From Beijerinckiaceae bacterium (GTDB lineage: Bacteria; Pseudomonadota; Alphaproteobacteria; Rhizobiales; Beijerinckiaceae), in the NCBI GenBank assembly GCA_027533425.1, contig JAPZUD010000001.1, forward strand, positions 248,001 to 312,000: a DNA stretch of 64,000 bases, in the 5' to 3' direction. Of the stretch, positions 1-64,000 are shown piece by piece. Under the pieces are notes generated by a model, which did no database searches, had not been told where the DNA came from, and worked only from the letters and a program-made list of their open reading frames with translations. Numbering within the stretch: the first letter of the stretch is position 1; each line of letters begins with the position of its first letter. The position numbers and the translations under genes are program-made.

Positions 1-114
1 GACGAGTTCGGACAAGTCGACAGGGCCTTCCGCCGGCTCCTGCTTCCGCATATCGACCTGTCCGTGCTCCAGCGCGTCCTCGCGCGCGATACGCTTTCCC
101 TCGGCCGGCCCTGA
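1..114 (+). CDS. C-terminal end of an unidentified protein (truncated by window start)
   Basis: An open frame runs from the first base to a TGA at 112-114 and gives a 37-residue tail rich in Arg and Leu with the typical codon use of the neighbours (third-position C/G). Nothing in it identifies a family. It ends 110 bases before the next gene, on the same strand. It could equally be the tail of a regulator or enzyme; only the upstream sequence would tell. Confidence 0.5.
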   Translation, partial: DEFGQVDRAFRRLLLPHIDLSVLQRVLARDTLSLGRP

Positions 115-224
115 AACGGGACCGATCAGGCGCCAATGCGATCCGCGCCGCGTAGTCTCCCGGTAGACACCGGGGCACGAAACGGCTCTCATTGACCCGG
201 TCCTCCTGCCTTGAAGGAATCACG

Positions 225-1976
225 ATGCGTCGCTGGGTTTTTGCGCTTGCCTTGTTCTGTCTCGCCCAGGGGCCCGCCTTGGCCCAGCGTACATTGATCG
301 TGCTCGATGCATCCGGGTCGATGTGGGGTCAGATCGAGGGCCGGCCCAAACTCCAGATCGCGCGCGAAGCCCTGCGCTCGGTGCTCGCCGGCACGCCGGC
401 CGATACCGAGATCGGCTTGCTGGCCTATGGCCATCGCGAAAAGGGCAATTGCGCCGATATCGAGCTTGTTGTGCCACCCGCCAAGGGAAAGGCAGGAGCC
501 GTGTCGGAAGCTGCCGCCCGCCTGAAATTCCTCGGCAAGACGCCGCTGACCGAAGCTGTCCGGCAAGCGGCAGTCTCGCTGCGCTACACCGAGGAGAAGG
601 CTACCGTCATCCTGATCACCGACGGTGTCGAGACCTGCCAGGCTGATCCCTGCGCCCTTGCGGAGGAACTTGCGAAGGCGGGCGTCGGGTTCACCGCGCA
701 TGTTGTCGGGTTCGGCCTTTCGCGCGAGGAGGGACGCAAGGTGGCCTGCCTCGCCGAGAAGACCGGCGGCCGGTACATTCCCGCCGGCAATGCCGGGGAG
801 TTGCAGGATGCCCTCCGCCGGACCGTCAGCGTCCCGCCCCGGCCGGAAACAGCTCCGCCCGTGACGCTTCCGTCGGCGACACTTGCCACCAAGGCGAAGC
901 CGGTTATCGGCCAGAGCTTCGCCGTGGACTGGACAGGCCCCGCCGCGAAACTGGACTATATCGACATCGTCCTGATGGGCTCGAAAGCCGTCGATGGCGA
1001 GTTGTCGTATGTCTATGTCGAGCGGGGCAAGCCGACGCTCATCCGGGCGCCCGGCAAGCCGGGCACTTATGACATGCGGTATGTCTGGGCGGGGCCTGAT
1101 CGCCGCCATGTGCTGGCAACAACGCGTGTGACGGTCGGCGATACGTCCTATGCGCTGGACGCGCCGGCCAGCGTTCCTGCCGGCACCGCGTTTTCGGTTG
1201 GGTGGAAGGGGCCCGGCAAGCCGGGGGACTATGTCGATCTCGTCCGCCGGGGCACCAAGGACGTCTCCGGGGAACTGTCCTACGCCTATGTCGAACGTGG
1301 CAACCCGGTGCAGATGAAGGCGCCGGGCGATACCGGACGCTATGATCTCCGGTACGTCCTCGAGGCGCCGGACGGGCGCAAGGTTCTTGTCACCGTTCCG
1401 ATCGAGGTTACGCCCTCGGTGGCGAGCCTGGCCTTCCCGCCCAATGCAGTGGCCGGAGGCGAGGTCACGATCCATTGGCGCGGCCCGGCCGCTGCCGGCG
1501 ACTACCTCGACATCGTTCCCGATGGCCAGAAGGAGGCCGCAGGCGAGTTGTCCTATGCCTATGTGGAGCAATCCCCGGATGGCGAGACCTCGACCCTGCG
1601 CGTCCCCGGTGAGGCCGGGCGCTATCGCATCCGGTATATCCTCGAGGCCGCCGGCGGCCGCAAGGTGCTGGCCGACCAACTGCTGGTTGTCGCTGCCGCG
1701 CAGGCAACGGTGTCGGCGCCGGCCACCGTGCAGCGTGGCGCGGCCATCCCGGTGAGCTGGACCGGGCCGAATGGCGGGCAGGACTATATCGATCTTGTGC
1801 GGCAGGGTTCGCAGGAAACGATCGGTGAACTGACTTATTTCTACACGGCGAATGCGGGGCAATCTCCGGCGACCCTGCAGGCACCGGATCAGCCCGGGCG
1901 ATACGAGATCCGCTATATCCTCGAGGCCACGGACGGCAGGCGGATTCTGGCCCGGACGCCTGTCGAGGTCCGCTGA
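225..1976 (+). CDS. Secreted von Willebrand factor A domain protein with four C-terminal repeats
   Basis: 583 residues. A signal peptide covers residues 1-20 (hydrophobic core, ALA before the cut). A VWA domain follows directly: the metal-ion-dependent adhesion motif DASGSMW begins at residue 28, a TPLTE threonine site lies near 117 and an ITDG aspartate near 138. From about residue 215 come four tandem repeats of roughly 90 residues, each carrying D-Y-[IV]-D-[IL]-V, then GEL[ST]Y.Y, then RY..RY and a DGR/GGR..LA ending, which looks like a beta-sandwich module. I chose the ATG at 225 because the signal peptide starts there and AAGGA lies upstream; an upstream in-frame ATG at 192 adds a non-signal stretch. 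Probable periplasmic or surface binding protein; ligand unknown. The next gene is also secreted. Confidence 0.85.
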   Translation: MRRWVFALALFCLAQGPALAQRTLIVLDASGSMWGQIEGRPKLQIAREALRSVLAGTPADTEIGLLAYGHREKGNCADIELVVPPAKGKAGAVSEAAARLKFLGKTPLTEAVRQAAVSLRYTEEKATVILITDGVETCQADPCALAEELAKAGVGFTAHVVGFGLSREEGRKVACLAEKTGGRYIPAGNAGELQDALRRTVSVPPRPETAPPVTLPSATLATKAKPVIGQSFAVDWTGPAAKLDYIDIVLMGSKAVDGELSYVYVERGKPTLIRAPGKPGTYDMRYVWAGPDRRHVLATTRVTVGDTSYALDAPASVPAGTAFSVGWKGPGKPGDYVDLVRRGTKDVSGELSYAYVERGNPVQMKAPGDTGRYDLRYVLEAPDGRKVLVTVPIEVTPSVASLAFPPNAVAGGEVTIHWRGPAAAGDYLDIVPDGQKEAAGELSYAYVEQSPDGETSTLRVPGEAGRYRIRYILEAAGGRKVLADQLLVVAAAQATVSAPATVQRGAAIPVSWTGPNGGQDYIDLVRQGSQETIGELTYFYTANAGQSPATLQAPDQPGRYEIRYILEATDGRRILARTPVEVR

Positions 1977-2057
1977 TAGGGGAGTTGGCCACAAGGTCTT
2001 GCCGCCGGTTCCCGGGCCATGCATGCTTCGAACGCTGTCTCGACGGAGCATCAGCCG

Positions 2058-2705
2058 ATGCGAATGACACGGTTCCCGAGGGGCCCGGCTTTGGCGGGTC
2101 TGCTGCTGGTCTGTTCCGGCTTCCCGGCTTTCGCCCAGGCAATTCCGGCGGGCGCCAGCCGGTGCAGCTTCGATGCCTTTACGGTCGACGGGCAGGGCAG
2201 GACGAATGTCAGGGCCGCGCCTTCAACCCGGTCAGCGATTCTCGGTACGGTTCCTTCTGCCAGCCGGCGGATTGCAAGTCCGGATGAGGGGGCTGGCGTT
2301 TCCGTGGTCGCAAGCGTGAACGGGTTTTTCTTGGTCCGGGAAATCGATCTTGCCGATATCGAGACGGCCAGCCCCGATCGGAAACTCGGCAAGGTCTATC
2401 GTGGGTCCGGGTGGATCCATGGCAGCCAGCTGACGTTCCATATCCAGAGTGGTGACGGGTTGCGCGCCACGCCCGACCGTGCAGCGCCTGTCTCGATCCG
2501 GTTCCGGCAGTCCGGTCCGGATGGCATCGGTGATCCCGATGCGGTTGTCCTGCAGATGCACAGCTGCAGCGGGCGGAATGTCCAGGCGACATTGACAACG
2601 ACGAAAGGGAAGGAGCTTGGCCGGGGTTGGCTGGTTCGCGATGCGCAAGACGGGCAGGCGCCGCCCATTGTGACCTGCCCGCTGCAACTGACGACCTGCA
2701 ACTGA
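2058..2705 (+). CDS. Secreted SH3-like domain protein
   Basis: 215 residues with a signal peptide ending at AFAQA near residue 25. Residues 30-115 resemble a bacterial SH3b module: the TNVRAAPS motif is the typical start, followed by VASVNGFFLVREI and GWIHGSQLTF. A C-terminal part with LRATPDRAAP repeats the SH3-like theme weakly. Cysteines near residues 35 and the C-terminus (TCPLQLTTC) could form disulfides in the periplasm. The ATG at 2058 is used because it places the signal peptide at the N-terminus; an in-frame ATG at 2019 would add 13 unlike residues. It lies 81 bases after the VWA gene and may be cotranscribed with it. Role is probably in the cell envelope; no enzyme motif is visible. 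Confidence 0.75.
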   Translation: MRMTRFPRGPALAGLLLVCSGFPAFAQAIPAGASRCSFDAFTVDGQGRTNVRAAPSTRSAILGTVPSASRRIASPDEGAGVSVVASVNGFFLVREIDLADIETASPDRKLGKVYRGSGWIHGSQLTFHIQSGDGLRATPDRAAPVSIRFRQSGPDGIGDPDAVVLQMHSCSGRNVQATLTTTKGKELGRGWLVRDAQDGQAPPIVTCPLQLTTCN

Positions 2706-2818
2706 AAAACGGCCTGCCGGCTGACATGGCGCCTTGCGCATTGTCGCCGCCCTGGACGGTCATTGGTGTGATGGATGGGACAAACCGTCGCATGCCCGCG
2801 CCCGGATCGGCCATGCCA

Positions 2819-2863
2819 AAACCTTTTGCCGAGGGTGACGGGAGCTTCCCTCGGGCAAGGTTT
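2819..2863 (+). other. Long inverted repeat upstream of the photolyase gene
   Basis: The left arm at 2819-2835 (AAACCTTTTGCCGAGGG) pairs with the right arm at 2848-2863 (CCCTCGGGCAAGGTTT) around a 12-base loop, with a one-base offset in the stem. It lies 17 bases before the next start codon and 113 bases after the previous stop. It could end transcription of the secreted-protein genes (only three T follow) or form a leader structure close to the AAGGG ribosome site at 2872. Confidence 0.55.
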
Positions 2864-2880
2864 CGTAGGCAAGGGTTCGC

Positions 2881-4449
2881 ATGCTCCAAGTCGTCTGGTT
2901 CAAGCGTGATCTCCGGATCGTCGATCACGCTCCGCTCGTAGAGGCCGCGCAGAACGGACCGGTGCTACCGATCTATGTCGCCGAGCCCAGCTATTGGGCC
3001 CTTCAAGATACGTCCGGCCGGCAATGGGAGGCCTTCCGCGAGGGGCTGGTTGATCTGCGCGGCGCGCTGGCTCGGCTCGGGCAGCCGCTGGTGATCCGCC
3101 AGGGCGAGGCAGTCAAGCTGTTCCGGCGCCTCCATGCCCGGCACGGGATCGCGCATCTCTGGTCGCATGAGGAAACCGGAAACAACTGGACCTATGACCG
3201 CGACAAGGCCGTCGGGGCCTTCTGCCGTGAAGCCGGTATTCCCTGGACGGAGTTGCCGCAATTCGGCGTTGTCCGTCGTCTGAAATCCCGCGATCAATGG
3301 TCCAGGGCTTTCGAGAACTTCATGCGGCAGCCCTGTCTTGCTCCGCCTCGCAGTCTGCCACCACTTGCGGGGATAGAGCCTGGTTCGGTGCCGGACGCCG
3401 CGGAGCTGGGGCTTGCGGAGGATCCGTGCCCCGGTCGTCAGCCCGGGGGAAGGCAGGCGGCCCTCATCCTGCTGGACAGCTTCTTTGCCGGCCGCGGTCG
3501 GCGCTATACCAGCGACATGTCGAACCCGCTGGCGGGTGAGCGAAGCTGCTCGCGCCTGTCAGTTCATCTCGCGACGGGGTCGATTTCGCTGCGCGAGACA
3601 CTCCAACGGGCCCACCGCGAGCGGTCGGTCCTGAACGGGATGCCGCCGGAAATGCGCCCCGTCGAACTGCGTTCGGTCGATTCCCTGATCGCGCGGCTGC
3701 ATTGGCATTGCCATTTCATCCAGAAGCTGGAAAGCGAGCCGTCGCTGGAATTCCGGTCGGTGCACCGTCTTCACGAAGCGAACCGCCAGCCGACACCGCC
3801 AGATCACCCCCATCTTCTGGCCTGGGCCGCGGGGCGGACGGGCTTTCCCTTTCTCGATGCCTGCATGCGCGCACTGGCTGCTACGGGCTGGCTGAATTTC
3901 CGCATGCGGGCGATGGTGCAGGCCTTCGCGAGCTACCATCTCGCGCTGGATTGGGCCCAGACCGGTCTCCATCTCGCCCGGTCCTTTACGGATTACGAGC
4001 CCGGCATCCACTGGCCGCAGGTGCAGATGCAATCGGGCCATACCGGGATCAACACGCCGCGCATCTACAATCCGGTCAAGCAGGGCCTCGATCAGGATCC
4101 AGACGGCCTGTTCACGCGGAAATGGGTGCCCGAACTCGCCGAAGTGCCGCTGGCCCTCCTGCAGGAGCCATGGCGGATGGATGCGGCCCAGCAGGCGGCC
4201 AGCCGGTGCCGGATCGGGCAGGATTACCCACTCCGCATTGTCGATCACGAGGTCGCCTCACGCGAGGCCCGGGCGCGGCTCGGGGCCTTGCGCCGCATGG
4301 ATGGTTACATCGGGGAGGCCCGGCGCGTTTATCAGCGCCATGGCAGCCGGAAGCGGCATCCCTCCGATGCCCGGGCGATGGAAAACGTTACCCGCGCCCG
4401 AAATGACATCCCGGTATCGCCTCCGGACCAGCTTGACCTCGATATCTGA
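2881..4449 (+). CDS. Photolyase/cryptochrome family FAD protein
   Basis: 522 residues. The N-terminus VVWFKRDLRIVDHAPL is the classical photolyase Rossmann-like antenna-binding domain (about 1-130), with HEETGNNWTYDRD near 100 being the usual end of that domain. The helical FAD domain follows: residues around 325-400 contain GFPFLDACMRAL, GWLNFRMRAM and YEPGIHWPQ, and the stretch GINTPRIYNPVKQ...DPDG.F...WVPEL near 390-420 is the flavin-pocket and DNA-face signature. This last variant (IHWPQVQMQSG...IN) is known from a bacterial branch distinct from the E. coli PhrB class. Expected role is light-driven repair of pyrimidine dimers or blue-light sensing. It stands alone between secreted-protein genes and the convergent cyd operon. 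Confidence 0.88.
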   Translation: MLQVVWFKRDLRIVDHAPLVEAAQNGPVLPIYVAEPSYWALQDTSGRQWEAFREGLVDLRGALARLGQPLVIRQGEAVKLFRRLHARHGIAHLWSHEETGNNWTYDRDKAVGAFCREAGIPWTELPQFGVVRRLKSRDQWSRAFENFMRQPCLAPPRSLPPLAGIEPGSVPDAAELGLAEDPCPGRQPGGRQAALILLDSFFAGRGRRYTSDMSNPLAGERSCSRLSVHLATGSISLRETLQRAHRERSVLNGMPPEMRPVELRSVDSLIARLHWHCHFIQKLESEPSLEFRSVHRLHEANRQPTPPDHPHLLAWAAGRTGFPFLDACMRALAATGWLNFRMRAMVQAFASYHLALDWAQTGLHLARSFTDYEPGIHWPQVQMQSGHTGINTPRIYNPVKQGLDQDPDGLFTRKWVPELAEVPLALLQEPWRMDAAQQAASRCRIGQDYPLRIVDHEVASREARARLGALRRMDGYIGEARRVYQRHGSRKRHPSDARAMENVTRARNDIPVSPPDQLDLDI

Positions 4450-4470
4450 GCGCCCGCCGGCAGGCACTCA
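4447..4470. terminator. Near-perfect palindrome spanning two convergent stop codons
   Basis: The 24 bases at 4447-4470 read TGAG.GCC.GCCGGC.GGC.CTCA with only two mismatched pairs. They include the TGA of the photolyase gene and the stop of cydB on the other strand, so both transcripts would end in the same hairpin. There is no T-tract, so a bidirectional terminator is an inference from position and symmetry. Confidence 0.4.
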
Positions 4471-5469
4471 GTCGTAGCGCAACTCGCGCGCCTTGCCCCG
4501 GAACACGTAGTAGCTGAAGGCAGTATAGCCGGCGATAAAGGGCAGCACGAAAATGGCGCCGAGCAGGATGATCCAGAGGCTTTCGGTGGCGCTGGCGGCG
4601 GCGCGGATCGTCAGCTTCTCCGGCACGATGTAGGGGTAGAAGGAATAGGCGAGGCCGAGAAAGCCCAGCGTGAACAGCGCCATCGCCCCGAGGAACGGCA
4701 CGAGGTCGAGGCTGTGGTCCCCCCGCGGCATGCGGCGCAGGAAGATCCAGAGCGAGAGGAAGAGGGCCCCGGTCATCAGCGGGATCGAAGCGAGGCCGAT
4801 AATGTTGGGAAAGCTGAACCAGCGATCGAAGATCCGCGGCGAGACGAGCGGTGTCGCCAACGAGACGGCGATCATGCCGGCGAGGGTCAGCAGGAGGCTG
4901 GCCCGTGCCCAGAGCACGGCCCGGACCTGCAGCGTGCCTTCGGTCTTGGCGATCAGCCAGGTGGACCCCACGAAGGTATAGGCGGCCGCGAGGCCGAACC
5001 CGGCGGCCAGCGCAAAGGCCTCCTGCCAGAGTCCGGCCTGGAAACCCATGATGTAGCGACCGAGCATATACCCCTGTGTCAGCGCAGCCAGAAGCGAGCC
5101 GCCAATGAAGGCACGGTCCCACGCATTCTGGAACCGCGTCTGCGCCTTGACCCGGAATTCGAAGGCAACCCCCCGTAGCGTCAGGCCCAGCAGCATCAGC
5201 GCGACGGGCAGGTAAAGTTCCGTCAGGATCAGGCCATGTGCGGCGGGGAAGGCGACGAGCAGGAGGCCGATGCCCAGTACGAGCCAGGTCTCGTTCGCAT
5301 CCCAGAACGGACCGATCGTGGCAATCATCCGGTCGCGTTCGCTCCGGTCGCCCCGGGCCATCAATATTCCGACGCCAAGGTCATAGCCATCAAGGATGAC
5401 ATAGGCGAGGATGGACAGGGCCATCAGGCCGGCGAAGATGATCGGCAGGTTCTGCGAGATCAGGTCCAT
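4468..5469 (-). CDS. cydB: Cytochrome bd-type quinol oxidase subunit II
   Basis: 333 residues, about nine hydrophobic helices. The N-terminal helix carries YVILDGYDLGVGIL, the conserved subunit II signature with its aspartates, followed by GPFWDANETWLV. Together with subunit I it reduces oxygen to water using quinol in the inner membrane without pumping protons. It is shorter than E. coli CydB (379) and matches the cyanide-insensitive CioB branch in length. It starts six bases after the cydA stop. No cydX-like small gene follows; the next feature is a convergent stop palindrome. Confidence 0.93.
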   Translation of the reverse strand: MDLISQNLPIIFAGLMALSILAYVILDGYDLGVGILMARGDRSERDRMIATIGPFWDANETWLVLGIGLLLVAFPAAHGLILTELYLPVALMLLGLTLRGVAFEFRVKAQTRFQNAWDRAFIGGSLLAALTQGYMLGRYIMGFQAGLWQEAFALAAGFGLAAAYTFVGSTWLIAKTEGTLQVRAVLWARASLLLTLAGMIAVSLATPLVSPRIFDRWFSFPNIIGLASIPLMTGALFLSLWIFLRRMPRGDHSLDLVPFLGAMALFTLGFLGLAYSFYPYIVPEKLTIRAAASATESLWIILLGAIFVLPFIAGYTAFSYYVFRGKARELRYD

Positions 5470-5475
5470 GGCCGG

Positions 5476-6822
5476 TCACTCCGCCGGCTGGAGCCGCGGC
5501 GCATAGGCCGGCGGGGCTGCCGGGCCCGCTCCGCCCGCCTTCTTCGCGAGGTGGAACAGAACCGAGATATAGGCCACCATCAGCACAGCATAGATGGCGA
5601 GATAGAGCGCGAGCGTGGTCCCGATCATGCCGGCCGGCACGGCCGAGGCCGCCTGCGCTGTTGTCAGCACGCCCGTCACCAGCCAGGGTTGGCGGCCAAT
5701 CTCGGTCACATACCAGCCGGCGAGCGTCGCCACCCAGCCCGAGAAGGTCATCGCCACAAAGGCCCAGGCGACCAGCCGCGGAATCTCGCCCTTGCGCCAG
5801 AGCAGGAAGGCACCCAGCCAGCTCAGGGCAAGCATCGCCATGCCCATCCCGACCATGATGCGGAAGGCATAGAAGACCGGCGCCACCGGCGGATGCTTGC
5901 CGATGAAATCGTTGAGCCCGGGCACCACGCCTTCTGCCTCGTGCTTCAGGATCAGGCTCGCACCGTTCGGGATCTCGATGGCGTAGTCGTTCCGGCGCTC
6001 GCGCTCGTTCGGCACGCCAAAGAGGACCAGCGGGACATTGCCGCGCGTTTCCCAGTTGCCCTCCATCGCCGCCACCTTGGCCGGCTGGTGCTCGAGGGTG
6101 TTGAGGCCATGCAGGTCCCCGACGAGGATCTGCACCGGGATCAGCGCCGCCGCCAGCCAGATGCCGACGCGCAGGGCCAGCCGGACATCCTCGCTGCGAT
6201 CCTGCCGCAGCCAGCGCCAGGCCGAGAGGCCGGCAATCAGGAAGGCGCAGGTGAGGCCCGAGGCGAGGAGCATATGGCCCAGCCGGTAGGGCATGGACGG
6301 ATTGAAGATGATGGCCATCCAGTCCGTCGCATGCGCGACGCCCTCGCGCATCTCGAAGCCGGCCGGCGTATGCATCCACGAATTCAGGACGAGGATCCAG
6401 AAGGCCGACATGGTCGTCCCGAAGGCGACAAGGAAGGTCGCGAGCGTATGGGCCCAGCCCGGCACGCGGCGGAAGCCGAACAGCATGATGCCGAGGAAGG
6501 TGGCCTCGAGGAAGAAGGCCGTCAGCACTTCATACGCCAGCAGCGGCCCCGCAATATTGCCCACGCGCTCCATGAAGCCCGGCCAGTTGGTGCCGAACTG
6601 GAAGCTCATCGTGATGCCGGAGACAACCCCCAGCGCGAAGGACAGCGCAAACACCTTCACCCAGAAGCGATAGGCATTCATCCAGGCTTCGTTGCCCGTG
6701 GCATTGAACCGCAGCTTGAAGAACAGCAGCACCCAGCCGAGCGCGATCGTGATGGTCGGGAAGAGGATGTGGAACGAGATGTTCGCGCCGAACTGGATGC
6801 GCGCGAGGAGGATCGGGTCCAT
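5476..6822 (-). CDS. cydA: Cytochrome bd-type quinol oxidase subunit I (CioA-like)
   Basis: 448 residues. Visible landmarks are the N-terminal haem ligand His18 in FGANISFHILFP, the TAFFLEATFLG helix with its glutamate, a second histidine in LGHMLLASGL, and GDLHG at the start of the quinol-binding Q-loop. The Q-loop lacks the long C-terminal insertion of E. coli CydA, which with the 448-residue length places it in the short, CioA-type (often cyanide-tolerant) group. It binds haems b558, b595 and d. Gene order GbsR-cydA-cydB with gaps of 3 and 6 bases makes a tight operon, so the regulator upstream is its likely controller. Confidence 0.94.
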   Translation of the reverse strand: MDPILLARIQFGANISFHILFPTITIALGWVLLFFKLRFNATGNEAWMNAYRFWVKVFALSFALGVVSGITMSFQFGTNWPGFMERVGNIAGPLLAYEVLTAFFLEATFLGIMLFGFRRVPGWAHTLATFLVAFGTTMSAFWILVLNSWMHTPAGFEMREGVAHATDWMAIIFNPSMPYRLGHMLLASGLTCAFLIAGLSAWRWLRQDRSEDVRLALRVGIWLAAALIPVQILVGDLHGLNTLEHQPAKVAAMEGNWETRGNVPLVLFGVPNERERRNDYAIEIPNGASLILKHEAEGVVPGLNDFIGKHPPVAPVFYAFRIMVGMGMAMLALSWLGAFLLWRKGEIPRLVAWAFVAMTFSGWVATLAGWYVTEIGRQPWLVTGVLTTAQAASAVPAGMIGTTLALYLAIYAVLMVAYISVLFHLAKKAGGAGPAAPPAYAPRLQPAE

Positions 6823-6825
6823 GGG

Positions 6826-7407
6826 TCAGTTTCCCTTGTCGGTTGGGCTGCTCCGCTTCCCGCCCGGCAGGGCGAAAAGCCGGTCCTTCACGTCGAGAAC
6901 CTTCACGATCCGCGAGCCGAGGCTCAGCAGCTGGATCAGGCGTTCCGTCTCGAGTTTCTGTACCTCGGCATACCAGCCGGTCAGCAGCTCGATCAGGTCA
7001 TGCATTTCGCGCATCCGCCCCTGGGCATGGCGCTCGCTTTCGCTTTCGGGTGAGCGCATCAGCAATTCACGCAGGACGGAGAGGGTCGGGTCGATTTCGC
7101 GCTTCTTGCGCTCGTCGACCAGCGTCCGGACGATGGCGTAGATATCGTCGGGCGTATGGAAGAACTCGCGCCGGTCGCCGGGGATCGAACGCTGCCGGAG
7201 CAGGTTCCAGCTCTGCAGCTCTTTCAGCCCCATCGAGACATTCGAACGGGAGATGCCCAGCCGGTCGACGATATCGTCAGCGCAGAGCGGGCGCTCGGCG
7301 ATGAAAAGCACGGCATAGATCTGCCCGACCGTCCGGTTGATGCCCCAGCGGCTGCCCATTTCGCCGAAATGCAGGACAAAGGCTTCGCACAGGGGAGGGA
7401 CGGACAT
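6826..7407 (-). CDS. GbsR/MarR-family transcriptional regulator
   Basis: 193 residues. The winged-helix DNA-binding part spans about 20-90 (GINRTVGQIYAVLFI..., then LGISRSNVSMGLKELQSWNLL, the recognition helix region and RRSIPGDRREFF wing). The GxxR and TxGxIY pattern is that of the GbsR family, which in other bacteria controls osmoprotectant genes but is also found beside cyd operons. The C-terminal half is helical, probably for dimerisation. It is the first gene of the cyd operon, and an 18-base perfect palindrome lies 17 bases before its start, so autorepression of the whole operon is likely. The sensed signal cannot be read from the sequence. Confidence 0.85.
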   Translation of the reverse strand: MSVPPLCEAFVLHFGEMGSRWGINRTVGQIYAVLFIAERPLCADDIVDRLGISRSNVSMGLKELQSWNLLRQRSIPGDRREFFHTPDDIYAIVRTLVDERKKREIDPTLSVLRELLMRSPESESERHAQGRMREMHDLIELLTGWYAEVQKLETERLIQLLSLGSRIVKVLDVKDRLFALPGGKRSSPTDKGN

Positions 7408-7423
7408 CGGCGCAATCCTGAAT

Positions 7424-7441
7424 TTTCAGATTTTTCTGAAA
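7424..7441 (-). promoter_or_regulatory. Palindromic operator of the GbsR-cyd operon
   Basis: The sequence TTTCAGATTTTTCTGAAA is a perfect inverted repeat: 7-base arms TTTCAGA/TCTGAAA around TTTT. It is AT-rich in a GC-rich neighbourhood and sits 17-34 bases upstream of the regulator's ATG, where a promoter core or ribosome site would be blocked. Binding by the adjacent GbsR-type protein is inferred from position. Confidence 0.65.
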
Positions 7442-7491
7442 TTGCAGAACGCGCCGGATTTGCCAAGTGACAGAGTGTCGCGACGCGGCGT

Positions 7492-8805
7492 TCAGGCCGC
7501 CATGGCCCATTGATCCGGATTATCGGCATGGCCGATCAGGGCCAGCCCCTGGGCGATGGATTCGAACTGGTCAGCGGCCGTCAGCTTGGCCTCGCCGAAC
7601 CGGCGCGCGAAAAGCTGCTGGACGGCCGGGACGAAGGAGGTGCCCCCGGTCAGGAAGACCCGCTCGACCGCGTCCGGTCCGAGCCCGGCTTGGGCCATCA
7701 CCTGGTCGATGGTCCGGTTGATCCGGGCAAGATCCTCCGCGATCCAAAGCTCGAAATCAGCCCGCCGGATCGTCGCAGTCAGGTCGAACGCGCCGTCGGC
7801 AAAGCGGAATTCCACCGAATCCTCGTGCGACAGGCCGACTTTTGCGGCCGAGACGGCCCGGTAGAGCGCAAAGCCGAGATCGTTTTCGACGAGATGGATG
7901 AAATCCTCTAGCGGGCCCGGTTCGAGGGCCGAGCGGGCGAGTTCGTGCAATTCGCGCAGATCCGCGCTGCCCTTCATCAGTGCCAGTTCGTTCCAGCGCG
8001 CCAGCGTGCCGTAATAATGGACCGGGACGGGCAGCACCTTCCCGAAAGAGCGGTAGTGCCCGCCCTTGCCGAGCCGCGGCGAGACCACGTGATCGACGAT
8101 GCGCGCATCGAAGGTGTCGCCGGCAATGCCGATCCCCGCATGGCCTAGCGGTTCGGCCCGCAGGATTCCGCCATGCCGTGAAAATCGCATGATCGAGAAA
8201 TCGCTGGTGCCGCCGCCGAAATCCGCCACCAGCACGGTCGCGTCGCGGTCCAGGCGCCGTGCGAAGGAGAAGGCCGCGCCGACCGGCTCGTAGATGTAGC
8301 GCGGCGATGTCGCGCCGAGCCGTCCGAAGGCCTCGCCATAGCGTTCCATGGCCAGCCCGTCATCCGGATGGCTGCCTGCGAAACGCACCGGCCGGCCGAT
8401 CTGCACCCGGGTGGCGCCGAGTTCGAGTTCGGGGCCGGCATGCCGGACCAGCGTGCGCAGGAACGTCGCCAGCAGGTCCTCGAACCGGTAGCGTTGCCGG
8501 AAGATGGTTGTGTGCTGGAAGCTGCGGCTGGCTGCAAAGGTCTTGAAGGACTGGATGAAGCGAAGCGCGGTGAGGCCCTCGCGCATCTGTTCCAGCGCCC
8601 AGGGGCCCCCCTCGATGTTCGCCGGCACGCTGCTGCCCGGTCGGTCCTGCCAGAAGCACAGGGCCGAGGCATACACGCCGTGATCCTGCCCGTCGTGACG
8701 GAAGCGGAGGCTGTGCACGCGGTTATCGCCCGTCGCCACGGCCACGACCGTGTTGGAGGTGCCGAAATCGATGCCGATCGAGACGGCGGGCTGGTCGCTC
8801 GGCAT
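7492..8805 (-). CDS. Hsp70-family actin-fold ATPase (YegD-like)
   Basis: 437 residues. The phosphate-1 loop GIDFGTSNTVVAVA begins at residue 9 and the phosphate-2 loop VADFGGGTSDFSIM lies near 195; VFLTGGTSFVPAV near 395 is the adenosine motif. These are the three nucleotide-binding elements of the Hsp70/actin fold. The protein ends soon after the ATPase domain, with no substrate-binding beta-domain or lid, as in the short YegD group of DnaK relatives. Client and partner are unknown. It follows the DEAD-box gene on the same strand, separated by an 81-base gap with a stem-loop, and precedes the cyd operon. Confidence 0.85.
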   Translation of the reverse strand: MPSDQPAVSIGIDFGTSNTVVAVATGDNRVHSLRFRHDGQDHGVYASALCFWQDRPGSSVPANIEGGPWALEQMREGLTALRFIQSFKTFAASRSFQHTTIFRQRYRFEDLLATFLRTLVRHAGPELELGATRVQIGRPVRFAGSHPDDGLAMERYGEAFGRLGATSPRYIYEPVGAAFSFARRLDRDATVLVADFGGGTSDFSIMRFSRHGGILRAEPLGHAGIGIAGDTFDARIVDHVVSPRLGKGGHYRSFGKVLPVPVHYYGTLARWNELALMKGSADLRELHELARSALEPGPLEDFIHLVENDLGFALYRAVSAAKVGLSHEDSVEFRFADGAFDLTATIRRADFELWIAEDLARINRTIDQVMAQAGLGPDAVERVFLTGGTSFVPAVQQLFARRFGEAKLTAADQFESIAQGLALIGHADNPDQWAMAA

Positions 8806-8812
8806 AGGTCAC

Positions 8813-8853
8813 CCGGTGGGCTGGAGAGGCGGGACGCGCTCTCTATCCACCGG
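8813..8853 (-). other. Nested stem-loop between helicase and Hsp70-like genes
   Basis: Outer arms CCGGTGG (8813-8819) and CCACCGG (8847-8853) enclose inner arms GAGAG (8824-8828) and CTCTC (8839-8843). It fills most of the gap before the Hsp70-like start. No T-tract is present, so it may be an RNA-processing or stabilising structure or a weak terminator. Confidence 0.4.
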
Positions 8854-8886
8854 AAGGCCATCTGGCAAGGGCGGGATGGCGCAGGC

Positions 8887-10608
8887 TCAGCCCTGCCGCT
8901 TGCCCTTGCGATGCGGCTTGCCGCGTGGCGGGGCTGCGCGGGCAGGCTCCGGAGCGCGCGGGCGCGGCGGCGGGGGCTTGCGCTTCTGCCGCGGCGTCGG
9001 CTCGGCAAGCGCCCGGACGGAAACCTCGTCCGGTCTGCCCTTGGCCATCCGGCGTTCGAATTTCTCGGCCGCGTCGGCGCTGATCTCGACCTCTGTAGTC
9101 CGGTCATGGATACGGATCGCGCCGATCAGATGCCGTTCGAGATTGCCCCGGCGGACCAGCATCTTGAGGATGCCCTTCGGCTCGGCCTTGTTCGCCCGGC
9201 CGATCGACAGCTCGAACCAGCGGCCCCCCATCGGCCCGGCAGGGGCTGGCCCCGGCTTGCCCTTGCCGGTCATGCGCGGCTCTTCCACCGGAAGCGGGTC
9301 GATCTCTTCCGGCTCGGGCAGACGTTGCCGGTGGACCCGGGCGAGGGCCGCCGCGATTTCCTTGGGCGACCGGCGCGAGAGGAAGGCCGAGGCCATTTCC
9401 CAGTCGAACTCGCTCAGCTCCTGGAAGGGGCTTTCGTCCATCAGCATCCGCTCACGGTCGAGCTGGCGGATCTCGTCGGCGCCCGGCAGCGCTACCCAGC
9501 GCGGCTGGATCCCGCCTTCGGCGAACAGGCGCTCGGCCTTCCGCCGCTTGGCAGGCGGAACCAGCATCACGCTGATCCCCTTGCGTCCGGCCCGGCCGGT
9601 CCGTCCGGACCGATGCTGCAACACCTCGGAATCATGCGGCAGGTCGGCATGGATAACGAGCCCGAGATGCGGCAGGTCGATGCCCCGGGCGGCCACATCG
9701 GTAGCGATGCAGACCCGGGCCCGCCCGTCGCGCAGGGCCTGCAAGGCCTGGTTCCGCTCGTTCTGGCCGAGTTCGCCCGACAATGTGACCGCCGCGAAGC
9801 CGCGTTCGGTCAGGGTGGCATGGAGATGCCGCACCGCCTCGCGCGTGTTGCAGAAGACAAGGGTGGCGGGCGAGTCGCTCTGGCGCAGCAGGTTGACGAC
9901 ACCATGCTCGACCGCATGCGGCCGCACCATCGCGGCGCGATGCTCGATATCGGCATGGCCGGATACATCGCTTGCCACCTCGATGCGCGCGGCATCGCGC
10001 TGGAAGCGGGTGGCGAGCGCAACGATGCCCTTGGGCAGGGTGGCGGAGAAAAGCAACGTGCGTCGCCCTGCCGGCGTGGCGGCGAGCAGCGTCTCCAGAT
10101 CCTCGCGGAAACCGAGATCGAGCATCTCGTCTGCCTCATCGAGCACGATAGCGGCGAGGGCGCCGAGATCGAGCGCGCCGCGTGTCAGATGGTCGACCAG
10201 CCGGCCCGGCGTGCCGACGACGATATGCACGCCGCGCTCGAGATGCTTCCGCTCCGCACGGGAATCCATCCCGCCGACGCAGGAGGTGATGATCGCGCCG
10301 GCATCCTCGTAGAGCCAGCGCAATTCGCGTTGCACCTGCAGGGCGAGTTCGCGCGTCGGCGCGATGACCAGCGCCAGCGGCTTGCCCGAGGGCGGCAGCG
10401 TGTCGCCCAGCAGGGCCGGCGCGATGCCGAGCCCGTAGGCGACCGTCTTGCCCGAGCCGGTCTTCGACGAGACGAGGAGATCCCGATGGGCCAGTGCCGG
10501 ATCGGCGACGGCCGATTGCACCGGGGTCAGGCTGTCATAGCCCTTCCGCGCGAGGGCCGCAGCGAGGAGCGGGTGCAGCGCGGAGGGCGGGACGGGGAGA
10601 ACGGACAT
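8887..10608 (-). CDS. DEAD-box RNA helicase with DbpA-type RNA-binding domain
   Basis: 573 residues. All helicase motifs are visible: SSKTGSGKT (Walker A, about 48), PTRELAL, TPGRL, LDEADEMLD (motif II), SAT, then in the second RecA lobe the TDVAARGID and HRSGRTGRAG motifs. Residues about 455-535 (WFELSIGRANKAEPKGILKM) form a DbpA/CsdA C-terminal RRM-like domain used for binding structured rRNA. A basic, Pro/Arg/Lys-rich tail ends the protein. Expected function is RNA unwinding in ribosome assembly or mRNA turnover, possibly cold-related. It is divergent from the dehydrogenase gene at 10867. Confidence 0.92.
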   Translation of the reverse strand: MSVLPVPPSALHPLLAAALARKGYDSLTPVQSAVADPALAHRDLLVSSKTGSGKTVAYGLGIAPALLGDTLPPSGKPLALVIAPTRELALQVQRELRWLYEDAGAIITSCVGGMDSRAERKHLERGVHIVVGTPGRLVDHLTRGALDLGALAAIVLDEADEMLDLGFREDLETLLAATPAGRRTLLFSATLPKGIVALATRFQRDAARIEVASDVSGHADIEHRAAMVRPHAVEHGVVNLLRQSDSPATLVFCNTREAVRHLHATLTERGFAAVTLSGELGQNERNQALQALRDGRARVCIATDVAARGIDLPHLGLVIHADLPHDSEVLQHRSGRTGRAGRKGISVMLVPPAKRRKAERLFAEGGIQPRWVALPGADEIRQLDRERMLMDESPFQELSEFDWEMASAFLSRRSPKEIAAALARVHRQRLPEPEEIDPLPVEEPRMTGKGKPGPAPAGPMGGRWFELSIGRANKAEPKGILKMLVRRGNLERHLIGAIRIHDRTTEVEISADAAEKFERRMAKGRPDEVSVRALAEPTPRQKRKPPPPRPRAPEPARAAPPRGKPHRKGKRQG

Positions 10609-10815
10609 TCAGGAAGCTTCTTGGTTCGCGGCGCGTGAATCGCGCAACCGGCGCATGGCCAGAGCCAGCCCCTTAGCAGGTCTCGGCCGGTGAGGGCAGG
10701 GTTCTTTTCCGATGGCTGCTCCGCGAAAACCGGACAGGGAATTGTGCCCGGCGATTTTCCAGCTGGTGATTGGCCCCGCGCACCCGATCGCGCATAGTCC
10801 GGGGAACAGAAAGGG

Positions 10816-10841
10816 CCGGGGCCATGCAACGTGAGCCCCGG
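10816..10841 (+). other. Stem-loop in the leader of the ApnO-like gene
   Basis: CCGGGGC at 10816-10822 pairs perfectly with GCCCCGG at 10835-10841 around a 12-base loop. It ends 13 bases before the GGGAGG ribosome site at 10855-10860. It may affect translation or mRNA stability; the rest of the 258-base divergent gap shows no clear promoter box. Confidence 0.4.
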
Positions 10842-10866
10842 TACCGGAAAGACGGGAGGATTTTCA

Positions 10867-11697
10867 ATGACAACGCGCATCGCTCTTTTCGGGGCAGGGG
10901 GCAAGATGGGCGTCCGCCTGTCGACCAATCTTTTAGGCTCGCCATTCGAGGTCCGCCATGTCGAGCCCAGCCCGGCCGGGCAGCAACGGCTCCGGGAGGC
11001 GCTCGGCATCGAGTGCGTGCCGGTCGAGCAGGCCATTGACGGCGCCGAGGTCGTGATCCTCGCCGTCCCCGACACCCTGATCGGCCGGGTGGCGCGGGAG
11101 ATCACGCCCCGTCTCCGCCCGGGCACGATGGTGATCGTGCTCGACGCCGCCGCGCCCTATGCCGGCCATCTGCCGGAAAACCCCGATCTCACCTATTTCG
11201 TGACCCATCCCTGCCATCCCGTGATCTTCGATGCGGCCGTGCACGGGCCCGGCAAGCCGGATTATTTCGGGGGGGTCAGCGCCCCGCAATCGATTGTCTG
11301 CGCACTGATGCAGGGCCCGGAAGAGGCCTATGCCCTCGGCGAGGCCGTGGCCCGGACCATCTACAAGCCGATCGTGAAATCCTACCGCGTCACCGTCGAG
11401 CAGATGGCGTTGCTGGAGCCTGGCCTGTCGGAAACCGTCTGCGCCACCCTGCTCGATGTCATGCGCGAGGCGATGGACGAGGTGGTCCGGCGCGGTGTGC
11501 CGCCGGATTGCGCACGGGATTTCCTCCTCGGCCATATGACGATCCTCGCTGCCGTGACCTTCCGGCAGATCGAGGGGCAGTTCTCCGATGCCTGCAACAA
11601 GGCGATCACCTTCGGCAAGCCGCGCCTGATGCGGGAGGACTGGCTGAAGGTTTTCGAGCAGGACGAGATCGCGGAGAGCATCCGCCGCATCACCTGA
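10867..11697 (+). CDS. NAD-dependent dehydrogenase, D-apionate oxidoisomerase-like
   Basis: 276 residues. The N-terminus IALFGAGGKMGVRL is a dinucleotide-binding fold (GxGGxMG), followed by VVILAVPD and the pattern VTHPCHP near residue 116. The C-terminal half (LLEPGLSETVCATLLDVM, GVPPDCARDFLLGHM, DACNKAITFG) matches the phosphogluconate-dehydrogenase-C-like family to which ApnO belongs. ApnO turns D-apionate into 3-oxo-isoapionate. The start at 10867 follows GGGAGG seven bases upstream. The enzymes for the next steps (a kinase and a RuBisCO-like protein) are present, but about 35 kb away at 45.8-48.4 kb. The immediate neighbours are unrelated, so the substrate is inferred from family resemblance, not operon context. 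Confidence 0.72.
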   Translation: MTTRIALFGAGGKMGVRLSTNLLGSPFEVRHVEPSPAGQQRLREALGIECVPVEQAIDGAEVVILAVPDTLIGRVAREITPRLRPGTMVIVLDAAAPYAGHLPENPDLTYFVTHPCHPVIFDAAVHGPGKPDYFGGVSAPQSIVCALMQGPEEAYALGEAVARTIYKPIVKSYRVTVEQMALLEPGLSETVCATLLDVMREAMDEVVRRGVPPDCARDFLLGHMTILAAVTFRQIEGQFSDACNKAITFGKPRLMREDWLKVFEQDEIAESIRRIT

Positions 11698-11709
11698 GCG
11701 GGCACGGCC

Positions 11710-13101
11710 TTACGCGGCCACACGGGCCGTGCAGATGCCCTCGCGCTCGAGATGGCGGGCGACGCGGAGCACGAGCTCGTCCCGACCCGCGGCGGCGATC
11801 ACCTGGACCCCGATCGGCAGGCCGCTGGCGGGCCAGACGGGCACTGCCGCAACCGGCAGCCCGATGAAGGAGATCGGCTGCGTGAACAGGCCGAGATTGG
11901 CCCGGACCGGCAGGTCCTGCCCCTCGACCGTGAAGACCTTCTGGTCGAGCAGCGGGGCCGGTACCGGCGTTGCCGGCGCGAGGATCACATCCACCTGCCG
12001 GAACAGCTCGGCCACAGCCTCCTTGTACCAGGCCCGGAAAAGCTGGGCCCGGTGATACCAGGCACCGGGCAGCATCGCCCCGGCGAGAAGGCGGTCGCGC
12101 ACTTCCGGGTCGAAATCGCTGACCCGCTTGCGCAGCCGTTCCTGATGCAGCGCGGCGCCCTCGGTCATCGTCATCACGAAGGCTGCAGCGCGCGCGCGCT
12201 CGGCCTCCGGGATCTCAACCACCCGCGTGGCCTCGAGCGCGCCGGCAACGGTCTCGACGGCATCCAGCGCCTGCTGCGCAGCAAGGCGGGTGAAATAGCC
12301 GCCGGCCCGGGCGATGCGCAGGCCACCAATGCCGGTCTCGATCTGCGGAGCCAGTGGTTCAACCGGGCCGCCCCAGCAAGCCGGATCACGCGGGTCGGGC
12401 CCCCGCATCGCGTCATGAACAAGGGCGAGATCCTCAACGCTGCGGGCCAGCGGGCCGACATGGTCGAGGCTCGTCACGAACGGGAAGCTCCCGCCGCGCG
12501 ACAGGGCGCCGTAGGTCGGCTTCAGGCCGAACAGGCCGCAGAGCGAGGAGGGCACCCGGATCGAGCCATTCGTGTCGGAGCCAAGCGCGACCGGCGCCAT
12601 GCCGGCCGCAACGCAGCCGCCCGATCCGCCGGAAGATCCTCCCGTCATCCGCTCCGGGTCATGCGGGTTCCGGGAGTGGCCATCATGAGCGTTTCTTCCA
12701 GTGAAATCATAGGCATATTCGCCCATATTCAAGCCACCGATCAGGATCGCGCCCGCCGCTTCCAGCCGGGTGATGGCGGTGGCATCAGCCTCGCTCGGCT
12801 GTCGGTCCCGATTGATCTTCGATCCGGCGCGCGTGGGCAGCCCCGCAATGTCGAACAGGTTCTTGACCGCGAAGGGGATCCCTGCCAGCGGCGGGAGAGC
12901 CTCGCCCCGCCGGCGTCGCGCATCGATCCGTTCCGCGTTTGCAAGGGCACGGCCGGCGGTGACATCGGTAAAGGCCTTCAGCGCAGGGTTGCGCGCCTCG
13001 ATCACGTCGAGATGGCGCTCCACGACCGAGCGGGCGGTGATATCGCCGGCGCGGACTGCCCCGGCAATGCGCGCGCCGGTTTCCCGCGTCCAGTCGGTCA
13101 T
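11710..13101 (-). CDS. atzE: AtzE-family amidase (1-carboxybiuret hydrolase catalytic subunit)
   Basis: 463 residues of the amidase-signature family. The Ser-cisSer-Lys triad can be placed: Lys80 in FAVKNLFD, the cis-Ser156 in TGGSSGGSGG and the nucleophile Ser180 in DTNGSIRVP. AtzE deaminates 1-carboxybiuret, the direct product of cyanuric acid ring opening, and needs the small partner AtzG. The atzG-like gene lies immediately upstream with an ATGA overlap, and a cyanuric acid hydrolase gene is at 17.5 kb, which supports the assignment. Related AtzE-type enzymes also act in oxalurate/urate routes (Hpx systems), so the function rests partly on context. Confidence 0.82.
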   Translation of the reverse strand: MTDWTRETGARIAGAVRAGDITARSVVERHLDVIEARNPALKAFTDVTAGRALANAERIDARRRRGEALPPLAGIPFAVKNLFDIAGLPTRAGSKINRDRQPSEADATAITRLEAAGAILIGGLNMGEYAYDFTGRNAHDGHSRNPHDPERMTGGSSGGSGGCVAAGMAPVALGSDTNGSIRVPSSLCGLFGLKPTYGALSRGGSFPFVTSLDHVGPLARSVEDLALVHDAMRGPDPRDPACWGGPVEPLAPQIETGIGGLRIARAGGYFTRLAAQQALDAVETVAGALEATRVVEIPEAERARAAAFVMTMTEGAALHQERLRKRVSDFDPEVRDRLLAGAMLPGAWYHRAQLFRAWYKEAVAELFRQVDVILAPATPVPAPLLDQKVFTVEGQDLPVRANLGLFTQPISFIGLPVAAVPVWPASGLPIGVQVIAAAGRDELVLRVARHLEREGICTARVAA

Positions 13102-13313
13102 GATGAAGCTCCCGCCGGCGGCAGCGGATTGAAAATTGCTGCCGGTTCCAGCGTGTCAGGCAGCGGGAAATCGAGGAAGGCCGGCGCAAGGCGATAGGCC
13201 AGCGCGAGGTTCATCGCCATGCCGGGCAGCGTCTCCTCCGTAACCGGGAGGTGGAGCGCGCGGGCGAGTGCGTTGGCAAGGGCCTCGAAATCGGGCGGGT
13301 CGGACGCGGGCAT
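13098..13313 (-). CDS. atzG: AtzG-like small subunit (DUF4089 type)
   Basis: 71 residues. The core LARALHLPVTEETLPGMAMNLALAYRLAPAFLDFPLPD... has the length and the pattern of AtzG/DUF4089 proteins, which are GatC-like accessory subunits that wrap around and stabilise the AtzE amidase. The stop overlaps the atzE start as ATGA, so the two are translationally coupled. The ATG at 13313 is chosen because AGGAG lies six bases upstream; a longer frame upstream has no ribosome site. It faces the ABC importer operon across a 314-base divergent region. Confidence 0.8.
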   Translation of the reverse strand: MPASDPPDFEALANALARALHLPVTEETLPGMAMNLALAYRLAPAFLDFPLPDTLEPAAIFNPLPPAGASS

Positions 13314-13627
13314 GCTGCACTCCTGAGGACGGGCTGCGAAAGGACCCGGTAGGAGCAGCAATCGGCATGCCATGGATTTCCTCAGGTGACACGCCAAAGC
13401 CGGGGCATCGCTTGAAGGGGGCATCGTCCGGACTGTGGATCCGGCCGCGTGCCCGGGTGCCGCAAGGAGCGCCATGCCTGTTCAATTTTTAGGCCCGTAT
13501 GCTGGATTGTATGCAGTGACGTGCCGGGAAGCCGGGGCGAGGCCGGCGGGATCGCATGGCATGGGCGTTGCTTTGGCTTGTCCTGAGCCTGTCCGGTCAG
13601 GTCCTCATCCAACTTCAGGAGCCCCGC
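13314..13627. promoter_or_regulatory. Divergent control region between atzGE and the importer/biuret operon
   Basis: This 314-base gap holds the ribosome site of atzG at its left end and the sigma-54-type promoter at 13557-13572 near its right end. I see no minus-strand sigma-54 element with correct spacing: GTGCC at 13521 has a GCAG partner that is one base too close. A poorly conserved region around 13497-13520 with TGGATTGTATGCAG might hold an activator site but shows no clean symmetry. Confidence 0.4.
13557..13572 (+). promoter_or_regulatory. Sigma-54 (RpoN) promoter match upstream of the ABC/biuret/cyanurate operon
   Basis: TGGCAT-GGGCG-TTGCT matches the consensus TGGCAC-N5-TTGCW at 10 of 11 positions, with GG (13558-13559) and GC (13570-13571) at the obligatory 10-base separation. 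The start point would be near 13583, some 45 bases before the first start codon. The genes behind it release ammonia from cyanurate and biuret, so nitrogen-limitation control through RpoN/NtrC makes sense. No NtrC-type palindrome was recognised. Confidence 0.55.
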
Positions 13628-14740
13628 ATGACCTTCGATCTTCTGTCCCGCCGCGCCCTGCTGAAGGGGACGGCCGCCGGCGTCGCCGCCGCCTCGTTCG
13701 GTTTCCCGGGTGCCCTGCGCGCCGCCACCAATGTCACGATCGGGATCGTCTATGTCGGCCCGAAGGATGATTTCGGCTGGAACCAGGCCCATGCCGTGTC
13801 GATCGGCGCGCTCAAGGCGACGCCGGGCGTCAAGATCATCGAGGAGGAGAATGTCCCCGAAACGGCAGCCGTGGCCAAGTCCATGGAATCCATGATCAAT
13901 CTCGAAGGCGCCAACCTGGTCCTCGCCACCTCCTTCGGCTATTTCAACCCCTTCATGGTCGATGTCGCCAAGAAGTATCCCAAGGTCACCCTGCGCCATG
14001 CCGCGCCGCTCTGGGAGAAGGGCAAGCATCCGGACAATGCCGGCAGCTACTTCGGCTATCTCGACCAGGCGCATTACGTGAACGGGGTTGCGGCCGGCCT
14101 CTCGACGAAGTCGAACAAGATCGGCTTTGTTGCCGCCAAGCCGATTTCGAGCGTGCTGCGCAACATCAACTCGGTGCTCTGGGGAGCCCGCTCGGTTAAT
14201 CCGAATGCCACCGTCCAGGTGATCTTCACCGGCGATTGGGCCCTGCCGGTGCGCGAGGCGGAGGCCGCCAACGCGCTGATCGGCGCCGGCTGCGATGTCC
14301 TGACCTGCCATGTCGACAGCCCCAAGGTGGTCATCGAGACCGCCGAGCGCCGCGGCATCAAGAGCCTCGGTCACAATGCCAGCCAGGCACCGCTTGCGCC
14401 GAAGGGCTTCATCACCGGCGCGGAATACAAGTGGGAGACGATCTACAAGGTCTTCGCCGATGCCATCGCCAAGGGCCAGACGGTGCCGAATGTCGTGTTC
14501 GGCGGCTATGACAAGGACATGGTCCGCAATACCGCGTTCGGTGCGGGCGCCGAGGAGCCGGCCCGCAAGGCGGCCATGGCGGCGATTGCCGATCTCAAGG
14601 CCAACAAGCCGATCCTCAAGGGCCCTGTGAAGGACAACAAGGGCAATGTGGTCCTGCCCAATGCGAGCTACGACAATTTCGACCGCGTGCTCGACGGGAT
14701 GAATTTCCTCGCCGAGGGTGTTGTCGGCTCCATCACCTGA
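13628..14740 (+). CDS. BMP-family ABC transporter substrate-binding protein
   Basis: 370 residues. The N-terminus LSRRALLKGTAAGVAAASFG is a twin-arginine-like signal (SRR.LLK), followed by IGIVYVGPKDDFGWNQAH, the typical first strand of BMP/Med-type nucleoside-binding receptors. The motif SMINLEGANLVLATSFGYF and the later CHVDSPKVVIETAERRGI fit this fold. It should bind the imported substrate in the periplasm. Genes for two permeases and an ATPase of the same family follow. In this operon the cargo is probably biuret, cyanurate or another small ureido compound and not a nucleoside, which is an inference from the enzymes encoded with it. The ATG at 13628 begins the signal; an earlier in-frame ATG is rejected. 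Confidence 0.88.
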   Translation: MTFDLLSRRALLKGTAAGVAAASFGFPGALRAATNVTIGIVYVGPKDDFGWNQAHAVSIGALKATPGVKIIEEENVPETAAVAKSMESMINLEGANLVLATSFGYFNPFMVDVAKKYPKVTLRHAAPLWEKGKHPDNAGSYFGYLDQAHYVNGVAAGLSTKSNKIGFVAAKPISSVLRNINSVLWGARSVNPNATVQVIFTGDWALPVREAEAANALIGAGCDVLTCHVDSPKVVIETAERRGIKSLGHNASQAPLAPKGFITGAEYKWETIYKVFADAIAKGQTVPNVVFGGYDKDMVRNTAFGAGAEEPARKAAMAAIADLKANKPILKGPVKDNKGNVVLPNASYDNFDRVLDGMNFLAEGVVGSIT

Positions 14741-14753
14741 ACTCCAGCAGGGA

Positions 14754-14779
14754 GGCCCGGTCGCATCGGCGGCCGGGTC
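14754..14779 (+). other. Stem-loop between receptor and permease genes
   Basis: GGCCCGG (14754-14760) can pair with CCGGGTC (14773-14779), including one G-U pair, around a 12-base loop. It ends four bases before the permease ATG. Such structures between receptor and permease genes often protect the receptor mRNA and lower permease translation. Confidence 0.35.
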
Positions 14780-14783
14780 CATC

Positions 14784-15908
14784 ATGATGGCGGCTGACCC
14801 GGTTTCCCTTCCCACTGCGCCGACAACCGCGATTTCGCGCACCCGGATGTTGGTCTGGCTCGGCTATGCCGAGGCGTTGGCCATCCCGCTGCTGGCGCTG
14901 CTGGTCTCGGCCTTGCTGTTCTCGGTTTTCCTGCTCGCGCTCGGGAAATCGCCGGTCCAGTTCTTCCAGCTGGTCTGGCTCGGCGGGTTCGGGACTGCGT
15001 TCTCGTGGTCGAACACCCTGCTGCGCGCTGCCCCGTTGATGCTCACGGCCCTGGCCGTGGCCATCCCGGCCCGCCTCGGCATGACGATGATCGGTGCGGA
15101 AGGCGCGCTGGTCCTCGGCGGGTTCTCGGCGGCGGCGATTGCCTTGCCGATGATCGGCGTCGTCAATCCGTGGGCCATGAATGCGGCGATGATGCTCGCG
15201 GCGATCACGATCGGCGGGCTCTGGACCGGTCTTGCCGGCAGCCTGCGGCGGTATCGCGGCGTCAACGAGACGATCTCGACGCTCCTGCTTTCCTATATTG
15301 CCATCGCGATCATGAATTTCTTCGTCGAGGGCGCCCTGCGCGACCCGGCCGATCCGAACAAGCCCTCGACCCGGAACATCGGCGCCGAGGCGATGATCGG
15401 CAAGATCCCCGGCATCGATGTCCATTGGGGTCTCGCCTTCGCCATCGGCGCCTGCATCCTCCTTTATATCCTGATGCTGCGCACCACGTTCGGCTTTGCC
15501 TGCGCCGTGGCCGGGGGCAACCCGCGTGCCGCACTCGCGCAGGGCCTGCCGGTCGGACGGCTGGTGGTCATCGCCTCGATGATTGCCGGCGCCTGTGCCG
15601 GTCTTGCCGGATTCTTCGAGGTTGCCGCCGTGCATGGCAAGGCCAATGCCTCGCTGGCTGCCGGCTATGGCTTTACCGGCATTCTCGTTGCCTTCCTCGC
15701 CCGTCACCATCCGTTGGCCATCATCCCGGTCGCGATCCTCTTCGGCGGAATCGCGGCAGCCGGTGGCATCATCCAGCGCCGGATGGGCCTGCCCGATGCC
15801 TCCGTCCTGCTGCTGCAGGGGCTGTGCTTCGTCGTGCTGCTGGCCAGCGAGACCCTCTATGGCCGGCTGCGCCTGTTCAACCCCGCCTTGCGAACGGAGC
15901 GCACCTGA
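14784..15908 (+). CDS. ABC transporter permease (BMP/nucleoside type), subunit 1
   Basis: 374 residues with about nine to ten hydrophobic segments beginning near residue 25. The sequence RYRGVNETISTLLLSYIAIAI is the coupling motif of the BPD_transp_2 permeases that pair with BMP receptors (NupP/YufP-like). It starts 43 bases after the receptor stop and ends with a TGATG overlap with the second permease. Two ATGs in a row (14784, 14787) could start it. Predicted to form the inner-membrane channel with the next gene product. Confidence 0.87.
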   Translation: MMAADPVSLPTAPTTAISRTRMLVWLGYAEALAIPLLALLVSALLFSVFLLALGKSPVQFFQLVWLGGFGTAFSWSNTLLRAAPLMLTALAVAIPARLGMTMIGAEGALVLGGFSAAAIALPMIGVVNPWAMNAAMMLAAITIGGLWTGLAGSLRRYRGVNETISTLLLSYIAIAIMNFFVEGALRDPADPNKPSTRNIGAEAMIGKIPGIDVHWGLAFAIGACILLYILMLRTTFGFACAVAGGNPRAALAQGLPVGRLVVIASMIAGACAGLAGFFEVAAVHGKANASLAAGYGFTGILVAFLARHHPLAIIPVAILFGGIAAAGGIIQRRMGLPDASVLLLQGLCFVVLLASETLYGRLRLFNPALRTERT

Positions 15909-16831
15909 TGGAACCGGGTTCCGCCTTCTTCATGGTCATGATGGCGATGATCGGCGGCGCGATCCGCGTCTCGACGCCCTTCCTGTTCGTCGCGCTCGGC
16001 GAGATGATCACCGAGCGGGCCGGGCGCATCAATCTCGGGCTCGAGGGCACGCTCGTGCTTGGCGCGATGAGCGCCTATGCCACCTCCTACCAGACCGGTT
16101 CGCCCTGGCTCGGCGTGCTGGTAGCGGGCCTTGCCGGGATGACCATGGGCATGCTCCATGCTGCCATCTGCCGGCTTCCGAAGGTCAATGACATTGCCGT
16201 CGGCATCGCGCTGATGCTGTTCGGAACCGGCATCGCCTTCTTCTTCGGCAAGCCCTATATCCAGCCCAGCGCGCCGCGTCTGCCGTCGATCCCGCTCGGT
16301 GGCTGGTCGGACAATCCGCAGGTTGCCGAGGCGCTGAAGATCAACCCGCTTTTCCTGATCGGCATCGCACTCGCCTTCTTCCTCGCCTGGGCGCTGAAGA
16401 ACACGCGTGCCGGCCTCATCCTGCGCGTGACGGGCGACAGCGAGGTCGCCGCCCGCGCGCTCGGCCATTCGGTGGCCCTTGTCCGCCTTGCCGCGACGGG
16501 TTTCGGCGGGTTTCTGGCCGGAATCGGCGGCGCCTTCCTCTCGCTCTATTATCCCGGCAGCTGGAACGAGGGCCTGTCTTCCGGTCAAGGCCTGATGGCG
16601 GTGGCTCTGGTGATCTTCGCCCGCTGGCACCCCATCCGCTGCATGCTTGCGGCCTTGCTGTTCGGCGCCGCCGGTGCCCTCGGCCCCGCCTTGCAATCCA
16701 TCGGCATCACGCAGGGCTATTACTTCTTCAACGCCGCTCCCTACATCCTGACGCTCTTCCTGATGATCGGCTCGGCCGGCTCGAAGAAGGCGTTGCGGGA
16801 TGCGCCGGGTGAATTGTCGCTCACCCGCTAG
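15908..16831 (+). CDS. ABC transporter permease (BMP/nucleoside type), subunit 2
   Basis: 307 residues, about eight to nine hydrophobic helices. The segment [24 protein letters not shown] is the hallmark of the NupQ/YufQ-like second permease (G-x-INLGLEG). Its ATG shares a base with the TGA of the first permease (TGATG), so the pair is translationally coupled. It is followed after 17 bases by the biuret hydrolase gene. The two permeases and the ATPase at 18626 complete the importer. Confidence 0.88.
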
Positions 16832-16848
16832 CCAGGAGCCCGGACGCC

Positions 16849-17529
16849 ATGCCCACGATCCCCGCCGATCCCTATGCCTGGCCCTATGATGGCCGGCTCG
16901 CTCCGGACAATACCGCACTCGTCATCATCGACATGCAGACCGATTTCTGCGGCAAGGGCGGTTATGTCGACGCGATGGGCTATGATCTGTCCCTGACCCG
17001 CGCGCCGATCGAACCGATCGGCCGCGTTCTCGCCGCCATGCGCGCGGCCGGCTACACGATCATCCATACCCGCGAGGGCCATCGGCCCGACCTCTCGGAT
17101 CTGCCGGCCAACAAGCGCTGGCGCTCGCAGCGCATCGGTGCGGGCATCGGCGATGCCGGACCCTGCGGCCGCATCCTCGTGCGCGGCGAGCCCGGCTGGG
17201 AGATCATCGACGAACTCGCCCCGCTGCCGGGCGAGATCATCATCGACAAGCCGGGCAAGGGCTCCTTCTGCGCCACCGATCTCGAACTGATCCTTCGCCA
17301 GCGCCGCATCGATAACCTCATCCTGACCGGCATCACCACCGATGTCTGTGTCCATACGACGATGCGCGAGGCCAATGATCGTGGCTTCGAATGCCTTCTG
17401 CTTGAGGATTGCTGCGGCGCGACCGATCGCGGAAACCATGAGGCCGCGATCAAGATGGTGAAGATGCAGGGCGGGGTTTTCGGCGCGGTGAGTTCGTCCG
17501 GCACCCTGCTGGCCGGGTTGCCCGCATGA
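16849..17529 (+). CDS. biuH: Biuret amidohydrolase
   Basis: 226 residues, isochorismatase-like cysteine hydrolase. The triad is Asp28 ([15 protein letters not shown]), Lys134 ([10 protein letters not shown]) and Cys167 ([17 protein letters not shown]). The sequence resembles the Rhizobium leguminosarum BiuH that I know, including ADPY.WPY near the N-terminus and [18 protein letters not shown]; the triad spacing is identical with an offset of eight residues from that protein's D36/K142/C175. It cleaves biuret to allophanate and ammonia in the cytosol. It is coupled by ATGA to the cyanuric acid hydrolase gene. No allophanate hydrolase (AtzF/TrzF) is visible in the window. Confidence 0.92.
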
Positions 17530-18629
17530 GGCAGGCGCGGATCCATCGCCTGCTTGCCGCCGGCCCCGACGATACCGCGCCTCTGCTCGAGGCGATTGCT
17601 GCCGGGCAGATCGACCCGGCCGCGATTATCGGCATTGTCGGCAAGACCGAGGGCAATGGCTGCGTCAATGATTTCACCCGTGCCTTTGCCGTGGCGGCGC
17701 TCAGGGCCGCACTCGGCAGGTATCTCCCTGCCGCTTCGGTCGATCGCATAACCATGGTCATGTCCGGCGGTACCGAGGGCGCGCTCTCGCCGCATCTCCT
17801 CGTCTTCGAACGGATCGAGGCAGCGGATCCCGCACCTGCCGGTCCGGCACTCGCCATCGGTGCCGCGCATAGCCGGGCGCTGCTGCCGGAGGAAATCGGG
17901 ACGCCGGCCCAGATCCGGGCCGTGGCGGAAGGCGTCGCCGCGGCAATGGCCGATGCCGGGATCGACCGGCCGGGGGACGTCCATTTCGTCCAGATCAAAT
18001 GCCCGCTTCTGACCGCGGATCGCGTGGCCGAAGCGGCCTCGCGCGGGGCGCGGACAGCCACCCGCGACACGCTGAAATCCATGGGTCTCTCCCGCGCCGC
18101 CTCGGCACTCGGCGTTGCGCTCGCCCTTGGCGAGATCCCGGCCGACCGCCTTGTCGACGGCGTGATCGGCACGGATCCCGCCCTCTGGTCCGGACGGGCC
18201 AGCACGTCGGCCGGGATCGAGCTGATGAACCACGAGATTCTCGTTCTCGGCATGAGCAACCGCTGGAGCGGTGACCTTGTCATCGATCATGCCGTCATGG
18301 CCGACCAGATCGATATCGAGCCGGTCCGGGCCGCGTTGAAGCGGCTCGGCTTCACGGCCGATGGGCAGCTGCCCGCCGCCGAGCGCGGACGCCTTGTCGC
18401 GCTGCTGGCCAAGGCGGAAGCCGGGCAATCCGGGCGCCTGCGCGGCGCGCGGCACACGATGCTCGACGATTCCGACATTTCCGCTACCCGCCATGCCCGC
18501 GCCTTCGTTGCTGGCGCGCTGGCCGGGCTCGTCGGCCATGCCGAGATCTTTGTTTCCGGCGGGGCGGAGCATCAGGGGCCGGATGGTGGCGGGCCTGTTG
18601 CCCTGATCGCGAGGAGGGCTGCCTCATGA
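17526..18629 (+). CDS. atzD: Cyanuric acid amidohydrolase (AtzD/barbiturase family)
   Basis: 367 residues with the threefold pseudo-symmetric architecture of ring-opening amidohydrolases. The three Lys/Ser pairs can be located: Lys40 (GKTEGNG) with Ser80 (VMSGGTEG), Lys158 (VQIKCPLLT) with Ser228 (ASTSAGIE), and probably Lys296 with Ser344 ([15 protein letters not shown]). It opens the s-triazine ring of cyanuric acid to 1-carboxybiuret. Barbiturase from pyrimidine breakdown is the only near relative, but the direct neighbours biuH and atzE/atzG favour cyanurate. Start and stop both overlap neighbours as ATGA, so it is made in step with biuH and the ATPase. Confidence 0.92.
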
Positions 18630-20149
18630 GCACGATGCGGGCCATCGGCCTCGATGTCATCGGCATGTCGAAACGCTTCGGGGCTCTGGCAGCCCTCGAC
18701 AATGTCTCGCTGAAAGTGCCGGCGGGAACCTTTCACGCGTTGCTGGGCGAGAACGGGGCCGGCAAATCCACCCTCGTCAAGTGCATCATGGGCTTCTACC
18801 AACCCGATTCCGGCCAGGTGCTCGTCGACGGGCAGGCCCGCGCGATCCGCAATCCGCGCGAGGCCGCCGAGGCCGGGATCGGCATGGTCTACCAGCATTT
18901 CACGCTGGTGCCCTCGCTGACCGGCGCCGAGAACCTTGTCCTCGCCAATCCGCAGGGCAGCGCCGTGATCGACTGGCGCAAGGAAAATGCCGCGCTCGAT
19001 GCCTTCCTCGCGCGGATGCCCTTCCGCGTGCCGCTCGACCGGCCCGTCGCGCAGCTCTCCGCCGGCGAGAAACAGAAGCTGGAAATCCTGAAGCAGCTCT
19101 ATCTCGACCAGCGCTTCATCATCCTCGACGAGCCGACTTCGGTGCTCACCCCCGCCGAGGCGGATGAAGTTCTCGGCCTGATGCGCGACATGACGCGCCG
19201 CGGCGAGGTGACGGTGCTGATGATCAGCCACAAGTTCCGCGAGGTGACGGCGTTTGCGGATGATCTCACCGTCCTGCGCAAGGGCGCTCTTGTCGGCTCG
19301 GGCCGGGTCATCGAGACCAGCCACGAAACCATGGCCGCGATGATGATCGGCGATACGCCCATCCGGGAACGGGCGGACCGGGTGCCGCGCGAGAATGCGC
19401 CGGTCGTCCTCGATCTCGCAGGCCTTTTTGCTGACGCCGATGACGGCCGGCCGGCCATCGAGGCGATCAACCTGAAGGTCCATGCCGGCGAGATTGTCGG
19501 GATTGCCGGTGTGTCCGGCAACGGCCAGAGCGCGCTGGTCGAGGTCCTGTCAGGCCAGCGCCCGATGCGGCTCGGCCAGATGTTCATCCATGGCGAGGAT
19601 TTCATGCCGAACCGCCATGACATGGCGCGGTTCAAGGTATTCGGCCTGCCCGAAGAGCCGCTGAAGAATGCCACTGTGCCGACCATGTCCGTGGCCGAGA
19701 ACATCGCCTTCCGCACCTTCGACCGGCCGCCCATTGCCCGGCTCGGCTGGTGGCTCTCGCAGGCGCCGCTCCGGGCACAGGCCGAGGCATTGATCGCGCG
19801 ATACCGCGTCAAGACGGCCGGTCCGCAAGCCCCGATTGCCACGTTGTCAGGCGGGAATGTCCAGCGCGCCATTCTCGCGCGGGAATTGTCCGGCGAGGTG
19901 GATGTGCTGGTTGTCGCCAATCCCTGTTTCGGGCTCGATTTCGCTTCCGTGGCGGAAATCCGCGCCCAGATCATGGACCAGCGCAACCGCGGCGCCGCGA
20001 TCCTGCTCGTCTCCGAGGATCTCGACGAGATCCTCGGCCTGTCCGACCGGGTCGCGGTGATGAGCGGTGGCAGGATCACCTATGTCGAGGCCATCGAGAA
20101 GACCGACCGCGCGACGATCGGCAGCCACATGGCGGGAGGTGGACATTGA
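18626..20149 (+). CDS. ABC transporter ATP-binding protein (BMP/nucleoside type, two ATPase halves)
   Basis: 507 residues. The N-terminal half has a normal Walker A (GENGAGKST, about 43), the signature [10 protein letters not shown] and Walker [12 protein letters not shown]. The C-terminal half is degenerate, as is usual for this family: the P-loop reads GVSGNGQSA, the signature [14 protein letters not shown] is intact, but Walker B is [13 protein letters not shown] without the DE pair. It powers the two permeases encoded upstream. It sits between the two hydrolase genes instead of beside the permeases, with ATGA at its start and TTGA at its end. GAGGAGGG about eight bases before the ATG is its ribosome site. 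Confidence 0.9.
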
Positions 20150-20817
20150 GCGGCAGCCTTGCCATTCCGGCCCAACCCTATCCGTTTCCGTTGCGGCCTG
20201 GTCGTACCGCGCTCATCGTGATCGATATGCAGCGCGATTTCATCGAGCCCGGCGGCTTCGGGGCTGCCCTCGGCAATGATGTCTCGACGCTTCTTCCCGC
20301 CGTCGAGCCGGTGGCGCGCCTGCTGGCCTTGTTCCGCACGCGCGGCTGGCCGGTCATCCATACGCGGGAATCGCACCGGCCTGACCTGTCGGATTGCCCG
20401 CCGGCCAAGCGCCTGCGCGGCAAGCCCGGCCTCAGGATCGGCGATGACGGGCCGATGGGCCGCATCCTCGTCCAGGGCGAGGCCGGCAATGCCATCCTGC
20501 CGGCCTGCGCGCCGATTCCCGGCGAGATCGAGATCGACAAACCCGGCAAGGGCGCCTTTTACCGCACCGACCTGCACGCCATCCTCGAGGAACGCGGCAT
20601 CACCCACCTCGTCTTTGCCGGCGTGACAACGGAGGTCTGTGTCCAGACCTCGATGCGCGAAGCCAATGATCGCGGCTATGAATGCCTGCTCGTCGAGGAA
20701 GCGACGGAGAGCTATTTCCCCGCCTTCAAGGCCGCCACTCTTGAGATGATCCGCGCCCAGGGCGGGATCGTTGGCTGGACGGCGCGGCTTGCCGATCTGG
20801 AAACGGTGCTGGGGTGA
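20146..20817 (+). CDS. Second biuret-hydrolase-like cysteine hydrolase, TTG start
   Basis: 223 residues, isochorismatase-like fold. Asp28 ([15 protein letters not shown]), Lys132 ([10 protein letters not shown]) and Cys165 ([19 protein letters not shown]) form the triad. It shares HTRE.HRPDLSD and the REANDRG block with the BiuH product at 16849, yet differs in the 85-105 and C-terminal regions, so it is a diverged paralogue and probably has another amide substrate. The start is a TTG at 20146 that overlaps the ATPase stop as TTGA; GGGAGGTGG just upstream supports it and there is no suitable ATG nearby. Candidates for its substrate are ureidoacrylate-like or carboxylated ureas; this is open. 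Confidence 0.82.
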
Positions 20818-20983
20818 GGCGTATGCCCCTCACTCCCGGAGGCCCGGCGCATAGCCGAAGGTGATCCTTGACGGAGAGCGAGAGGGGCGCGCAACCTCAA
20901 TCAATTCCGGCAGGCTGGGCACCTGTTGAAGACGTCTGAGCCGTTCTTGAGAGCAGAATGAGGTTTGAAAGACAGGTCCCGGT

Positions 20984-21274
20984 ATGTCCCTTAAGAGTCG
21001 TCCGTTGACCTATCTGCTTGCTCTTTGGAAAAAGAATTTGATTTTTTCTTTGGCAATGGCGCTCCTGATGAGTGGAGTTGTTTTGTTTCAGAGCCATTCA
21101 TCAAGGGAAATTGGATTGGAAGATGTTTTAGGATTTTTGAAGCTGATTAGATCTTTTTTCATATTTATTAATTTCTTGTTCGCCTGCATTTTTCTGGCAA
21201 TGATCGCAGTCTCGAAGAACTCAGCAATCGCATTCAGAAAAACCATACGATTGAAGCGGTTCTTTTCGTTCTGA
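20984..21274 (+). CDS. Small membrane protein of unknown function in AT-rich island
   Basis: 96 residues with two hydrophobic segments (about 20-37 and 58-78) and a basic C-terminal tail (FRKTIRLKRFFSF). Base composition is far more AT-rich than the surroundings, with AAA, TTT and TTTTTT runs and A/T-ending codons, which suggests foreign origin. No recognised domain. The ribosome site is weak (AGG eight bases before the ATG). It lies 166 bases after the biuret operon. The same two-helix plus basic tail layout recurs in the next small gene, so the two may be related or functionally similar. Confidence 0.5.
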   Translation: MSLKSRPLTYLLALWKKNLIFSLAMALLMSGVVLFQSHSSREIGLEDVLGFLKLIRSFFIFINFLFACIFLAMIAVSKNSAIAFRKTIRLKRFFSF

Positions 21275-21314
21275 AGCGGCGCCCTGCGGGCTTGTGCTCC
21301 TTCAATGTTGCAAT

Positions 21315-21368
21315 ATCATTCCCGGAGCAACCCCCATGTTGATTGCCGCGGCGACCATAAAACCGGAA
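21315..21368 (+). repeat. Duplicated translation-start cassette, copy A
   Basis: 54 bases that match the segment at 21821-21874 at 41 positions, beginning with 14 identical bases ATCATTCCCGGAGC. Each copy contains GGAG eight bases before an ATG and the codons for M-L-I-x-x-A-x-I-K-x-E. In this copy the frame closes after 12 residues (ATG 21336, TGA 21372-21374). Confidence 0.7.
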
Positions 21369-21374
21369 GCTTGA
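21336..21374 (+). CDS. Twelve-residue minicistron or leader peptide
   Basis: The frame reads MLIAAATIKPEA and stops at a TGA that shares its A with the ATG of the next gene (TGATG at 21372-21376). It has a proper GGAG ribosome site. It is homologous at the protein level to the first 11 residues of the 89-residue protein at 21842 (7 identical). It could be a degenerate remnant of a duplicated gene or a leader that couples translation of the downstream membrane protein. Confidence 0.4.
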   Translation: MLIAAATIKPEA

Positions 21375-21673
21375 TGAGCATGGCTAGTTTGGCGGATTTT
21401 TTTAATCACCTGAAAAATCATCTTATTGTTTTATGCCGAAGGCATTATTTTCTTATTTTGTCGATATTGATTTTCGCTTTGATTGGATTTTATAGAGGCG
21501 TGAATGGTCTTGGAAAATCACTTTCAATTGTATTTGCATTTGTTTTATTTTTATACGTTATCTATTTTATTTCGTTTTTGATTGTAAAACATAAATATTT
21601 GAAAAGACGAAGCTGGAACCAGCTAAGCACGCTGTTTAAGAAGTTTCTAAGGAAATTCAACGGTTTCAGATAG
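21374..21673 (+). CDS. Small two-helix membrane protein of unknown function
   Basis: 99 residues if started at the ATG at 21374, which overlaps the stop of the 12-residue minicistron; an in-frame ATG at 21305 would add 23 residues read out of frame through the start cassette. Hydrophobic segments lie near 24-42 and 50-70, followed by a strongly basic tail (KHKYLKRRSW, KKFLRKFNGFR). It is AT-rich like its neighbours. No known family. The topology resembles small immunity or bacteriocin-protection proteins, but this is only an analogy. Confidence 0.45.
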   Translation: MSMASLADFFNHLKNHLIVLCRRHYFLILSILIFALIGFYRGVNGLGKSLSIVFAFVLFLYVIYFISFLIVKHKYLKRRSWNQLSTLFKKFLRKFNGFR

Positions 21674-21841
21674 AAGATTCTAGCAAATCAAGCTCAGCCT
21701 GTCGTCGACGGAGACGGCTTCTAGCTGAACCGGATAGGAGGGGCAGACAAAAATCGAGTTTTCGTTGGACTGGGCGCGGCATATGTTGATCAAAATGTCT
21801 CATGCGGCGCGGCGCAAAACATCATTCCCGGAGCCATCTCC
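21674..21841. other. Gap inside the AT-rich island
   Basis: 168 bases without a convincing gene. AGGAGGGG at 21736 looks like a ribosome site but no start codon follows at a suitable distance. A 21-codon frame from ATG 21783 runs over the second start cassette and stops at 21848, four bases after the ATG of the next gene begins, so a second short leader is possible. Confidence 0.35.
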
Positions 21842-21874
21842 ATGCTGATCCCTATGGCGGCCATCAAGCGGGAA
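21821..21874 (+). repeat. Duplicated translation-start cassette, copy B
   Basis: Counterpart of copy A, 506 bases downstream. It contains the ribosome site and first 11 codons of the gene at 21842. Several of the 13 differences are synonymous (TTG/CTG, ATT/ATC), so the two copies were probably both coding when they diverged. Confidence 0.7.
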
Positions 21875-22111
21875 ATCCTTGAGTTTTTGACGAATTACGG
21901 CAAAACCGGCGATTTTTTCGGGGGTAATGAATTGCAGGCATACGAAAAGTTCGACTTTGAGTCAGAGGAAGACTTCTATTGCGTAGTCTATGCCGAGAGG
22001 GGCAATAGGGAAACGGTTTTCAGATCGAGGAATTTCGTCGAAGCTCTTGTATTTCTTTTGGGAGCCATGAAGCGAAACGGGATGATTGACTATTCTGATC
22101 TGGAACGATGA
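21842..22111 (+). CDS. Small acidic protein of unknown function
   Basis: 89 residues, soluble, acidic (EKFDFESEEDFY). It has an N-terminal helix (AAIKREILEFLTNYG), a predicted beta-strand pair (EDFYCVVYAERGNRETVFRSRN) and a C-terminal helix (FVEALVFLLGAMKRNG). GGAG is eight bases before the ATG. The size, charge and strand-helix pattern are like immunity proteins or small regulators, but no family is recognised. It closes the AT-rich island; the next gene is on the opposite strand. Confidence 0.5.
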   Translation: MLIPMAAIKREILEFLTNYGKTGDFFGGNELQAYEKFDFESEEDFYCVVYAERGNRETVFRSRNFVEALVFLLGAMKRNGMIDYSDLER

Positions 22112-22196
22112 TGATGTTTGTGCTGGCCTTCCGGCCGATTGCCGTTTGAAGCTTGGCTCCCCAGCTGAAATGCTGGCCTCCGCCTGACCCCCGCCC

Positions 22197-23501
22197 TCAC
22201 AAACCCCGCTTCGGGTCGCGCAGGCGCTGGCTGATCCGCGCCAGCAGCCCGGAAAATCCTGCAGGGCGCGTGGCGGCGTGATGTGCCCCGTTGAGGGCAT
22301 GATGCGCCTCGGCGAGGGCGTGGTGGCGCTGTGACAAGTCGTGATGCTGCTGCGACAGGGCATGGTGGGCCTCCTGCTGCGCAGCCAGCCCGCGACGGGT
22401 TTCTTCGAGCGCGGCGAGCAGCGCCGTGGCGTCTTGCCGCGTTTCCGCGAGCTGTCGCCGGAGCAGGGCCTTGAAACCTGCCACGTCGCTCGGCGGCAGG
22501 AAGGATGCCGCCTCTGCTCCGCCGGCGGGGAGCAGCGAGGCAATGGCGTCATCGATACGGTGGAACGTGACCGGCTGGTGCTCGCAGCTCGCGACAAGGA
22601 TCTTCTGATCCCGGGTCAGGTCGATCCCCTTCGGCCCGCCCTCCTGCGGGTTGAGCTGCCCGCGGATGAACGTGTCCTGATCGATGACCCGCAAGGCGAG
22701 GGCGGGTTCGCGGTCGCCGCTCCAGTCACCATCCTCGCTGCGATAGACGTGGACGAAGGGCGCGCCGGCATCTGCGACGAAAAGCAGCCTTCCGGCGGCA
22801 GCAAACCGGACTCCGTGCGGATAAGCCTGGCCGATCAGCCGGCCATCGGGCGCCTTGCCGGCATGGAGATCCGGGTCATTCCGGTAGAGATGGACGCAAT
22901 GGTGGCTGTGGTTGCTCGCCGCGATCCAGCGCGCATCGGCGCTGAAAGCCACCCCGTCGGGAATGTCGAGATCCCGCGTCAGCAGGATCCGGCTCGACAG
23001 GACGCGGTTCTCCGGTCCAAGATCGACAAGGTGCCGCGAGACCGTGTGCGCGTAATTGTTGCAGACCAGGACGTCATGGACATCGTCGAACAGCCGGATG
23101 GCCGTGACGGATCCGGGCGTGACCAGCCGGTCGATCGCCTCCCTTCCGATGACGAGGCGCGCGGCGATGTCGAGCTGGCTGCCGCCTTTCGATGGGGCGG
23201 GTATGTCGAGGATGGGCGCAAGCCCGTTGCGGTTGGCCACGACGATCCGGGAATCATCGAGCCAGAACAGGCCATGCGGAAAGTCGAAATCCGGGCAGGT
23301 GAGCAGCATCGGATCGGCCAGCCGAACGGGCCCGCCTGCAGGGACCTCGGCCATGTCGACGGTGAGGATCAGGATCATGTCGGCCTTGGCCCCGGCAATG
23401 GCCAGGCGGCGATTGTCCGGCGAGAACTGGATGTCCTCCGTCCTGCCGATCCGGCCGAGGGTGGCAGAGGCGGCTTCGTCGGCCAGGTAGGGCAATTCCA
23501 T
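22197..23501 (-). CDS. Beta-propeller protein with His-His heptad C-terminal tail
   Basis: 434 residues. Residues 10-330 show repeated propeller-like blades (IQFSPDNRRLAIAGA, PHGLFWLDDSRIVVAN, IPDGVAFSADARWIAASN, YPHGVRFAAAGRLLFVADAG, GPKGIDLTRDQKILVASC). No signal peptide is present. After a linker, residues about 345-420 form a helical tail in which HH recurs every seven residues five times (HHALSQQ, HHDLSQR, HHALAEA, HHALNGA, HHAATRP). This would put paired histidines along one face of a coiled coil. GAGGAG six bases upstream supports the start at 23501. No family name is offered; function unknown, possibly metal binding or assembly. Confidence 0.75.
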   Translation of the reverse strand: MELPYLADEAASATLGRIGRTEDIQFSPDNRRLAIAGAKADMILILTVDMAEVPAGGPVRLADPMLLTCPDFDFPHGLFWLDDSRIVVANRNGLAPILDIPAPSKGGSQLDIAARLVIGREAIDRLVTPGSVTAIRLFDDVHDVLVCNNYAHTVSRHLVDLGPENRVLSSRILLTRDLDIPDGVAFSADARWIAASNHSHHCVHLYRNDPDLHAGKAPDGRLIGQAYPHGVRFAAAGRLLFVADAGAPFVHVYRSEDGDWSGDREPALALRVIDQDTFIRGQLNPQEGGPKGIDLTRDQKILVASCEHQPVTFHRIDDAIASLLPAGGAEAASFLPPSDVAGFKALLRRQLAETRQDATALLAALEETRRGLAAQQEAHHALSQQHHDLSQRHHALAEAHHALNGAHHAATRPAGFSGLLARISQRLRDPKRGL

Positions 23502-23651
23502 TCCATGCTCCTCGACTTGCCGGGCCTGCCCGACTCCGGACAAGGCGTAGGGCGTCGAGACCCATCCGGAAAGTGCGTCGGCACACAGTTATCCGAGCGT
23601 CCCCGGCAAGGATATCCGGATTCGGTTGTTCGCCCGGCATCCGCCGGACGC

Positions 23652-24818
23652 TTACGCGCGCGGGCGAAGCAGCAGCAGGAGCAGGAAGGCCATCAGGCCG
23701 AGGCCTGTCGTGAGCCAGATCGCCTGCGCGCCGGAATGCTCCAGCAGGATGCCGAAGAGCAGGGGTGCTACGGCCTGCATCACCCGGGCCGGGGCCGAGA
23801 GGAGCCCCTGGCGCAGGCCGTAGCCGCCCGGTCCGAACAAGGCGAGGGGCAGGGTGCCCTTGGCGATGGTCAGGACGCCGTTGCCCGCCCCGTGAAGCAG
23901 CGCGAATGCTGCAGCGGCAGGGCCACCGGCGATCATGAGCAGGCCGGCTGCGACAGGGTGGGCCAGCGTGGCGATGCGGGCCGAGAGCAGCGGATGGACA
24001 CGGTTCAGGAACAGGAATTCCAGCACCCGGGCTGCGACCTGGGCAGGTCCGATCAGCGCCCCTGCAGCCACGGCTGCGACAGGGGTGGCTCCGGCCGCCT
24101 CGAGCATCCGAGGCAGATGGGCGGCCATGGCGGTGCTGGTGAACCAGGTGACGGCAAAGACAAAGGCGAGGATCGCCATGTCCCGCGTCCTCACACCGGG
24201 GGGAGCCGCAATGGCCTCGCCCGGCGGCGTGTTGACGGGTTGGCTGGTCCCGCCGGCGGGCAGGATCAGATGCAAGGGCAGGGCGAGCCCGAGATGGATC
24301 ACCATCCAGCCGAGACAAGCCACGCGCCAGCCATAATGGGCCTCGAGCCACGCCGAGAGCGGCCAGCCGACGGTACTGGCAAAGCCGGCAATGAGCGTGA
24401 TGCCGGTGATGGCGGATCGGGCGTCGCGGCCATAGATCTTGGCGAGCGCCGCAAAGGCCGAGTCATAGAGCCCGATTCCCATGCCGATCCCCATCAGGAT
24501 CCAGCCCGCGACCAGCCAGGGCAGGGCGGTGCTGGCCGCCATCAGGGCGAGACCGGCGGCGAAGATCAGGTTGCTGGCGATCAGGATGCCCCTGCCGCCA
24601 AGCCGGTCGATGCGCCCTCCGGCCCAGGGGCCGATCAGGGCAGAGACAATCATGGCGGCGGAGAAGGCCGCGAAGACCCAGACGGGCGAAACGCCGAACG
24701 AGGCTGCCATGGGCGTGGCCAGCACGGCGGGCAGGTAATAGCTGGACGCATAGCCCACAGTCTGCCCGATGCCGAGCGCGGCGATGATGGCCTTGCGGTT
24801 CTCCGGTGCGAGGCGCAT
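23652..24818 (-). CDS. MFS efflux transporter of the ars-type operon
   Basis: 388 residues with about 12 hydrophobic helices. The loop GPWAGGRIDRLGGRGIL after helix 2 is the MFS motif A (G.....DR.GGR). The start at 24818 shares a base with the stop of the flavoprotein gene (TGATG), so they are coupled. The operon order arsR-flavoprotein-MFS makes it a candidate arsenical exporter, in the manner of ArsK/ArsJ-type MFS proteins found in such operons. Substrate identity is inferred from context; the sequence alone only shows MFS. Confidence 0.8.
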   Translation of the reverse strand: MRLAPENRKAIIAALGIGQTVGYASSYYLPAVLATPMAASFGVSPVWVFAAFSAAMIVSALIGPWAGGRIDRLGGRGILIASNLIFAAGLALMAASTALPWLVAGWILMGIGMGIGLYDSAFAALAKIYGRDARSAITGITLIAGFASTVGWPLSAWLEAHYGWRVACLGWMVIHLGLALPLHLILPAGGTSQPVNTPPGEAIAAPPGVRTRDMAILAFVFAVTWFTSTAMAAHLPRMLEAAGATPVAAVAAGALIGPAQVAARVLEFLFLNRVHPLLSARIATLAHPVAAGLLMIAGGPAAAAFALLHGAGNGVLTIAKGTLPLALFGPGGYGLRQGLLSAPARVMQAVAPLLFGILLEHSGAQAIWLTTGLGLMAFLLLLLLRPRA

Positions 24819-26236
24819 CAGCAGCAGGCAGCCTGTGGTTCGGCACGCGAGGGCGCAGTGGGGCTGCATCCGCAGCCAGCCGCACCTCCGGCCTTTGCGT
24901 CTTCGTCGCGCGCGCAGCAGGCCTCGGCATTCCCCTTCGGTGCCCCGCCGCAGCAACCGGGTTCGGCAGGCGCGGCCTTCGGGGCGAAATCGGTCGAGCA
25001 GACACCCGTCCGGGGCAGTTCGAGTTCCACCCTGGCCGCGGATGCGGCATCGCCGGCGATTTCCGCCACGATGGAGCGGACCTGCTCGTACCCGGTCGCA
25101 AGCAGAAAGGTCGGTGCCCGCCCGTAGCTCTTCATGCCAGCAATGTAGAAGCCCGGTTCGGGCTGGCCAAGTTCTTTCGCTCCATGGGGCCGTACCGTTC
25201 CGCAGGAATGTTCGTTCGGATCGATCAGCGGTGCGAGAATGCGCGGACATTCGAGGCCGGGATCAAGATCGAGCCGGACCTCGCCGAGCATGCCGAGATC
25301 CGGCCTGAAGCCCGTCGCGACCACCAGTTCGTCCGCGAGGACGGTTTCCCCGTCGAAGCCGGTGAGCCGCAGCCGGCCGTCCCGTTCTGCCATTTCCTCG
25401 AGCGCGAAGGGATGGATGGCCGTGATGCGGCCATCCTCCACTGCATCCTTCAGTTTCATGCCCAGCGCACCGCGATCGGGCAGCGCATCAGCCCGGCCGC
25501 CGCCATAGGTCGGGCGGAGATCGGCCCGCCGGGAGAGCCAGAGAATGTCCGTTCCCGGATGGTCCTGGCCGAGCCGCAACAGGTCCAGCAGGACACCGAT
25601 GGCCGAATGCCCGCTGCCGATCACCGCAACCCGTTTGCCGGCCAGCCGCGCGCCGGCCGGGCCGGACAGATCCGGCATGCCGTGGAGAATGCGGTCGGCC
25701 AGCGCCCGCTCGCCTCGAGCCGGGAGGCCATGGCCGCCGGCCGGGTTGGGTTGCGAGAATGTGCCCGAGCAATCGATCACCGCCCGGGCGAGCAGGTCGC
25801 GCTCTTCGCCGCCCGCCGCGACGCGAAGCAGGAAGGGCCGTTCCGCCCGGCCGCTGGTGCGGACCTTGTCAAGTCCGAAGCGGGAGACGGACAGGACGCG
25901 ATGCCCGGGATGCAGGACCCTGCGGATCGCGGGATGGCGGGAGAGGGGGGCGAGATAAGCCGAGTGCAGTTCCGCGCCGGTCGGGATGGCGTTGGCTGGC
26001 GGGGCTTGCCAGCCTTCCGCCTCGAGCAGCCGCGTCGCGGCACGCGAAAGGTTGAACCGCCAGGGCGAGAACATGCGGATATGGGCCCAGCGCCGCACAT
26101 GCTCGCCGACCGCTTCGCCCGCCTCGAGCAGGATGACGGGGATATCGCGGCCGATGAGTTCGGCCGCTGCGGCAAGGCCAACCGGGCCGGCGCCGATCAC
26201 GGCGACAGGCAGGGTGGGGAAGCGGGTCACGGACAT
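24818..26236 (-). CDS. FAD/NAD(P)-binding oxidoreductase with Cys-rich tail (ars operon)
   Basis: 472 residues. The FAD motif VAVIGAGPVGLAAAAEL starts near residue 10; a second dinucleotide motif VAVIGSGHSAIGVLLDL lies near 203; VVATGFRPDLG near 330 is the usual end of the NAD domain. This is the two-domain layout of flavin monooxygenase-like proteins. The last 60 residues carry nine cysteines (GVCSTD, GCCGG, ACC, GCGC, ACC), a tail suited to bind As(III) or a soft metal. AGGAGG eight bases upstream sets the start. It is followed directly by the MFS gene and preceded by arsR, so an arsenic detoxification step (as in ArsO-like flavoproteins) is the best guess. Confidence 0.78.
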   Translation of the reverse strand: MSVTRFPTLPVAVIGAGPVGLAAAAELIGRDIPVILLEAGEAVGEHVRRWAHIRMFSPWRFNLSRAATRLLEAEGWQAPPANAIPTGAELHSAYLAPLSRHPAIRRVLHPGHRVLSVSRFGLDKVRTSGRAERPFLLRVAAGGEERDLLARAVIDCSGTFSQPNPAGGHGLPARGERALADRILHGMPDLSGPAGARLAGKRVAVIGSGHSAIGVLLDLLRLGQDHPGTDILWLSRRADLRPTYGGGRADALPDRGALGMKLKDAVEDGRITAIHPFALEEMAERDGRLRLTGFDGETVLADELVVATGFRPDLGMLGEVRLDLDPGLECPRILAPLIDPNEHSCGTVRPHGAKELGQPEPGFYIAGMKSYGRAPTFLLATGYEQVRSIVAEIAGDAASAARVELELPRTGVCSTDFAPKAAPAEPGCCGGAPKGNAEACCARDEDAKAGGAAGCGCSPTAPSRAEPQAACC

Positions 26237-26293
26237 GCTTGTTCCTCCTGGGAAAATCGAAAGGCAGGGCTTGCGAAGGGCGCGTGCCGGGGC

Positions 26294-26623
26294 TCAGTCG
26301 GGTTTGCAAGGGCATGCGCCCTCAGGCGCAGCCGGTTCGGATTCCATGCAGCATTGATCCATCAGGGCTCCGGCCACTTCGCGCATCATCGGGTAATTCG
26401 CCCGGCAGATCAGCACGGTGGAGCGGCGTTCCTGGGTGACCAGCCCGACCTGGATCAGCTTCTGGCAGTGATGGGTCAAAGTGGAGGCGGCGATCCCGAT
26501 CCGCTCCTGCAGGCGACCGACCGGCATGCCGGCTTCCCCCGCCCGGACGAGGATCTGGAAGATGCGGAGGCGGGTGGGGTTGCCGAGTGCCTCGAGACGG
26601 GTTGCGATATCATCAATGTTCAT
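26294..26623 (-). CDS. ArsR/SmtB-family metalloregulator
   Basis: 109 residues. LEALGNPTRLRIFQIL and the helix-turn-helix at 36-58 (VGRLQERIGIAASTLTHHCQKL) define the ArsR winged-helix fold. The ELCVCDL metal site of classical ArsR is absent. Instead Cys91 and Cys92 (MDQCCMES) and Cys104 and Cys106 (ACPCKPD) lie at the C-terminus, with Cys53 and Cys73 further in; thiolates here could bind As(III) or Sb(III). Two matching palindromes lie at and upstream of its start. It heads an operon with the flavoprotein and MFS genes; it should repress both directions until metal binds. Confidence 0.87.
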   Translation of the reverse strand: MNIDDIATRLEALGNPTRLRIFQILVRAGEAGMPVGRLQERIGIAASTLTHHCQKLIQVGLVTQERRSTVLICRANYPMMREVAGALMDQCCMESEPAAPEGACPCKPD

Positions 26624-26645
26624 ATTTCTAGAATGATCGAAATAT
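26622..26645 (-). promoter_or_regulatory. ArsR operator, copy 1
   Basis: Perfect inverted repeat ATATTTC-N10-GAAATAT overlapping the arsR start codon. Its inner part ATTTC-tAGAATgATC-GAAAT matches copy 2 except at two positions. Confidence 0.6.
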
Positions 26646-26660
26646 AGCCGGCGTCAAGAA

Positions 26661-26684
26661 GAATTTCGAGAATCATCGAAATTC
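26661..26684 (-). promoter_or_regulatory. ArsR operator, copy 2
   Basis: Perfect inverted repeat GAATTTCGA-N6-TCGAAATTC, 39 bases centre to centre from copy 1. The shared pattern ATTTC-kAGAATsATC-GAAAT in two sites of one divergent promoter region strongly suggests one dimeric repressor. It could also control the nitroreductase gene that starts at 26803. Confidence 0.65.
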
Positions 26685-26802
26685 TCTTCCCGGCAGCCGG
26701 CAGAGATCCCGCTGGTCGGCAACCGCGCGCTGCGTTTCCGGCTTTACCTTTGGCCAAAGCGGTTTATCTCCACGCCAACCGTCTCATCGGATTGGATTGC
26801 CC

Positions 26803-27663
26803 ATGACTGCCCCGACCCCGGAATCCCTCTCAGCCGTCACGCCACGTGATGGCCTCGAAAAGCTCGTCCGTGCCCGCTACCGCAACGGCGCCCTGCCGGC
26901 CGTCTTGCAGGGCAACGAAACCTTGGCCCTGCTGGCGGCCCATCGCTCCGTGCGGGCCTACAAGCCCGATCCGCTGCCCGAGGGCACGCTGGAAACGCTG
27001 GTGCTGGCGGCGCAATCGGCGGCTACCTCGTCGAATCTGCAGACCTGGAGCGTTGTCGCGGTCACCGATCCCGCGCGTAAGGCCGTTCTGGCGGAGGTCG
27101 CCGGCGGCCAGAAGCATATCCTTCAGGCGCCGTTGATGCTGGTCTGGCTGGCGGATCTCTCGCGCCTCAAGGTCTTGGCCGACAGGCGCAAGCAGGCTGC
27201 AGAAGGTCTCGACTATCTGGAAATGGGGATCGTCGCGGTCGTCGATGCGGCGCTGGCGGCCCAGAATGCCGTGATCGCCGCCGAGAGCCTCGGTCTTGGC
27301 ACCGTCTACATCGGCGCGTTGCGCAATGATCCCGGCCGTGTCGCGGCCTTGCTCGGCCTGCCGGAAATGGCGTTTGCCGTCTTCGGGCTCTGCGTTGGCT
27401 ATCCGGCTGACGAGGTTGTGACCGGCATCAAGCCGCGCCTTGCCCCCGAGGTTGTGCTCCATCGGGAAACCTATGGGCAATCGGCCGATCCCGGCGCCAT
27501 CACCCTGTACGATACGGCCATGCAGGACTTCCAGGGCGAGCAGGCGATGCGACGCCAGCCCTGGTCGGACCAGGCGCTGGCCCGTGTGGCCGATGCCCGG
27601 GCCCTCAGCGGCCGCGATGTGCTGGCCAAGGTCTTGCGCGAGCTTGGCTTCCCGTTGCGCTGA
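26803..27663 (+). CDS. NADPH-dependent nitroreductase family oxidoreductase (NfsA-like)
   Basis: 286 residues. The FMN-binding N-terminal motif HRSVRAYKPDPLPEGTLE lies near 48 and AATSSNLQTWSVVAV near 72, as in NfsA/FRP-type flavin reductases; EMGIVAVVDAALAAQNAVIAAESLGLGTVYIG near 140-170 is the central helix region. The C-terminal VVLHRETYG and following residues fit the NfsA subgroup. Expected activity is FMN-dependent reduction of nitro compounds, quinones or metals with NADPH. It is divergent from arsR, with both ArsR-type operators in the shared gap, so it may belong to the same stress response. Confidence 0.85.
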   Translation: MTAPTPESLSAVTPRDGLEKLVRARYRNGALPAVLQGNETLALLAAHRSVRAYKPDPLPEGTLETLVLAAQSAATSSNLQTWSVVAVTDPARKAVLAEVAGGQKHILQAPLMLVWLADLSRLKVLADRRKQAAEGLDYLEMGIVAVVDAALAAQNAVIAAESLGLGTVYIGALRNDPGRVAALLGLPEMAFAVFGLCVGYPADEVVTGIKPRLAPEVVLHRETYGQSADPGAITLYDTAMQDFQGEQAMRRQPWSDQALARVADARALSGRDVLAKVLRELGFPLR

Positions 27664-27666
27664 CGC

Positions 27667-27693
27667 AAAAAGCCCGCCTCAATAGAGGCCTTT
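27667..27693 (-). terminator. Candidate rho-independent terminator of ygiQ
   Basis: Read on the minus strand, GCCTC-TATT-GAGGC is followed by GGGC and TTTTT (27671-27667). The hairpin overlaps the ygiQ stop codon, and the nitroreductase gene ends just beyond on the other strand. The stem is short (5 pairs). Confidence 0.5.
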
Positions 27694-29796
27694 GGTCAGG
27701 AAACCGCGGCCCTTGCCCGGTTTTCGGGGCTTGCCGGGATAGCGATCCTGCCCGGCGGCGCCCTCCGCCTTGCGCGGGGCCATCTGGCTCTTCGGATCGA
27801 TCCGCCGGCCTTCGCCGCCCCGGCCGGTTCCGGCCGGCTGCCAGTTCGGCACGAGATGGGCCTTGCCCGGGCCGATCAGGTCCGCGCGGCCCATTTCCTT
27901 CAGGGCCTCTCGCAGGATCGGCCAGTTCTCGGGATCATGGTAGCGCAGGAAAGCCTTGTGCAGGCGGCGCTGGCGCAGGCCGCGCACGGTCTCCACCGGG
28001 TCAGAGGCATTGCGCCGCACCGGGCGAAGCGGGTTCACGCCGGTATGGTACATGGCGGTCGAAAGTGCCATCGGCGAGGGAAGGAAAGTCTGAACCTGAT
28101 CGGCCCGATAGCCGTTTTTCTTCAACCAAAGCGCGAGGTTCATCATGTCCTCGTCCGTGGTGCCGGGATGGGCGGCGATGAAATACGGGATCAGGAAGTA
28201 TTTCTTCCCCGCCTTCTTTGCGGCCTCGTCGAACAGCTTCTTGAACGCATCATAGGTGCCGATGCCCGGCTTCATCATCTTGTTGAGCGGGCCATCCTCG
28301 GTGTGCTCGGGCGCGATCTTGAGATAGCCGCCGACATGGTGCTCAACGAGTTCCTTCACATATTCCGGGCTCTCCACGGCGAGGTCATAGCGGACGCCGG
28401 AGGCGACATTGACCTTCTTCACGCCCGGAATCGCGCGCGCCTTGCGGTAAAGCTGGATCAGCGATTCATGGCTGGTATTGAGGTTCTTGCAGATATCCGG
28501 GAAGACGCAGGAGGGGCGCCGGCACACAGCCTCGATCGCCTTGTCCTTGCAGCCGATGCGATACATGTTCGCGGTCGGCCCGCCGATATCCGAAATGACT
28601 CCGGTGAACTTGTCATCCTTGTCGCGGATCGTCTCGATTTCCTTGAGGATCGAGCCTTCCGAGCGTGACTGGATGATGCGCCCCTCATGCTCGGTGATCG
28701 AGCAGAAGGAACAGCCCCCGAAACAGCCGCGCATGATCGTTACCGAATGGCGGATCATCTCCCAGGCGGGGATTTTCGCATCGCCATAGTAGGGATGCGG
28801 CGCCCGGGCGAAGGGCAGCTCGTAGACAGCATCCATCTCCGCGGTTGTCAGCGGGACAGGCGGTGCCGTGAGCCAGACATCGCGGTCGCCATGGCGCTGC
28901 GTCAGCGGCCAGGCATTGCCGGGATTGCTTTCCTTGTGCAGCACGCGGGAGGCGCGGGCATAGGCCTCCTTGTCATTGACCACCACATCATAGGCGGGGA
29001 GGCGGATGACGCCCTTGAGATGGAGCGACTTCTGGTCATTGCGGAGCTTGCCCTCGTCGCCATCCTCGAGGTCATCGGCATGGGCCTCGAACCAGCCTTC
29101 CGGCGTGCCGGAACGGGCAAAGGCGATGCCGCGGATATCCGAGAAATCCTGGTTGATCCCGCCCTTGGCGATCCGGTGTGCCACCTCGACCAGGGCGCGC
29201 TCGGCATTGCCATAGAGCAGCAGGTCGGCCTTGGCGTCGAACAGCACCGAACGGCGCACCTTGTCCGACCAGTAATCGTAATGGGCGATCCGCCGCAGCG
29301 AGGCCTCGATGCCGCCGATGACGATCGGCACGCCCGAATAGGCCTCGCGGCAGCGATGCGAATAGACATTCACCGCCCGGTCGGGCCGCTTCCCGCCGGC
29401 CCCACCCGGCGTGTAATTGTCATTGTGCCGCAGCCGCCGGTCCGAGGTGTAGCGGTTCACCATGGAATCCATGTTGCCGCTGGTCACGCCGAAGAACAGG
29501 TTCGGCTTGCCGAGCACCTTGAAGGGCGCGGCGCTCTGCCAGTCCGGCTGGGAAATGATGCCGACGCGGAAGCCCTGCGCCTCGAGCAGGCGGCCGATAA
29601 TCGCCATGCCGAAACTGGGATGATCGACATAGGCATCCCCCGTGACGAGGATGATGTCGCACGAATCCCAGCCGAGTTCGTCCATCTCTTCGCGCGACAT
29701 GGGCAGGAACGGGGCAGGGCCGAACCGTTCCGCCCAGTATTTGCGGTAGGAGAAAAGCGGTTTGGCGCTGGGAAGCTCAGCGACGAGAGAGGCCAT
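27679..29796 (-). CDS. YgiQ-family radical SAM protein
   Basis: 705 residues, the usual length for YgiQ. The N-terminal [34 protein letters not shown] is the family's opening motif. The cluster motif [15 protein letters not shown] (C-x3-C-x2-C) lies near residue 375 and [20 protein letters not shown] near 520 is the conserved second half. The C-terminus is basic and Gly-rich. The reaction of YgiQ proteins is not established. The start at 29796 is preferred over an in-frame ATG 29 codons upstream because the family begins at [15 protein letters not shown]. It is divergent from the ABC-F gene. Confidence 0.92.
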
Positions 29797-29933
29797 TCTG
29801 GTCCCCGGATTGTGAAATTGGCATCGTTGCCGCTCCCATACAGCATATTCGGGTTGATGCGGAGTGTTTTTCTGTCGCTTCACGCATGGCCAGCGGCTAT
29901 GTCAGCCGCAATCATCGTAACAGGCCATTCCCC

Positions 29934-31556
29934 ATGATCCGCGTCGAAAGCGTTTCCAAGCGAAACAGCAGCCAGTTGTTGTTTGTCGAAGCCTCCGCCA
30001 CGCTGCTGCGCGGTGAGAAGATCGGCCTTGTCGGCCCGAACGGTGCCGGCAAATCCACCCTGTTCCGCATGATCACCGGACAGGATGGCCCGGATGAGGG
30101 CCAGATCTCGGTCGATCGCGGCACGATCATCGGCTATTTCAGCCAGGATGTCGGCGAGATGGCCGGCCGTTCCGCGGTCGCCGAGGTGATGGAGGGCGCC
30201 GGTCCGGTCAGCGCGGTGGCCGCCGAGATGGCGGCGCTCGAGGCCGATATGGTCGATCCCGGCAAGGGCAACCAGCTCGAGGACATCATCGCCCGCTATG
30301 GCGAGGTCCAGGCCCGGTTCGAGGAACTGGATGGCTATGCCCTCGATGGCCGCGCCCGCGAGGTGCTGGACGGGCTTGGCTTCAGCCAGGAGATGATGGA
30401 TGGCGATGTCGGCAAGCTCTCCGGCGGCTGGAAGATGCGCGTCGCTTTGGCCCGCATCCTGCTCATGCGCCCGGACGTGATGCTCCTCGACGAACCCTCG
30501 AACCATCTCGATCTCGAGAGCCTGATCTGGCTCGAGCAGTTCCTCAAGGGCTACGAGGGGGCCCTGATGATGACCTCGCATGACCGCGAGTTCATGAACC
30601 GCATCGTCACCAAGATTGTCGAGATCGATGGCGGTTCGCTGACCACCTATTCGGGCAATTACGAATTCTATGTCGAGCAGCGCGCCCTGGCCGAAAAGCA
30701 GCAGCAGGCGCAATTCGAACGCCAGAAAGCCATGCTGGCCAAGGAAATCGCCTTCATCGAGCGGTTCAAGGCCCGTGCCAGCCATGCGGCGCAGGTCCAG
30801 AGCCGGGTGAAGAAGCTCGACAAGATCGAGAAGGTCGAACCGCCGCGTCGCCGCCAGACCATCGCCTTCGAGTTCCAGCCGGCGCCGCGCTCGGGCGATG
30901 ACGTGATCAGCGTCAAGGGCGTCCACAAGCGCTATGGCAGCCGCACCATCTATGACGGGCTCGATTTCCATGTCCGCCGCAAGGAGCGCTGGTGCGTCAT
31001 GGGCGTCAACGGGGCCGGCAAATCCACCCTGCTGAAGCTGGTGGCAGGCGATACCACGCCCGATTCCGGCACGGTGCAGATCGGCGTCGGCGTGAAGATG
31101 GGCTATTTCTCCCAGCACGCCATGGATATTCTCGAGGGCGATCTCACGATCTTCCAGATGCTGGAGCAGAAATTCCCGCAGGCCGGGCAGGGCTCGCTCC
31201 GCACGCTTGCGGGGTGTTTCGGCTTTTCCGGCGACGATATCGAGAAGCGCTGCCGCGTGCTCTCGGGCGGCGAGAAGGCCCGGCTGGTCATGGCCATCAT
31301 GCTGTTCGACCCGCCGAACCTGCTGGTCCTCGACGAGCCGACCAACCATCTCGATCTCGCGACCAAGGAAATGCTGGTCAACGCGCTGGCCCAGTTCGAG
31401 GGCACCATGCTCTTCGTCTCGCATGACCGCCACTTCCTCGCGGCTCTGTCGAACCGCGTGCTCGAACTGACGCCCGAGGGTGTGCATGCCTATGGCGGCG
31501 GCTATACCGAATATGTCGCCAGCACCGGGCAGGAAGCGCCGGGCCTCCGGAGTTGA
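29934..31556 (+). CDS. ABC-F family ATPase (translation factor, YbiT/Uup-like)
   Basis: 540 residues without membrane segments. Two nucleotide-binding domains: GPNGAGKST (about 34), LSGGWKMRVALAR and VMLLDEPSNHLD in the first; GVNGAGKST (about 360), LSGGEKARLVMAIM and LLVLDEPTNHLD in the second. The linker between them (about 245-300, AEKQQQAQFERQKAMLAKEI, RFKARASHAAQVQSRVKK) is the P-site tRNA-interaction motif of ABC-F proteins. These act on stalled or initiating ribosomes. The ATG at 29934 begins at the strand before Walker A. Convergent with the DM13 gene. Confidence 0.93.
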   Translation: MIRVESVSKRNSSQLLFVEASATLLRGEKIGLVGPNGAGKSTLFRMITGQDGPDEGQISVDRGTIIGYFSQDVGEMAGRSAVAEVMEGAGPVSAVAAEMAALEADMVDPGKGNQLEDIIARYGEVQARFEELDGYALDGRAREVLDGLGFSQEMMDGDVGKLSGGWKMRVALARILLMRPDVMLLDEPSNHLDLESLIWLEQFLKGYEGALMMTSHDREFMNRIVTKIVEIDGGSLTTYSGNYEFYVEQRALAEKQQQAQFERQKAMLAKEIAFIERFKARASHAAQVQSRVKKLDKIEKVEPPRRRQTIAFEFQPAPRSGDDVISVKGVHKRYGSRTIYDGLDFHVRRKERWCVMGVNGAGKSTLLKLVAGDTTPDSGTVQIGVGVKMGYFSQHAMDILEGDLTIFQMLEQKFPQAGQGSLRTLAGCFGFSGDDIEKRCRVLSGGEKARLVMAIMLFDPPNLLVLDEPTNHLDLATKEMLVNALAQFEGTMLFVSHDRHFLAALSNRVLELTPEGVHAYGGGYTEYVASTGQEAPGLRS

Positions 31557-31601
31557 GCCGGCTGACCCCTTATCCGGCGCAAAGCGACGGGTGAGGGGGG
31601 C

Positions 31602-32081
31602 CTATCTGTATTTCGCCGCGCTGATGAACTCGCTGAACGTCTCGCACCAGACCAGCACGGTCGTGTACTCGGCGAGGTCAATGCCCGCCGGCAGGTCGAG
31701 GATGAAGCCGTTGAACGTCTTTACATCGCCGATCAGCCGGGATTCGCTCTTGACCGCGAGGAATTCCGCCTCGTCCTCGACAAAGGTCTTCACGAGATAG
31801 AGCTTGTAATCCGGCCCCGGCGCCAGCTTGCCCTCATGGGCAATGCGCTGCGGCGTGAGGCTCACCTTGCCTTCGCCCCAATGGAAGAAATCGCTGCCCT
31901 TGAGGTCGCGCCGGAACTCGGCCCGGAACATGGCACCCTCTGCCGCCGCGACCAGCGCGGCCTGGTCAGGCCCCTTCGGCGCGATCAGGATCGGCAGCAT
32001 GTAGATCCCAAGAGCGAAGCCGATGCCCAGCATGGCGAGATGGGAGCCGACAAGGATGAATTTTCGCAGGGTCTTCAGCAT
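31602..32081 (-). CDS. Membrane-anchored DM13-domain protein
   Basis: 159 residues. A single N-terminal hydrophobic helix (about 8-30, FILVGSHLAMLGIGFALGIYML) anchors it. The rest matches a DM13 domain: GEGKVSLTP, PGPDYKLYLV, TFNGFILDLP and the C-terminal TTVLVWCETFSEFISAAKY with the conserved cysteine. DM13 domains are proposed to take part in electron transfer with the cysteine as redox group. The ATG at 32081 opens the helix. It stands alone, with malate synthase G upstream on the same strand 154 bases away. Confidence 0.8.
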   Translation of the reverse strand: MLKTLRKFILVGSHLAMLGIGFALGIYMLPILIAPKGPDQAALVAAAEGAMFRAEFRRDLKGSDFFHWGEGKVSLTPQRIAHEGKLAPGPDYKLYLVKTFVEDEAEFLAVKSESRLIGDVKTFNGFILDLPAGIDLAEYTTVLVWCETFSEFISAAKYR

Positions 32082-32234
32082 TACGTGGCTCCGGAACAAC
32101 ATCAATGACCGGAAAGATGCCACAGCAAGCAGCAGGGGGGAATTGCCGGTCTGGTGAGTGGCGCGTGATGCGAGGTGTCATGGCCGGGCAGGTCCCGGCC
32201 ATCCACGGAAGTCCCCTCGGCAGACGAAAGCGCC

Positions 32235-34334
32235 TTACCCCTGGGCCTTCACGCGCTGGCGGAAGGCATGGAGCAACGGCTCGGTATAGCCATTCGGCTG
32301 CGCGACCCCGTCGAAGACCAGCGCCCGGGCGGCCTGGAAGGCGAGGCTGGTCGCCTCGTTCCCTGCCATCGGCCGGTAGAGCGGATCGCCGGCATTCTGG
32401 CCATCGACCTTCTTCGCCATGCGGGCGAAGGCGGCGTCGATCTGCTCGGCCGTGCAGACGCCATGGAGCAGCCAGTTGGCCATGTGCTGCGAGGAAATGC
32501 GCAGGGTGGCGCGGTCTTCCATCAGCCCGACATCATGGATATCCGGCACCTTGGAGCAGCCGATGCCCTGGTCGACCCAGCGCACGACATAGCCGAGAAT
32601 GCCCTGGGCATTGTTGTCCAGCTCGGCGGTGATTTCTTCCGGCGACCAGTTGCGGCCCTGCGCGGTCGGGATCGTCAGCAGCGCCGACAGCGGCGCGACC
32701 GGCTCGGCCAGGCGCTCCTTCTGGCGCGCATACACATCGACATGATGGTAATGCGTGGCATGCAGCGTCGCGGCGGTCGGCGAGGGCACCCAGGCCGTGG
32801 TCGCGCCCGATTTCGGATGCCCGATCTTCTGCGCCAGCATGTCGGCCATCCGGTCCGGCGCGGCCCACATGCCCTTGCCGATCTGCGCCTTGCCCGAAAG
32901 CCCGCAGGCGAGGCCGATCTGCACGTTGCGGTCCTCGTAGGCCGAGATCCAGGACGAGGCCTTCATGTCGCCCTTGCGGATCATCGCGCCGGCCTGCATC
33001 GAGGTATGCATCTCGTCGCCGGTCCGGTCGAGGAAGCCGGTATTGATGAAGACGATCCGGTTCTGGACGGCCGCGATGCAGGCCGCGAGATTGGCCGAGG
33101 TCCGGCGCTCCTCGTCCATCACGCCGACCTTCAGCGTATGGCGGGTCAGGCCAAGCAGGTCCTCGACGGCATCGAACAGGTCATTGGTGAAGGCCGCCTC
33201 GGCCGGGCCATGCATCTTCGGCTTGACGATATAGACATTGCCGTTCCGGCTGTTGCGGAACTTGCCGAGACCCTTGATGTCGTGCAGGGCAATCGTGCTC
33301 GTCATGATGCCGTCGAGAATGCCTTCCGGCGCCTCGCTGCCATCCGGCAGGAGGATGGCCGGGTTGGTCATGAGATGGCCGACATTGCGCACGAAGAGGA
33401 GGCTGCGGCCCGGCAGCGTCAGCCGGCTGCCATCGGGGGCCGTGTAGTTGCGGTCGCTGTTGAGGCGGCGCGTCATCGGCTTGCCGCCCTTCTCGAACGT
33501 GTCCTCGAGCGTGCCGTTCATCAGGCCGAGCCAGTTCGAATAGGCCGCGACCTTGTCCTCCGCATCGACCGCCGCGATCGAATCCTCGAGATCGACAATC
33601 GTCGTCAGCGCGGATTCCAGCACGATATCGGCAAGGCCAGCTGGATCGTCCTTGCCGATCCGGTGGGTCGGGTCGATCACCAGCTCGATATGCAGGCCAT
33701 TGTTCTTCAGCAGGAAATTGGCGCCATTCGTGCCGACCAGCTGCCCCGGATTGGCCAAAGCCGGCTGGCCGCCCGTCCACTCCGTCCAGCTGCCGGACGC
33801 CAGCGGCGCCGCCTTGTCGAGAAAGGCCTTCGCCCAGGCGATCACCTTGGCACCACGGGCCGGGTCATAACCGCCGGCCTGCGGCGGGGCGAGCGCGTCC
33901 GTGCCGTAGAGCGCGTCATACAGGCTGCCCCAGCGCGCATTGGCGGCATTGAGCACGAAGCGCGCATTGAGCACCGGCACCACCAGCTGCGGGCCGGCGG
34001 AAGAGGCGATCTCGGCATCGACATTGGTCGTGCTGACCTTGAACGGCGCCGGCTCGGGCACGAGATAGCCGATCTCGCGCAGGAAAGCCTCGTAAGCGGC
34101 GGCATCGAAGGGCTTGCCCGCCCGGTCGGCATGCCAGGCATCGATCTTCGCCTGGAGCTGGTCGCGCGCGGCAAGCAATTCGCGGTTGCGCGGCGCGAAC
34201 CGCGCGAAAATCGCGGCCATGCCGCTCCAGAAGGCACCGGCTTCCAGCCCCGTGCCCGGCAGGACGCGCGCCTCGACGAAATCGGCGAGTTCCGCCGCCA
34301 CCTTCAGGCCAGCCTTGTCAATCCGGTTCGTCAT
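32235..34334 (-). CDS. glcB: Malate synthase G
   Basis: 699 residues, close to the roughly 720 of the G isoform and longer than malate synthase A (about 530). Recognisable regions include [44 protein letters not shown] near 110-150, [16 protein letters not shown] near 250 and [32 protein letters not shown] near the end. It condenses glyoxylate and acetyl-CoA to malate. This is the usual sink for glycolate and glyoxylate, and the neighbouring sugar-acid operons may feed it. It is 123 bases downstream of the Asp-box gene on the same strand and probably has its own promoter. Confidence 0.94.
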
Positions 34335-34457
34335 CTCGGGTTCCTTCCTTCGCGCGCCTATCGCGGCTTTTGCCGCATCGCCATTTACGCCGGAATCGGC
34401 AATTCGCCGCTATGTCAGGAATTCCAAGGAATTGTGCAAGCACAGAAAGAATGGGGC

Positions 34458-35630
34458 TCAAACCCCGGTCAGCACCAGATGCTTGATCCGCTGGCGGTGG
34501 TAGGTGAAGGCCACATGCACACGGCCATCCGGCCCCTGATGGACGCTGGGATAAGACAATTCGCGGTTGCGGCGGTCGAGCGAGTTATTGGTCATGCAAT
34601 AGCCATCGCCCGTTTCGAGTTCGAACCGCACCGGCCAGCTCCGCCCGCCATCCTCGGACAGGGCAAGGCAGAGGGGGGCACGCGGCGCGCCCCAATAGGC
34701 CTGCCGGGCCGGTCTGGGCGCCTCGACGGCCGGGCTGGCCATCTCCTCGTCGTCCTCGATCTCGTCATAGAGCGACAGGCGGCGATCCGTGGCATTGGCC
34801 GCGCTGGAATGGTTGTAGACAAGGGCAAGCCGGCCATCGCCGAGGCGCGTCGCCTGGATCGAGGAATTGTTGTTCGGAAGTTCTGTCGGCCGACAGGGCG
34901 ACCATGTCCTCCCGCCATCCGTCGAGCGGCTGGCATGGATGAAATCCGCCCAGCGGCTGCGGAACAGGGCCAGCAATTCACCCGGCCCGGCTTCCACCAC
35001 GCCCATATGGACACAGCCAAGGCTGTCCGGCACCTCGACCGGCTGCCAGCTCATCCCCTTGTCCGGGCTGATCCGCAGCACGGAGATATCGTTATCGCCC
35101 ACCCATTTCACGCCGGGAATGGTGCGGCAGAGGAAGGTGCCGATCAGCCAGTCGCCATGGGCCAGCACCTGCACGGGCTGCCGCACGAAAGTGCCGGCAT
35201 CGCCGATCAGCGTATCCGGCGCCGACCAGCTGGCGCCATGGTCGGTGGAGATCCTGCGCCGGACGATGGCCGTGTCCTGGTTGCCGGATTTCTGCGAGGT
35301 ATAGAGCAGCCAGAGCGGCCCGTCCGGCGTGGGGAAGAGGATCGGGTTCTGCTCCGAGCGGGATGGATCATCGACCAGTTTCACCGTCTCGCTCCATCGC
35401 TCCGCGCCCGGGGCGAGCCGGCAGAAATGGATCGAGATATCCGACATGCCCTCCTGCGTGCCGCCGAACCAGACGCAGCCCAGGGATCCGTCGCCGAGAG
35501 TCATCAGGTTGGCGGCATGGTTCTGCGGGCAGGGCGAGGGCAGGACCGCCTCGAACTGGCCCGGCCGCCCCGGGCGGGGTCGCAGCAGGCCATCATCGTT
35601 CAGGGCGGTGGGGGCATCCGTGGCCGTCAT
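34458..35630 (-). CDS. Cytoplasmic Asp-box (sialidase-fold) protein
   Basis: 390 residues with four Asp-box type motifs: STDHGASWSAP, SPDKGMSWQPV, STDGGRTWSPC and SEDGGRSWPVR. This pattern is typical of six-bladed sialidase-like propellers (BNR_2). No signal peptide is visible, which is unusual for a sialidase and argues for an intracellular role. The ATG at 35630 is chosen since it lies right after the pdxA2 stop; an earlier in-frame ATG would overlap it. It is the last gene of an operon with pdxA2, kinase and aldolase, so it may act on a sugar acid or its oligomer. True sialidase activity is not supported. Confidence 0.75.
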   Translation of the reverse strand: MTATDAPTALNDDGLLRPRPGRPGQFEAVLPSPCPQNHAANLMTLGDGSLGCVWFGGTQEGMSDISIHFCRLAPGAERWSETVKLVDDPSRSEQNPILFPTPDGPLWLLYTSQKSGNQDTAIVRRRISTDHGASWSAPDTLIGDAGTFVRQPVQVLAHGDWLIGTFLCRTIPGVKWVGDNDISVLRISPDKGMSWQPVEVPDSLGCVHMGVVEAGPGELLALFRSRWADFIHASRSTDGGRTWSPCRPTELPNNNSSIQATRLGDGRLALVYNHSSAANATDRRLSLYDEIEDDEEMASPAVEAPRPARQAYWGAPRAPLCLALSEDGGRSWPVRFELETGDGYCMTNNSLDRRNRELSYPSVHQGPDGRVHVAFTYHRQRIKHLVLTGV

Positions 35631-35640
35631 GGCGGGCTCC

Positions 35641-36657
35641 TCAGGCAGGCGGTGCGGCAAGGCGCATGGCATAGTCGATGGCCTCGATCAGGCTGGTCTC
35701 CGAGGCGATGCCCTTGCCGGCAATGTCGAAGGCCGTGCCATGGTCGACCGAGGTCCGGATGATCGGCAGGCCGAGCGTGATATTGACGCCGGACAGGGCA
35801 TCCCATGTGCCCGTCGCCGGGTCGACATGGAATCCCAGCAGCTTGACCGGGATATGCCCCTGATCGTGATACATCGCGACCACGGCATCGTATTGCCCGG
35901 CGCGCAGCTTCACGAAGACCGTGTCGCCCGGCACCGGCCCGACCACGTCGAGCCCGTCCGCCACTGCCCGCGCGATAGTCGGCGCGGAAATGTCGATATC
36001 CTGCCGGCCGAACAACCCGCCTTCGCCGGCATGCGGGTTGAGCGCGGCCACGGCAATCCGCGGCTTCGCCTTGCCGAGCCGGCGCAGGGCGCCATCCGTC
36101 AGGTCGATCACCCGGCGCAGGCGCTCGGGCGTGAGCCGCTTCGGCACGTCCTCGAGCGCGACATGGGTGGTGACATGGCTGACATTCATGTTGCCATGGG
36201 CCAGCATCATCACCGAGCCCTTCACGCCGGTCAGTTCGGCCAGAAGCTCGGTATGGCCGGCATAATGATAACCCGCGAGGTTCAGCGCCTCCTTGTTCAG
36301 CGGCGCCGTCACCAGCCCCTGCACGCGGCCCTTCTGCGCGAGGCTCACGGCTTTCTCGATGGCGAGATAGGCCACGCGTCCGCCCGGCGCGCCGATTTCA
36401 CCCGTCCGGATCTCGCCGCCGGGATCACCCGCCTGAAGGCAGGCCAAAGCAGGCCACGCCGCATCCTCGCCGGTTTCGGGGATCGGCGGCATGCCGAGCA
36501 TCGATTCGGCCTTCCGCAGCGAGGGCACATCACCCACCACCAGCAGCTTGAATTCGCGGGTGGCCAGACGCTCCGCGAGTTTTCCGGCCGCCCGGACGAT
36601 AATTTCCGGGCCGATTCCGGCGGGATCACCCATGGTGATGGCGAGATGCGGGGTCAT
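35641..36657 (-). CDS. pdxA2: PdxA2-type 4-phospho-D-threonate/erythronate 3-dehydrogenase
   Basis: 338 residues. The opening MTPHLAITMGDPAGIGPEI is the PdxA family signature; VTAPLNKEALNLAGYHYAGHTELL, HVTTHVALEDVP and ALNPHAGEGGLFGRQD carry the metal-binding histidines, and YHDQGHIPVKLLG is the second metal site. The product of the linked kinase gene (stop/start ATGA at 36654-36657) is a four-carbon acid sugar kinase, so it is likely the PdxA2 of D-threonate or D-erythronate breakdown and not the vitamin B6 enzyme. It oxidises the 4-phosphorylated acid at C3 and the product decarboxylates to dihydroxyacetone phosphate. The ATG at 36657 matches the family start. Confidence 0.88.
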   Translation of the reverse strand: MTPHLAITMGDPAGIGPEIIVRAAGKLAERLATREFKLLVVGDVPSLRKAESMLGMPPIPETGEDAAWPALACLQAGDPGGEIRTGEIGAPGGRVAYLAIEKAVSLAQKGRVQGLVTAPLNKEALNLAGYHYAGHTELLAELTGVKGSVMMLAHGNMNVSHVTTHVALEDVPKRLTPERLRRVIDLTDGALRRLGKAKPRIAVAALNPHAGEGGLFGRQDIDISAPTIARAVADGLDVVGPVPGDTVFVKLRAGQYDAVVAMYHDQGHIPVKLLGFHVDPATGTWDALSGVNITLGLPIIRTSVDHGTAFDIAGKGIASETSLIEAIDYAMRLAAPPA

Positions 36658-37772
36658 GGCTGGGGTTCCAGTGTAGACGGTTGCAGGGTGGCGACGAGAC
36701 GGACAAGAAAATCGGGCGCGCCGAAAGCCCCGGATTTCGAGACAAGCGGCAGCCCGGCCCAGCGCCCGCCGGTGAGGCGGGACACCGGGACGCCCGGCTC
36801 CCATTCGCCGATCACCTCGATCCGTTCAACCCCCAATGGGCCCATCAGCCCGCGCAGCGTCTCGCCACCACTGACGAACAGCGTCCCCGGCCGCGGGAGC
36901 CGCGCCGGAAGGCGGGCGAAGACAGCGGTAATCCGTACCCGGGCTTCCGCGCGGGCGAGCCCGTCCGGCAGCCGGCATCGCACAAAAACCCGCCCGGCTT
37001 GCGCGAGTTGCGCCGACACGGTTTCGCATTCCTCGACCGGCCGGTCAGCGAAATCAACCGGCCGGTCAGCCAATCGCGCCAGCTGGTCCTGCATGACCGG
37101 ATGGTCGGTCCCGACCAGCCCGAGCAGGGGGGCAGGCAGGGTGGGGCGCGCCGGAGGCCGCCCCCCGAGCACCCGACCGAGAGCGGCGGCCAGCCCGCCG
37201 GACCCCACCCAGAGGACAGGGCCGGTTTGGCCGATCACGGAGGTGACGATGGCGTCGAGATCGGCATCCGTTTCGGCATCATAGAGCGACAGGCCCGAAG
37301 CCGACGGATCGCCGGGCCGGAGCCGGGCCAACGCAAGCCCTTCGGCTTCGAGGCGGGCGGCCAGATCCTCACCGGTCGGCTGCCAGGTGCCGGAGACCTG
37401 CCAATGCTGTCGGCCGTTCCGGGTGATCCGGTTCTGCGCGGGGAGGGCGGGCGCGATCACCACCCGGGCGAAGGGCAGCGCCCGGACAAGCGCGGCGAGT
37501 TCCGCGCCGGCATGGCCGCGCAGCAGGCTGTCGAGCTTGAACAGGCAGAGCCGTCCCGGCTCGGGCGCGAGATGCCCGGCCCACCCGGCGACCTGCGCCG
37601 CCGCGGCGTCAGGAAGGGCCTCACGGGTGTTTGTATCAAGAACCGGACAGGAGCTGTCCGGCCGGATTCCGACCGCCAGCGGCCCGAACACGCCGACAAG
37701 GCCGGCGGCGCTGTCGAGCGCGCCGGTCATGTCATCGGCCATCAGCCGCAGGCTGTCATAGCCATGGGACAT
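36654..37772 (-). CDS. Four-carbon acid sugar kinase (DUF1537 type), with pdxA2
   Basis: 372 residues. The N-terminal LRLMADDMTGALDSAAG (Asp13-Asp14) is the acid-binding motif of the family and FVSGGETLRGLMG near 315 is the C-terminal nucleotide-binding part. It phosphorylates C4 of threonate or erythronate-like acids. At 372 residues it is shorter than the second such kinase at 47074 (451). It is coupled to pdxA2 by ATGA and follows the aldolase with three bases between, so it belongs to one operon. Substrate cannot be told from the sequence alone: D-threonate (DtnK-like) or D-erythronate are possible. Confidence 0.83.
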   Translation of the reverse strand: MSHGYDSLRLMADDMTGALDSAAGLVGVFGPLAVGIRPDSSCPVLDTNTREALPDAAAAQVAGWAGHLAPEPGRLCLFKLDSLLRGHAGAELAALVRALPFARVVIAPALPAQNRITRNGRQHWQVSGTWQPTGEDLAARLEAEGLALARLRPGDPSASGLSLYDAETDADLDAIVTSVIGQTGPVLWVGSGGLAAALGRVLGGRPPARPTLPAPLLGLVGTDHPVMQDQLARLADRPVDFADRPVEECETVSAQLAQAGRVFVRCRLPDGLARAEARVRITAVFARLPARLPRPGTLFVSGGETLRGLMGPLGVERIEVIGEWEPGVPVSRLTGGRWAGLPLVSKSGAFGAPDFLVRLVATLQPSTLEPQP

Positions 37773-37775
37773 GCC

Positions 37776-38540
37776 TCAGCCCCGCAGCCTCTTGACGAGG
37801 CCGAGCGTCGCATTGCGGATGAACACGGCATCGGTGGCGAAGCTGATGAAATCCACGCCCTCCGCCAGGCGGCGCCGGAACTCGTCCTCGTTGCCGGTGA
37901 GATAGCCGGCCGGCTTGCCCATCGCCTTCAGTCGCCGGAACCCGTCATCGATCGCCGCCTGCACGTCCGGATGCTGCGGATTGCCGATATGCCCCATCGA
38001 GGCAGCGAGATCCGATGGGCCAATAAAGACCGCATCGACGCCATCGACCGCCGCGATGGCCTCGATCTGCGCCAATGCGCCGGCGCTCTCGATCTGCACG
38101 ATCACGCAGAGTTCGGCCTCCGCCGCCGCGAAATAGCCCGGTGTCAGCCCGTAATTCGCAGCCCGCGAGGCGCCGGAGACGCCGCGAACGCCCTTCGGCG
38201 GGAAGCGGGTATGGGCCACCGCGGCGCGGGCTTCCTCGGCATTCTCGACATAAGGGATCAGCAGCGTCTGCGCGCCCTGGTCGAGCAGCCGCTTGATGGT
38301 GACCATGTCATTCCAGGCCGGCCGGACCAGCGCCGGCAGGCCGGCCCCTCCGATCGCGCGGAGATGGTCGATCACATCCGGCAATTCGATCGGCGAATGT
38401 TCGGTATCGACGAGCACCCAGTCGAAGCCGCAGGCCGCCAGCATCTCGGTCAGGGCGGGCGAGCCGAAGGTCGCGAAAAAGCCGATCTGCTGCTGCCGCC
38501 CGAGGCGCTGCTTGAAAAGGTTGCGGGGATGCTCGGTCAT
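37776..38540 (-). CDS. HpcH/HpaI-family class II aldolase
   Basis: 254 residues. VLVDTEHSPIELPD near 43 carries the catalytic His, LIPYVENAEEARAAV lies near 93, QIESAGALAQIEAI near 148 has the metal-binding Glu and VFIGPSDLAASMG near 171 the second metal Asp. This is the fold of 2-keto-3-deoxy sugar-acid and 4-hydroxy-2-oxoacid aldolases, which release pyruvate and an aldehyde using a divalent metal. It sits between IclR and the kinase in the acid-sugar operon. Because PdxA2 alone already yields a triose phosphate, the aldolase may serve a second branch or another substrate. Confidence 0.86.
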   Translation of the reverse strand: MTEHPRNLFKQRLGRQQQIGFFATFGSPALTEMLAACGFDWVLVDTEHSPIELPDVIDHLRAIGGAGLPALVRPAWNDMVTIKRLLDQGAQTLLIPYVENAEEARAAVAHTRFPPKGVRGVSGASRAANYGLTPGYFAAAEAELCVIVQIESAGALAQIEAIAAVDGVDAVFIGPSDLAASMGHIGNPQHPDVQAAIDDGFRRLKAMGKPAGYLTGNEDEFRRRLAEGVDFISFATDAVFIRNATLGLVKRLRG

Positions 38541-38571
38541 GACCTGTTCCGTTCCTGCGGGTTCCGGCGCC

Positions 38572-39390
38572 TCAGCGCGCGATCGAGAGCGTGTTGAAGC
38601 TGAGCGTGATCGCGCGGGTCAGCTCTCCGGCGACGCGAAGCACCTCGGGCACGGCCCGCGCGGCGAAGGCCTCCATGGAATCCCGCTCGGCATGGATCGT
38701 CAGGCTGACGCCGGCGACGGGGTTGCCATCGGTATCGGTAATCGCCGCCGCCACCGTGCGGAGGCCATAGGCATTCTCGCCGTCGGACAGCGCATAACCG
38801 CGGGCCCGGACCTCGGCGAGGCGGGCGAGGATGGCGTCAAGATCGACCAATGTCCGCTCCGACAGGCGTACCCGGTTGGATTGTTCGAGGATCTCGCGCT
38901 GCCGGGCCACCGGCAGGCAGGCCAGCAGCGCATGGCCGAGCGCGGCCCCGTAAGCGCCGGTCCGGCTGCCGGCCCGGCGGTCAAGGTTGAGGCGCGGCAA
39001 TTCCACCTGGGCCCGCTCGACATAGACGACATCCGGCCCATCGAGCATGCCGAGCGAGGCGGCATCGGCGATGGCGGGCACGACCTCCTGCAGGAGCGGC
39101 CGCGCCAGCATCTTGAGATCGGCGCGGGCGAGGGGCGTATAGCCCAGCTCGAGGCATTTCAGCGTCATCCGGTAGCGGCGGCTGCGCGGCACGGCGGCGA
39201 GATAGCCGAGATGGCAGAGCGTATGGACCAGCCGGAACGAGGTGCCGCGATCGAGCTGCGCCCGTTGCGCGATTTCCGAGATGGTCAGTTCGGGCAGCCG
39301 GGCATCGAAGGCCTTCAGCACCGCGAAGGCCTTGACCACGGATTGCACGAAGTTCTTGGGGTTTTCGTCAGTCGCCTTGTCGTCGCGCAT
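38572..39390 (-). CDS. IclR-family transcriptional regulator
   Basis: 272 residues. The N-terminal winged helix (about 15-75: VVKAFAVLKAFDARLPELTISEIAQRAQLDRGTSFRLVHTL) is the IclR DNA-binding domain; the C-terminal effector domain has the typical GDGP-like LLDGPDVVYVERAQ and YGAALGHALLACLP pattern near 165. It lies inside the operon between aldolase and SDR, so it likely controls the operon, perhaps from the palindrome at 41190 in front of the first gene. The effector is unknown. Confidence 0.87.
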   Translation of the reverse strand: MRDDKATDENPKNFVQSVVKAFAVLKAFDARLPELTISEIAQRAQLDRGTSFRLVHTLCHLGYLAAVPRSRRYRMTLKCLELGYTPLARADLKMLARPLLQEVVPAIADAASLGMLDGPDVVYVERAQVELPRLNLDRRAGSRTGAYGAALGHALLACLPVARQREILEQSNRVRLSERTLVDLDAILARLAEVRARGYALSDGENAYGLRTVAAAITDTDGNPVAGVSLTIHAERDSMEAFAARAVPEVLRVAGELTRAITLSFNTLSIAR

Positions 39391-39414
39391 GGTCGGGTCC
39401 GTTGCCTGTCCTTC

Positions 39415-40101
39415 TCAGAGCGAGGAGCCGCCGCAGATCGTCAGGACCTGCCCGGTTATCGCCCCGGCCTCCCGCGAGAGCAGGAACGCCACCGCCGCCG
39501 CCACTTCCGACGGCTCGATCAGCCGGCCGATCGGCGGGACTTTCACCGCGATGGCCGCGCGGGCGGGGTCCTGAAGCATCGGCGTCGCTGTCGCTGCCGG
39601 TGCCACGACATTCGCGGTGATGCCGCGCGGCGCGAGCTCGATTGCCCAGGACCGCACCATGCCGACAAGGGCGGCCTTGGTCGCCGCATACTGGCTGCGG
39701 CCTGCCGCGCCATTGGCCGTGCGGCTGCCGATCAGCACCAGGCGGCCACCATCACCCATGGTCGGAACGAGAATATTCGCGAGATCCTCCGCCGCGGCGA
39801 CATGGACCTGCCACATCGCCGCCCGATCCTCGGGATCGAGCGTGCCGAGTGGCCCGCCCCGCAACAGGCCGGCCGCGTGGACGAGGGCATCCACGCTGCC
39901 GAGCCCGCCCAGGGCCCGCTGCCGCTCCGCCGGATCGGCGAGATCGCAGGCCCGGCCGGAAAAGGCGGGATGGCCGATCCCCGCCGGCCGCCGGGAGAGG
40001 CCGGTCACGCGCCAGCCTTCCGCCAGCAGGCGGTGGACGATTGCAGCCCCGATCCCGGAACTCGCGCCCGTCACGAGGGCATGGCGCTGGCGGTCGGGCA
40101 T
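39415..40101 (-). CDS. Short-chain dehydrogenase/reductase
   Basis: 228 residues. HALVTGASSGIGAAIVHRL (TGxxxGIG, about 7-20), a VDALVHAAGLL stretch in place of NNAG, the catalytic Tyr in SQYAATKAALVGMVRSW (YxxxK near 140) and IGRLIEPSEVAAAVAFLL at the end are classical SDR features. Its ATG overlaps the receptor stop (TGATG). It may oxidise the sugar acid or its precursor before phosphorylation. Substrate not readable. Confidence 0.83.
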   Translation of the reverse strand: MPDRQRHALVTGASSGIGAAIVHRLLAEGWRVTGLSRRPAGIGHPAFSGRACDLADPAERQRALGGLGSVDALVHAAGLLRGGPLGTLDPEDRAAMWQVHVAAAEDLANILVPTMGDGGRLVLIGSRTANGAAGRSQYAATKAALVGMVRSWAIELAPRGITANVVAPAATATPMLQDPARAAIAVKVPPIGRLIEPSEVAAAVAFLLSREAGAITGQVLTICGGSSL

Positions 40102-41090
40102 CAGCTGGGCTGGTAGTTGATCAGCTTCAGCAACTCGCCGGCCCGCGCCACCTCGGATTTGATGAAGGCGCGCGTCTCCTCGATGCTCTCGGCCACCGGC
40201 TCGATCAGGGTGGCGCGCAGCCTGTCGGCCGTGGCGGGATCCTTCATCGTGGCCTGGATCATCGCATTGACCTTCTCCTGGATGGCCCGGGGCGTGCCCT
40301 TCGGTGCCCAGATCCCGTACCAGGAATTGAACACGAAATCGGGAACCCCGCCTTCGGAGATGGTCGGCACTTCCGGCGCCAGCACGGACCGCGTCTTCGA
40401 GGCAATGCCGAGCGCCTTGATCGTGCCGCCCTTGGCCTGCGGGAGCAGGGCGAAAGACGGGTCGATCAGCAATTGCACCGCGCCGCTCATCAGGTCCTGC
40501 AGGGCCGGCACCGTGCCGCGATAGGGCACGAGATTGATGTTGAGCCCGGCGCGGCGGAGGAAATCGACCGTCGCGAGATGCCCGGCCGAACCGAGCGACG
40601 AAATGGCGAAGGAGAATTCGCCCGGCTTTTCCTTCGCCGATTTCAGCAGCTCGGCCAGGGTATTCTCGGGCCGCTGCTTCGACATGACCAGCACCAGCGG
40701 CGCCACCGCAGTGCGCGAGATCGCTTCGAGATCGACCTCCGGGTCGAACGTGGCAGCCTTGAGCACTTTCGGCATGACCGCCGTGTTGAAGGCGCTGGCG
40801 AGGAAGGTATAGCCGTCCGGCTCGGCGCGGATCACCTCGTTCGTGCCGATCAGGCCGGCCCCGCCGACCTTGTTCTCGGTGATCGAGGTCGCGCCCATCG
40901 TCTCCTGCAGCCGCTGGGACACGAGCCGGCCCAGCGCGTCATTCGCCGCGCCGGGCGGCCAGGGAACGATCACCTTGATCGTCTTGCTCTTGTCAGGCCA
41001 GGCAGCCTGGGCATGCGCCGCGGGCAGGCCACCGAAGGCGGCCATGCCGCCAGCCGCGCCCAACGCGGTCAGGAATTCGCGCCGTTTCAT
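40101..41090 (-). CDS. Tripartite tricarboxylate (TctC/Bug) family receptor
   Basis: 329 residues. The start MKRREFLTALGAAGGMAAFG is a twin-arginine-like signal peptide. ADKSK.IKVIVPWPPGAANDALGRLVSQ and GGAGLIGTNEV are the hallmarks of Bug-type receptors; KPGEFSFAISSLGSAGHL and LVPYRGTVPALQDLMSGAVQLLID follow in the usual places. It would bind a carboxylated ligand in the periplasm. There are no TctA/TctB membrane genes nearby, so it is an orphan receptor that must use a transporter elsewhere or act as a sensor. It is the first gene of the minus-strand acid-sugar operon. Confidence 0.88.
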   Translation of the reverse strand: MKRREFLTALGAAGGMAAFGGLPAAHAQAAWPDKSKTIKVIVPWPPGAANDALGRLVSQRLQETMGATSITENKVGGAGLIGTNEVIRAEPDGYTFLASAFNTAVMPKVLKAATFDPEVDLEAISRTAVAPLVLVMSKQRPENTLAELLKSAKEKPGEFSFAISSLGSAGHLATVDFLRRAGLNINLVPYRGTVPALQDLMSGAVQLLIDPSFALLPQAKGGTIKALGIASKTRSVLAPEVPTISEGGVPDFVFNSWYGIWAPKGTPRAIQEKVNAMIQATMKDPATADRLRATLIEPVAESIEETRAFIKSEVARAGELLKLINYQPS

Positions 41091-41189
41091 CCTCGTCGTT
41101 CCTCTCCGGGTCTCGGCCGAATACGGGTTCGGCTCTCTCTTGGCAGGAACCGCTCCGGCCAGCCGGATGGCGGTTGAAATTGATCGGAA

Positions 41190-41207
41190 TGCGAACATTA
41201 ATTCGCA
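41190..41207 (-). promoter_or_regulatory. Palindrome in the promoter region of the acid-sugar operon
   Basis: TGCGAA-CATTAA-TTCGCA is a perfect inverted repeat with 6-base arms, 100-117 bases upstream of the receptor start. A second symmetric patch, ATTCGCGCGGAAT (41215-41227), adjoins it. Either the operon's IclR or the LacI protein encoded next to it could bind here. Confidence 0.5.
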
Positions 41208-41262
41208 TGATGAATATTCGCGCGGAATCCCCGGCGCGTCAAGCCGAGGCAGGTCGGGCAGT

Positions 41263-42312
41263 TCAGCTGCGTGGCAGGTTCTCGCGGGTGACGAGTTCAA
41301 TCACCAGCGGTTCGATTTCCGTCTCCGGCGGGCGGCCCTCGCGCAGATTGGCGAAGATCCGGATGGCATTCGACACGGTCTTCTCGTGGCTCTGGTTGAG
41401 GACGAAATCCATCGTGCCTTCCTCCAGCATCAGCCGGGCATCGGGCGAGAGCGCATGCCCGACGAAAACGATGCGCCGGTGCTGGCTCATCTCGCGGATG
41501 GCGCGGGCAATGCCGCTCGGGGCTCCGCCGATATTGTAGATCCCGACAAGGTCCGGGTGGCGCAACAGCAATTCGCGGGCGGCACGGTAATTCTCGGCCG
41601 CATCGTCATGGCCCTCGCGGAGTTCAACAACCGAAAGGCTCGGAAACCGTTCCGCGATCAGCGCGCGAAAACCGAGATCGCGGTCTCGATGGGCACGATA
41701 GAGCCGCGATCCGGCAATCAGCCCGATCTGCCCGGTTTCGGCTTTCGCCATCTGCCCGATGAGCAGCGCCGCTGTCCGGCCGGCGGCGAGATTGTCGAGG
41801 CCGAGATAGGCGGCGCGATCCGAATGCGGCAGGTCGGAGACGAGGGTCAGGACCGGCTTCCCGGCCAGGATCGTGCGGGCTGCCGCCGCGCGCACGGCAT
41901 CATGGTCGAGCGCCATGAAGGCAAGCCCGTCCGAGCGGCGGGCATGGTGCAGGATCGCCTCGGCCAGGGCATCGGCATTGAAGCTCTCGACGAAGACGCA
42001 GCGGCAGGTGACGTTGTAGGTGCGATACTGGTCATGCGGGCGGGCGATATACGCACCGAGCATGCGCAGATAGCGGTTCGTGCCGGAAGGCAGGATGAAG
42101 GTCAGCCGCATCGGCTTCGGCCGCAGGGCCGAAAAGAGATCCGCCTCGGGCAGGTAGCGCAGCTCCAGCGCCGCCGCGACGACACGCTCGGCCGTGGCGC
42201 TGCGGACATGTGCGCGCCGGTTGAGTACCCGATCGACAGTGGCCGGCGACACGCCGGCGAGGGCCGCGACATCGCGGGCCTGCGGGCGTTTCGGGGGCAA
42301 GGCTGCACTCAT
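41263..42312 (-). CDS. LacI-family transcriptional repressor
   Basis: 349 residues. RPQARDVAALAGVSPATVDRVLNRRAHV is the N-terminal HTH with hinge; the periplasmic-binding-like effector domain runs from about 68 (MRLTFILPSGTNRYL) with GLDNLAAGRTAALLIG, and GIYNIGGAPSGIARAI near 255 as ligand-pocket strands. It is divergent from the TRAP operon (107 bases apart) and lies upstream of the tricarboxylate-receptor operon, so it may control either. The first ATG is at 42312; a TTG one codon earlier is possible. The gap contains the near-repeat TTTTGATGATTTTTGATGAG around its start. Confidence 0.9.
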   Translation of the reverse strand: MSAALPPKRPQARDVAALAGVSPATVDRVLNRRAHVRSATAERVVAAALELRYLPEADLFSALRPKPMRLTFILPSGTNRYLRMLGAYIARPHDQYRTYNVTCRCVFVESFNADALAEAILHHARRSDGLAFMALDHDAVRAAAARTILAGKPVLTLVSDLPHSDRAAYLGLDNLAAGRTAALLIGQMAKAETGQIGLIAGSRLYRAHRDRDLGFRALIAERFPSLSVVELREGHDDAAENYRAARELLLRHPDLVGIYNIGGAPSGIARAIREMSQHRRIVFVGHALSPDARLMLEEGTMDFVLNQSHEKTVSNAIRIFANLREGRPPETEIEPLVIELVTRENLPRS

Positions 42313-42419
42313 CAAAAATCATCAAAACATAGGCGTTGAAACAAGGCCAGCCCCGCCGCACCCTTCCCGCAGTTCAGTCCCGGCATCAGACCGGGTCAAA
42401 CGACGCTCCGGAGGAAACC

Positions 42420-43439
42420 ATGACCGAATTCACGTCACTCACGCGGGCCCGCTTCCTGCGTTTGGCTGCCGGCGCCTCGCTGGCCGGCCTCGGCGGGTCG
42501 CTCGCCCGTGCCCAGGCTCCAGTCGAACTGCGCTACGGCCATATGAACCCGCCCGCCAGCGCCGCCGGGATCCAGGCGCAGATGCTGGCCGACGAGATTG
42601 CGAAGAACAGCGCCGGCGGCGTCAAGGTCACGGTCTACCCGTCCTCGCAACTCGGCAAGCTGCAGGAGCTGGCGGAAGCTGTCTCCACCGGCAGCATCGC
42701 GCTCTCCCACAACACGGCCGCAGGGATCGGCTCGCTCTACGAGCCCTTCGGTGCGCTGGATACACCCTATCTCTACAAGGACTTCGCCCATCTCATGCGG
42801 GTGATGGATGTCAACGGCCCGGTGCTCAAGACGCTCAACGAGGGGTTGATCAAGGCCGCCGGCGTGCGGGTGCTCTACGCCTATTACTTCGGCACGCGGC
42901 ACCTCACCGCCAACAAGGCGATCCGCGAGCCGGCTGATCTCGCCGGCATGAAGATCCGCGCCATCCCGTTCCCGATCTACAACACGGCGGTGCAGGGCCT
43001 CGGCGCCGTGCCGATCCCGGTGGACTGGTCGGAAGTGCCGACCGCCCTCGCGACGGGCACGGTCAACGGGCAGGAGAACCCGGCCAATGTGATCCTCTCC
43101 TCGAAGCTCTACGAGACGCAGTCGCATATGATGCTGACCGGGCATATCATGAATGCCCAGCTGATCGTCATGAACGAGCGGGTCTGGCAGCGCCTCACGC
43201 CCGCCCAGCGCGACGCGATCTCGGCGGCCGCAGCCAAGGTGTCGAAAGAGGCCTCGGAAATGGTCCGCAAGACCGAATCCGAGGAGATCGAGAAGCTCAA
43301 GGGCCTCAAAATGAACGTGATCGGCCCGGCCGAAGGCCTCAAGGTCGAGGCGTTCCGCGCTTCGGTCGGCAAGCTGGTGCAAGAGCGGTTCGGCGCCAAA
43401 TTTGCCGATCTCTACAAGCAGGTCGCGGCTCTGGGCTGA
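42420..43439 (+). CDS. dctP: TRAP transporter solute receptor (DctP family)
   Basis: 339 residues. A signal peptide with RARFLRLAAGASLAGLGG precedes VELRYGHMNPPASAAGIQAQMLADEI, the opening of the TRAP DctP fold. GMKIRAIPFPIYNTAVQGLGAVPIPVDWSEVPTAL near 180-210 holds the conserved Arg that binds a ligand carboxylate. GGAGGA eight bases upstream sets the ATG at 42420. The ligand is likely a sugar acid in view of the RuBisCO-like protein and kinase that follow. The operon reads dctP-dctQ-dctM-VOC-RLP-kinase. Confidence 0.9.
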   Translation: MTEFTSLTRARFLRLAAGASLAGLGGSLARAQAPVELRYGHMNPPASAAGIQAQMLADEIAKNSAGGVKVTVYPSSQLGKLQELAEAVSTGSIALSHNTAAGIGSLYEPFGALDTPYLYKDFAHLMRVMDVNGPVLKTLNEGLIKAAGVRVLYAYYFGTRHLTANKAIREPADLAGMKIRAIPFPIYNTAVQGLGAVPIPVDWSEVPTALATGTVNGQENPANVILSSKLYETQSHMMLTGHIMNAQLIVMNERVWQRLTPAQRDAISAAAAKVSKEASEMVRKTESEEIEKLKGLKMNVIGPAEGLKVEAFRASVGKLVQERFGAKFADLYKQVAALG

Positions 43440-43460
43440 GCCCGGCCGGGGGAGTTCACG

Positions 43461-43967
43461 ATGATCGGGTTTCTGGAACGCTCCGCAGGCCTTGTCGAGC
43501 GCGTGGCACGGATCTGCGAGCGTCTGGCCATCGGCGCGCTGTTCGTGATGACCGCGCTGGTGACCGCACAGATCATCGGGCGCGAGATCCTCAGCCTCGG
43601 TCTGCCGGCCGTCGAGGAACTCGCGCGCTGGTCGGGCCTGTGCCTTGTTTATCTCGCGGTGCCGCTGCTCTTCCTCCAAGGCCGGCATGTCAGCGTGGAC
43701 ATGGTTCTTGTGAAGCTGCGCGGCCCCCTGCGCAAGGCTGTCGATATCGCGCTTGAATCGCTGACCGTGGCCTTCACGCTCGCTTTCCTTGTAGGCGGTT
43801 GGTTCTTCATGCAGCGCGCCGGGAAATTCTCCACCCCCGCGCTCGGCATGCCGAACCTCATCTTCTATGCCCCGGTCCTGTTCGGGATGGCGCTCAGCAT
43901 GCTGGCTGGGCTGGTGCGTGTCTACCGCACAATCCTCGCGCCGGCGGGGGAGGCGCGGCCATGCTGA
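43461..43967 (+). CDS. dctQ: TRAP transporter small membrane subunit (DctQ)
   Basis: 168 residues with four hydrophobic helices (about 19-40, 55-77, 93-112, 130-150). EILSLGLPAVEELARWSGLCLVYLAV is the typical DctQ motif with the conserved glutamates and arginine. It bridges the receptor with the large membrane subunit. GGGGGAG lies eight bases before the ATG. Its stop overlaps the dctM start as ATGCTGA. Confidence 0.9.
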   Translation: MIGFLERSAGLVERVARICERLAIGALFVMTALVTAQIIGREILSLGLPAVEELARWSGLCLVYLAVPLLFLQGRHVSVDMVLVKLRGPLRKAVDIALESLTVAFTLAFLVGGWFFMQRAGKFSTPALGMPNLIFYAPVLFGMALSMLAGLVRVYRTILAPAGEARPC

Positions 43968-45241
43968 GCCTGACCGTCCTGTGCCTGTTCCTGGTGCTCA
44001 CCCTGATTGGCGCCCCGATTGCGGTGGCCATGGGTTTCTCGGCGGCCTTCGTGATCTGGTGGGGTGATTTCCCGCTCACCGTGATCGCGCAGCGCTCGGT
44101 CAATGCGCTGGATTCCGCGCCGCTTCTTGCGGTGCCGCTCTTCATTTTCGCGGCCGCCCTGTTCAACGAGAGCGGGGTGACGAACCATCTCTTCGCGCTG
44201 GTCCGGCTGGTCGTCGGCCGCATCCGCGGTGGCCTCGGCCACGTTACGGTGCTGACAAACCTCATCTTTTCCGGCATTTCCGGCGCGGCCCTCGCGGATA
44301 TCGGCGCGCTGGGCGGCACCCAGATCCGCCTGATGCGCGAGCAGGGTTACAAGGATGAATTCGCGGCCGGCATCACCATGGCGGCGGCGACGATCGGGCC
44401 GATCTTTCCGCCCTCGATTCCGCTCATCATCTTCGCCACCGCCGCCGAGGTCTCGGCGGTGAAGCTGCTGCTGGCGGGCGTCGTGCCGGCGCTGATCATT
44501 GCAGCCATCCTGATGATCCAGATCGCCATCATGGCCCGCATGCAGAATCTCCCGAAGGATACGATCACCTTTTCCTGGGGCTCCCTGTTCCGGACGGGGC
44601 TCATCGCTTTGCCGGCCTTGATGGCGCCGGTCATCCTGATCGGCGGGCTGGTCAGCGGCATTTTCGGGCCGACCGAAGTCGCGGCGGTCTGTGTCGTCTA
44701 TGCGCTGTTCCTCGGCACCGTCGTCTATCGCGAGCTGACCATCGAGAAGACCATCCGCGCCGCGCGGGAAACCGTCCATTCCACGGCCGGCGTGCTGTTC
44801 ATTGTCGCCTCGGCCGCGCTCTTCGCCTGGGTTTTCACCATCGACCGGGTGCCGACCCTGGCCTCCGAATTCCTGCTCGGCCTCTCCACCAATCCGCTGG
44901 TATTGCTGCTCATCGTCAACGGCCTGCTGCTCGTGGTCGGCATGATCCTCGAATCCATTGCAGCCATCCTGATCCTGGCGCCGATCCTCACGCCGGCCCT
45001 CCTGAAGGCGGGTGTCGATCCCGTCCATCTCGGGCTGGTCGTCGTGCTCAACCTGATGATCGGCCTGCTCACCCCGCCGGTCGGGATGAGCCTCTACATG
45101 GTCTCGATCGTCGGCAAGATGCCGCTCCAGCGGGTGATTGCCGGGGCCGTGCCCTTCCTGATCCCGCTGGTCATCGCGCTGCTCGTCGTCACCTTCTGGC
45201 CGGCCGCCGTCACCTTCCTTCCCAATCTTATCCTGAAATGA
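43961..45241 (+). CDS. dctM: TRAP transporter large membrane subunit (DctM)
   Basis: 426 residues with about 12 hydrophobic helices. LTLIGAPIAVAMGFSAA, GLGHVTVLTNLIFSGISGAALADIGALG and FAAGITMAAATIGPIFPPSIPLIIFA are the hallmark DctM (SiaM-like) regions that form the sodium-driven transport path. The ATG at 43961 overlaps the dctQ gene by seven bases. A downstream gene for a VOC protein starts 13 bases after its stop. Confidence 0.93.
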   Translation: MLSLTVLCLFLVLTLIGAPIAVAMGFSAAFVIWWGDFPLTVIAQRSVNALDSAPLLAVPLFIFAAALFNESGVTNHLFALVRLVVGRIRGGLGHVTVLTNLIFSGISGAALADIGALGGTQIRLMREQGYKDEFAAGITMAAATIGPIFPPSIPLIIFATAAEVSAVKLLLAGVVPALIIAAILMIQIAIMARMQNLPKDTITFSWGSLFRTGLIALPALMAPVILIGGLVSGIFGPTEVAAVCVVYALFLGTVVYRELTIEKTIRAARETVHSTAGVLFIVASAALFAWVFTIDRVPTLASEFLLGLSTNPLVLLLIVNGLLLVVGMILESIAAILILAPILTPALLKAGVDPVHLGLVVVLNLMIGLLTPPVGMSLYMVSIVGKMPLQRVIAGAVPFLIPLVIALLVVTFWPAAVTFLPNLILK

Positions 45242-45254
45242 CGAGGACCATCCC

Positions 45255-45794
45255 ATGAGCCGCTTTTTCGGCCAAGTGCGTCAGGCCGGCTATGTCGTGC
45301 CGGATATCGAGGAGGCGATGCTCTACTGGGCCAACGTGCTCGGCGTCGGGCCGTGGTTCTATGCCGAGCGGGTGCCGGTGGTGAATTTCCGGAGCCGTGG
45401 CGAGCCGTCCTTTCCCGAAACCTCGGTGGCGCTTGCCAATTCCGGCCCCCTCCAGATCGAGTTGATCCAGCCGCGCAACACGGCGCCAAGCATGTATCAG
45501 GACTTCCTGAAGGCTGGTCATACCGGCCTCCAGCATCTGGCCTACTGGACCGAGACCTATGATGCCGATCTCGCCCGCCTGCTGGCGCAGGGATTCACGG
45601 TTGGCATGTCCGGCGAGGTCGGTGAGAATGGTCGCTTCTGCTATTTCGAGACCGGGACCCATCCGGGCGCGGTCATCGAACTGTCCGAGGTGAAGGGGCC
45701 CAAGGGAAAGATGTTCACGCTGATCCGCGAGGCGGCCGAAGGCTGGGATGGCACGGACCCGATCCGTCCCTTCCCGGATCTGAAGAGCCTGTGA
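45255..45794 (+). CDS. VOC-superfamily metal-dependent protein of the TRAP/RLP operon
   Basis: 179 residues. Two beta-alpha-beta-beta-beta modules: the first opens with QVRQAGYVVPDIEEAMLYWANVLGVGPWFYAE, the second with GHTGLQHLAYWTETYDADL and closes with YFETGTHPGAVIELSEV, where the usual metal ligands His and Glu appear. The family includes glyalase-like isomerases, dioxygenases and epimerases. It stands between dctM and the RuBisCO-like gene with gaps of 13 bases, so it is surely co-expressed. The reaction is unknown; isomerisation of a keto-sugar acid is plausible. Confidence 0.8.
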   Translation: MSRFFGQVRQAGYVVPDIEEAMLYWANVLGVGPWFYAERVPVVNFRSRGEPSFPETSVALANSGPLQIELIQPRNTAPSMYQDFLKAGHTGLQHLAYWTETYDADLARLLAQGFTVGMSGEVGENGRFCYFETGTHPGAVIELSEVKGPKGKMFTLIREAAEGWDGTDPIRPFPDLKSL

Positions 45795-45807
45795 CATTGC
45801 CGGTGCC

Positions 45808-47070
45808 ATGACCGAGCGTTTTACGGCTGACTATCTCATCGAGACTGCCGGCGATCCCGCCCGCGCTGCAGAGACCATGGCGGGGGAGCAATCCTCCGGC
45901 ACGTTCGTGGCTGTTCCGGGCGAGACGGCAGAGCTCAAGGCGCGTTTCGCGGCCCGGGTCGAGAGCCTGGAGCTTCTGGATACAGTGGACAGCCCGTCGC
46001 TGCCCGGCGCAGCCCTGCCGAAAGCCGGGGCGCCGAAGCGCTGGCAGCAGGCCCGGGTGCGCCTGTCCTGGCCTCTGGACGTGATCGGGCCCTCCCTGCC
46101 CAACCTCGTCGCCACCATTGCCGGCAATCTCTTTGAGCTGAAGGATTTTTCCGGCCTCCGGCTGATGGATGTCACCCTACCACCGGCTTTCGCCCTGCGC
46201 TATGCCGGGCCGCGCTTCGGCGTTCCGGGCACGCGCCAGCTGGCGGGCGTGAGCGGCCGTCCGCTGATCGGCACCATCATCAAGCCGAGTGTCGGCCTTG
46301 ATCCGGACCAGACCGCCGGTTTTGTCGATGAGCTGGTCACCGGCGGGATCGACTTCATCAAGGATGACGAGCTGCAATCCGATGGCCCGGCCTGTCCGTT
46401 CGAGATGCGGGTGGACCGGGTGATGGCGGTCATCGAGCGCCATGCCGACCGGACGGGACGGCGTGCCATGTTTGCCTTCAACCTGACGGGTGAATTCGAC
46501 GAGATGCGTCGGCGGCATGACCATGTGCTCGCCCGGGGCGGCACCTGCATCATGGCGAGCCTCAATTCGATCGGCCTCGCGGGCATGATCGAACTCGGCC
46601 GGCACAGCCAGCTGCCGATCCATGGCCATCGCAATGGCTGGGGGGCGCTCACCCGCGCACCGATGCTCGGCTGGGCCTTTCCCGCCTGGTCCAAACTCTG
46701 GCGGCTTGCTGGAGTAGATCATTTGCATGTCAATGGGTTGCAGAACAAATTTACAGAGTCGGATGAAAGCGTTATCGCCTCCGCCCGCTCGCTGGGAGAA
46801 CCGCTTTTCTCCTCCCATCCGATGACGGCCATGCCGGTCTTCTCGTCGGGGCAGACCGTCCGGCAGGCCGCCGGCACCTATGCCGCACTCGGCTCCGCAG
46901 ACCTGATCCACGCGGCGGGCGGCGGTATCCTTGCCCATCCCGGCGGTATCGCTGCCGGGGTGGAGGCCTTCCGCGCGGCCTGGGATGCGGCCATGGCCGG
47001 CATGCCCCTCGAGCGCAAGGCCGAGATCAACCCGGCTCTGGCAGCGGCCCTGCGCGCCTATTCCGGCTGA
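45808..47070 (+). CDS. RuBisCO-like protein (form IV), probable OiaX/OiaT-type enzyme
   Basis: 420 residues. The lysine pair of the fold is present: Lys159 in IGTIIKPSVGL and Lys185 in FIKDDELQSDGP (the carbamate lysine with metal ligands Asp187 and Glu188). His272 and His274 (IHGHRNG) are the base/phosphate histidines and GGGILAHPGG near 371 the phosphate site. Loop 6 lacks the GKxEG lysine needed for carboxylation (here HVNGLQNKF), so this is not a true RuBisCO. RLPs of this group act on 3-oxo-isoapionate 4-phosphate as decarboxylase or as transcarboxylase/hydrolase; a kinase of the right family follows three bases later. This substrate fits but is not proven. Confidence 0.88.
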   Translation: MTERFTADYLIETAGDPARAAETMAGEQSSGTFVAVPGETAELKARFAARVESLELLDTVDSPSLPGAALPKAGAPKRWQQARVRLSWPLDVIGPSLPNLVATIAGNLFELKDFSGLRLMDVTLPPAFALRYAGPRFGVPGTRQLAGVSGRPLIGTIIKPSVGLDPDQTAGFVDELVTGGIDFIKDDELQSDGPACPFEMRVDRVMAVIERHADRTGRRAMFAFNLTGEFDEMRRRHDHVLARGGTCIMASLNSIGLAGMIELGRHSQLPIHGHRNGWGALTRAPMLGWAFPAWSKLWRLAGVDHLHVNGLQNKFTESDESVIASARSLGEPLFSSHPMTAMPVFSSGQTVRQAAGTYAALGSADLIHAAGGGILAHPGGIAAGVEAFRAAWDAAMAGMPLERKAEINPALAAALRAYSG

Positions 47071-47073
47071 GCC

Positions 47074-48429
47074 ATGGCGCCGGTCCTGACCTTCTATGGC
47101 GATGATTTCACCGGCTCCTCCGCCGTGATGGAGGTGCTGGCCTTTGCCGGCCTGCCGTCGATCATGTTTCTCGACATCCCCTCCGAGGCGATGCTGGCCC
47201 GGCTCGACGGCATCGCCGCGATCGGCATCGCCGGCATTTCCCGCTCCAAGCCCCCGGACTGGATGGATGCCGAATTGCCGCGCGTCTTTGCCGCCCTTGC
47301 GCGGCTCGGGGCGCCGATCCTCCATTACAAGACCTGCTCGACTTTCGACTCCGCGCCGCATCTCGGCTCGATCGGCCGGGCCATCGAACTCGGTATGGCG
47401 GCGACGGGGGTGACCTTCGTGCCCCTGGTTGTCGGCGCGCCGGCCATCGGCCGCTACCAGATGTTCGGCAATCTCTTCGCGGCGCTCGATGGCATCGGCT
47501 ACCGGCTGGACCGCCACCCGGTCATGGCGCGCCATCCGGCAACGCCCATGCACGAGGCCGATCTCTGCCGCCATCTCGAGGGGCAGACGGCCTTTCCCTC
47601 GGCGGTGGTCGACTGGCGCACGCTGCTCGCGGGGCAGGGGGCGGAAGCGCTCCGCGGCGCCCGCCAGCAGGGTGCGTGCATCATCGCGCTGGACCTGTTC
47701 GACCAGGCAACCCTTGAGCGGGTTGGCGAGATCCTGTGGCAGGAAGCCGGCCAGGCGCCGCTTTATGCCGTCGGCAGCCAGGGCGTCGAATATGCGCTGG
47801 TCGCGCATTTCCGGCGGATCGGGCGGCTGCCGCAGGCGCGGCCACCGGCCGGGTTCGGCCCGGCCGAGCCGCTGCTCGTCGTGTCCGGGTCCTGTTCGGA
47901 AACCACCGCCCGCCAGATCGCCGCAGCCGGCGGGGCGGGGTTCCGTCTGCTGCTGCTGGAGGCCAGCCTCGCGGTTGACCCCGCGAGCTGGTCAGCCGAG
48001 TTGGCGCGCGTCGAGCAGGCCATGCTCGAGACGCTGGCCGCCGGCACCAGCCTTGTCGTGGCCACTGCACGCGGCCCGGCCGATCCGGCGATTGGGCGCT
48101 TCCGCGAACGGCTCGAAACGGCGGGCGTGGCGCCGGGCCCGGTCCATGACCGGATCGGGCAGGGGCTCGGCGGGCTGGTCCGGGCCGCACGGCTGAAGGC
48201 CGGCCTCGGCCGTGCCATCTTTGCCGGAGGCGATACGTCCGGCCATGCCATGCTGGCCCTCGGCGCCGAAGCGCTTGAGCCGCTGGCGCCTTTGGCTGCC
48301 GGCGCGCCGCTCCTGCGCGTGAGGTCGATGGATCCGGCCATCGAGGGGCTGGAAGTTGCGCTCAAGGGCGGCCAGATGGGCGACGAACCTGTCTTTGTCC
48401 GCGCCGCGCGCGGCATCGCCCAGAACTGA
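47074..48429 (+). CDS. Four-carbon acid sugar kinase (DUF1537), probable 3-oxo-isoapionate kinase type
   Basis: 451 residues. The N-terminal FYGDDFTGSSAVMEVL (Asp10-Asp11) is the acid-binding motif and IFAGGDTSGHAMLALG near 395 plus LKGGQMGDEPVF near 430 form the ATP site. It follows the RuBisCO-like gene by three bases. A DUF1537 kinase next to an RLP is the arrangement reported for OiaK, which phosphorylates 3-oxo-isoapionate at C4 before the RLP acts. It is longer than the kinase at 36654 and shares only the family motifs, so the two probably have different substrates. Confidence 0.86.
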   Translation: MAPVLTFYGDDFTGSSAVMEVLAFAGLPSIMFLDIPSEAMLARLDGIAAIGIAGISRSKPPDWMDAELPRVFAALARLGAPILHYKTCSTFDSAPHLGSIGRAIELGMAATGVTFVPLVVGAPAIGRYQMFGNLFAALDGIGYRLDRHPVMARHPATPMHEADLCRHLEGQTAFPSAVVDWRTLLAGQGAEALRGARQQGACIIALDLFDQATLERVGEILWQEAGQAPLYAVGSQGVEYALVAHFRRIGRLPQARPPAGFGPAEPLLVVSGSCSETTARQIAAAGGAGFRLLLLEASLAVDPASWSAELARVEQAMLETLAAGTSLVVATARGPADPAIGRFRERLETAGVAPGPVHDRIGQGLGGLVRAARLKAGLGRAIFAGGDTSGHAMLALGAEALEPLAPLAAGAPLLRVRSMDPAIEGLEVALKGGQMGDEPVFVRAARGIAQN

Positions 48430-48434
48430 CAGCC

Positions 48435-49271
48435 TCAGCTGCGCATCGTTTCGGTCTGTCCGCCATCGACAGGCAGCGCCACGCCGGTGATGAAGCGCGA
48501 CTCGTCGGAAGCGAGGAACAGGGCCGCAGCCGCAATGTCATAGGCCGTGCCCATCTTGCCCATCGGCACGGACTGGTTGCGCTTGGCAATGACTTCCTCG
48601 ACCGAGCCGAAGGAGCCGGCGATCTGCTTGTAGACCAGCGGCGTGTTCATCATCCCGGGGAGGATCGCATTGGCGCGGATGTTCTGCGCGGCGTGATGCA
48701 GCGCAATGGCCTTGGTGGCCTGGATCACGGCGGCCTTGGCAGCGGAATAGATGAAATAGGGATAGCCGGTCCAGCGGATCCCGGCGATCGAGGCGATGTT
48801 GACGAAGACGCCATGGCCTTGCTCGAGAAAGCGCGGCAGCATCACTTTCGCGCTGCGCCAGACCGGGCCGAGATTGAGGTCGATCCCGCGCTGGAAATCA
48901 TCCTCGCCCAGTTCATGCGCGCCGCCGGGAACCACCATCCCGACATTGTTGTGCACGACATCGATGCGCCCGAACCGCGCGACTGTCGCGGTCACGGCGT
49001 CTTCGATCGAGTCCAGCCGGGTCACGTCCGCGGCAAGCGCAATGGCCTCGCCGCCTTCCGCCGCGATCAGCCCGACGGTTTCTTCCGCCGCCTCGGGCTG
49101 GATGTCGATGCAGGCGACGCGTGCGCCTTCTCGGGCATACAGCACAGCCGCCGCCTTGCCATTGCCCCAGCCGGGGCCGGAGGAGCCGGCGCCGAAGACG
49201 ATCACCGTTTTTCCGGCCATGCGGGTGCCGGCGCGATACGGCGGCATCGGGTTCGGGGGAATATGGGTCAT
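48435..49271 (-). CDS. Short-chain dehydrogenase/reductase, divergent from IclR
   Basis: 278 residues. TVIVFGAGSSGPGWGNGKAAAVLYAREGARV is an SDR glycine motif with an unusual insertion (GAGSSGPGWGNG in place of TGGxxGIG); VVHNNVGMVVPG replaces NNAG; the active site tyrosine lies in PYFIYSAAKAAVIQAT (YxxxK). The ATG at 49271 is the first after the promoter region. It is convergent with the kinase gene (five bases between the stops) but divergent from the IclR gene, with two copies of one operator between them, so it belongs to that regulon. Confidence 0.83.
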   Translation of the reverse strand: MTHIPPNPMPPYRAGTRMAGKTVIVFGAGSSGPGWGNGKAAAVLYAREGARVACIDIQPEAAEETVGLIAAEGGEAIALAADVTRLDSIEDAVTATVARFGRIDVVHNNVGMVVPGGAHELGEDDFQRGIDLNLGPVWRSAKVMLPRFLEQGHGVFVNIASIAGIRWTGYPYFIYSAAKAAVIQATKAIALHHAAQNIRANAILPGMMNTPLVYKQIAGSFGSVEEVIAKRNQSVPMGKMGTAYDIAAAALFLASDESRFITGVALPVDGGQTETMRS

Positions 49272-49336
49272 GGCGTGTCTCCCTCGCTCCCGGCCCGCCC
49301 GGTGCTCAAGAGGCCGGGGCAACAGGAGGGCCGAAG

Positions 49337-49351
49337 GTCCATGATATGGAC
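49337..49351. promoter_or_regulatory. IclR operator candidate, copy 1
   Basis: Perfect inverted repeat GTCCAT-GAT-ATGGAC on the SDR side of the divergent promoter region, 66 bases before the SDR start. The arms match copy 2 except for the first base. Confidence 0.6.
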
Positions 49352-49431
49352 TATGTTGGTGTAGATTTCGATTGTCTGACGTCACTGGCTGCAATAGCGT
49401 GCAAAGTCAACGACAATTGATCCAATAGACT

Positions 49432-49446
49432 TTCCATATTATGGAC
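49432..49446. promoter_or_regulatory. IclR operator candidate, copy 2
   Basis: TTCCAT-ATT-ATGGAC, 17 bases before the IclR ATG. The centres of the two copies are 95 bases apart, close to nine helical turns, so one protein could hold both on the same face or form a loop. Position suits autorepression of iclR. Confidence 0.6.
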
Positions 49447-49462
49447 CTTTGATTCCGGGCCG

Positions 49463-50296
49463 ATGACGGATCTCCATCCTGCCGAATCCCTCGGGGCCCA
49501 GAGCCCGATCCGGACGCTGCGGCTGCTCCGGCTGCTTGGCGATGCCGGCACGGCCGGCCTCTCCCTGGCCGGGCTTGTGGCCCAGTCCGGCCTGTCAAAG
49601 CCGACCTGCCGCCGTCTGCTCATCGCGCTGATGGAGGAGGGGATGGCCGTGCAGGATCCGGCCACCCGGCTTTATTTCCTCGGCCGCGAGATCTACCTTC
49701 TCGGCATGGTTGCTGGGGATCGTTACGGCATCCACCGCGTTGCACTCGACAGTGTCACCCGGCTCGCCCAGCGAACCGGCGATGCGGCTTTCCTGCAGGT
49801 GCGCCACGGGGACGACGTGGTCTGCCTCGTCCGGGAGGACGGAACCTTTCCGCTGCGCTCGCACGTCCTGAAGGCGGGGGACAGGCACCTGCTGGGCGCT
49901 GGAGCCGGGCCACTGGCCATTCTCGGCGCCCTGCCGGAAGCTGAGGCCGAGGCGTATCTCGCCGGCCATGCGAGGCCGCTGGCGGAACGCTATCCCGCTC
50001 TTGGGCCGCTCCTGCCTGGCCTTCTCCGCGAAACACGCGAACGGGGCTACAGCCTCAATCGCGGCGTCCTGTTTCCCGGTTCCTGGGGCATGGCGATGGC
50101 CATACGGGGCCCCTCGGGACGGATAGAAGCCTGTCTCTCCCTTGCCGCCGTGGAAAGCCGGATGCAGCCGGACCGCGAGCCCGAACTGGCCGCCCTGCTC
50201 GCCGGGGAGGTGCGGCTTGTCGAGCAGCGCCTCGCGCGGGAGCCGGGCCCGGCCACGCCGCTGCCGGGTTCGACTCGCCGGAAACCCTCGCCATGA
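49463..50296 (+). CDS. IclR-family transcriptional regulator
   Basis: 277 residues. SPIRTLRLLRLLGDAGTAGLSLAGLVAQSGLSKPTCRRLLIALMEEG is the winged helix; the effector domain shows the YFLGREIYLLG and GDRHLLGAGAGPLAILGALP motifs of IclR. It is divergent from the SDR gene and followed by an acyl-CoA synthetase gene after 79 bases. The two shared TCCAT-N3-ATGGA sites strongly suggest it controls both directions. Effector unknown. Confidence 0.88.
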   Translation: MTDLHPAESLGAQSPIRTLRLLRLLGDAGTAGLSLAGLVAQSGLSKPTCRRLLIALMEEGMAVQDPATRLYFLGREIYLLGMVAGDRYGIHRVALDSVTRLAQRTGDAAFLQVRHGDDVVCLVREDGTFPLRSHVLKAGDRHLLGAGAGPLAILGALPEAEAEAYLAGHARPLAERYPALGPLLPGLLRETRERGYSLNRGVLFPGSWGMAMAIRGPSGRIEACLSLAAVESRMQPDREPELAALLAGEVRLVEQRLAREPGPATPLPGSTRRKPSP

Positions 50297-50375
50297 GGCA
50301 GGATCATGTCATCAGCAGCAGTCCTTGCATCTGCGCTGCCCTTGCCGATCCAGTCACGATTATGGAGTGCCTGAA

Positions 50376-52004
50376 ATGATGCCTGAAGGCCCGAAGGGCG
50401 GGCTCGCCCGCTGCTCGAACCGGGTGATGAACCTCGCCCATCTCCTCCGCCAGAATGCCCGTCGCTTCCCTGACAGGCCCGGCTTTATCTGGGGCGAACA
50501 GCGTTGGACATGGACCGAGGTCGAGCGCGAGGTCCATGCGCTGGCCGCGGCGTTGCAGGCGCGGGGCCTCGGCAAGGGCGACCGGCTGATCGTCCATTCG
50601 AAGAACACCGCACAGATGTTCTTCTCGCTTTTCGCGGCTTTCCGGCTCGGTGTGGTCTGGGTGCCGACCAATTTCCGGCTGATGCCGGAGGAGGTGATCT
50701 ATCTCGCCGATTTCTCCGGGGCGAAGGGCTTCCTCTGCCATGGCGATTTCCCCGACCATGCCGCAGCCGTGGCGAAGAATGTCCCCGGAATCGAGTTCAT
50801 CTGGCGGATGGACGAGCAGGCGAGGCCCGGGACATTCGGCGAGGCGGATGTCTCGGCGCGGATGGATGCCTTCCGGGGCCAGACCGTGCCGGATGCCCCG
50901 GTCGAGCATGACGATCCCTGCTGGTATTTCTTCACCTCCGGCACGACGGGCCGCTCCAAGGCGGCGGTGCTGACGCATGGCCAGATGGCCTTCGTGATCA
51001 CCAACCATCTCTGCGACCTGCTGCCCGGCGCGACCGAGTCCGATGCCTCGCTGGTTGTCGCGCCGCTCAGCCACGGCGCCGGGGTGCATCAGCTCAACAT
51101 CGTGGCGCGCGGGGCGCCGACGATCCTCCTTCCGACCGAGAAATTCGATGTCGAGGAAGCCTGGCGCCTCGTTGAGCATTACCGCGTGACCAACATGTTC
51201 ACGGTGCCGACCATCCTGAAAATGCTGGTCGAGCATCCCGCCGTCGACCGGTTCGACCATTCCTCGTTGCGCTCGGTCATCTATGCGGGCGCGCCGATGT
51301 ATCGCGAGGACCAGAAATTCGCCCTGAAAAAGCTCGGCAAGGTCATCACGCAGTATTTCGGCCTTGGCGAGGTGACGGGCAATATCACGGCGCTGCCGCC
51401 CGCCCTCCATGATCCTGAGGATCAGGCCAACACGAAATTCGGCACCTGCGGCTTCGAGCGGACGGGGATGCAGGTCTCGATCCAGAACGAGGCCGGCGCG
51501 GAGCTGCAGCCCTTCGAGACCGGCGAGATCTGCGTCATCGGGCCCGCCGTCTTCGCGGGCTACTACAACAACCCGGAAGCCAATGCGAAAGCCTTCCGCG
51601 ACGGTTGGTTCCGGACCGGCGATCTCGGCCATATGGACGAGCAGGGCTTCGTCTATATTACCGGCCGGGCCTCGGACATGTATATTTCCGGCGGATCGAA
51701 CATCTATCCCCGCGAGGTCGAGGAGAAGATCCTCACCCATCCGGCCATTGTGGAAGTGGCGGTTCTGGGCGTGCCCGACAAGCTCTGGGGCGAGGTCGGC
51801 GTTGCGGTCTGCGTGGCGCGGGAACCGGTGGACGAGGCCGCGCTGGCGGCCTTCCTCGGCCCGAAAATCCCGCGCTACAAGATGCCCAAGCGCTTCTTCT
51901 TCTGGGAGGCGCTGCCGAAATCGGGCTATGGCAAGGTGCCCAAGCGCCTCGTGAAGGACGAGCTGGTCGCCCGCGGCCTTGTCACGGAAGAAGGGCTGGC
52001 CTGA
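50376..52004 (+). CDS. Acyl-CoA synthetase (AMP-forming)
   Basis: 542 residues. FFTSGTTGRSKAAVLTHGQ (about 190-205) is the AMP-binding P-loop, VITQYFGLGEVTG near 330 the adenine motif, WFRTGDLGHMDEQGFVYITGRASDMYISGGSNIYPREVE near 410-450 the hinge and C-terminal domain, and GKVPKRLVKDEL near the end holds the catalytic lysine. It activates a carboxylic acid to the CoA thioester. GGAG eight bases before ATG 50376 supports that start; 50379 or 50427 are alternatives. The downstream SDR and tandem-PPC genes start within three bases of each other, so an organic acid pathway of unknown substrate is likely. Confidence 0.88.
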   Translation: MMPEGPKGGLARCSNRVMNLAHLLRQNARRFPDRPGFIWGEQRWTWTEVEREVHALAAALQARGLGKGDRLIVHSKNTAQMFFSLFAAFRLGVVWVPTNFRLMPEEVIYLADFSGAKGFLCHGDFPDHAAAVAKNVPGIEFIWRMDEQARPGTFGEADVSARMDAFRGQTVPDAPVEHDDPCWYFFTSGTTGRSKAAVLTHGQMAFVITNHLCDLLPGATESDASLVVAPLSHGAGVHQLNIVARGAPTILLPTEKFDVEEAWRLVEHYRVTNMFTVPTILKMLVEHPAVDRFDHSSLRSVIYAGAPMYREDQKFALKKLGKVITQYFGLGEVTGNITALPPALHDPEDQANTKFGTCGFERTGMQVSIQNEAGAELQPFETGEICVIGPAVFAGYYNNPEANAKAFRDGWFRTGDLGHMDEQGFVYITGRASDMYISGGSNIYPREVEEKILTHPAIVEVAVLGVPDKLWGEVGVAVCVAREPVDEAALAAFLGPKIPRYKMPKRFFFWEALPKSGYGKVPKRLVKDELVARGLVTEEGLA

Positions 52005-52005
52005 C

Positions 52006-52869
52006 ATGGCGCGCCCCGCTTTCATCCCCCAGCCAGGCCCGCCCCAATCCCCGCGCCTCCTTGCCGTCGAGGGCAGGGGCCGCGCCTTCCGCATGGTCCT
52101 GAAAGCCGGCACGTCGCTGCTGGAGGCCACACAGCAGGGCTTCGCGGCGGAAGGCTTCGCCAGCGGCACGCTCACTCTCGGCGCATTGGCGCTCGGGCCT
52201 TTCGCCTATGTCATGCCGGCCCTGAGCGTCGACGGGAAGAATGCCGCCTTCTATTCCGCAACCTTCCGGCCTGCCGGCATCAGCCGTCTGGAATCCGGTG
52301 CGCTGACCTTCGGCTGGCGTGACGGGCAGCCCTTCTTCCATTGCCACGCGCTCTGGCGCGAGGCGGACGGGCACCGGACCGGCGGGCATATCCTGCCGGA
52401 AGAAGCCATCCTCGCCGAGGATGCCGAAGTGGAGGCTTTCGGGATTGACGGCGCGCGTTTCGAGGGCAACCCGGACCCGGAGACCAACTTCAAGCTGTTC
52501 GGCCCGGTTCCGGCCGCGCCAACCGGCGCGCGGACCGACCGCCGCGCCTTTGCGGTGCGGGTGCGGCCGAACCAGTGTTTCCATGCCGCGCTCGAAAACC
52601 TCGTGCGCGAGACAGGTCTGGCCGCCGCGCGTATCCATGGCGGCGTCGGCTCGCTGATCGGCTCCTCCTTCGAGCACGGACTGGAGACCGAGCCCTTCGC
52701 CACCGAGGTCTTCATCACTCGGGGGCATGTGCGCCCTGTCGGCGCCGGCCTGGTTGCGGAAATCGACGCCGGCCTTGTCGACTATACCGGCGGCCTTGCC
52801 GAAGGCCGTCTCCTCCGTGGCGCCAACCCGGTGCTGATGACCTTCGAACTGATCGTGGCGGAAGCCTGA
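52006..52869 (+). CDS. Tandem PPC (DUF296)-domain protein
   Basis: 287 residues made of two copies of the PPC/DUF296 fold. The first (about 10-160) ends with PFFHCHALWREADGHRTGGHILPEEAILAEDAEVEAFGI, which carries the HxH and GGHIxxEE metal/ligand motifs; the second (about 170-280) has AARIHGGVGSLIGSSFEHG and FITRGHV, with a different set of histidines. Single-domain PPC proteins bind DNA in plants and small molecules or metals in bacteria, and this doubled form is uncommon. The gene starts one base after the acyl-CoA synthetase stop and ends three bases before the SDR gene, so it is likely a pathway enzyme and not a DNA-binding protein. Confidence 0.78.
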   Translation: MARPAFIPQPGPPQSPRLLAVEGRGRAFRMVLKAGTSLLEATQQGFAAEGFASGTLTLGALALGPFAYVMPALSVDGKNAAFYSATFRPAGISRLESGALTFGWRDGQPFFHCHALWREADGHRTGGHILPEEAILAEDAEVEAFGIDGARFEGNPDPETNFKLFGPVPAAPTGARTDRRAFAVRVRPNQCFHAALENLVRETGLAAARIHGGVGSLIGSSFEHGLETEPFATEVFITRGHVRPVGAGLVAEIDAGLVDYTGGLAEGRLLRGANPVLMTFELIVAEA

Positions 52870-52872
52870 GGA

Positions 52873-53664
52873 ATGCCCATGACCCCGACTCCCCTGAAAA
52901 CCGCGCTCGTTACCGGTGCTGCCCGCGGCATCGGCCTCGCCGCTGCCGAACGCTTCCTCGCCGAGGGCTGGGCGGTGGCGCTTCTCGACAACAATGTCGA
53001 GACGCTCGCCGCGACCGTCGCGGCCCTCGACCGGCCGGATCGCGTACTCGAACTGCCGCTCGATGTTTCGGATCCGGCCGATGCCGCAAAGGCTGCCGAG
53101 GCCATGCGGACGCGGTTTGGCCGCATCGACGCGCTGGTCAACAATGCCGGCATCGCGCATTTCGGCATGGCAATCGAGACGCCGCTGGAGGTCTGGAACG
53201 AGATCATGGCGGTCAACCTGACCGGACCCTTCCTCATGACGCAGGCGCTGTTTCCGCTGATGCGCGAGACCGGCGGTGCGATCGTCAACATCACCTCGAT
53301 CTCGGGGCTGCGGGCGTCCACCCTGCGCGTGGCCTACGGCACCTCGAAAGCCGGTCTTGCCCATCTCACGCGGCAACTGGCGGCCGAACTCGCGAGTTAC
53401 GGCATCCGCGTCAATGCTGTAGCGCCCGGCCCGGTGGACACGGCCATGGCGAAGAAGGTCCATTCGCCGGAGATCCGCAAGGATTACCACGATGCCATCC
53501 CGCTCAACCGCTATGGCCTGCCGGAGGAACTGGCGGATGCGATCTTCTATCTCTGCTCGCCGGGCTCAAGCTACATCACCGGGCAGGTGCTTGCCGTGGA
53601 TGGCGGTTTCGATGCTGTCGGGATCGGCCTGCCGACGCTCAGGCGCGATCTCGGCAACGGGTGA
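52873..53664 (+). CDS. Short-chain dehydrogenase/reductase
   Basis: 263 residues. KTALVTGAARGIGLAAAERFL (about 9-29), RIDALVNNAGIAHFG near 83, VNITSISG with the catalytic Ser, VAYGTSKAGLAHLTRQLAAEL with Tyr and Lys near 155 and the closing VLAVDGGFDAVG make it a classical SDR. It is the third gene of the acyl-CoA synthetase operon and convergent with the flavoprotein gene. It may oxidise a hydroxyacyl-CoA or the free acid; not resolved. Confidence 0.85.
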   Translation: MPMTPTPLKTALVTGAARGIGLAAAERFLAEGWAVALLDNNVETLAATVAALDRPDRVLELPLDVSDPADAAKAAEAMRTRFGRIDALVNNAGIAHFGMAIETPLEVWNEIMAVNLTGPFLMTQALFPLMRETGGAIVNITSISGLRASTLRVAYGTSKAGLAHLTRQLAAELASYGIRVNAVAPGPVDTAMAKKVHSPEIRKDYHDAIPLNRYGLPEELADAIFYLCSPGSSYITGQVLAVDGGFDAVGIGLPTLRRDLGNG

Positions 53665-53683
53665 GGGGCTCTCCTCCCCGTGC

Positions 53684-54973
53684 CTACATCTCGGCGCCGG
53701 CCTTCCGGCGCTCCAGCGCCGAGATGATGTGGAATCCGATCGTACGGAAGGGCTCCGGCGCGATGCGGTTGGCCCGGCCGTAGACGGCGTGCAGCGCCTC
53801 CTGCGGATCGCCGGTGACGATCATCTCGGCCAGCCTCTTGCCGAGCACCGTCCCCTTCACGAGGCCCGAGCCGTTGCAGCCGGCAGAACCATACAGGCCG
53901 GGTTCGAGCTGCCCCCAGCGCGGCGAACCGTTCATCGTCAGCGCCGTGGTGCCGCCCCAGACATGCTCCAGCGCCACATGGCCGAGCCCGGGATAGCGGC
54001 GATGGAAACAGCCCGTCAGCGCTTCGCGCGCATGGACCGGCGCAACCGGCTTTTCATAGGCATAGAGCGAGCGCACCATCATCCGGTCCGGGCCGACACG
54101 GCGGACCGTGGTGCCCAGCCGATGGGCAGGCAGCAGCCCCCACACCGGAATGCCCAGCTGCGCCGCATCGCCGGGCGCCATCGCCTCGGTGATCCCGGCA
54201 TAGGTGTAGATCGTCACAAGCCCGTCGCGCCAGAAGCCGAAATGCTTGATCGCCGCATTCGTGGCGAGGATGACGACATCGGCCTCGATCGCCGCTTTCG
54301 CCGTGCGGAGCCGCCGGGGCGAGCCGGCCTCGATGCCGAGGACCGGGCTGTTCTCGTACAGCCGGATGCCGTCCGGCAGACTGTCGGCCAGCCCGCGGAT
54401 GAGGGCCGCCGGCTGGAGCAGATAGCCCTCCTCGGTGCGGATGCCGCATTGGTAATGGCGGCTGCCGATCCGGGCCCGCATGTCCTCGGCATCAAGGAAT
54501 TCATGCGCGAAACCATGGCTCCGGGCGCCCTCCGCCATGCTGCGGATCTTGGTCGCGCCGAGTTCCGTCGCGGCGCCTGTGATCCGCCCCGTCCGCTCGA
54601 GTTCGCAGGAAAAGCCGCCGGTTTCCATGGCCTCGAGCAGGTAGGCAAAGCCCTCGGCGGCGAAATCGTTGAGCTTTTCCGCCCGCTCCATCTGCGTGGT
54701 CGAGAGCCCGATCTTTGAATCGCGCGGATTGGCGAAGCCGGAATTCCTCCCCGACGAGCCTTCCCCGATTTCGGTTCCCTCCAGCACGACAATCTCGGCC
54801 GACGGGTCGAGTTCATGCAGCCGCCGTGCGGCAGCCAGCCCCGTATAGCCCGCGCCGACAATGGCATAGCGAGCGCGGATCCGCCCTTCGGCCGCCGGCC
54901 GTGGCTCCCGTGCAGGCAGCATCCGGTTCCAGCCGCAGGGATCGCGGTAATCGGGCAGGGGCGAGGACGGCAT
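53684..54973 (-). CDS. DAO-family FAD-dependent oxidoreductase
   Basis: 429 residues. The N-terminal RARYAIVGAGYTGLAAARRL (about 34-52) is the FAD dinucleotide fold; IGEGSSGRNSGFANP near 77 is the flavin loop, and the C-terminal WGGTTALTMNGSPRWGQLEPGLYGSAGCNGSGLVKG near 350-385 is typical of amine and gamma-glutamylputrescine oxidases (PuuB-like). The ATG at 54973 starts 33 residues before the dinucleotide motif. It is divergent from the next flavoprotein gene with 166 bases between. Confidence 0.83.
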   Translation of the reverse strand: MPSSPLPDYRDPCGWNRMLPAREPRPAAEGRIRARYAIVGAGYTGLAAARRLHELDPSAEIVVLEGTEIGEGSSGRNSGFANPRDSKIGLSTTQMERAEKLNDFAAEGFAYLLEAMETGGFSCELERTGRITGAATELGATKIRSMAEGARSHGFAHEFLDAEDMRARIGSRHYQCGIRTEEGYLLQPAALIRGLADSLPDGIRLYENSPVLGIEAGSPRRLRTAKAAIEADVVILATNAAIKHFGFWRDGLVTIYTYAGITEAMAPGDAAQLGIPVWGLLPAHRLGTTVRRVGPDRMMVRSLYAYEKPVAPVHAREALTGCFHRRYPGLGHVALEHVWGGTTALTMNGSPRWGQLEPGLYGSAGCNGSGLVKGTVLGKRLAEMIVTGDPQEALHAVYGRANRIAPEPFRTIGFHIISALERRKAGAEM

Positions 54974-55139
54974 GGGCACTCCGGCGGGCAGGATGAGGCA
55001 GGCGAAACAGGACGGGGCAGGCCTGCGCCGGGAACCGGCCCGGATCATGCAGGGGTGCAAAGATTCCTGATGACGGGCAGCCTCCATGCGATAAGCTGGC
55101 TTGCCGCATGCAGCATACATGGCTGCGCTGGAGGGTGAA

Positions 55140-56459
55140 GTGCCGATTACGATGGATCCGTTCGATCCCACGCCGGACCTGCCGGCCTCGGTGGATATCG
55201 TCATTATCGGTGGCGGCATTATCGGCATCTCGACGGCGCTTTTCCTGGCCGAACGCGGCATTTCGGTTGCGGTCTGCGAGAAGGGCCGGGTCGGCCACGA
55301 GCAATCCGGCCGGAACTGGGGCTGGGTCCGCGTGATGGGGCGCGAGATCAGCGAAATCCCGATGGCGCTGGAATCGCAGCGGATCTGGGAAGGGCTCGAC
55401 AAGCGCGTCGGTGCCGATCTCGGCTTCACCCGCAGCGGCATCCTCTATGTCTCCGACACACCGGACATGCTCCGCAAACATGAGGAATGGCTGGAACAGG
55501 CCCGGCCCTTCCAGCTGGGAACCCGCCTGCTTTCCAACAGCGAGATCGAGCAGGTCCTGCCGGGCTCCGCGCGGCGTTATGCCGGTGCGATCTTCACGCC
55601 GAATGATTGCCGTGCCGAACCGCAGAAGGCCGTGCCCGCCATTGCCCGGCGCGTGCGCGAACTGGGTGGCCATGTGCTCGAAGGCTGCGCGGTGCGCGGG
55701 CTCGACATGGCGGCGGGGCGTGTCAGCGGCGTGATCACCGAAAAGGGCGTGATCGCCTGCCAGCGTGTCGTCCTGTCGGGCGGGGCCTGGTCGCGGCTGT
55801 TCCTCGGCAATCTCGGCATCGATTTCCCGCAGCTGAAGATTCTCGGCTCGGTCCTGCGGACGGAGCCACTGGACGGCCCGCCGACCCATGCGGTCGGCGC
55901 CTCCGATTATGCCTTCCGTAAACGCGCCGATGGCGGCTATTCGATCGCCCATCGTGGCGCCAGCCTCGCGCAGATCGTGCCGGACAGTTTCCGGCTCTTC
56001 TTCGATTTCTTCCCCGCCCTGATCCGGCAGCGCCACGAATTGCGGCTGCGGCTGGACGGGCGCTTCCTCACCGAATGGCAGATGCCCCGCCAATGGGCGA
56101 TGGACGAGGTCACCCCCTTCGAACAGGTGCGCATTCTCGATCCGAAGCCCGACGAGGCCATCCTCGCCGAGGCGCAACGCAACCTCGTCGCGGCGTTCCC
56201 GGCCTTCCGCGACATGAAGGTCGCCGCCAGCTGGGGTGGCCTGATCGATGCCATGCCCGATGCCGTGCCGGCCATTGGTGAAGTGCCGAAAATGCCGGGC
56301 TTCTTCATCGCGACCGGCTTTTCCGGCCACGGCTTCGGCATCGGCCCCGGCGCCGGGCGGATGATCGCGGATCTCGTCTCCGGGGGGCAGCCGGCCGTCG
56401 ACATGACGCCCTTCCGCCTTGACCGGTTCGACCGGCTCCGCCGCAGCGTGGCAGCCTGA
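55140..56459 (+). CDS. DAO-family FAD-dependent oxidoreductase, probable GTG start
   Basis: 439 residues with the GTG start at 55140. VDIVIIGGGIIGISTALFLAERG (about 16-38) binds FAD, GHEQSGRNWGWVR follows as the flavin loop, and the C-terminus (ATGFSGHGFGIGPGAGRMIADLVSG) closes the domain. This is the pattern of D-amino acid dehydrogenase and opine/glycine oxidase-like enzymes. Two in-frame ATGs at 55119 and 55152 have no ribosome site, whereas GGAGGG lies four bases before the GTG. The next flavoprotein gene starts two bases after its stop, so the two may form a pair. Confidence 0.82.
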   Translation: MPITMDPFDPTPDLPASVDIVIIGGGIIGISTALFLAERGISVAVCEKGRVGHEQSGRNWGWVRVMGREISEIPMALESQRIWEGLDKRVGADLGFTRSGILYVSDTPDMLRKHEEWLEQARPFQLGTRLLSNSEIEQVLPGSARRYAGAIFTPNDCRAEPQKAVPAIARRVRELGGHVLEGCAVRGLDMAAGRVSGVITEKGVIACQRVVLSGGAWSRLFLGNLGIDFPQLKILGSVLRTEPLDGPPTHAVGASDYAFRKRADGGYSIAHRGASLAQIVPDSFRLFFDFFPALIRQRHELRLRLDGRFLTEWQMPRQWAMDEVTPFEQVRILDPKPDEAILAEAQRNLVAAFPAFRDMKVAASWGGLIDAMPDAVPAIGEVPKMPGFFIATGFSGHGFGIGPGAGRMIADLVSGGQPAVDMTPFRLDRFDRLRRSVAA

Positions 56460-56461
56460 CC

Positions 56462-57613
56462 ATGCCGGACATCATTGTCATCGGCGGGGGGATCACCGGG
56501 CTGGCAACGGCCTGCTCGCTCGCCGATGCCGGGTTGAGTATCAGCCTGCTGGAGGCCCGCCAGCTCGGTGCGATGGCCTCCACCTGGACACTCGGCGGCG
56601 TCCGCCAGTCCGGTCGCGACCCCGCCGAACTGCCGCTCGCCCGTGCAGCCGTGGCGCAATGGGCGGAATGGCCCCAGATCCTCGGGGCCGAAACCGGCTA
56701 TCGGCGGCGCGGCAACCTCCGGCTCGCGCGCAATGCGGGGGAGGCGGAAACCATCCGCGCCATGGTGCAGGCGCAGCGGGCACTCGGGCTCGAGCTTGAA
56801 TTCCTGGGCAATCTCAAGGATATCCGTTCCATAGCCCCGGCGATCGGGGATGGCGTGGTGGCGGCTTCCTATTGCCCGGATGACGGCCATGCCGATCCGG
56901 ATCTGACCATCGCGGCGCTGGCGGGCTGTGCCCGGCGGCGGGGCGTGATCCTGCAGGAGCGGATGCCCGCCCTGCGCCTGCTGGTTCAGGCCGGCCGGGT
57001 CATCGGGGTCGAGACACCGGTCGGTCGCGTCCATGCGGATCGCGTGATCGTCGCCTGCGGATTGCAGAGCGCGGCCCTGCTCGAGCCGCTCGGACTCGGC
57101 CTGCCGATGGTGGCGAAACGCGTCTGCGTGATGCAGACGACGCCGCAGACTCCGGCTTTCGAGCAGGTTTTCGGCGTGGCGAATGCCGATTGCGCCGGCC
57201 GGCAGGAAATCGACGGGCGCTTCCGCGTCACCACCGGCATCGGCGACTGGCCCGGCGATCCGGCACGATGGAGCGAGGCGGCCTTGCGCCCGTCCTTCGC
57301 CGATACCGCCGGGCTGATTGCCCGGACCGTGCCCATCCTGCCGCTTCTGGCGGCGGCGGGCCTCGAACGGGTCTGGGGCGGCCTGATCGACCTCACGCCC
57401 GATGCCTTGCCCGTGCTCGACGCGCCGGATGCCTGTCCCGGCCTCGTGATCGGCGCCGGGTTTTCCGGCCATGGCTTCGGCCTCGGCCCGGTCAGCGGCC
57501 AGATCCTGCGGGCGCTCGCCCTTGGCGAGGCGACGCCTTTCGCGCTCGCGCCCTTCCGGCTCGACCGGTTCGACCCCGCCGCGGCCCAGGCGCCGCTGAC
57601 CTTGCACGGGTGA
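56462..57613 (+). CDS. DAO-family FAD-dependent oxidoreductase
   Basis: 383 residues. PDIIVIGGGITGLATACSLADAG (about 2-24) is the FAD fold; WTLGGVRQSGRDPAELPLA forms the flavin loop; GAGFSGHGFGLGPVSGQIL near 345 is the closing motif. It is related to the previous gene, with identical layout and a matching FSGHGFG.GP motif, and starts two bases after it. Two such flavoproteins together recall the subunits of opine or dimethylglycine-type oxidases, but the substrate is not visible. An SDR gene follows after five bases. Confidence 0.85.
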   Translation: MPDIIVIGGGITGLATACSLADAGLSISLLEARQLGAMASTWTLGGVRQSGRDPAELPLARAAVAQWAEWPQILGAETGYRRRGNLRLARNAGEAETIRAMVQAQRALGLELEFLGNLKDIRSIAPAIGDGVVAASYCPDDGHADPDLTIAALAGCARRRGVILQERMPALRLLVQAGRVIGVETPVGRVHADRVIVACGLQSAALLEPLGLGLPMVAKRVCVMQTTPQTPAFEQVFGVANADCAGRQEIDGRFRVTTGIGDWPGDPARWSEAALRPSFADTAGLIARTVPILPLLAAAGLERVWGGLIDLTPDALPVLDAPDACPGLVIGAGFSGHGFGLGPVSGQILRALALGEATPFALAPFRLDRFDPAAAQAPLTLHG

Positions 57614-57618
57614 GGGCG

Positions 57619-58329
57619 ATGCTGGCACCGGAGAACCGCGTGATCCTTGTTTCCGGCGCCTCGCGCGGCATCGGCCGGGCCGTTGCGGAGCATCTGCTCG
57701 AACTCGGCTATCGGCTCGGCCTCGGGTTGCGGGACCCCGCGCGCCTGTCCGGGCCCCTGGCCGATGCCCCGGCGGATCGCGTGCATCGCGCCCGTTTCGA
57801 CGCGGAGGAATTCGCCACGCATCACGCCTGGATCAAGGCAGCCGCCCGGCATTTCGGGCGGATCGATGGCCTCGTCAACAATGCCGGCATCCACCACGCC
57901 ATGACCCTGCGCGACCCGGATTTCGAGGCACTCGACCGCCTCTGGTCCGTCAATTGCAAGGCTCCGCTGAACCTGATCCATGGCGTCTTGCCGTATCTCG
58001 AGGCCTCCGGGGCCGGACGGATCGTCAATATCGCCTCCCTGTCGGGCAAGCGCGTACGGAACGATGCCGTGGCCTACACCATGACCAAGCATGCGATGAT
58101 CGCGCTGAACCATGCCGCCCGCCGCATCGGCTGGGACCGGGGCGTGCGGTCCACAGCCATCTGCCCGTCCTTTGTCCGCACCGACATGACCGCCGGCGCG
58201 GCCTTCCCGCCCGACCAGATGACCGATCCGGCCGATCTCGCCCGGATCGTGGCTTCCGTCCTCGCCCTGCCGAACAATGCGGTGATGGCGGAAGTCCTTG
58301 TGAATTGCCGCCTTGAGGATACGCTGTAG
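57619..58329 (+). CDS. Short-chain dehydrogenase/reductase
   Basis: 236 residues. RVILVSGASRGIGRAVAEHLLELG (TGxxxGIG variant SGASRGIG), IDGLVNNAGIHHAM and VAYTMTKHAMIALNHAARRIG (Tyr-x3-Lys) are SDR landmarks. The start at 57619 is the first ATG after the flavoprotein stop; a GTG three codons earlier is possible. It belongs to the same plus-strand group as the two flavoproteins and the peptide-type ABC importer. Confidence 0.84.
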   Translation: MLAPENRVILVSGASRGIGRAVAEHLLELGYRLGLGLRDPARLSGPLADAPADRVHRARFDAEEFATHHAWIKAAARHFGRIDGLVNNAGIHHAMTLRDPDFEALDRLWSVNCKAPLNLIHGVLPYLEASGAGRIVNIASLSGKRVRNDAVAYTMTKHAMIALNHAARRIGWDRGVRSTAICPSFVRTDMTAGAAFPPDQMTDPADLARIVASVLALPNNAVMAEVLVNCRLEDTL

Positions 58330-58370
58330 CTCATGAGCGGCGGCAGACCGCGACCAAACAGGAGGAACGG

Positions 58371-59921
58371 ATGAGAATGTCATGGATGGCGGGGGGCGCC
58401 CTGGTGGCCCTGCTCGCAGCGGGCCCGGCCCTCGCGCAGAAGACCACATTGGTCATCGGCATGCAGACGCAGGATGCAGGGGTGCTCGATCCGCATCTCA
58501 ATTCCGGCACGCCCGGCAAGGCGCTGATGAACTGGATGTTCAACGGCCTCGTCCGCATCAAGCCGGGTCAGGCCTCGCCCGACCATATCGAGCCGGATAT
58601 CGCGGAAAGCTGGACCTCCTCGGCCGATGGCAAGGAATGGACCTTCAAGCTGCGCCAGGGCGTCCAATGCCACCATGATCTCGGGGAATTCACCGCCGAG
58701 GATGCGGTCTTCTCGCTCCAGCGCGCCGGCACCAAGGACAGCTCGGCCTTCTCGTCCGACTATTCGGCTTTCGACAAGGTTGAGGCCGTCGACAAATACA
58801 CCGTGAAGATCACGCTCAAGTCGGCGATCCCGAGCCTGCTTGGGCAAGTCATGAATTATCATGGCGGCAACATGATCTGCAAAAAGGCCGTCGACACGCT
58901 CGGCAAGGAGGGCTTCGCCCGGAAGCCGGCCGGCACCGGCCCGTTTGTTTTCGCCGAATACGTGCCCCAGCAATATGTGAAGCTGGTTGCGAACCCGAAG
59001 TATTTTCGCGGCGAACCGAAACTCAAGGAAATCATCTACCGCTTCATCCCGTCCGACGCCGCGCGTGACCTCGCGCTTCAGGCGGGCGAGATCGACATGA
59101 TGATCGGCCGGCAGGAACAGGCCTGGGTCGACCGCACCAACAAGATCCCCGGCCTGAAGGTCATTGCCTTCGGCCCGGCGGAAATGTCGGTGATCCATCT
59201 CAACATGACCCAGCCGCCGCTGGACAACATCAAGGTCCGGCAGGCCATCGCCCATGCGATCGACCGTGCCGGCATCCAGCAATTCCGCGGCCCTGCCATC
59301 TCTCGGCAGGCGGTCTCGGTTGTTCCGTCGGGCTATTTCGGCACGCATGAAACCGCGCCGCTCCTGCCGCATAACCTGGCCCGGGCGCGGCAGCTCCTGG
59401 CGGAAGCCGGCCATCCGAACGGCATCACGATCAAGGCGATCCACACCACCCTGCCGGGCATGATGGGCTTCATCGAAGCCGTGCAGGCCCAGCTCAAGCG
59501 GGCGGGCATCACGCTCGACATCACCCCGGTCGAGCATCCGACCTTCCATCAGCAGATCCGCCAGGATCTGTCCCAGCTGGTCCATTTCCAGGCGGCACGC
59601 TTCCCGATCGCAGATGTCTATCTGACGCAGTTCTTCCATTCGCGCTCGATCGTGAAGACGCCGACGGCGGTGACGAATTTCTCGCATTGCAAGGTCGCGG
59701 ATGCCGAGATCGATGCCGCGCGCACCGAACAGGACAAGGCCAAGCAGGTCGCGCTCTGGAAGACCGCGCAGGAGAAGATCATCAACGAGGTCTGTGCCGT
59801 GCCGGTCAACGAGATGCTGATGCTCTGGGCGTTCAAGGACAGCCTCGATCTCGGCTATGAGCTGAAGGGTTCGCTCAATCTCGGGCCGCCCATCACCGAA
59901 CAGACCCGGTTCACGAAGTAA
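58371..59921 (+). CDS. Peptide/opine-type ABC receptor (SBP family 5)
   Basis: 516 residues. Signal peptide 1-22 (MAGGALVALLAAGPALAQ), then TLVIGMQTQDAGVLDPHLNSGTPGKALMNWMFNGLVRI, the SBP_bac_5 opening, and PDIAESWTSSADGKEWTFKLRQGVQ near 70. The closing part (FSHCKVADAEIDAARTEQD..., YELKGSLNLGPP) fits OppA/DppA-type receptors. AGGAGGAACGG directly before the ATG is an excellent ribosome site. Two permease genes and a fused double ATPase gene follow. The linked flavoproteins and SDRs suggest an amine, opine or modified peptide as cargo. Confidence 0.9.
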   Translation: MRMSWMAGGALVALLAAGPALAQKTTLVIGMQTQDAGVLDPHLNSGTPGKALMNWMFNGLVRIKPGQASPDHIEPDIAESWTSSADGKEWTFKLRQGVQCHHDLGEFTAEDAVFSLQRAGTKDSSAFSSDYSAFDKVEAVDKYTVKITLKSAIPSLLGQVMNYHGGNMICKKAVDTLGKEGFARKPAGTGPFVFAEYVPQQYVKLVANPKYFRGEPKLKEIIYRFIPSDAARDLALQAGEIDMMIGRQEQAWVDRTNKIPGLKVIAFGPAEMSVIHLNMTQPPLDNIKVRQAIAHAIDRAGIQQFRGPAISRQAVSVVPSGYFGTHETAPLLPHNLARARQLLAEAGHPNGITIKAIHTTLPGMMGFIEAVQAQLKRAGITLDITPVEHPTFHQQIRQDLSQLVHFQAARFPIADVYLTQFFHSRSIVKTPTAVTNFSHCKVADAEIDAARTEQDKAKQVALWKTAQEKIINEVCAVPVNEMLMLWAFKDSLDLGYELKGSLNLGPPITEQTRFTK

Positions 59922-59928
59922 GGCCAGA

Positions 59929-59954
59929 GGGGGGCGGGCTTCGGCCTGCCCCCC
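59929..59954 (+). other. UUCG-capped stem-loop between receptor and permease genes
   Basis: GGGGGGCGGGC (59929-59939) pairs with GCCTGCCCCCC (59944-59954) around TTCG. The 11-pair stem has one G-U pair and a very stable tetraloop. It starts eight bases after the receptor stop and ends nine bases before the permease ATG. It probably stabilises the receptor mRNA and reduces permease translation. Confidence 0.55.
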
Positions 59955-59963
59955 GTTGCCGCC

Positions 59964-60902
59964 ATGGGTGCCTTTCTCGTCAAACGCATGTTGTTCGCGG
60001 TGGTCACGCTTTTTGCGGTGCTCACCCTTGTTTTCATCGTGATCCGGATTGTTCCGGGCGATCCGGCGCAGGTCATTCTCGGCGATCAGGCCGATGCCAC
60101 CGCGATCGCCGCGCTGCAGAAGCGTCTCGGTCTCGATCGTCCCATCTGGGAGCAATATGTCTCCTTCCTTTCCGGCGCGATCCGCGGCGATTGGGGCGTC
60201 TCGCTCGTGACCGGCCGGCCGGTCATCCGCGAGATCCTCGACGTCCTGCCCTGGACGCTCGAACTCACCGCTGTCTCGATGGTGCTCGGCACAGGGATCG
60301 GTGTGCCGCTCGGGGTCTGGGCCGCGATCAACCGCAACCGGATGCCCGATTACGTCACCCGGATTGGCTCGCTTATCGGCCTGTCCTTCCCGCCCTTCGT
60401 CTCGGCCATCCTGCTGCTCATCATCTTCTCGCTGGCCCTGCGCTGGTTTCCCGTCATCAGCGGCAACCGCGCCACGCCTTGGGCCTGGTTCCAGTCGATC
60501 ATGCTGCCGGCGCTCAATCTCGGCCTGATCATGGCCGCCTACATCACCCGCGTCACCCGTTCCGCCATGCTGGAGGTGATGCAGGAGGATTACGTCCGCA
60601 CCGCCCGCGCCAAGGGCGTGCCCTGGTCGGTCATCGTCTGGCGCCATGCCCTGCGCAACGCGCTGATCCCGATCGTCACGATTGTCGGCCTCTATCTCGG
60701 CATCCTGATCGGCAATTCGGTCCTCACCGAGATCGTCTTCAACCGTCCCGGCCTCGGCAAGCTGATCATCGGCGCGCTCAACCAGCGCGATTACATGATG
60801 CTGCAGGGCATGATGGTCATCTACACGTTGATCGTCGTGGTGGTGAATGTCCTGACTGACCTGACCTATGCGCTGGTCGATCCGAGGGTGAAACTCTCAT
60901 GA
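59964..60902 (+). CDS. ABC transporter permease, DppB/OppB type
   Basis: 312 residues with six hydrophobic helices. The N-terminus VKRMLFAVVTLFAVLTLVFIVIRIVPGDPAQVILG is typical of DppB-like proteins; YVRTARAKGVPWSVIVWRHALRNALIPI near 210 is the coupling (EAA) loop. It has no clear ribosome site, in line with the hairpin in front. It overlaps the next permease gene by four bases (ATGA). Confidence 0.9.
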   Translation: MGAFLVKRMLFAVVTLFAVLTLVFIVIRIVPGDPAQVILGDQADATAIAALQKRLGLDRPIWEQYVSFLSGAIRGDWGVSLVTGRPVIREILDVLPWTLELTAVSMVLGTGIGVPLGVWAAINRNRMPDYVTRIGSLIGLSFPPFVSAILLLIIFSLALRWFPVISGNRATPWAWFQSIMLPALNLGLIMAAYITRVTRSAMLEVMQEDYVRTARAKGVPWSVIVWRHALRNALIPIVTIVGLYLGILIGNSVLTEIVFNRPGLGKLIIGALNQRDYMMLQGMMVIYTLIVVVVNVLTDLTYALVDPRVKLS

Positions 60903-61785
60903 GCCTCTCCGTCCACAATGCCCTCCCGACCGCGCCGCGCCGCTGGCCCTGGCTGCACAACACCGTCAAGGCGTTCAACGCCAACAAGACCTCCTGGCTC
61001 GGCCTCGTCATCTTTCTCGTCGTGACGCTTCTCGCGCTGCTGGCGCCGTGGATTTCCCCCCATGATCCGCTGGAGCAGAATGTTTTCGCCAAGTTGAAGG
61101 CGCCGTTCGAGAACTATTATCTCGGCACCGACTATTACGGCCGCGACATCCTCTCGCGGCTGCTCTATGGCGCCCAGATCTCGCTGGTGATCGGCATCGC
61201 CTCGACCGTGCTGGCTCTGGTGCTGGGCTCGATCATCGGCATCCTCGCCGGCTGGTATGGCGGCCGCTTCGACATCATCGTCATGCAGACGATGGACATG
61301 CTGCTGGCCTTCCCCTCGCTGATCCTCGGGCTGATCCTCGTTGCCATGCTCGGCCCGTCGATGACGAATATCATCCTCGCCATCGCGTTGACCTCGATCC
61401 CGTCCTTTGCCCGCATTGCCCGCGCGCCGACCATCTCGGTCAAGCAGCGGGAATTCATCGATGCCGGCCGCGCGCTCGGCTTTTCCGATGCGCGGCTGAT
61501 GGCCGGCCATATCCTGCCGAACATCTTCCCGGAAATCCTCGTCATGGGTTCGATGTGGCTGGCCAATGCCATCCGCACCGAGGCCTCGCTCGCCTTTATC
61601 GGCCTTGGCGTGAAGCCGCCCATCCCCACCTGGGGCGGCATGATCCGCGAGGGCTTCGAGAACATTCTCGACAGCTACTGGCTGGTGCTCTCGCCGAGTA
61701 TCGCGATCCTTGTTGTCGTCTTCGGCCTCAACATTCTGGGGGATGGCCTCCGCGATGCCATCGACCCCAAGCTGAAGGGCGAGAG

Positions 61786-61789
<4 letters not shown>
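60899..61789 (+). CDS. ABC transporter permease, DppC/OppC type
   Basis: 296 residues with six hydrophobic helices. [33 protein letters not shown] near 25-55 and [25 protein letters not shown] near 75 are DppC signatures; the EAA loop is [28 protein letters not shown] near 185. It forms the second half of the channel. Start and stop overlap neighbours as ATGA, so the three transporter genes are translated together. Confidence 0.9.
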
Positions 61790-63603
<1,814 letters not shown>

Positions 63604-63729
63604 CCCTGTCCGGTCAAGAGCCGGGGCGATCACGAAAATGTGGGCAGCTGCGGCCTCACAACCGCGTGACAACCGGCCCTTCTCGGATAGTCTCGAACCA
63701 TTCCAGAAAAAGCTTCCGGGGAGGTCTCG

Positions 63730-64000
63730 ATGGCCAGCTTGAATGTCAACGGACGCGTGGTCGAGATCGACGCGCATCCGGATACGCCGCTGCTCTGGGC
63801 TTTGCGCGAGCAGGCCGGGTTGACGGGCACGAAATACGGCTGCGGCATCGCCCAATGCGGCGCCTGCACCGTCCATATCGATGGCGAGCCGGTCCGGTCC
63901 TGCTCGATCACGCTCGGTTCGTTGAAGGCCAACCAGAAGATCGTTACGATCGAGGGGCTTTCCCCGGATATCAGCCATCCGATCCAGAAGGCCTGGCTGC
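63730..64000 (+). CDS. [2Fe-2S] subunit of a molybdenum hydroxylase (truncated by window end)
   Basis: The first 90 residues of an expected 150 or so. [26 protein letters not shown] is the plant-type ferredoxin domain and [20 protein letters not shown] supplies the first Fe-S cysteines, with RSCSITL the fourth. This is the small subunit of isoquinoline 1-oxidoreductase or aldehyde-oxidase type enzymes; the molybdopterin subunit should follow beyond the window. GGGGAGG five bases before the ATG confirms the start. Confidence 0.88.

Follow-up and report, generated by a model that had tools for sequence, protein, structure and literature searches.

RuBisCO-like proteins (RLPs) are, to our knowledge, known in only a handful of roles. 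The closest described relatives of the locus reported here are the D-apiose/D-apionate clusters (ApsD, ApnL, ApnO, OiaK, OiaX), in which an RLP and a DUF1537 kinase are encoded side by side, together with a sugar ABC transporter and often a GntR-type (NanR-like) regulator. A strain with an apiose cluster is reported to grow on D-apiose (PMC11747546). A further point of comparison is the D-hamamelose RLP of Ochrobactrum anthropi (Kim et al. 2018, as cited in PMC8914248), which reportedly takes the last step of a pathway that converts this branched sugar to 3-phosphoglycerate and glycolate.

Organization of the operon

The analysed DNA, here called the window, is a stretch of 64,000 nucleotides from a Beijerinckiaceae bacterium. 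A preliminary description had placed six plus-strand genes at 42420-48429, with a divergent LacI gene, and this is borne out by the ORF coordinates and family matches. The features are as follows:

10831..11697, plus strand: homologue of ApnO (D-apionate oxidoisomerase), outside the operon, named by homology
41259..45807, no strand given: LacI-TRAP-VOC block, shared by the window genome with G395 and lacking in its entirety from the sister species G396 and G398
41263..42315, minus strand: LacI-family regulator with a sugar-binding-protein-like sensor domain (PF00356 48.3 bits, cut-off 27; PF13407 108.1 bits)
42420..43439, plus strand: DctP, TRAP solute receptor (TIGR00787 197.7 bits, cut-off 175.05)
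43461..43967, plus strand: DctQ, TRAP small membrane subunit (PF04290 83.0 bits, cut-off 28.3)
43961..45241, plus strand: DctM, TRAP large membrane subunit (TIGR00786 379.2 bits, cut-off 268.45)
45255..45794, plus strand: VOC-superfamily metalloenzyme, presumed isomerase or epimerase (PF13669 84.1 bits, cut-off 27)
45808..47070, plus strand: RuBisCO-like protein, OiaX-type (PF00016 212.8 bits, cut-off 30.1; best model NF042437)
47074..48429, plus strand: DUF1537 four-carbon-acid-sugar kinase, OiaK-type (PF07005 168.8 bits, cut-off 25; PF17042 102.2 bits, cut-off 28.3)

The divergent LacI gene lies 104 nt from the DctP gene, which is followed by DctQ, DctM, VOC, RLP and kinase with spacings of 21 nt, a 7-nt overlap (DctM starts at the ATG at 43961, within DctQ), 13 nt, 13 nt and 3 nt. 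Annotated plasmids of Roseivivax, Paracoccus and Sulfitobacter show this arrangement too, and therefore it is not due to chance. A LacI homologue is divergent from the operon in all 28 VOC-RLP loci examined, including that of the window; a search of 33 intergenic stretches for a common palindrome as a shared LacI operator yielded none.

Like the D-apiose/D-apionate clusters, the window has the RLP and the DUF1537 kinase as an adjacent pair, both proteins group with their counterparts from these clusters, and the genome has an ApnO homologue. On the other hand, the window operon carries a TRAP instead of an ABC transporter and a LacI instead of a GntR-type regulator, it adds a VOC enzyme, ApnO is placed elsewhere, and one ApnL query, run with no positive control, found no match in the genomes searched. 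More similar in layout are LacI-TRAP-VOC-RLP-kinase loci of Rhodobacterales, Azospirillum, Roseomonas, Bradyrhizobium and others, which share the gene order and the VOC clade and form the window's own group; in one example (L231) the RLP is 50% and the kinase 36% identical to those of the window. In the literature searched we found no name for these loci.

TRAP carrier and VOC enzyme

The TRAP transporter is complete, as DctP, DctQ and DctM all score above their family cut-offs. Residues R160, R180 and the asparagine N220 of the QENP motif are invariant in all 28 aligned DctP receptors of two types and also occur in the structures 4pdd and 4p9k, the nearest solved receptors to the window-type DctP (143 and 141 bits); the AlphaFold model of DctP has a mean pLDDT of 88.9. 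We take R180 to be the carboxylate-binding arginine of TRAP receptors and N220 its partner. Since both are kept, the solute is probably an acid.

None of the NCBIfam models compared with the window VOC protein matched at the family level. Q10, E69, H94 and E142 are invariant in 37 of 37 aligned VOC proteins, the window's included, and are presumably the four metal ligands, as assigned from known VOC structures. The set agrees with what we take to be the ligands of human glyoxalase I, an enediolate isomerase. A search for VOC relatives in viral contigs gave 0 of 40 pattern matches, and at nine places with more distant VOC homologues in one genus the TRAP-VOC module was found at none. No description of the VOC step of such operons was found in the literature searched.

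RLP and kinase resemble OiaX and OiaK

The alignment confirms that the RLP keeps the carbamate lysine (K185) and the metal ligands (D187, E188). The accompanying claim that the loop 6 carboxylation lysine is missing proved wrong: K314 aligns with the lysine of the GKLEG motif in Form I RuBisCOs, presumably K334 in spinach numbering, and is invariant in the 16 aligned RLPs (window plus 15 relatives). Overall, K159, K185, D187, E188, H274, R275, H307 and K314 are kept, where K185-E188 and K314 were mapped computationally from the Form I alignment and the other positions by eye, with the residues then checked. Three of the four RuBisCO active-site lysines (positions K175, K201 and K334) are kept, whereas S161 occupies the K177 position and W278 that of H298.

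The kept carbamate and loop 6 lysines, together with membership in the same superfamily, might suggest that the RLP serves methionine salvage, as an enolase or a methylthioribulose-phosphate isomerase, or that it is a true RuBisCO and fixes CO2. The substitutions at the K177 and H298 positions argue against both, as do the scores: the RLP reaches 135.2 bits (TIGR03332, cut-off 513.6) and 173.3 bits (NF007095, cut-off 409) with the MtnW enolase models and 125-230 bits with the RuBisCO models (cut-offs 438-497; type III 229.5 vs 497.45). Moreover, the families of the operon include no methionine-salvage gene, and in a tree that holds 126 RLPs and, as outgroup, two Form I RuBisCOs, long branches separate the RLP from the latter (MtnW was judged by model scores only). 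On the basis of the model scores and the tree we rejected methionine salvage and CO2 fixation, which we regard as very improbable functions.

Instead, the RLP groups with apionate-cluster RLPs rather than with RuBisCO (tree) or MtnW (model scores). Its neighbours in the tree are RLPs with ApnO, and in part also ApsD/ApnL, encoded next to them, and its identity is 68.4% to the RLP of the full Shinella apiose cluster L152, 61.5% to that of Cupriavidus necator N-1 (L156) and 63.1% to that of Xanthobacter (L149), all ApnO-bearing loci. With the OiaX model NF042437 it scores 440.9 bits, below the curated cut-off of 700, as do the RLPs of L152 (471.6), L156 (442.9) and L149 (420.9); none of the 385 genomes of the class passes this cut-off. 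The kinase scores 462.9 bits with the OiaK model NF042436 (curated cut-off 700) and is nearer to OiaK than to 3-oxo-tetronate kinase (OxoTetrKin model, 149.4 bits, cut-off 350) or D-threonate kinase (64.8 bits). The C. necator N-1 kinase reaches 769.4 bits with the OiaK model, the L152 kinase just 472.5. In agreement with the RLP tree, the kinase tree places the window kinase among those of ApnO-carrying clusters, some with ApsD/ApnL.

ApnO in the window and in sister species

The ApnO homologue lies alone between a DbpA-type helicase gene and an AtzE-type amidohydrolase gene, about 30 kb from the operon but within the same window. Since curated models give no ApnO match for this gene, its name rests on homology and on the gene order in L152, L156 and L149, to whose ApnO it is 55%, 70% and 72% identical, respectively; ApnO of C. 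necator N-1 adjoins the OiaK that exceeds its curated cut-off, and that of L149 likewise has OiaK/OiaX-type genes next to it.

A comparison within the genus shows that homology in G396 and G398 runs to window position 41258 and resumes at 45808, whereas G395 is continuous across this region. These two sister species retain RLP and kinase without LacI-TRAP-VOC, and ApnO is cleanly absent from both but present in the window genome (G000) and G395. This joint presence amounts to a single contrast, drawn from four genomes of the genus, and not to a statistical series. Five of five genomes gave no match for an ApnL homologue (from one query with no positive control), thus apiose itself may not be used.

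The TRAP-VOC module recurs with different back ends

In many bacteria TRAP and VOC recur together as a module, which often includes LacI and is joined to two downstream routes. Of the 32 module VOC places in the sample from the order, 16 are beside an RLP and a kinase, and 15 are beside a PdxA-like dehydrogenase, an OiaK-like kinase and a DhnA-type aldolase (two of these 15 incompletely seen); at 16 of the 32 places no RLP lies in the stretch. The TRAP-VOC-PdxA-kinase-DhnA loci share VOC clade, TRAP receptor types and kinase family with the window, but have no RLP in the stretch, and in 12 of the 15 no LacI homologue was seen. An example on a plasmid of Azospirillum thermophilum does have LacI, and a DeoR gene adjoins its kinase.

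The phylogenies covered one RLP per locus with a match of more than 370 residues, and kinases with more than 380 matched residues within 3.5 kb of the RLP; three locus pairs are the same sequence from two collections. Some VOC-linked RLPs make up a single dedicated clade; the others are of the OiaX type, which was paired with VOC separately at least twice. At 23 of 28 sampled VOC-RLP loci, RLP and kinase belong to the separate clade, whereas the window, G395 and three Bradyrhizobium-type loci are OiaX-type. OiaX-type RLP/kinase pairs have joined the VOC module at least twice, in the window genus and in the Bradyrhizobium type, and the kinase tree shows the TRAP-VOC module joined to at least three kinase lineages. 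That all VOC-linked RLPs form one family was rejected by an AU test against a single clade of 28 VOC-linked rows (p 9e-93; 67 of 128 tree rows, with the tested group named after a first tree had been seen). Most of the 23 dedicated-clade loci were gathered via the VOC gene; among members found via the RLP in related genomes, five of five have the VOC enzyme and TRAP carrier, as have 18 of 18 plasmid records. Neighbourhoods were taken from the best 80 of 558 RLP loci and from 10 of 366 plasmid records.

Substrate and pathway

The observations comprise gene order, families and conserved catalytic residues, a module that recurs and is exchangeable, and its presence or absence jointly with ApnO in four genomes of the genus. 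On balance, we consider it marginally probable that the TRAP carrier takes up D-apionate or a closely related branched acid and that the route ends in OiaK/OiaX-type chemistry. The imported acid would have a butanoate skeleton with a hydroxymethyl branch, as D-apionate has, and the separately placed ApnO would oxidise and rearrange the acid to 3-oxo-isoapionate. The DUF1537 kinase would phosphorylate this compound at C4, and the RLP would decarboxylate, or transcarboxylate and hydrolyse, the product to small central metabolites. Before the kinase step, the VOC protein, presumably a metalloenzyme with four ligands and probably an isomerase or epimerase, may act on the acid as imported or on its oxo form. 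As part of the same reading, the operon is predicted to be under LacI control and to let the cell draw carbon from a small branched sugar acid.

The apionate assignment of the preliminary description is favoured by OiaX and OiaK as best models, by the position of both proteins among ApnO-bearing clusters in the trees, by the window's ApnO homologue, whose presence in the genus goes along with that of the LacI-TRAP-VOC block, by the three active-site lysines kept in the RLP, by the receptor residues R180 and N220, and by the repeated joining of OiaX-type pairs to the module, as if its product were the OiaK substrate. It is disfavoured by scores far below both curated cut-offs and by the 30 kb between ApnO and the operon. 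The proposal that TRAP carrier and VOC enzyme extend the apionate route stands insofar as the addition is real and recurring. Yet at 1e-50 ApnO found no match in 15 of the 31 genomes with a module VOC, so ApnO is not required by the module everywhere, and half of the 32 places lack an RLP in the stretch. The extension thus likely holds for this genome, but accounts for only part of the picture.

The PdxA-type gene set that replaces the RLP at 15 of 32 places is compatible with a different small hydroxy or oxo acid, either a C4 acid such as D-erythronate or a larger 2-C-branched one such as D-hamamelonate (2-carboxy-D-arabinitol), with ApnO being unrelated and kinase and RLP (or kinase, PdxA and aldolase) acting on the 4- or 5-phosphate of the acid. 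The second-best model of the PdxA-like dehydrogenase is D-threonate 4-phosphate dehydrogenase, albeit below its cut-off, and the structures 4pdd and 4p9k are presumably D-erythronate/pantoate receptors, although their modest similarity to DctP makes the transfer of a ligand weak. The O. anthropi RLP, reported to lie among hamamelose genes and to lead to 3-phosphoglycerate and glycolate (PMC8914248, citing Kim et al. 2018), also fits such an acid. Nevertheless, we regard this explanation as unlikely, since both scores and trees put RLP and kinase with apionate genes, not with 3-oxo-tetronate or D-threonate kinases, and since within the genus ApnO and the LacI-TRAP-VOC block occur or are missing together.

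Alternatively, the VOC enzyme and a separate dehydrogenase could replace ApnO. The VOC enzyme would then turn 2-oxo-apionate into 3-oxo-isoapionate by a metal-dependent ketol-acid shift, or else catalyse a 2-oxo/3-oxo tautomerisation, and the module alone would make the substrate of the kinase. ApnO occurs in the stretch at 0 of 27 fetched VOC-RLP loci vs 65 of 98 fetched RLP loci without VOC; these stretches end at about 10 kb, thus the absence is local only. Such a replacement would also fit the genomes without an ApnO match, a Neorhizobium operon in which an SDR dehydrogenase gene precedes the TRAP genes, the presumed match of the ligand set with that of glyoxalase I, and the joining to at least three kinase lineages. 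But ApnO is found in 16 of the 31 module-VOC genomes (vs 50 of 366 genomes; the odds ratio of 6.7 has little weight, as the genomes are related), and in the window genus it is present or absent together with the VOC block, where replacement predicts otherwise. We also know of no VOC enzyme with this chemistry, and regard the replacement as quite improbable.

A broader reading, which we put forward tentatively and at somewhat less than an even chance, treats LacI-TRAP-VOC as a self-contained uptake and isomerisation module for a branched oxo or hydroxy acid, in which an undescribed metal-dependent isomerisation by the VOC enzyme would make the substrate of OiaK-type kinases. It would have been joined to three back ends: the uncharacterised RLPs of the dedicated clade, on at least two occasions RLPs of the OiaX type, and a set of PdxA, kinase and DhnA-type aldolase that works without RuBisCO chemistry.

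Implications

The analysis sets apart an RLP clade in which each of the 23 sampled members follows this VOC enzyme and TRAP carrier; we found no description of such a partnership. Because nature has joined the same front end to different back ends, there is a route to assigning the function of this clade and of the VOC enzyme. The findings also suggest that acids of the apionate type may enter cells directly via TRAP carriers, without the sugar.

Composition of the operon and active site of the RLP

The six close-packed genes and the divergent LacI gene of the preliminary description are present:

41263-42315, minus strand: LacI regulator
42420-48429, plus strand: DctP, DctQ, DctM, VOC protein, RuBisCO-like protein (RLP) and DUF1537 kinase

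Domain scans placed each product in its stated family. The RLP keeps the carbamate lysine K185 and the metal ligands D187/E188, as had been claimed. The loop-6 lysine, which was said to be missing, is in place: K314 aligns with it in a script-mapped RuBisCO alignment and is invariant in 16/16 aligned RLPs, including that of the window. The same alignment, with three RuBisCOs, revealed that K159 (K175 position), H274, R275 and H307 are also kept and that S161 and W278 stand at the K177 and H298 positions (RuBisCO numbering).

The best curated model is OiaX, the decarboxylase of D-apionate breakdown, for the RLP (440.9 bits versus a cut-off of 700) and the kinase model OiaK for the DUF1537 protein (462.9 bits versus 700). 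Judged by these scores OiaX and OiaK are clearly the nearest families, neither protein being a proven member. Comparison RLPs from a Shinella plasmid cluster, Cupriavidus necator N-1 and Xanthobacter scored 471.6, 442.9 and 420.9 for OiaX, and the OiaX cut-off (NF042437) was reached in 0/385 genomes of the class and by none of eight RLPs scanned. Among six further DUF1537 kinases scanned, the C. necator N-1 enzyme alone passed the OiaK cut-off (769.4 bits). The cut-offs of both models are narrow, since even the RLP of the Shinella cluster, which also carries ApsD, ApnL and ApnO homologues, falls short; the 700 bits of NF042437 may be too high. The closest solved structure to the window RLP is 3nwr (E 1e-119).

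The VOC-TRAP module and its outputs

A VOC search at 1e-20 covered 397 genomes of the order and located the gene at 41 places, spread over 39 of them. Nine of these belong to a one-genus outgroup, in which no module genes occur in the stretch (0/9). At all of the remaining 32 places (31 genomes) a TRAP receptor adjoins the VOC gene. RLP and kinase are found at 16 of them, each with LacI (16/16). A set of PdxA, OiaK-like kinase and DhnA-type aldolase is found at 15, three with LacI; 13 sets are complete, one lies at a contig end without PdxA and one shows PdxA alone. A single place has neither output. In two scanned examples of this second set, PdxA exceeds the TIGR00557 cut-off of 290.35 (313.4 and 314.4 bits), the kinase has OiaK as best model (473, below cut-off), and the aldolase is best placed in the DhnA/LsrF group, below cut-offs. 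The same solute may be processed through the PdxA-type set instead. Fourteen sampled loci (L202-L209, L211, L212, L215, L217, L219, L229) combine the module with a PdxA-like dehydrogenase, OiaK-like kinase and DhnA-type aldolase, with no RLP in the stretch.

In plasmids, the VOC gene occurs at >=59% identity in 19 records and a clade-B RLP (query locus L231) at >=59% in 18, all among the 19, with both matches side by side; the 19th, from Azospirillum thermophilum, has the PdxA set. Annotated neighbourhoods were inspected for 8/19 VOC records.

Two distinct TRAP receptor types accompany the module, the second being 23-28% identical to the window receptor, and both occur with both outputs. A further species of the genus (G389, locus L067) has the system's other version, a fused-permease-type receptor with clade-B RLP and kinase. 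Both types share R160, R180 and the QENP motif (N220) without exception (28/28 receptors), and the same residues occur in 4pdd and 4p9k. Their conservation is consistent with an acidic ligand. Structures 4pdd and 4p9k were reportedly modelled with D-erythronate or pantoate. Two fused-permease-type receptors match 4oan at ~1e-127; that structure was reportedly modelled with (S)-2-acetolactate, whose carbon skeleton is that of 3-oxo-isoapionate. The DctP structure model is confident (pLDDT 88.9). In the VOC protein, Q10, E69, H94 and E142 are invariant in 37/37 sequences; these are the ligand types of human glyoxalase I. They speak for a metalloenzyme and point to no particular reaction, because the no-module outgroup keeps the same residues.

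Survey and phylogeny of the RLPs

Named genomes (best 80 of 558 RLP loci), plasmid searches and further genomes yielded 126 RLPs with neighbourhoods: 28 with VOC (window counted), 65 with ApnO in the stretch and 33 with neither, some stretches being short. ApnO was in the stretch of 0/27 fetched VOC-RLP loci. In five annotated plasmid clusters (from Shinella, Rhizobium, Rhodobacteraceae, Paraburkholderia and Microvirga), a Gfo/Idh/MocA dehydrogenase (ApsD) stands together with an ApnL homologue, and all but one of these clusters also have an ApnO homologue; we assigned the three names by gene order and after Carter et al. 2018. Haloarchaeal plasmids (matches H22, H26, H33, H35, H36, H37, H44) have RLPs 52-56% identical to that of the window. 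On a Croceibacterium plasmid (L155) glycoside hydrolases and a GDSL esterase surround RLP and kinase, and in the tree the sphingomonad RLPs branch off as a group of their own; these RLPs are perhaps a polysaccharide-linked variant.

In the RLP tree, built by a quick method, a single clade (clade B, support 100) comprises 23 sequences, 23/23 VOC-linked, a linkage that is sampling-biased since the majority were collected via the VOC gene. Where clade-B loci were found via the RLP instead, VOC was present in 5/5 from related genomes (L060, L063, L064, L067, L068) and in 18/18 plasmid records. Five further VOC-linked RLPs (the window, its sister species G395 and three Bradyrhizobium-type loci) fall within the OiaX side. 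One clade for all VOC-linked RLPs was rejected (p 9e-93, 28 versus 39 sequences), and at least three changes are required. The kinase tree is concordant; on its OiaK side, 14 PdxA-type kinases form an additional clade. The VOC tree requires at least seven output changes, counting the no-module outgroup as one state, and three transporter changes.

From these trees we read the module as a front end that would have been swapped among back ends. This reading suggests that its product is what OiaK-type kinases take, which linkage of genes by itself cannot prove.

Variation within the genus

Two sister species (G396, G398) keep the flanking genes and the RLP-kinase pair (RLP 91% identical); window 41259-45807, exactly LacI through VOC, is missing from both and present in G395. 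The following features lie in the surrounding region:

10831-11697: ApnO homologue, also in G395
14718-15908: ABC permease; its sole NCBIfam match at 1e-30, to a putative vitamin B6 transporter permease, scores 189.1 bits against a cut-off of 400
37776-41300, minus strand: HpcH/HpaI aldolase, IclR regulator, SDR dehydrogenase and TctC-type receptor in series
48435-49394: SDR dehydrogenase gene that converges on the operon; conservation in the three sister species 84-91%

The ApnO homologue shares 70% identity with ApnO of C. necator N-1 and 72% with that of a Xanthobacter. It is absent from its site in G396 and G398, where its two neighbour genes are directly adjacent. ApnO and the LacI-TRAP-VOC block, ~30 kb apart, thus co-occur in the genus; the four genomes amount to one contrast, with gain or loss both possible. 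The GC content of the block (65.2%) says little, because it is near the window mean (66.1%) though under that of the immediate flanks (69.1%). In 3/3 of the sister species compared, the 37776-41300 row lies next to RLP-kinase whether the block is present or not; it may belong to one catabolic region with the operon. In a Neorhizobium locus (L233) the VOC-RLP operon itself includes an SDR gene.

Discussion

The VOC-TRAP-RLP set had no description in the open-access literature searched, most subscription papers being outside its scope. Open-access articles consulted are PMC6302742, PMC11747546, PMC8914248, PMC10176493, PMC6404388, PMC8319343 and PMC7325909.

The operon most likely encodes a route for D-apionate or a closely related compound, fed by the TRAP carrier, which would end in OiaK/OiaX-type chemistry and include a putative VOC step. 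The more important finding is that the module recurs with alternative back ends.
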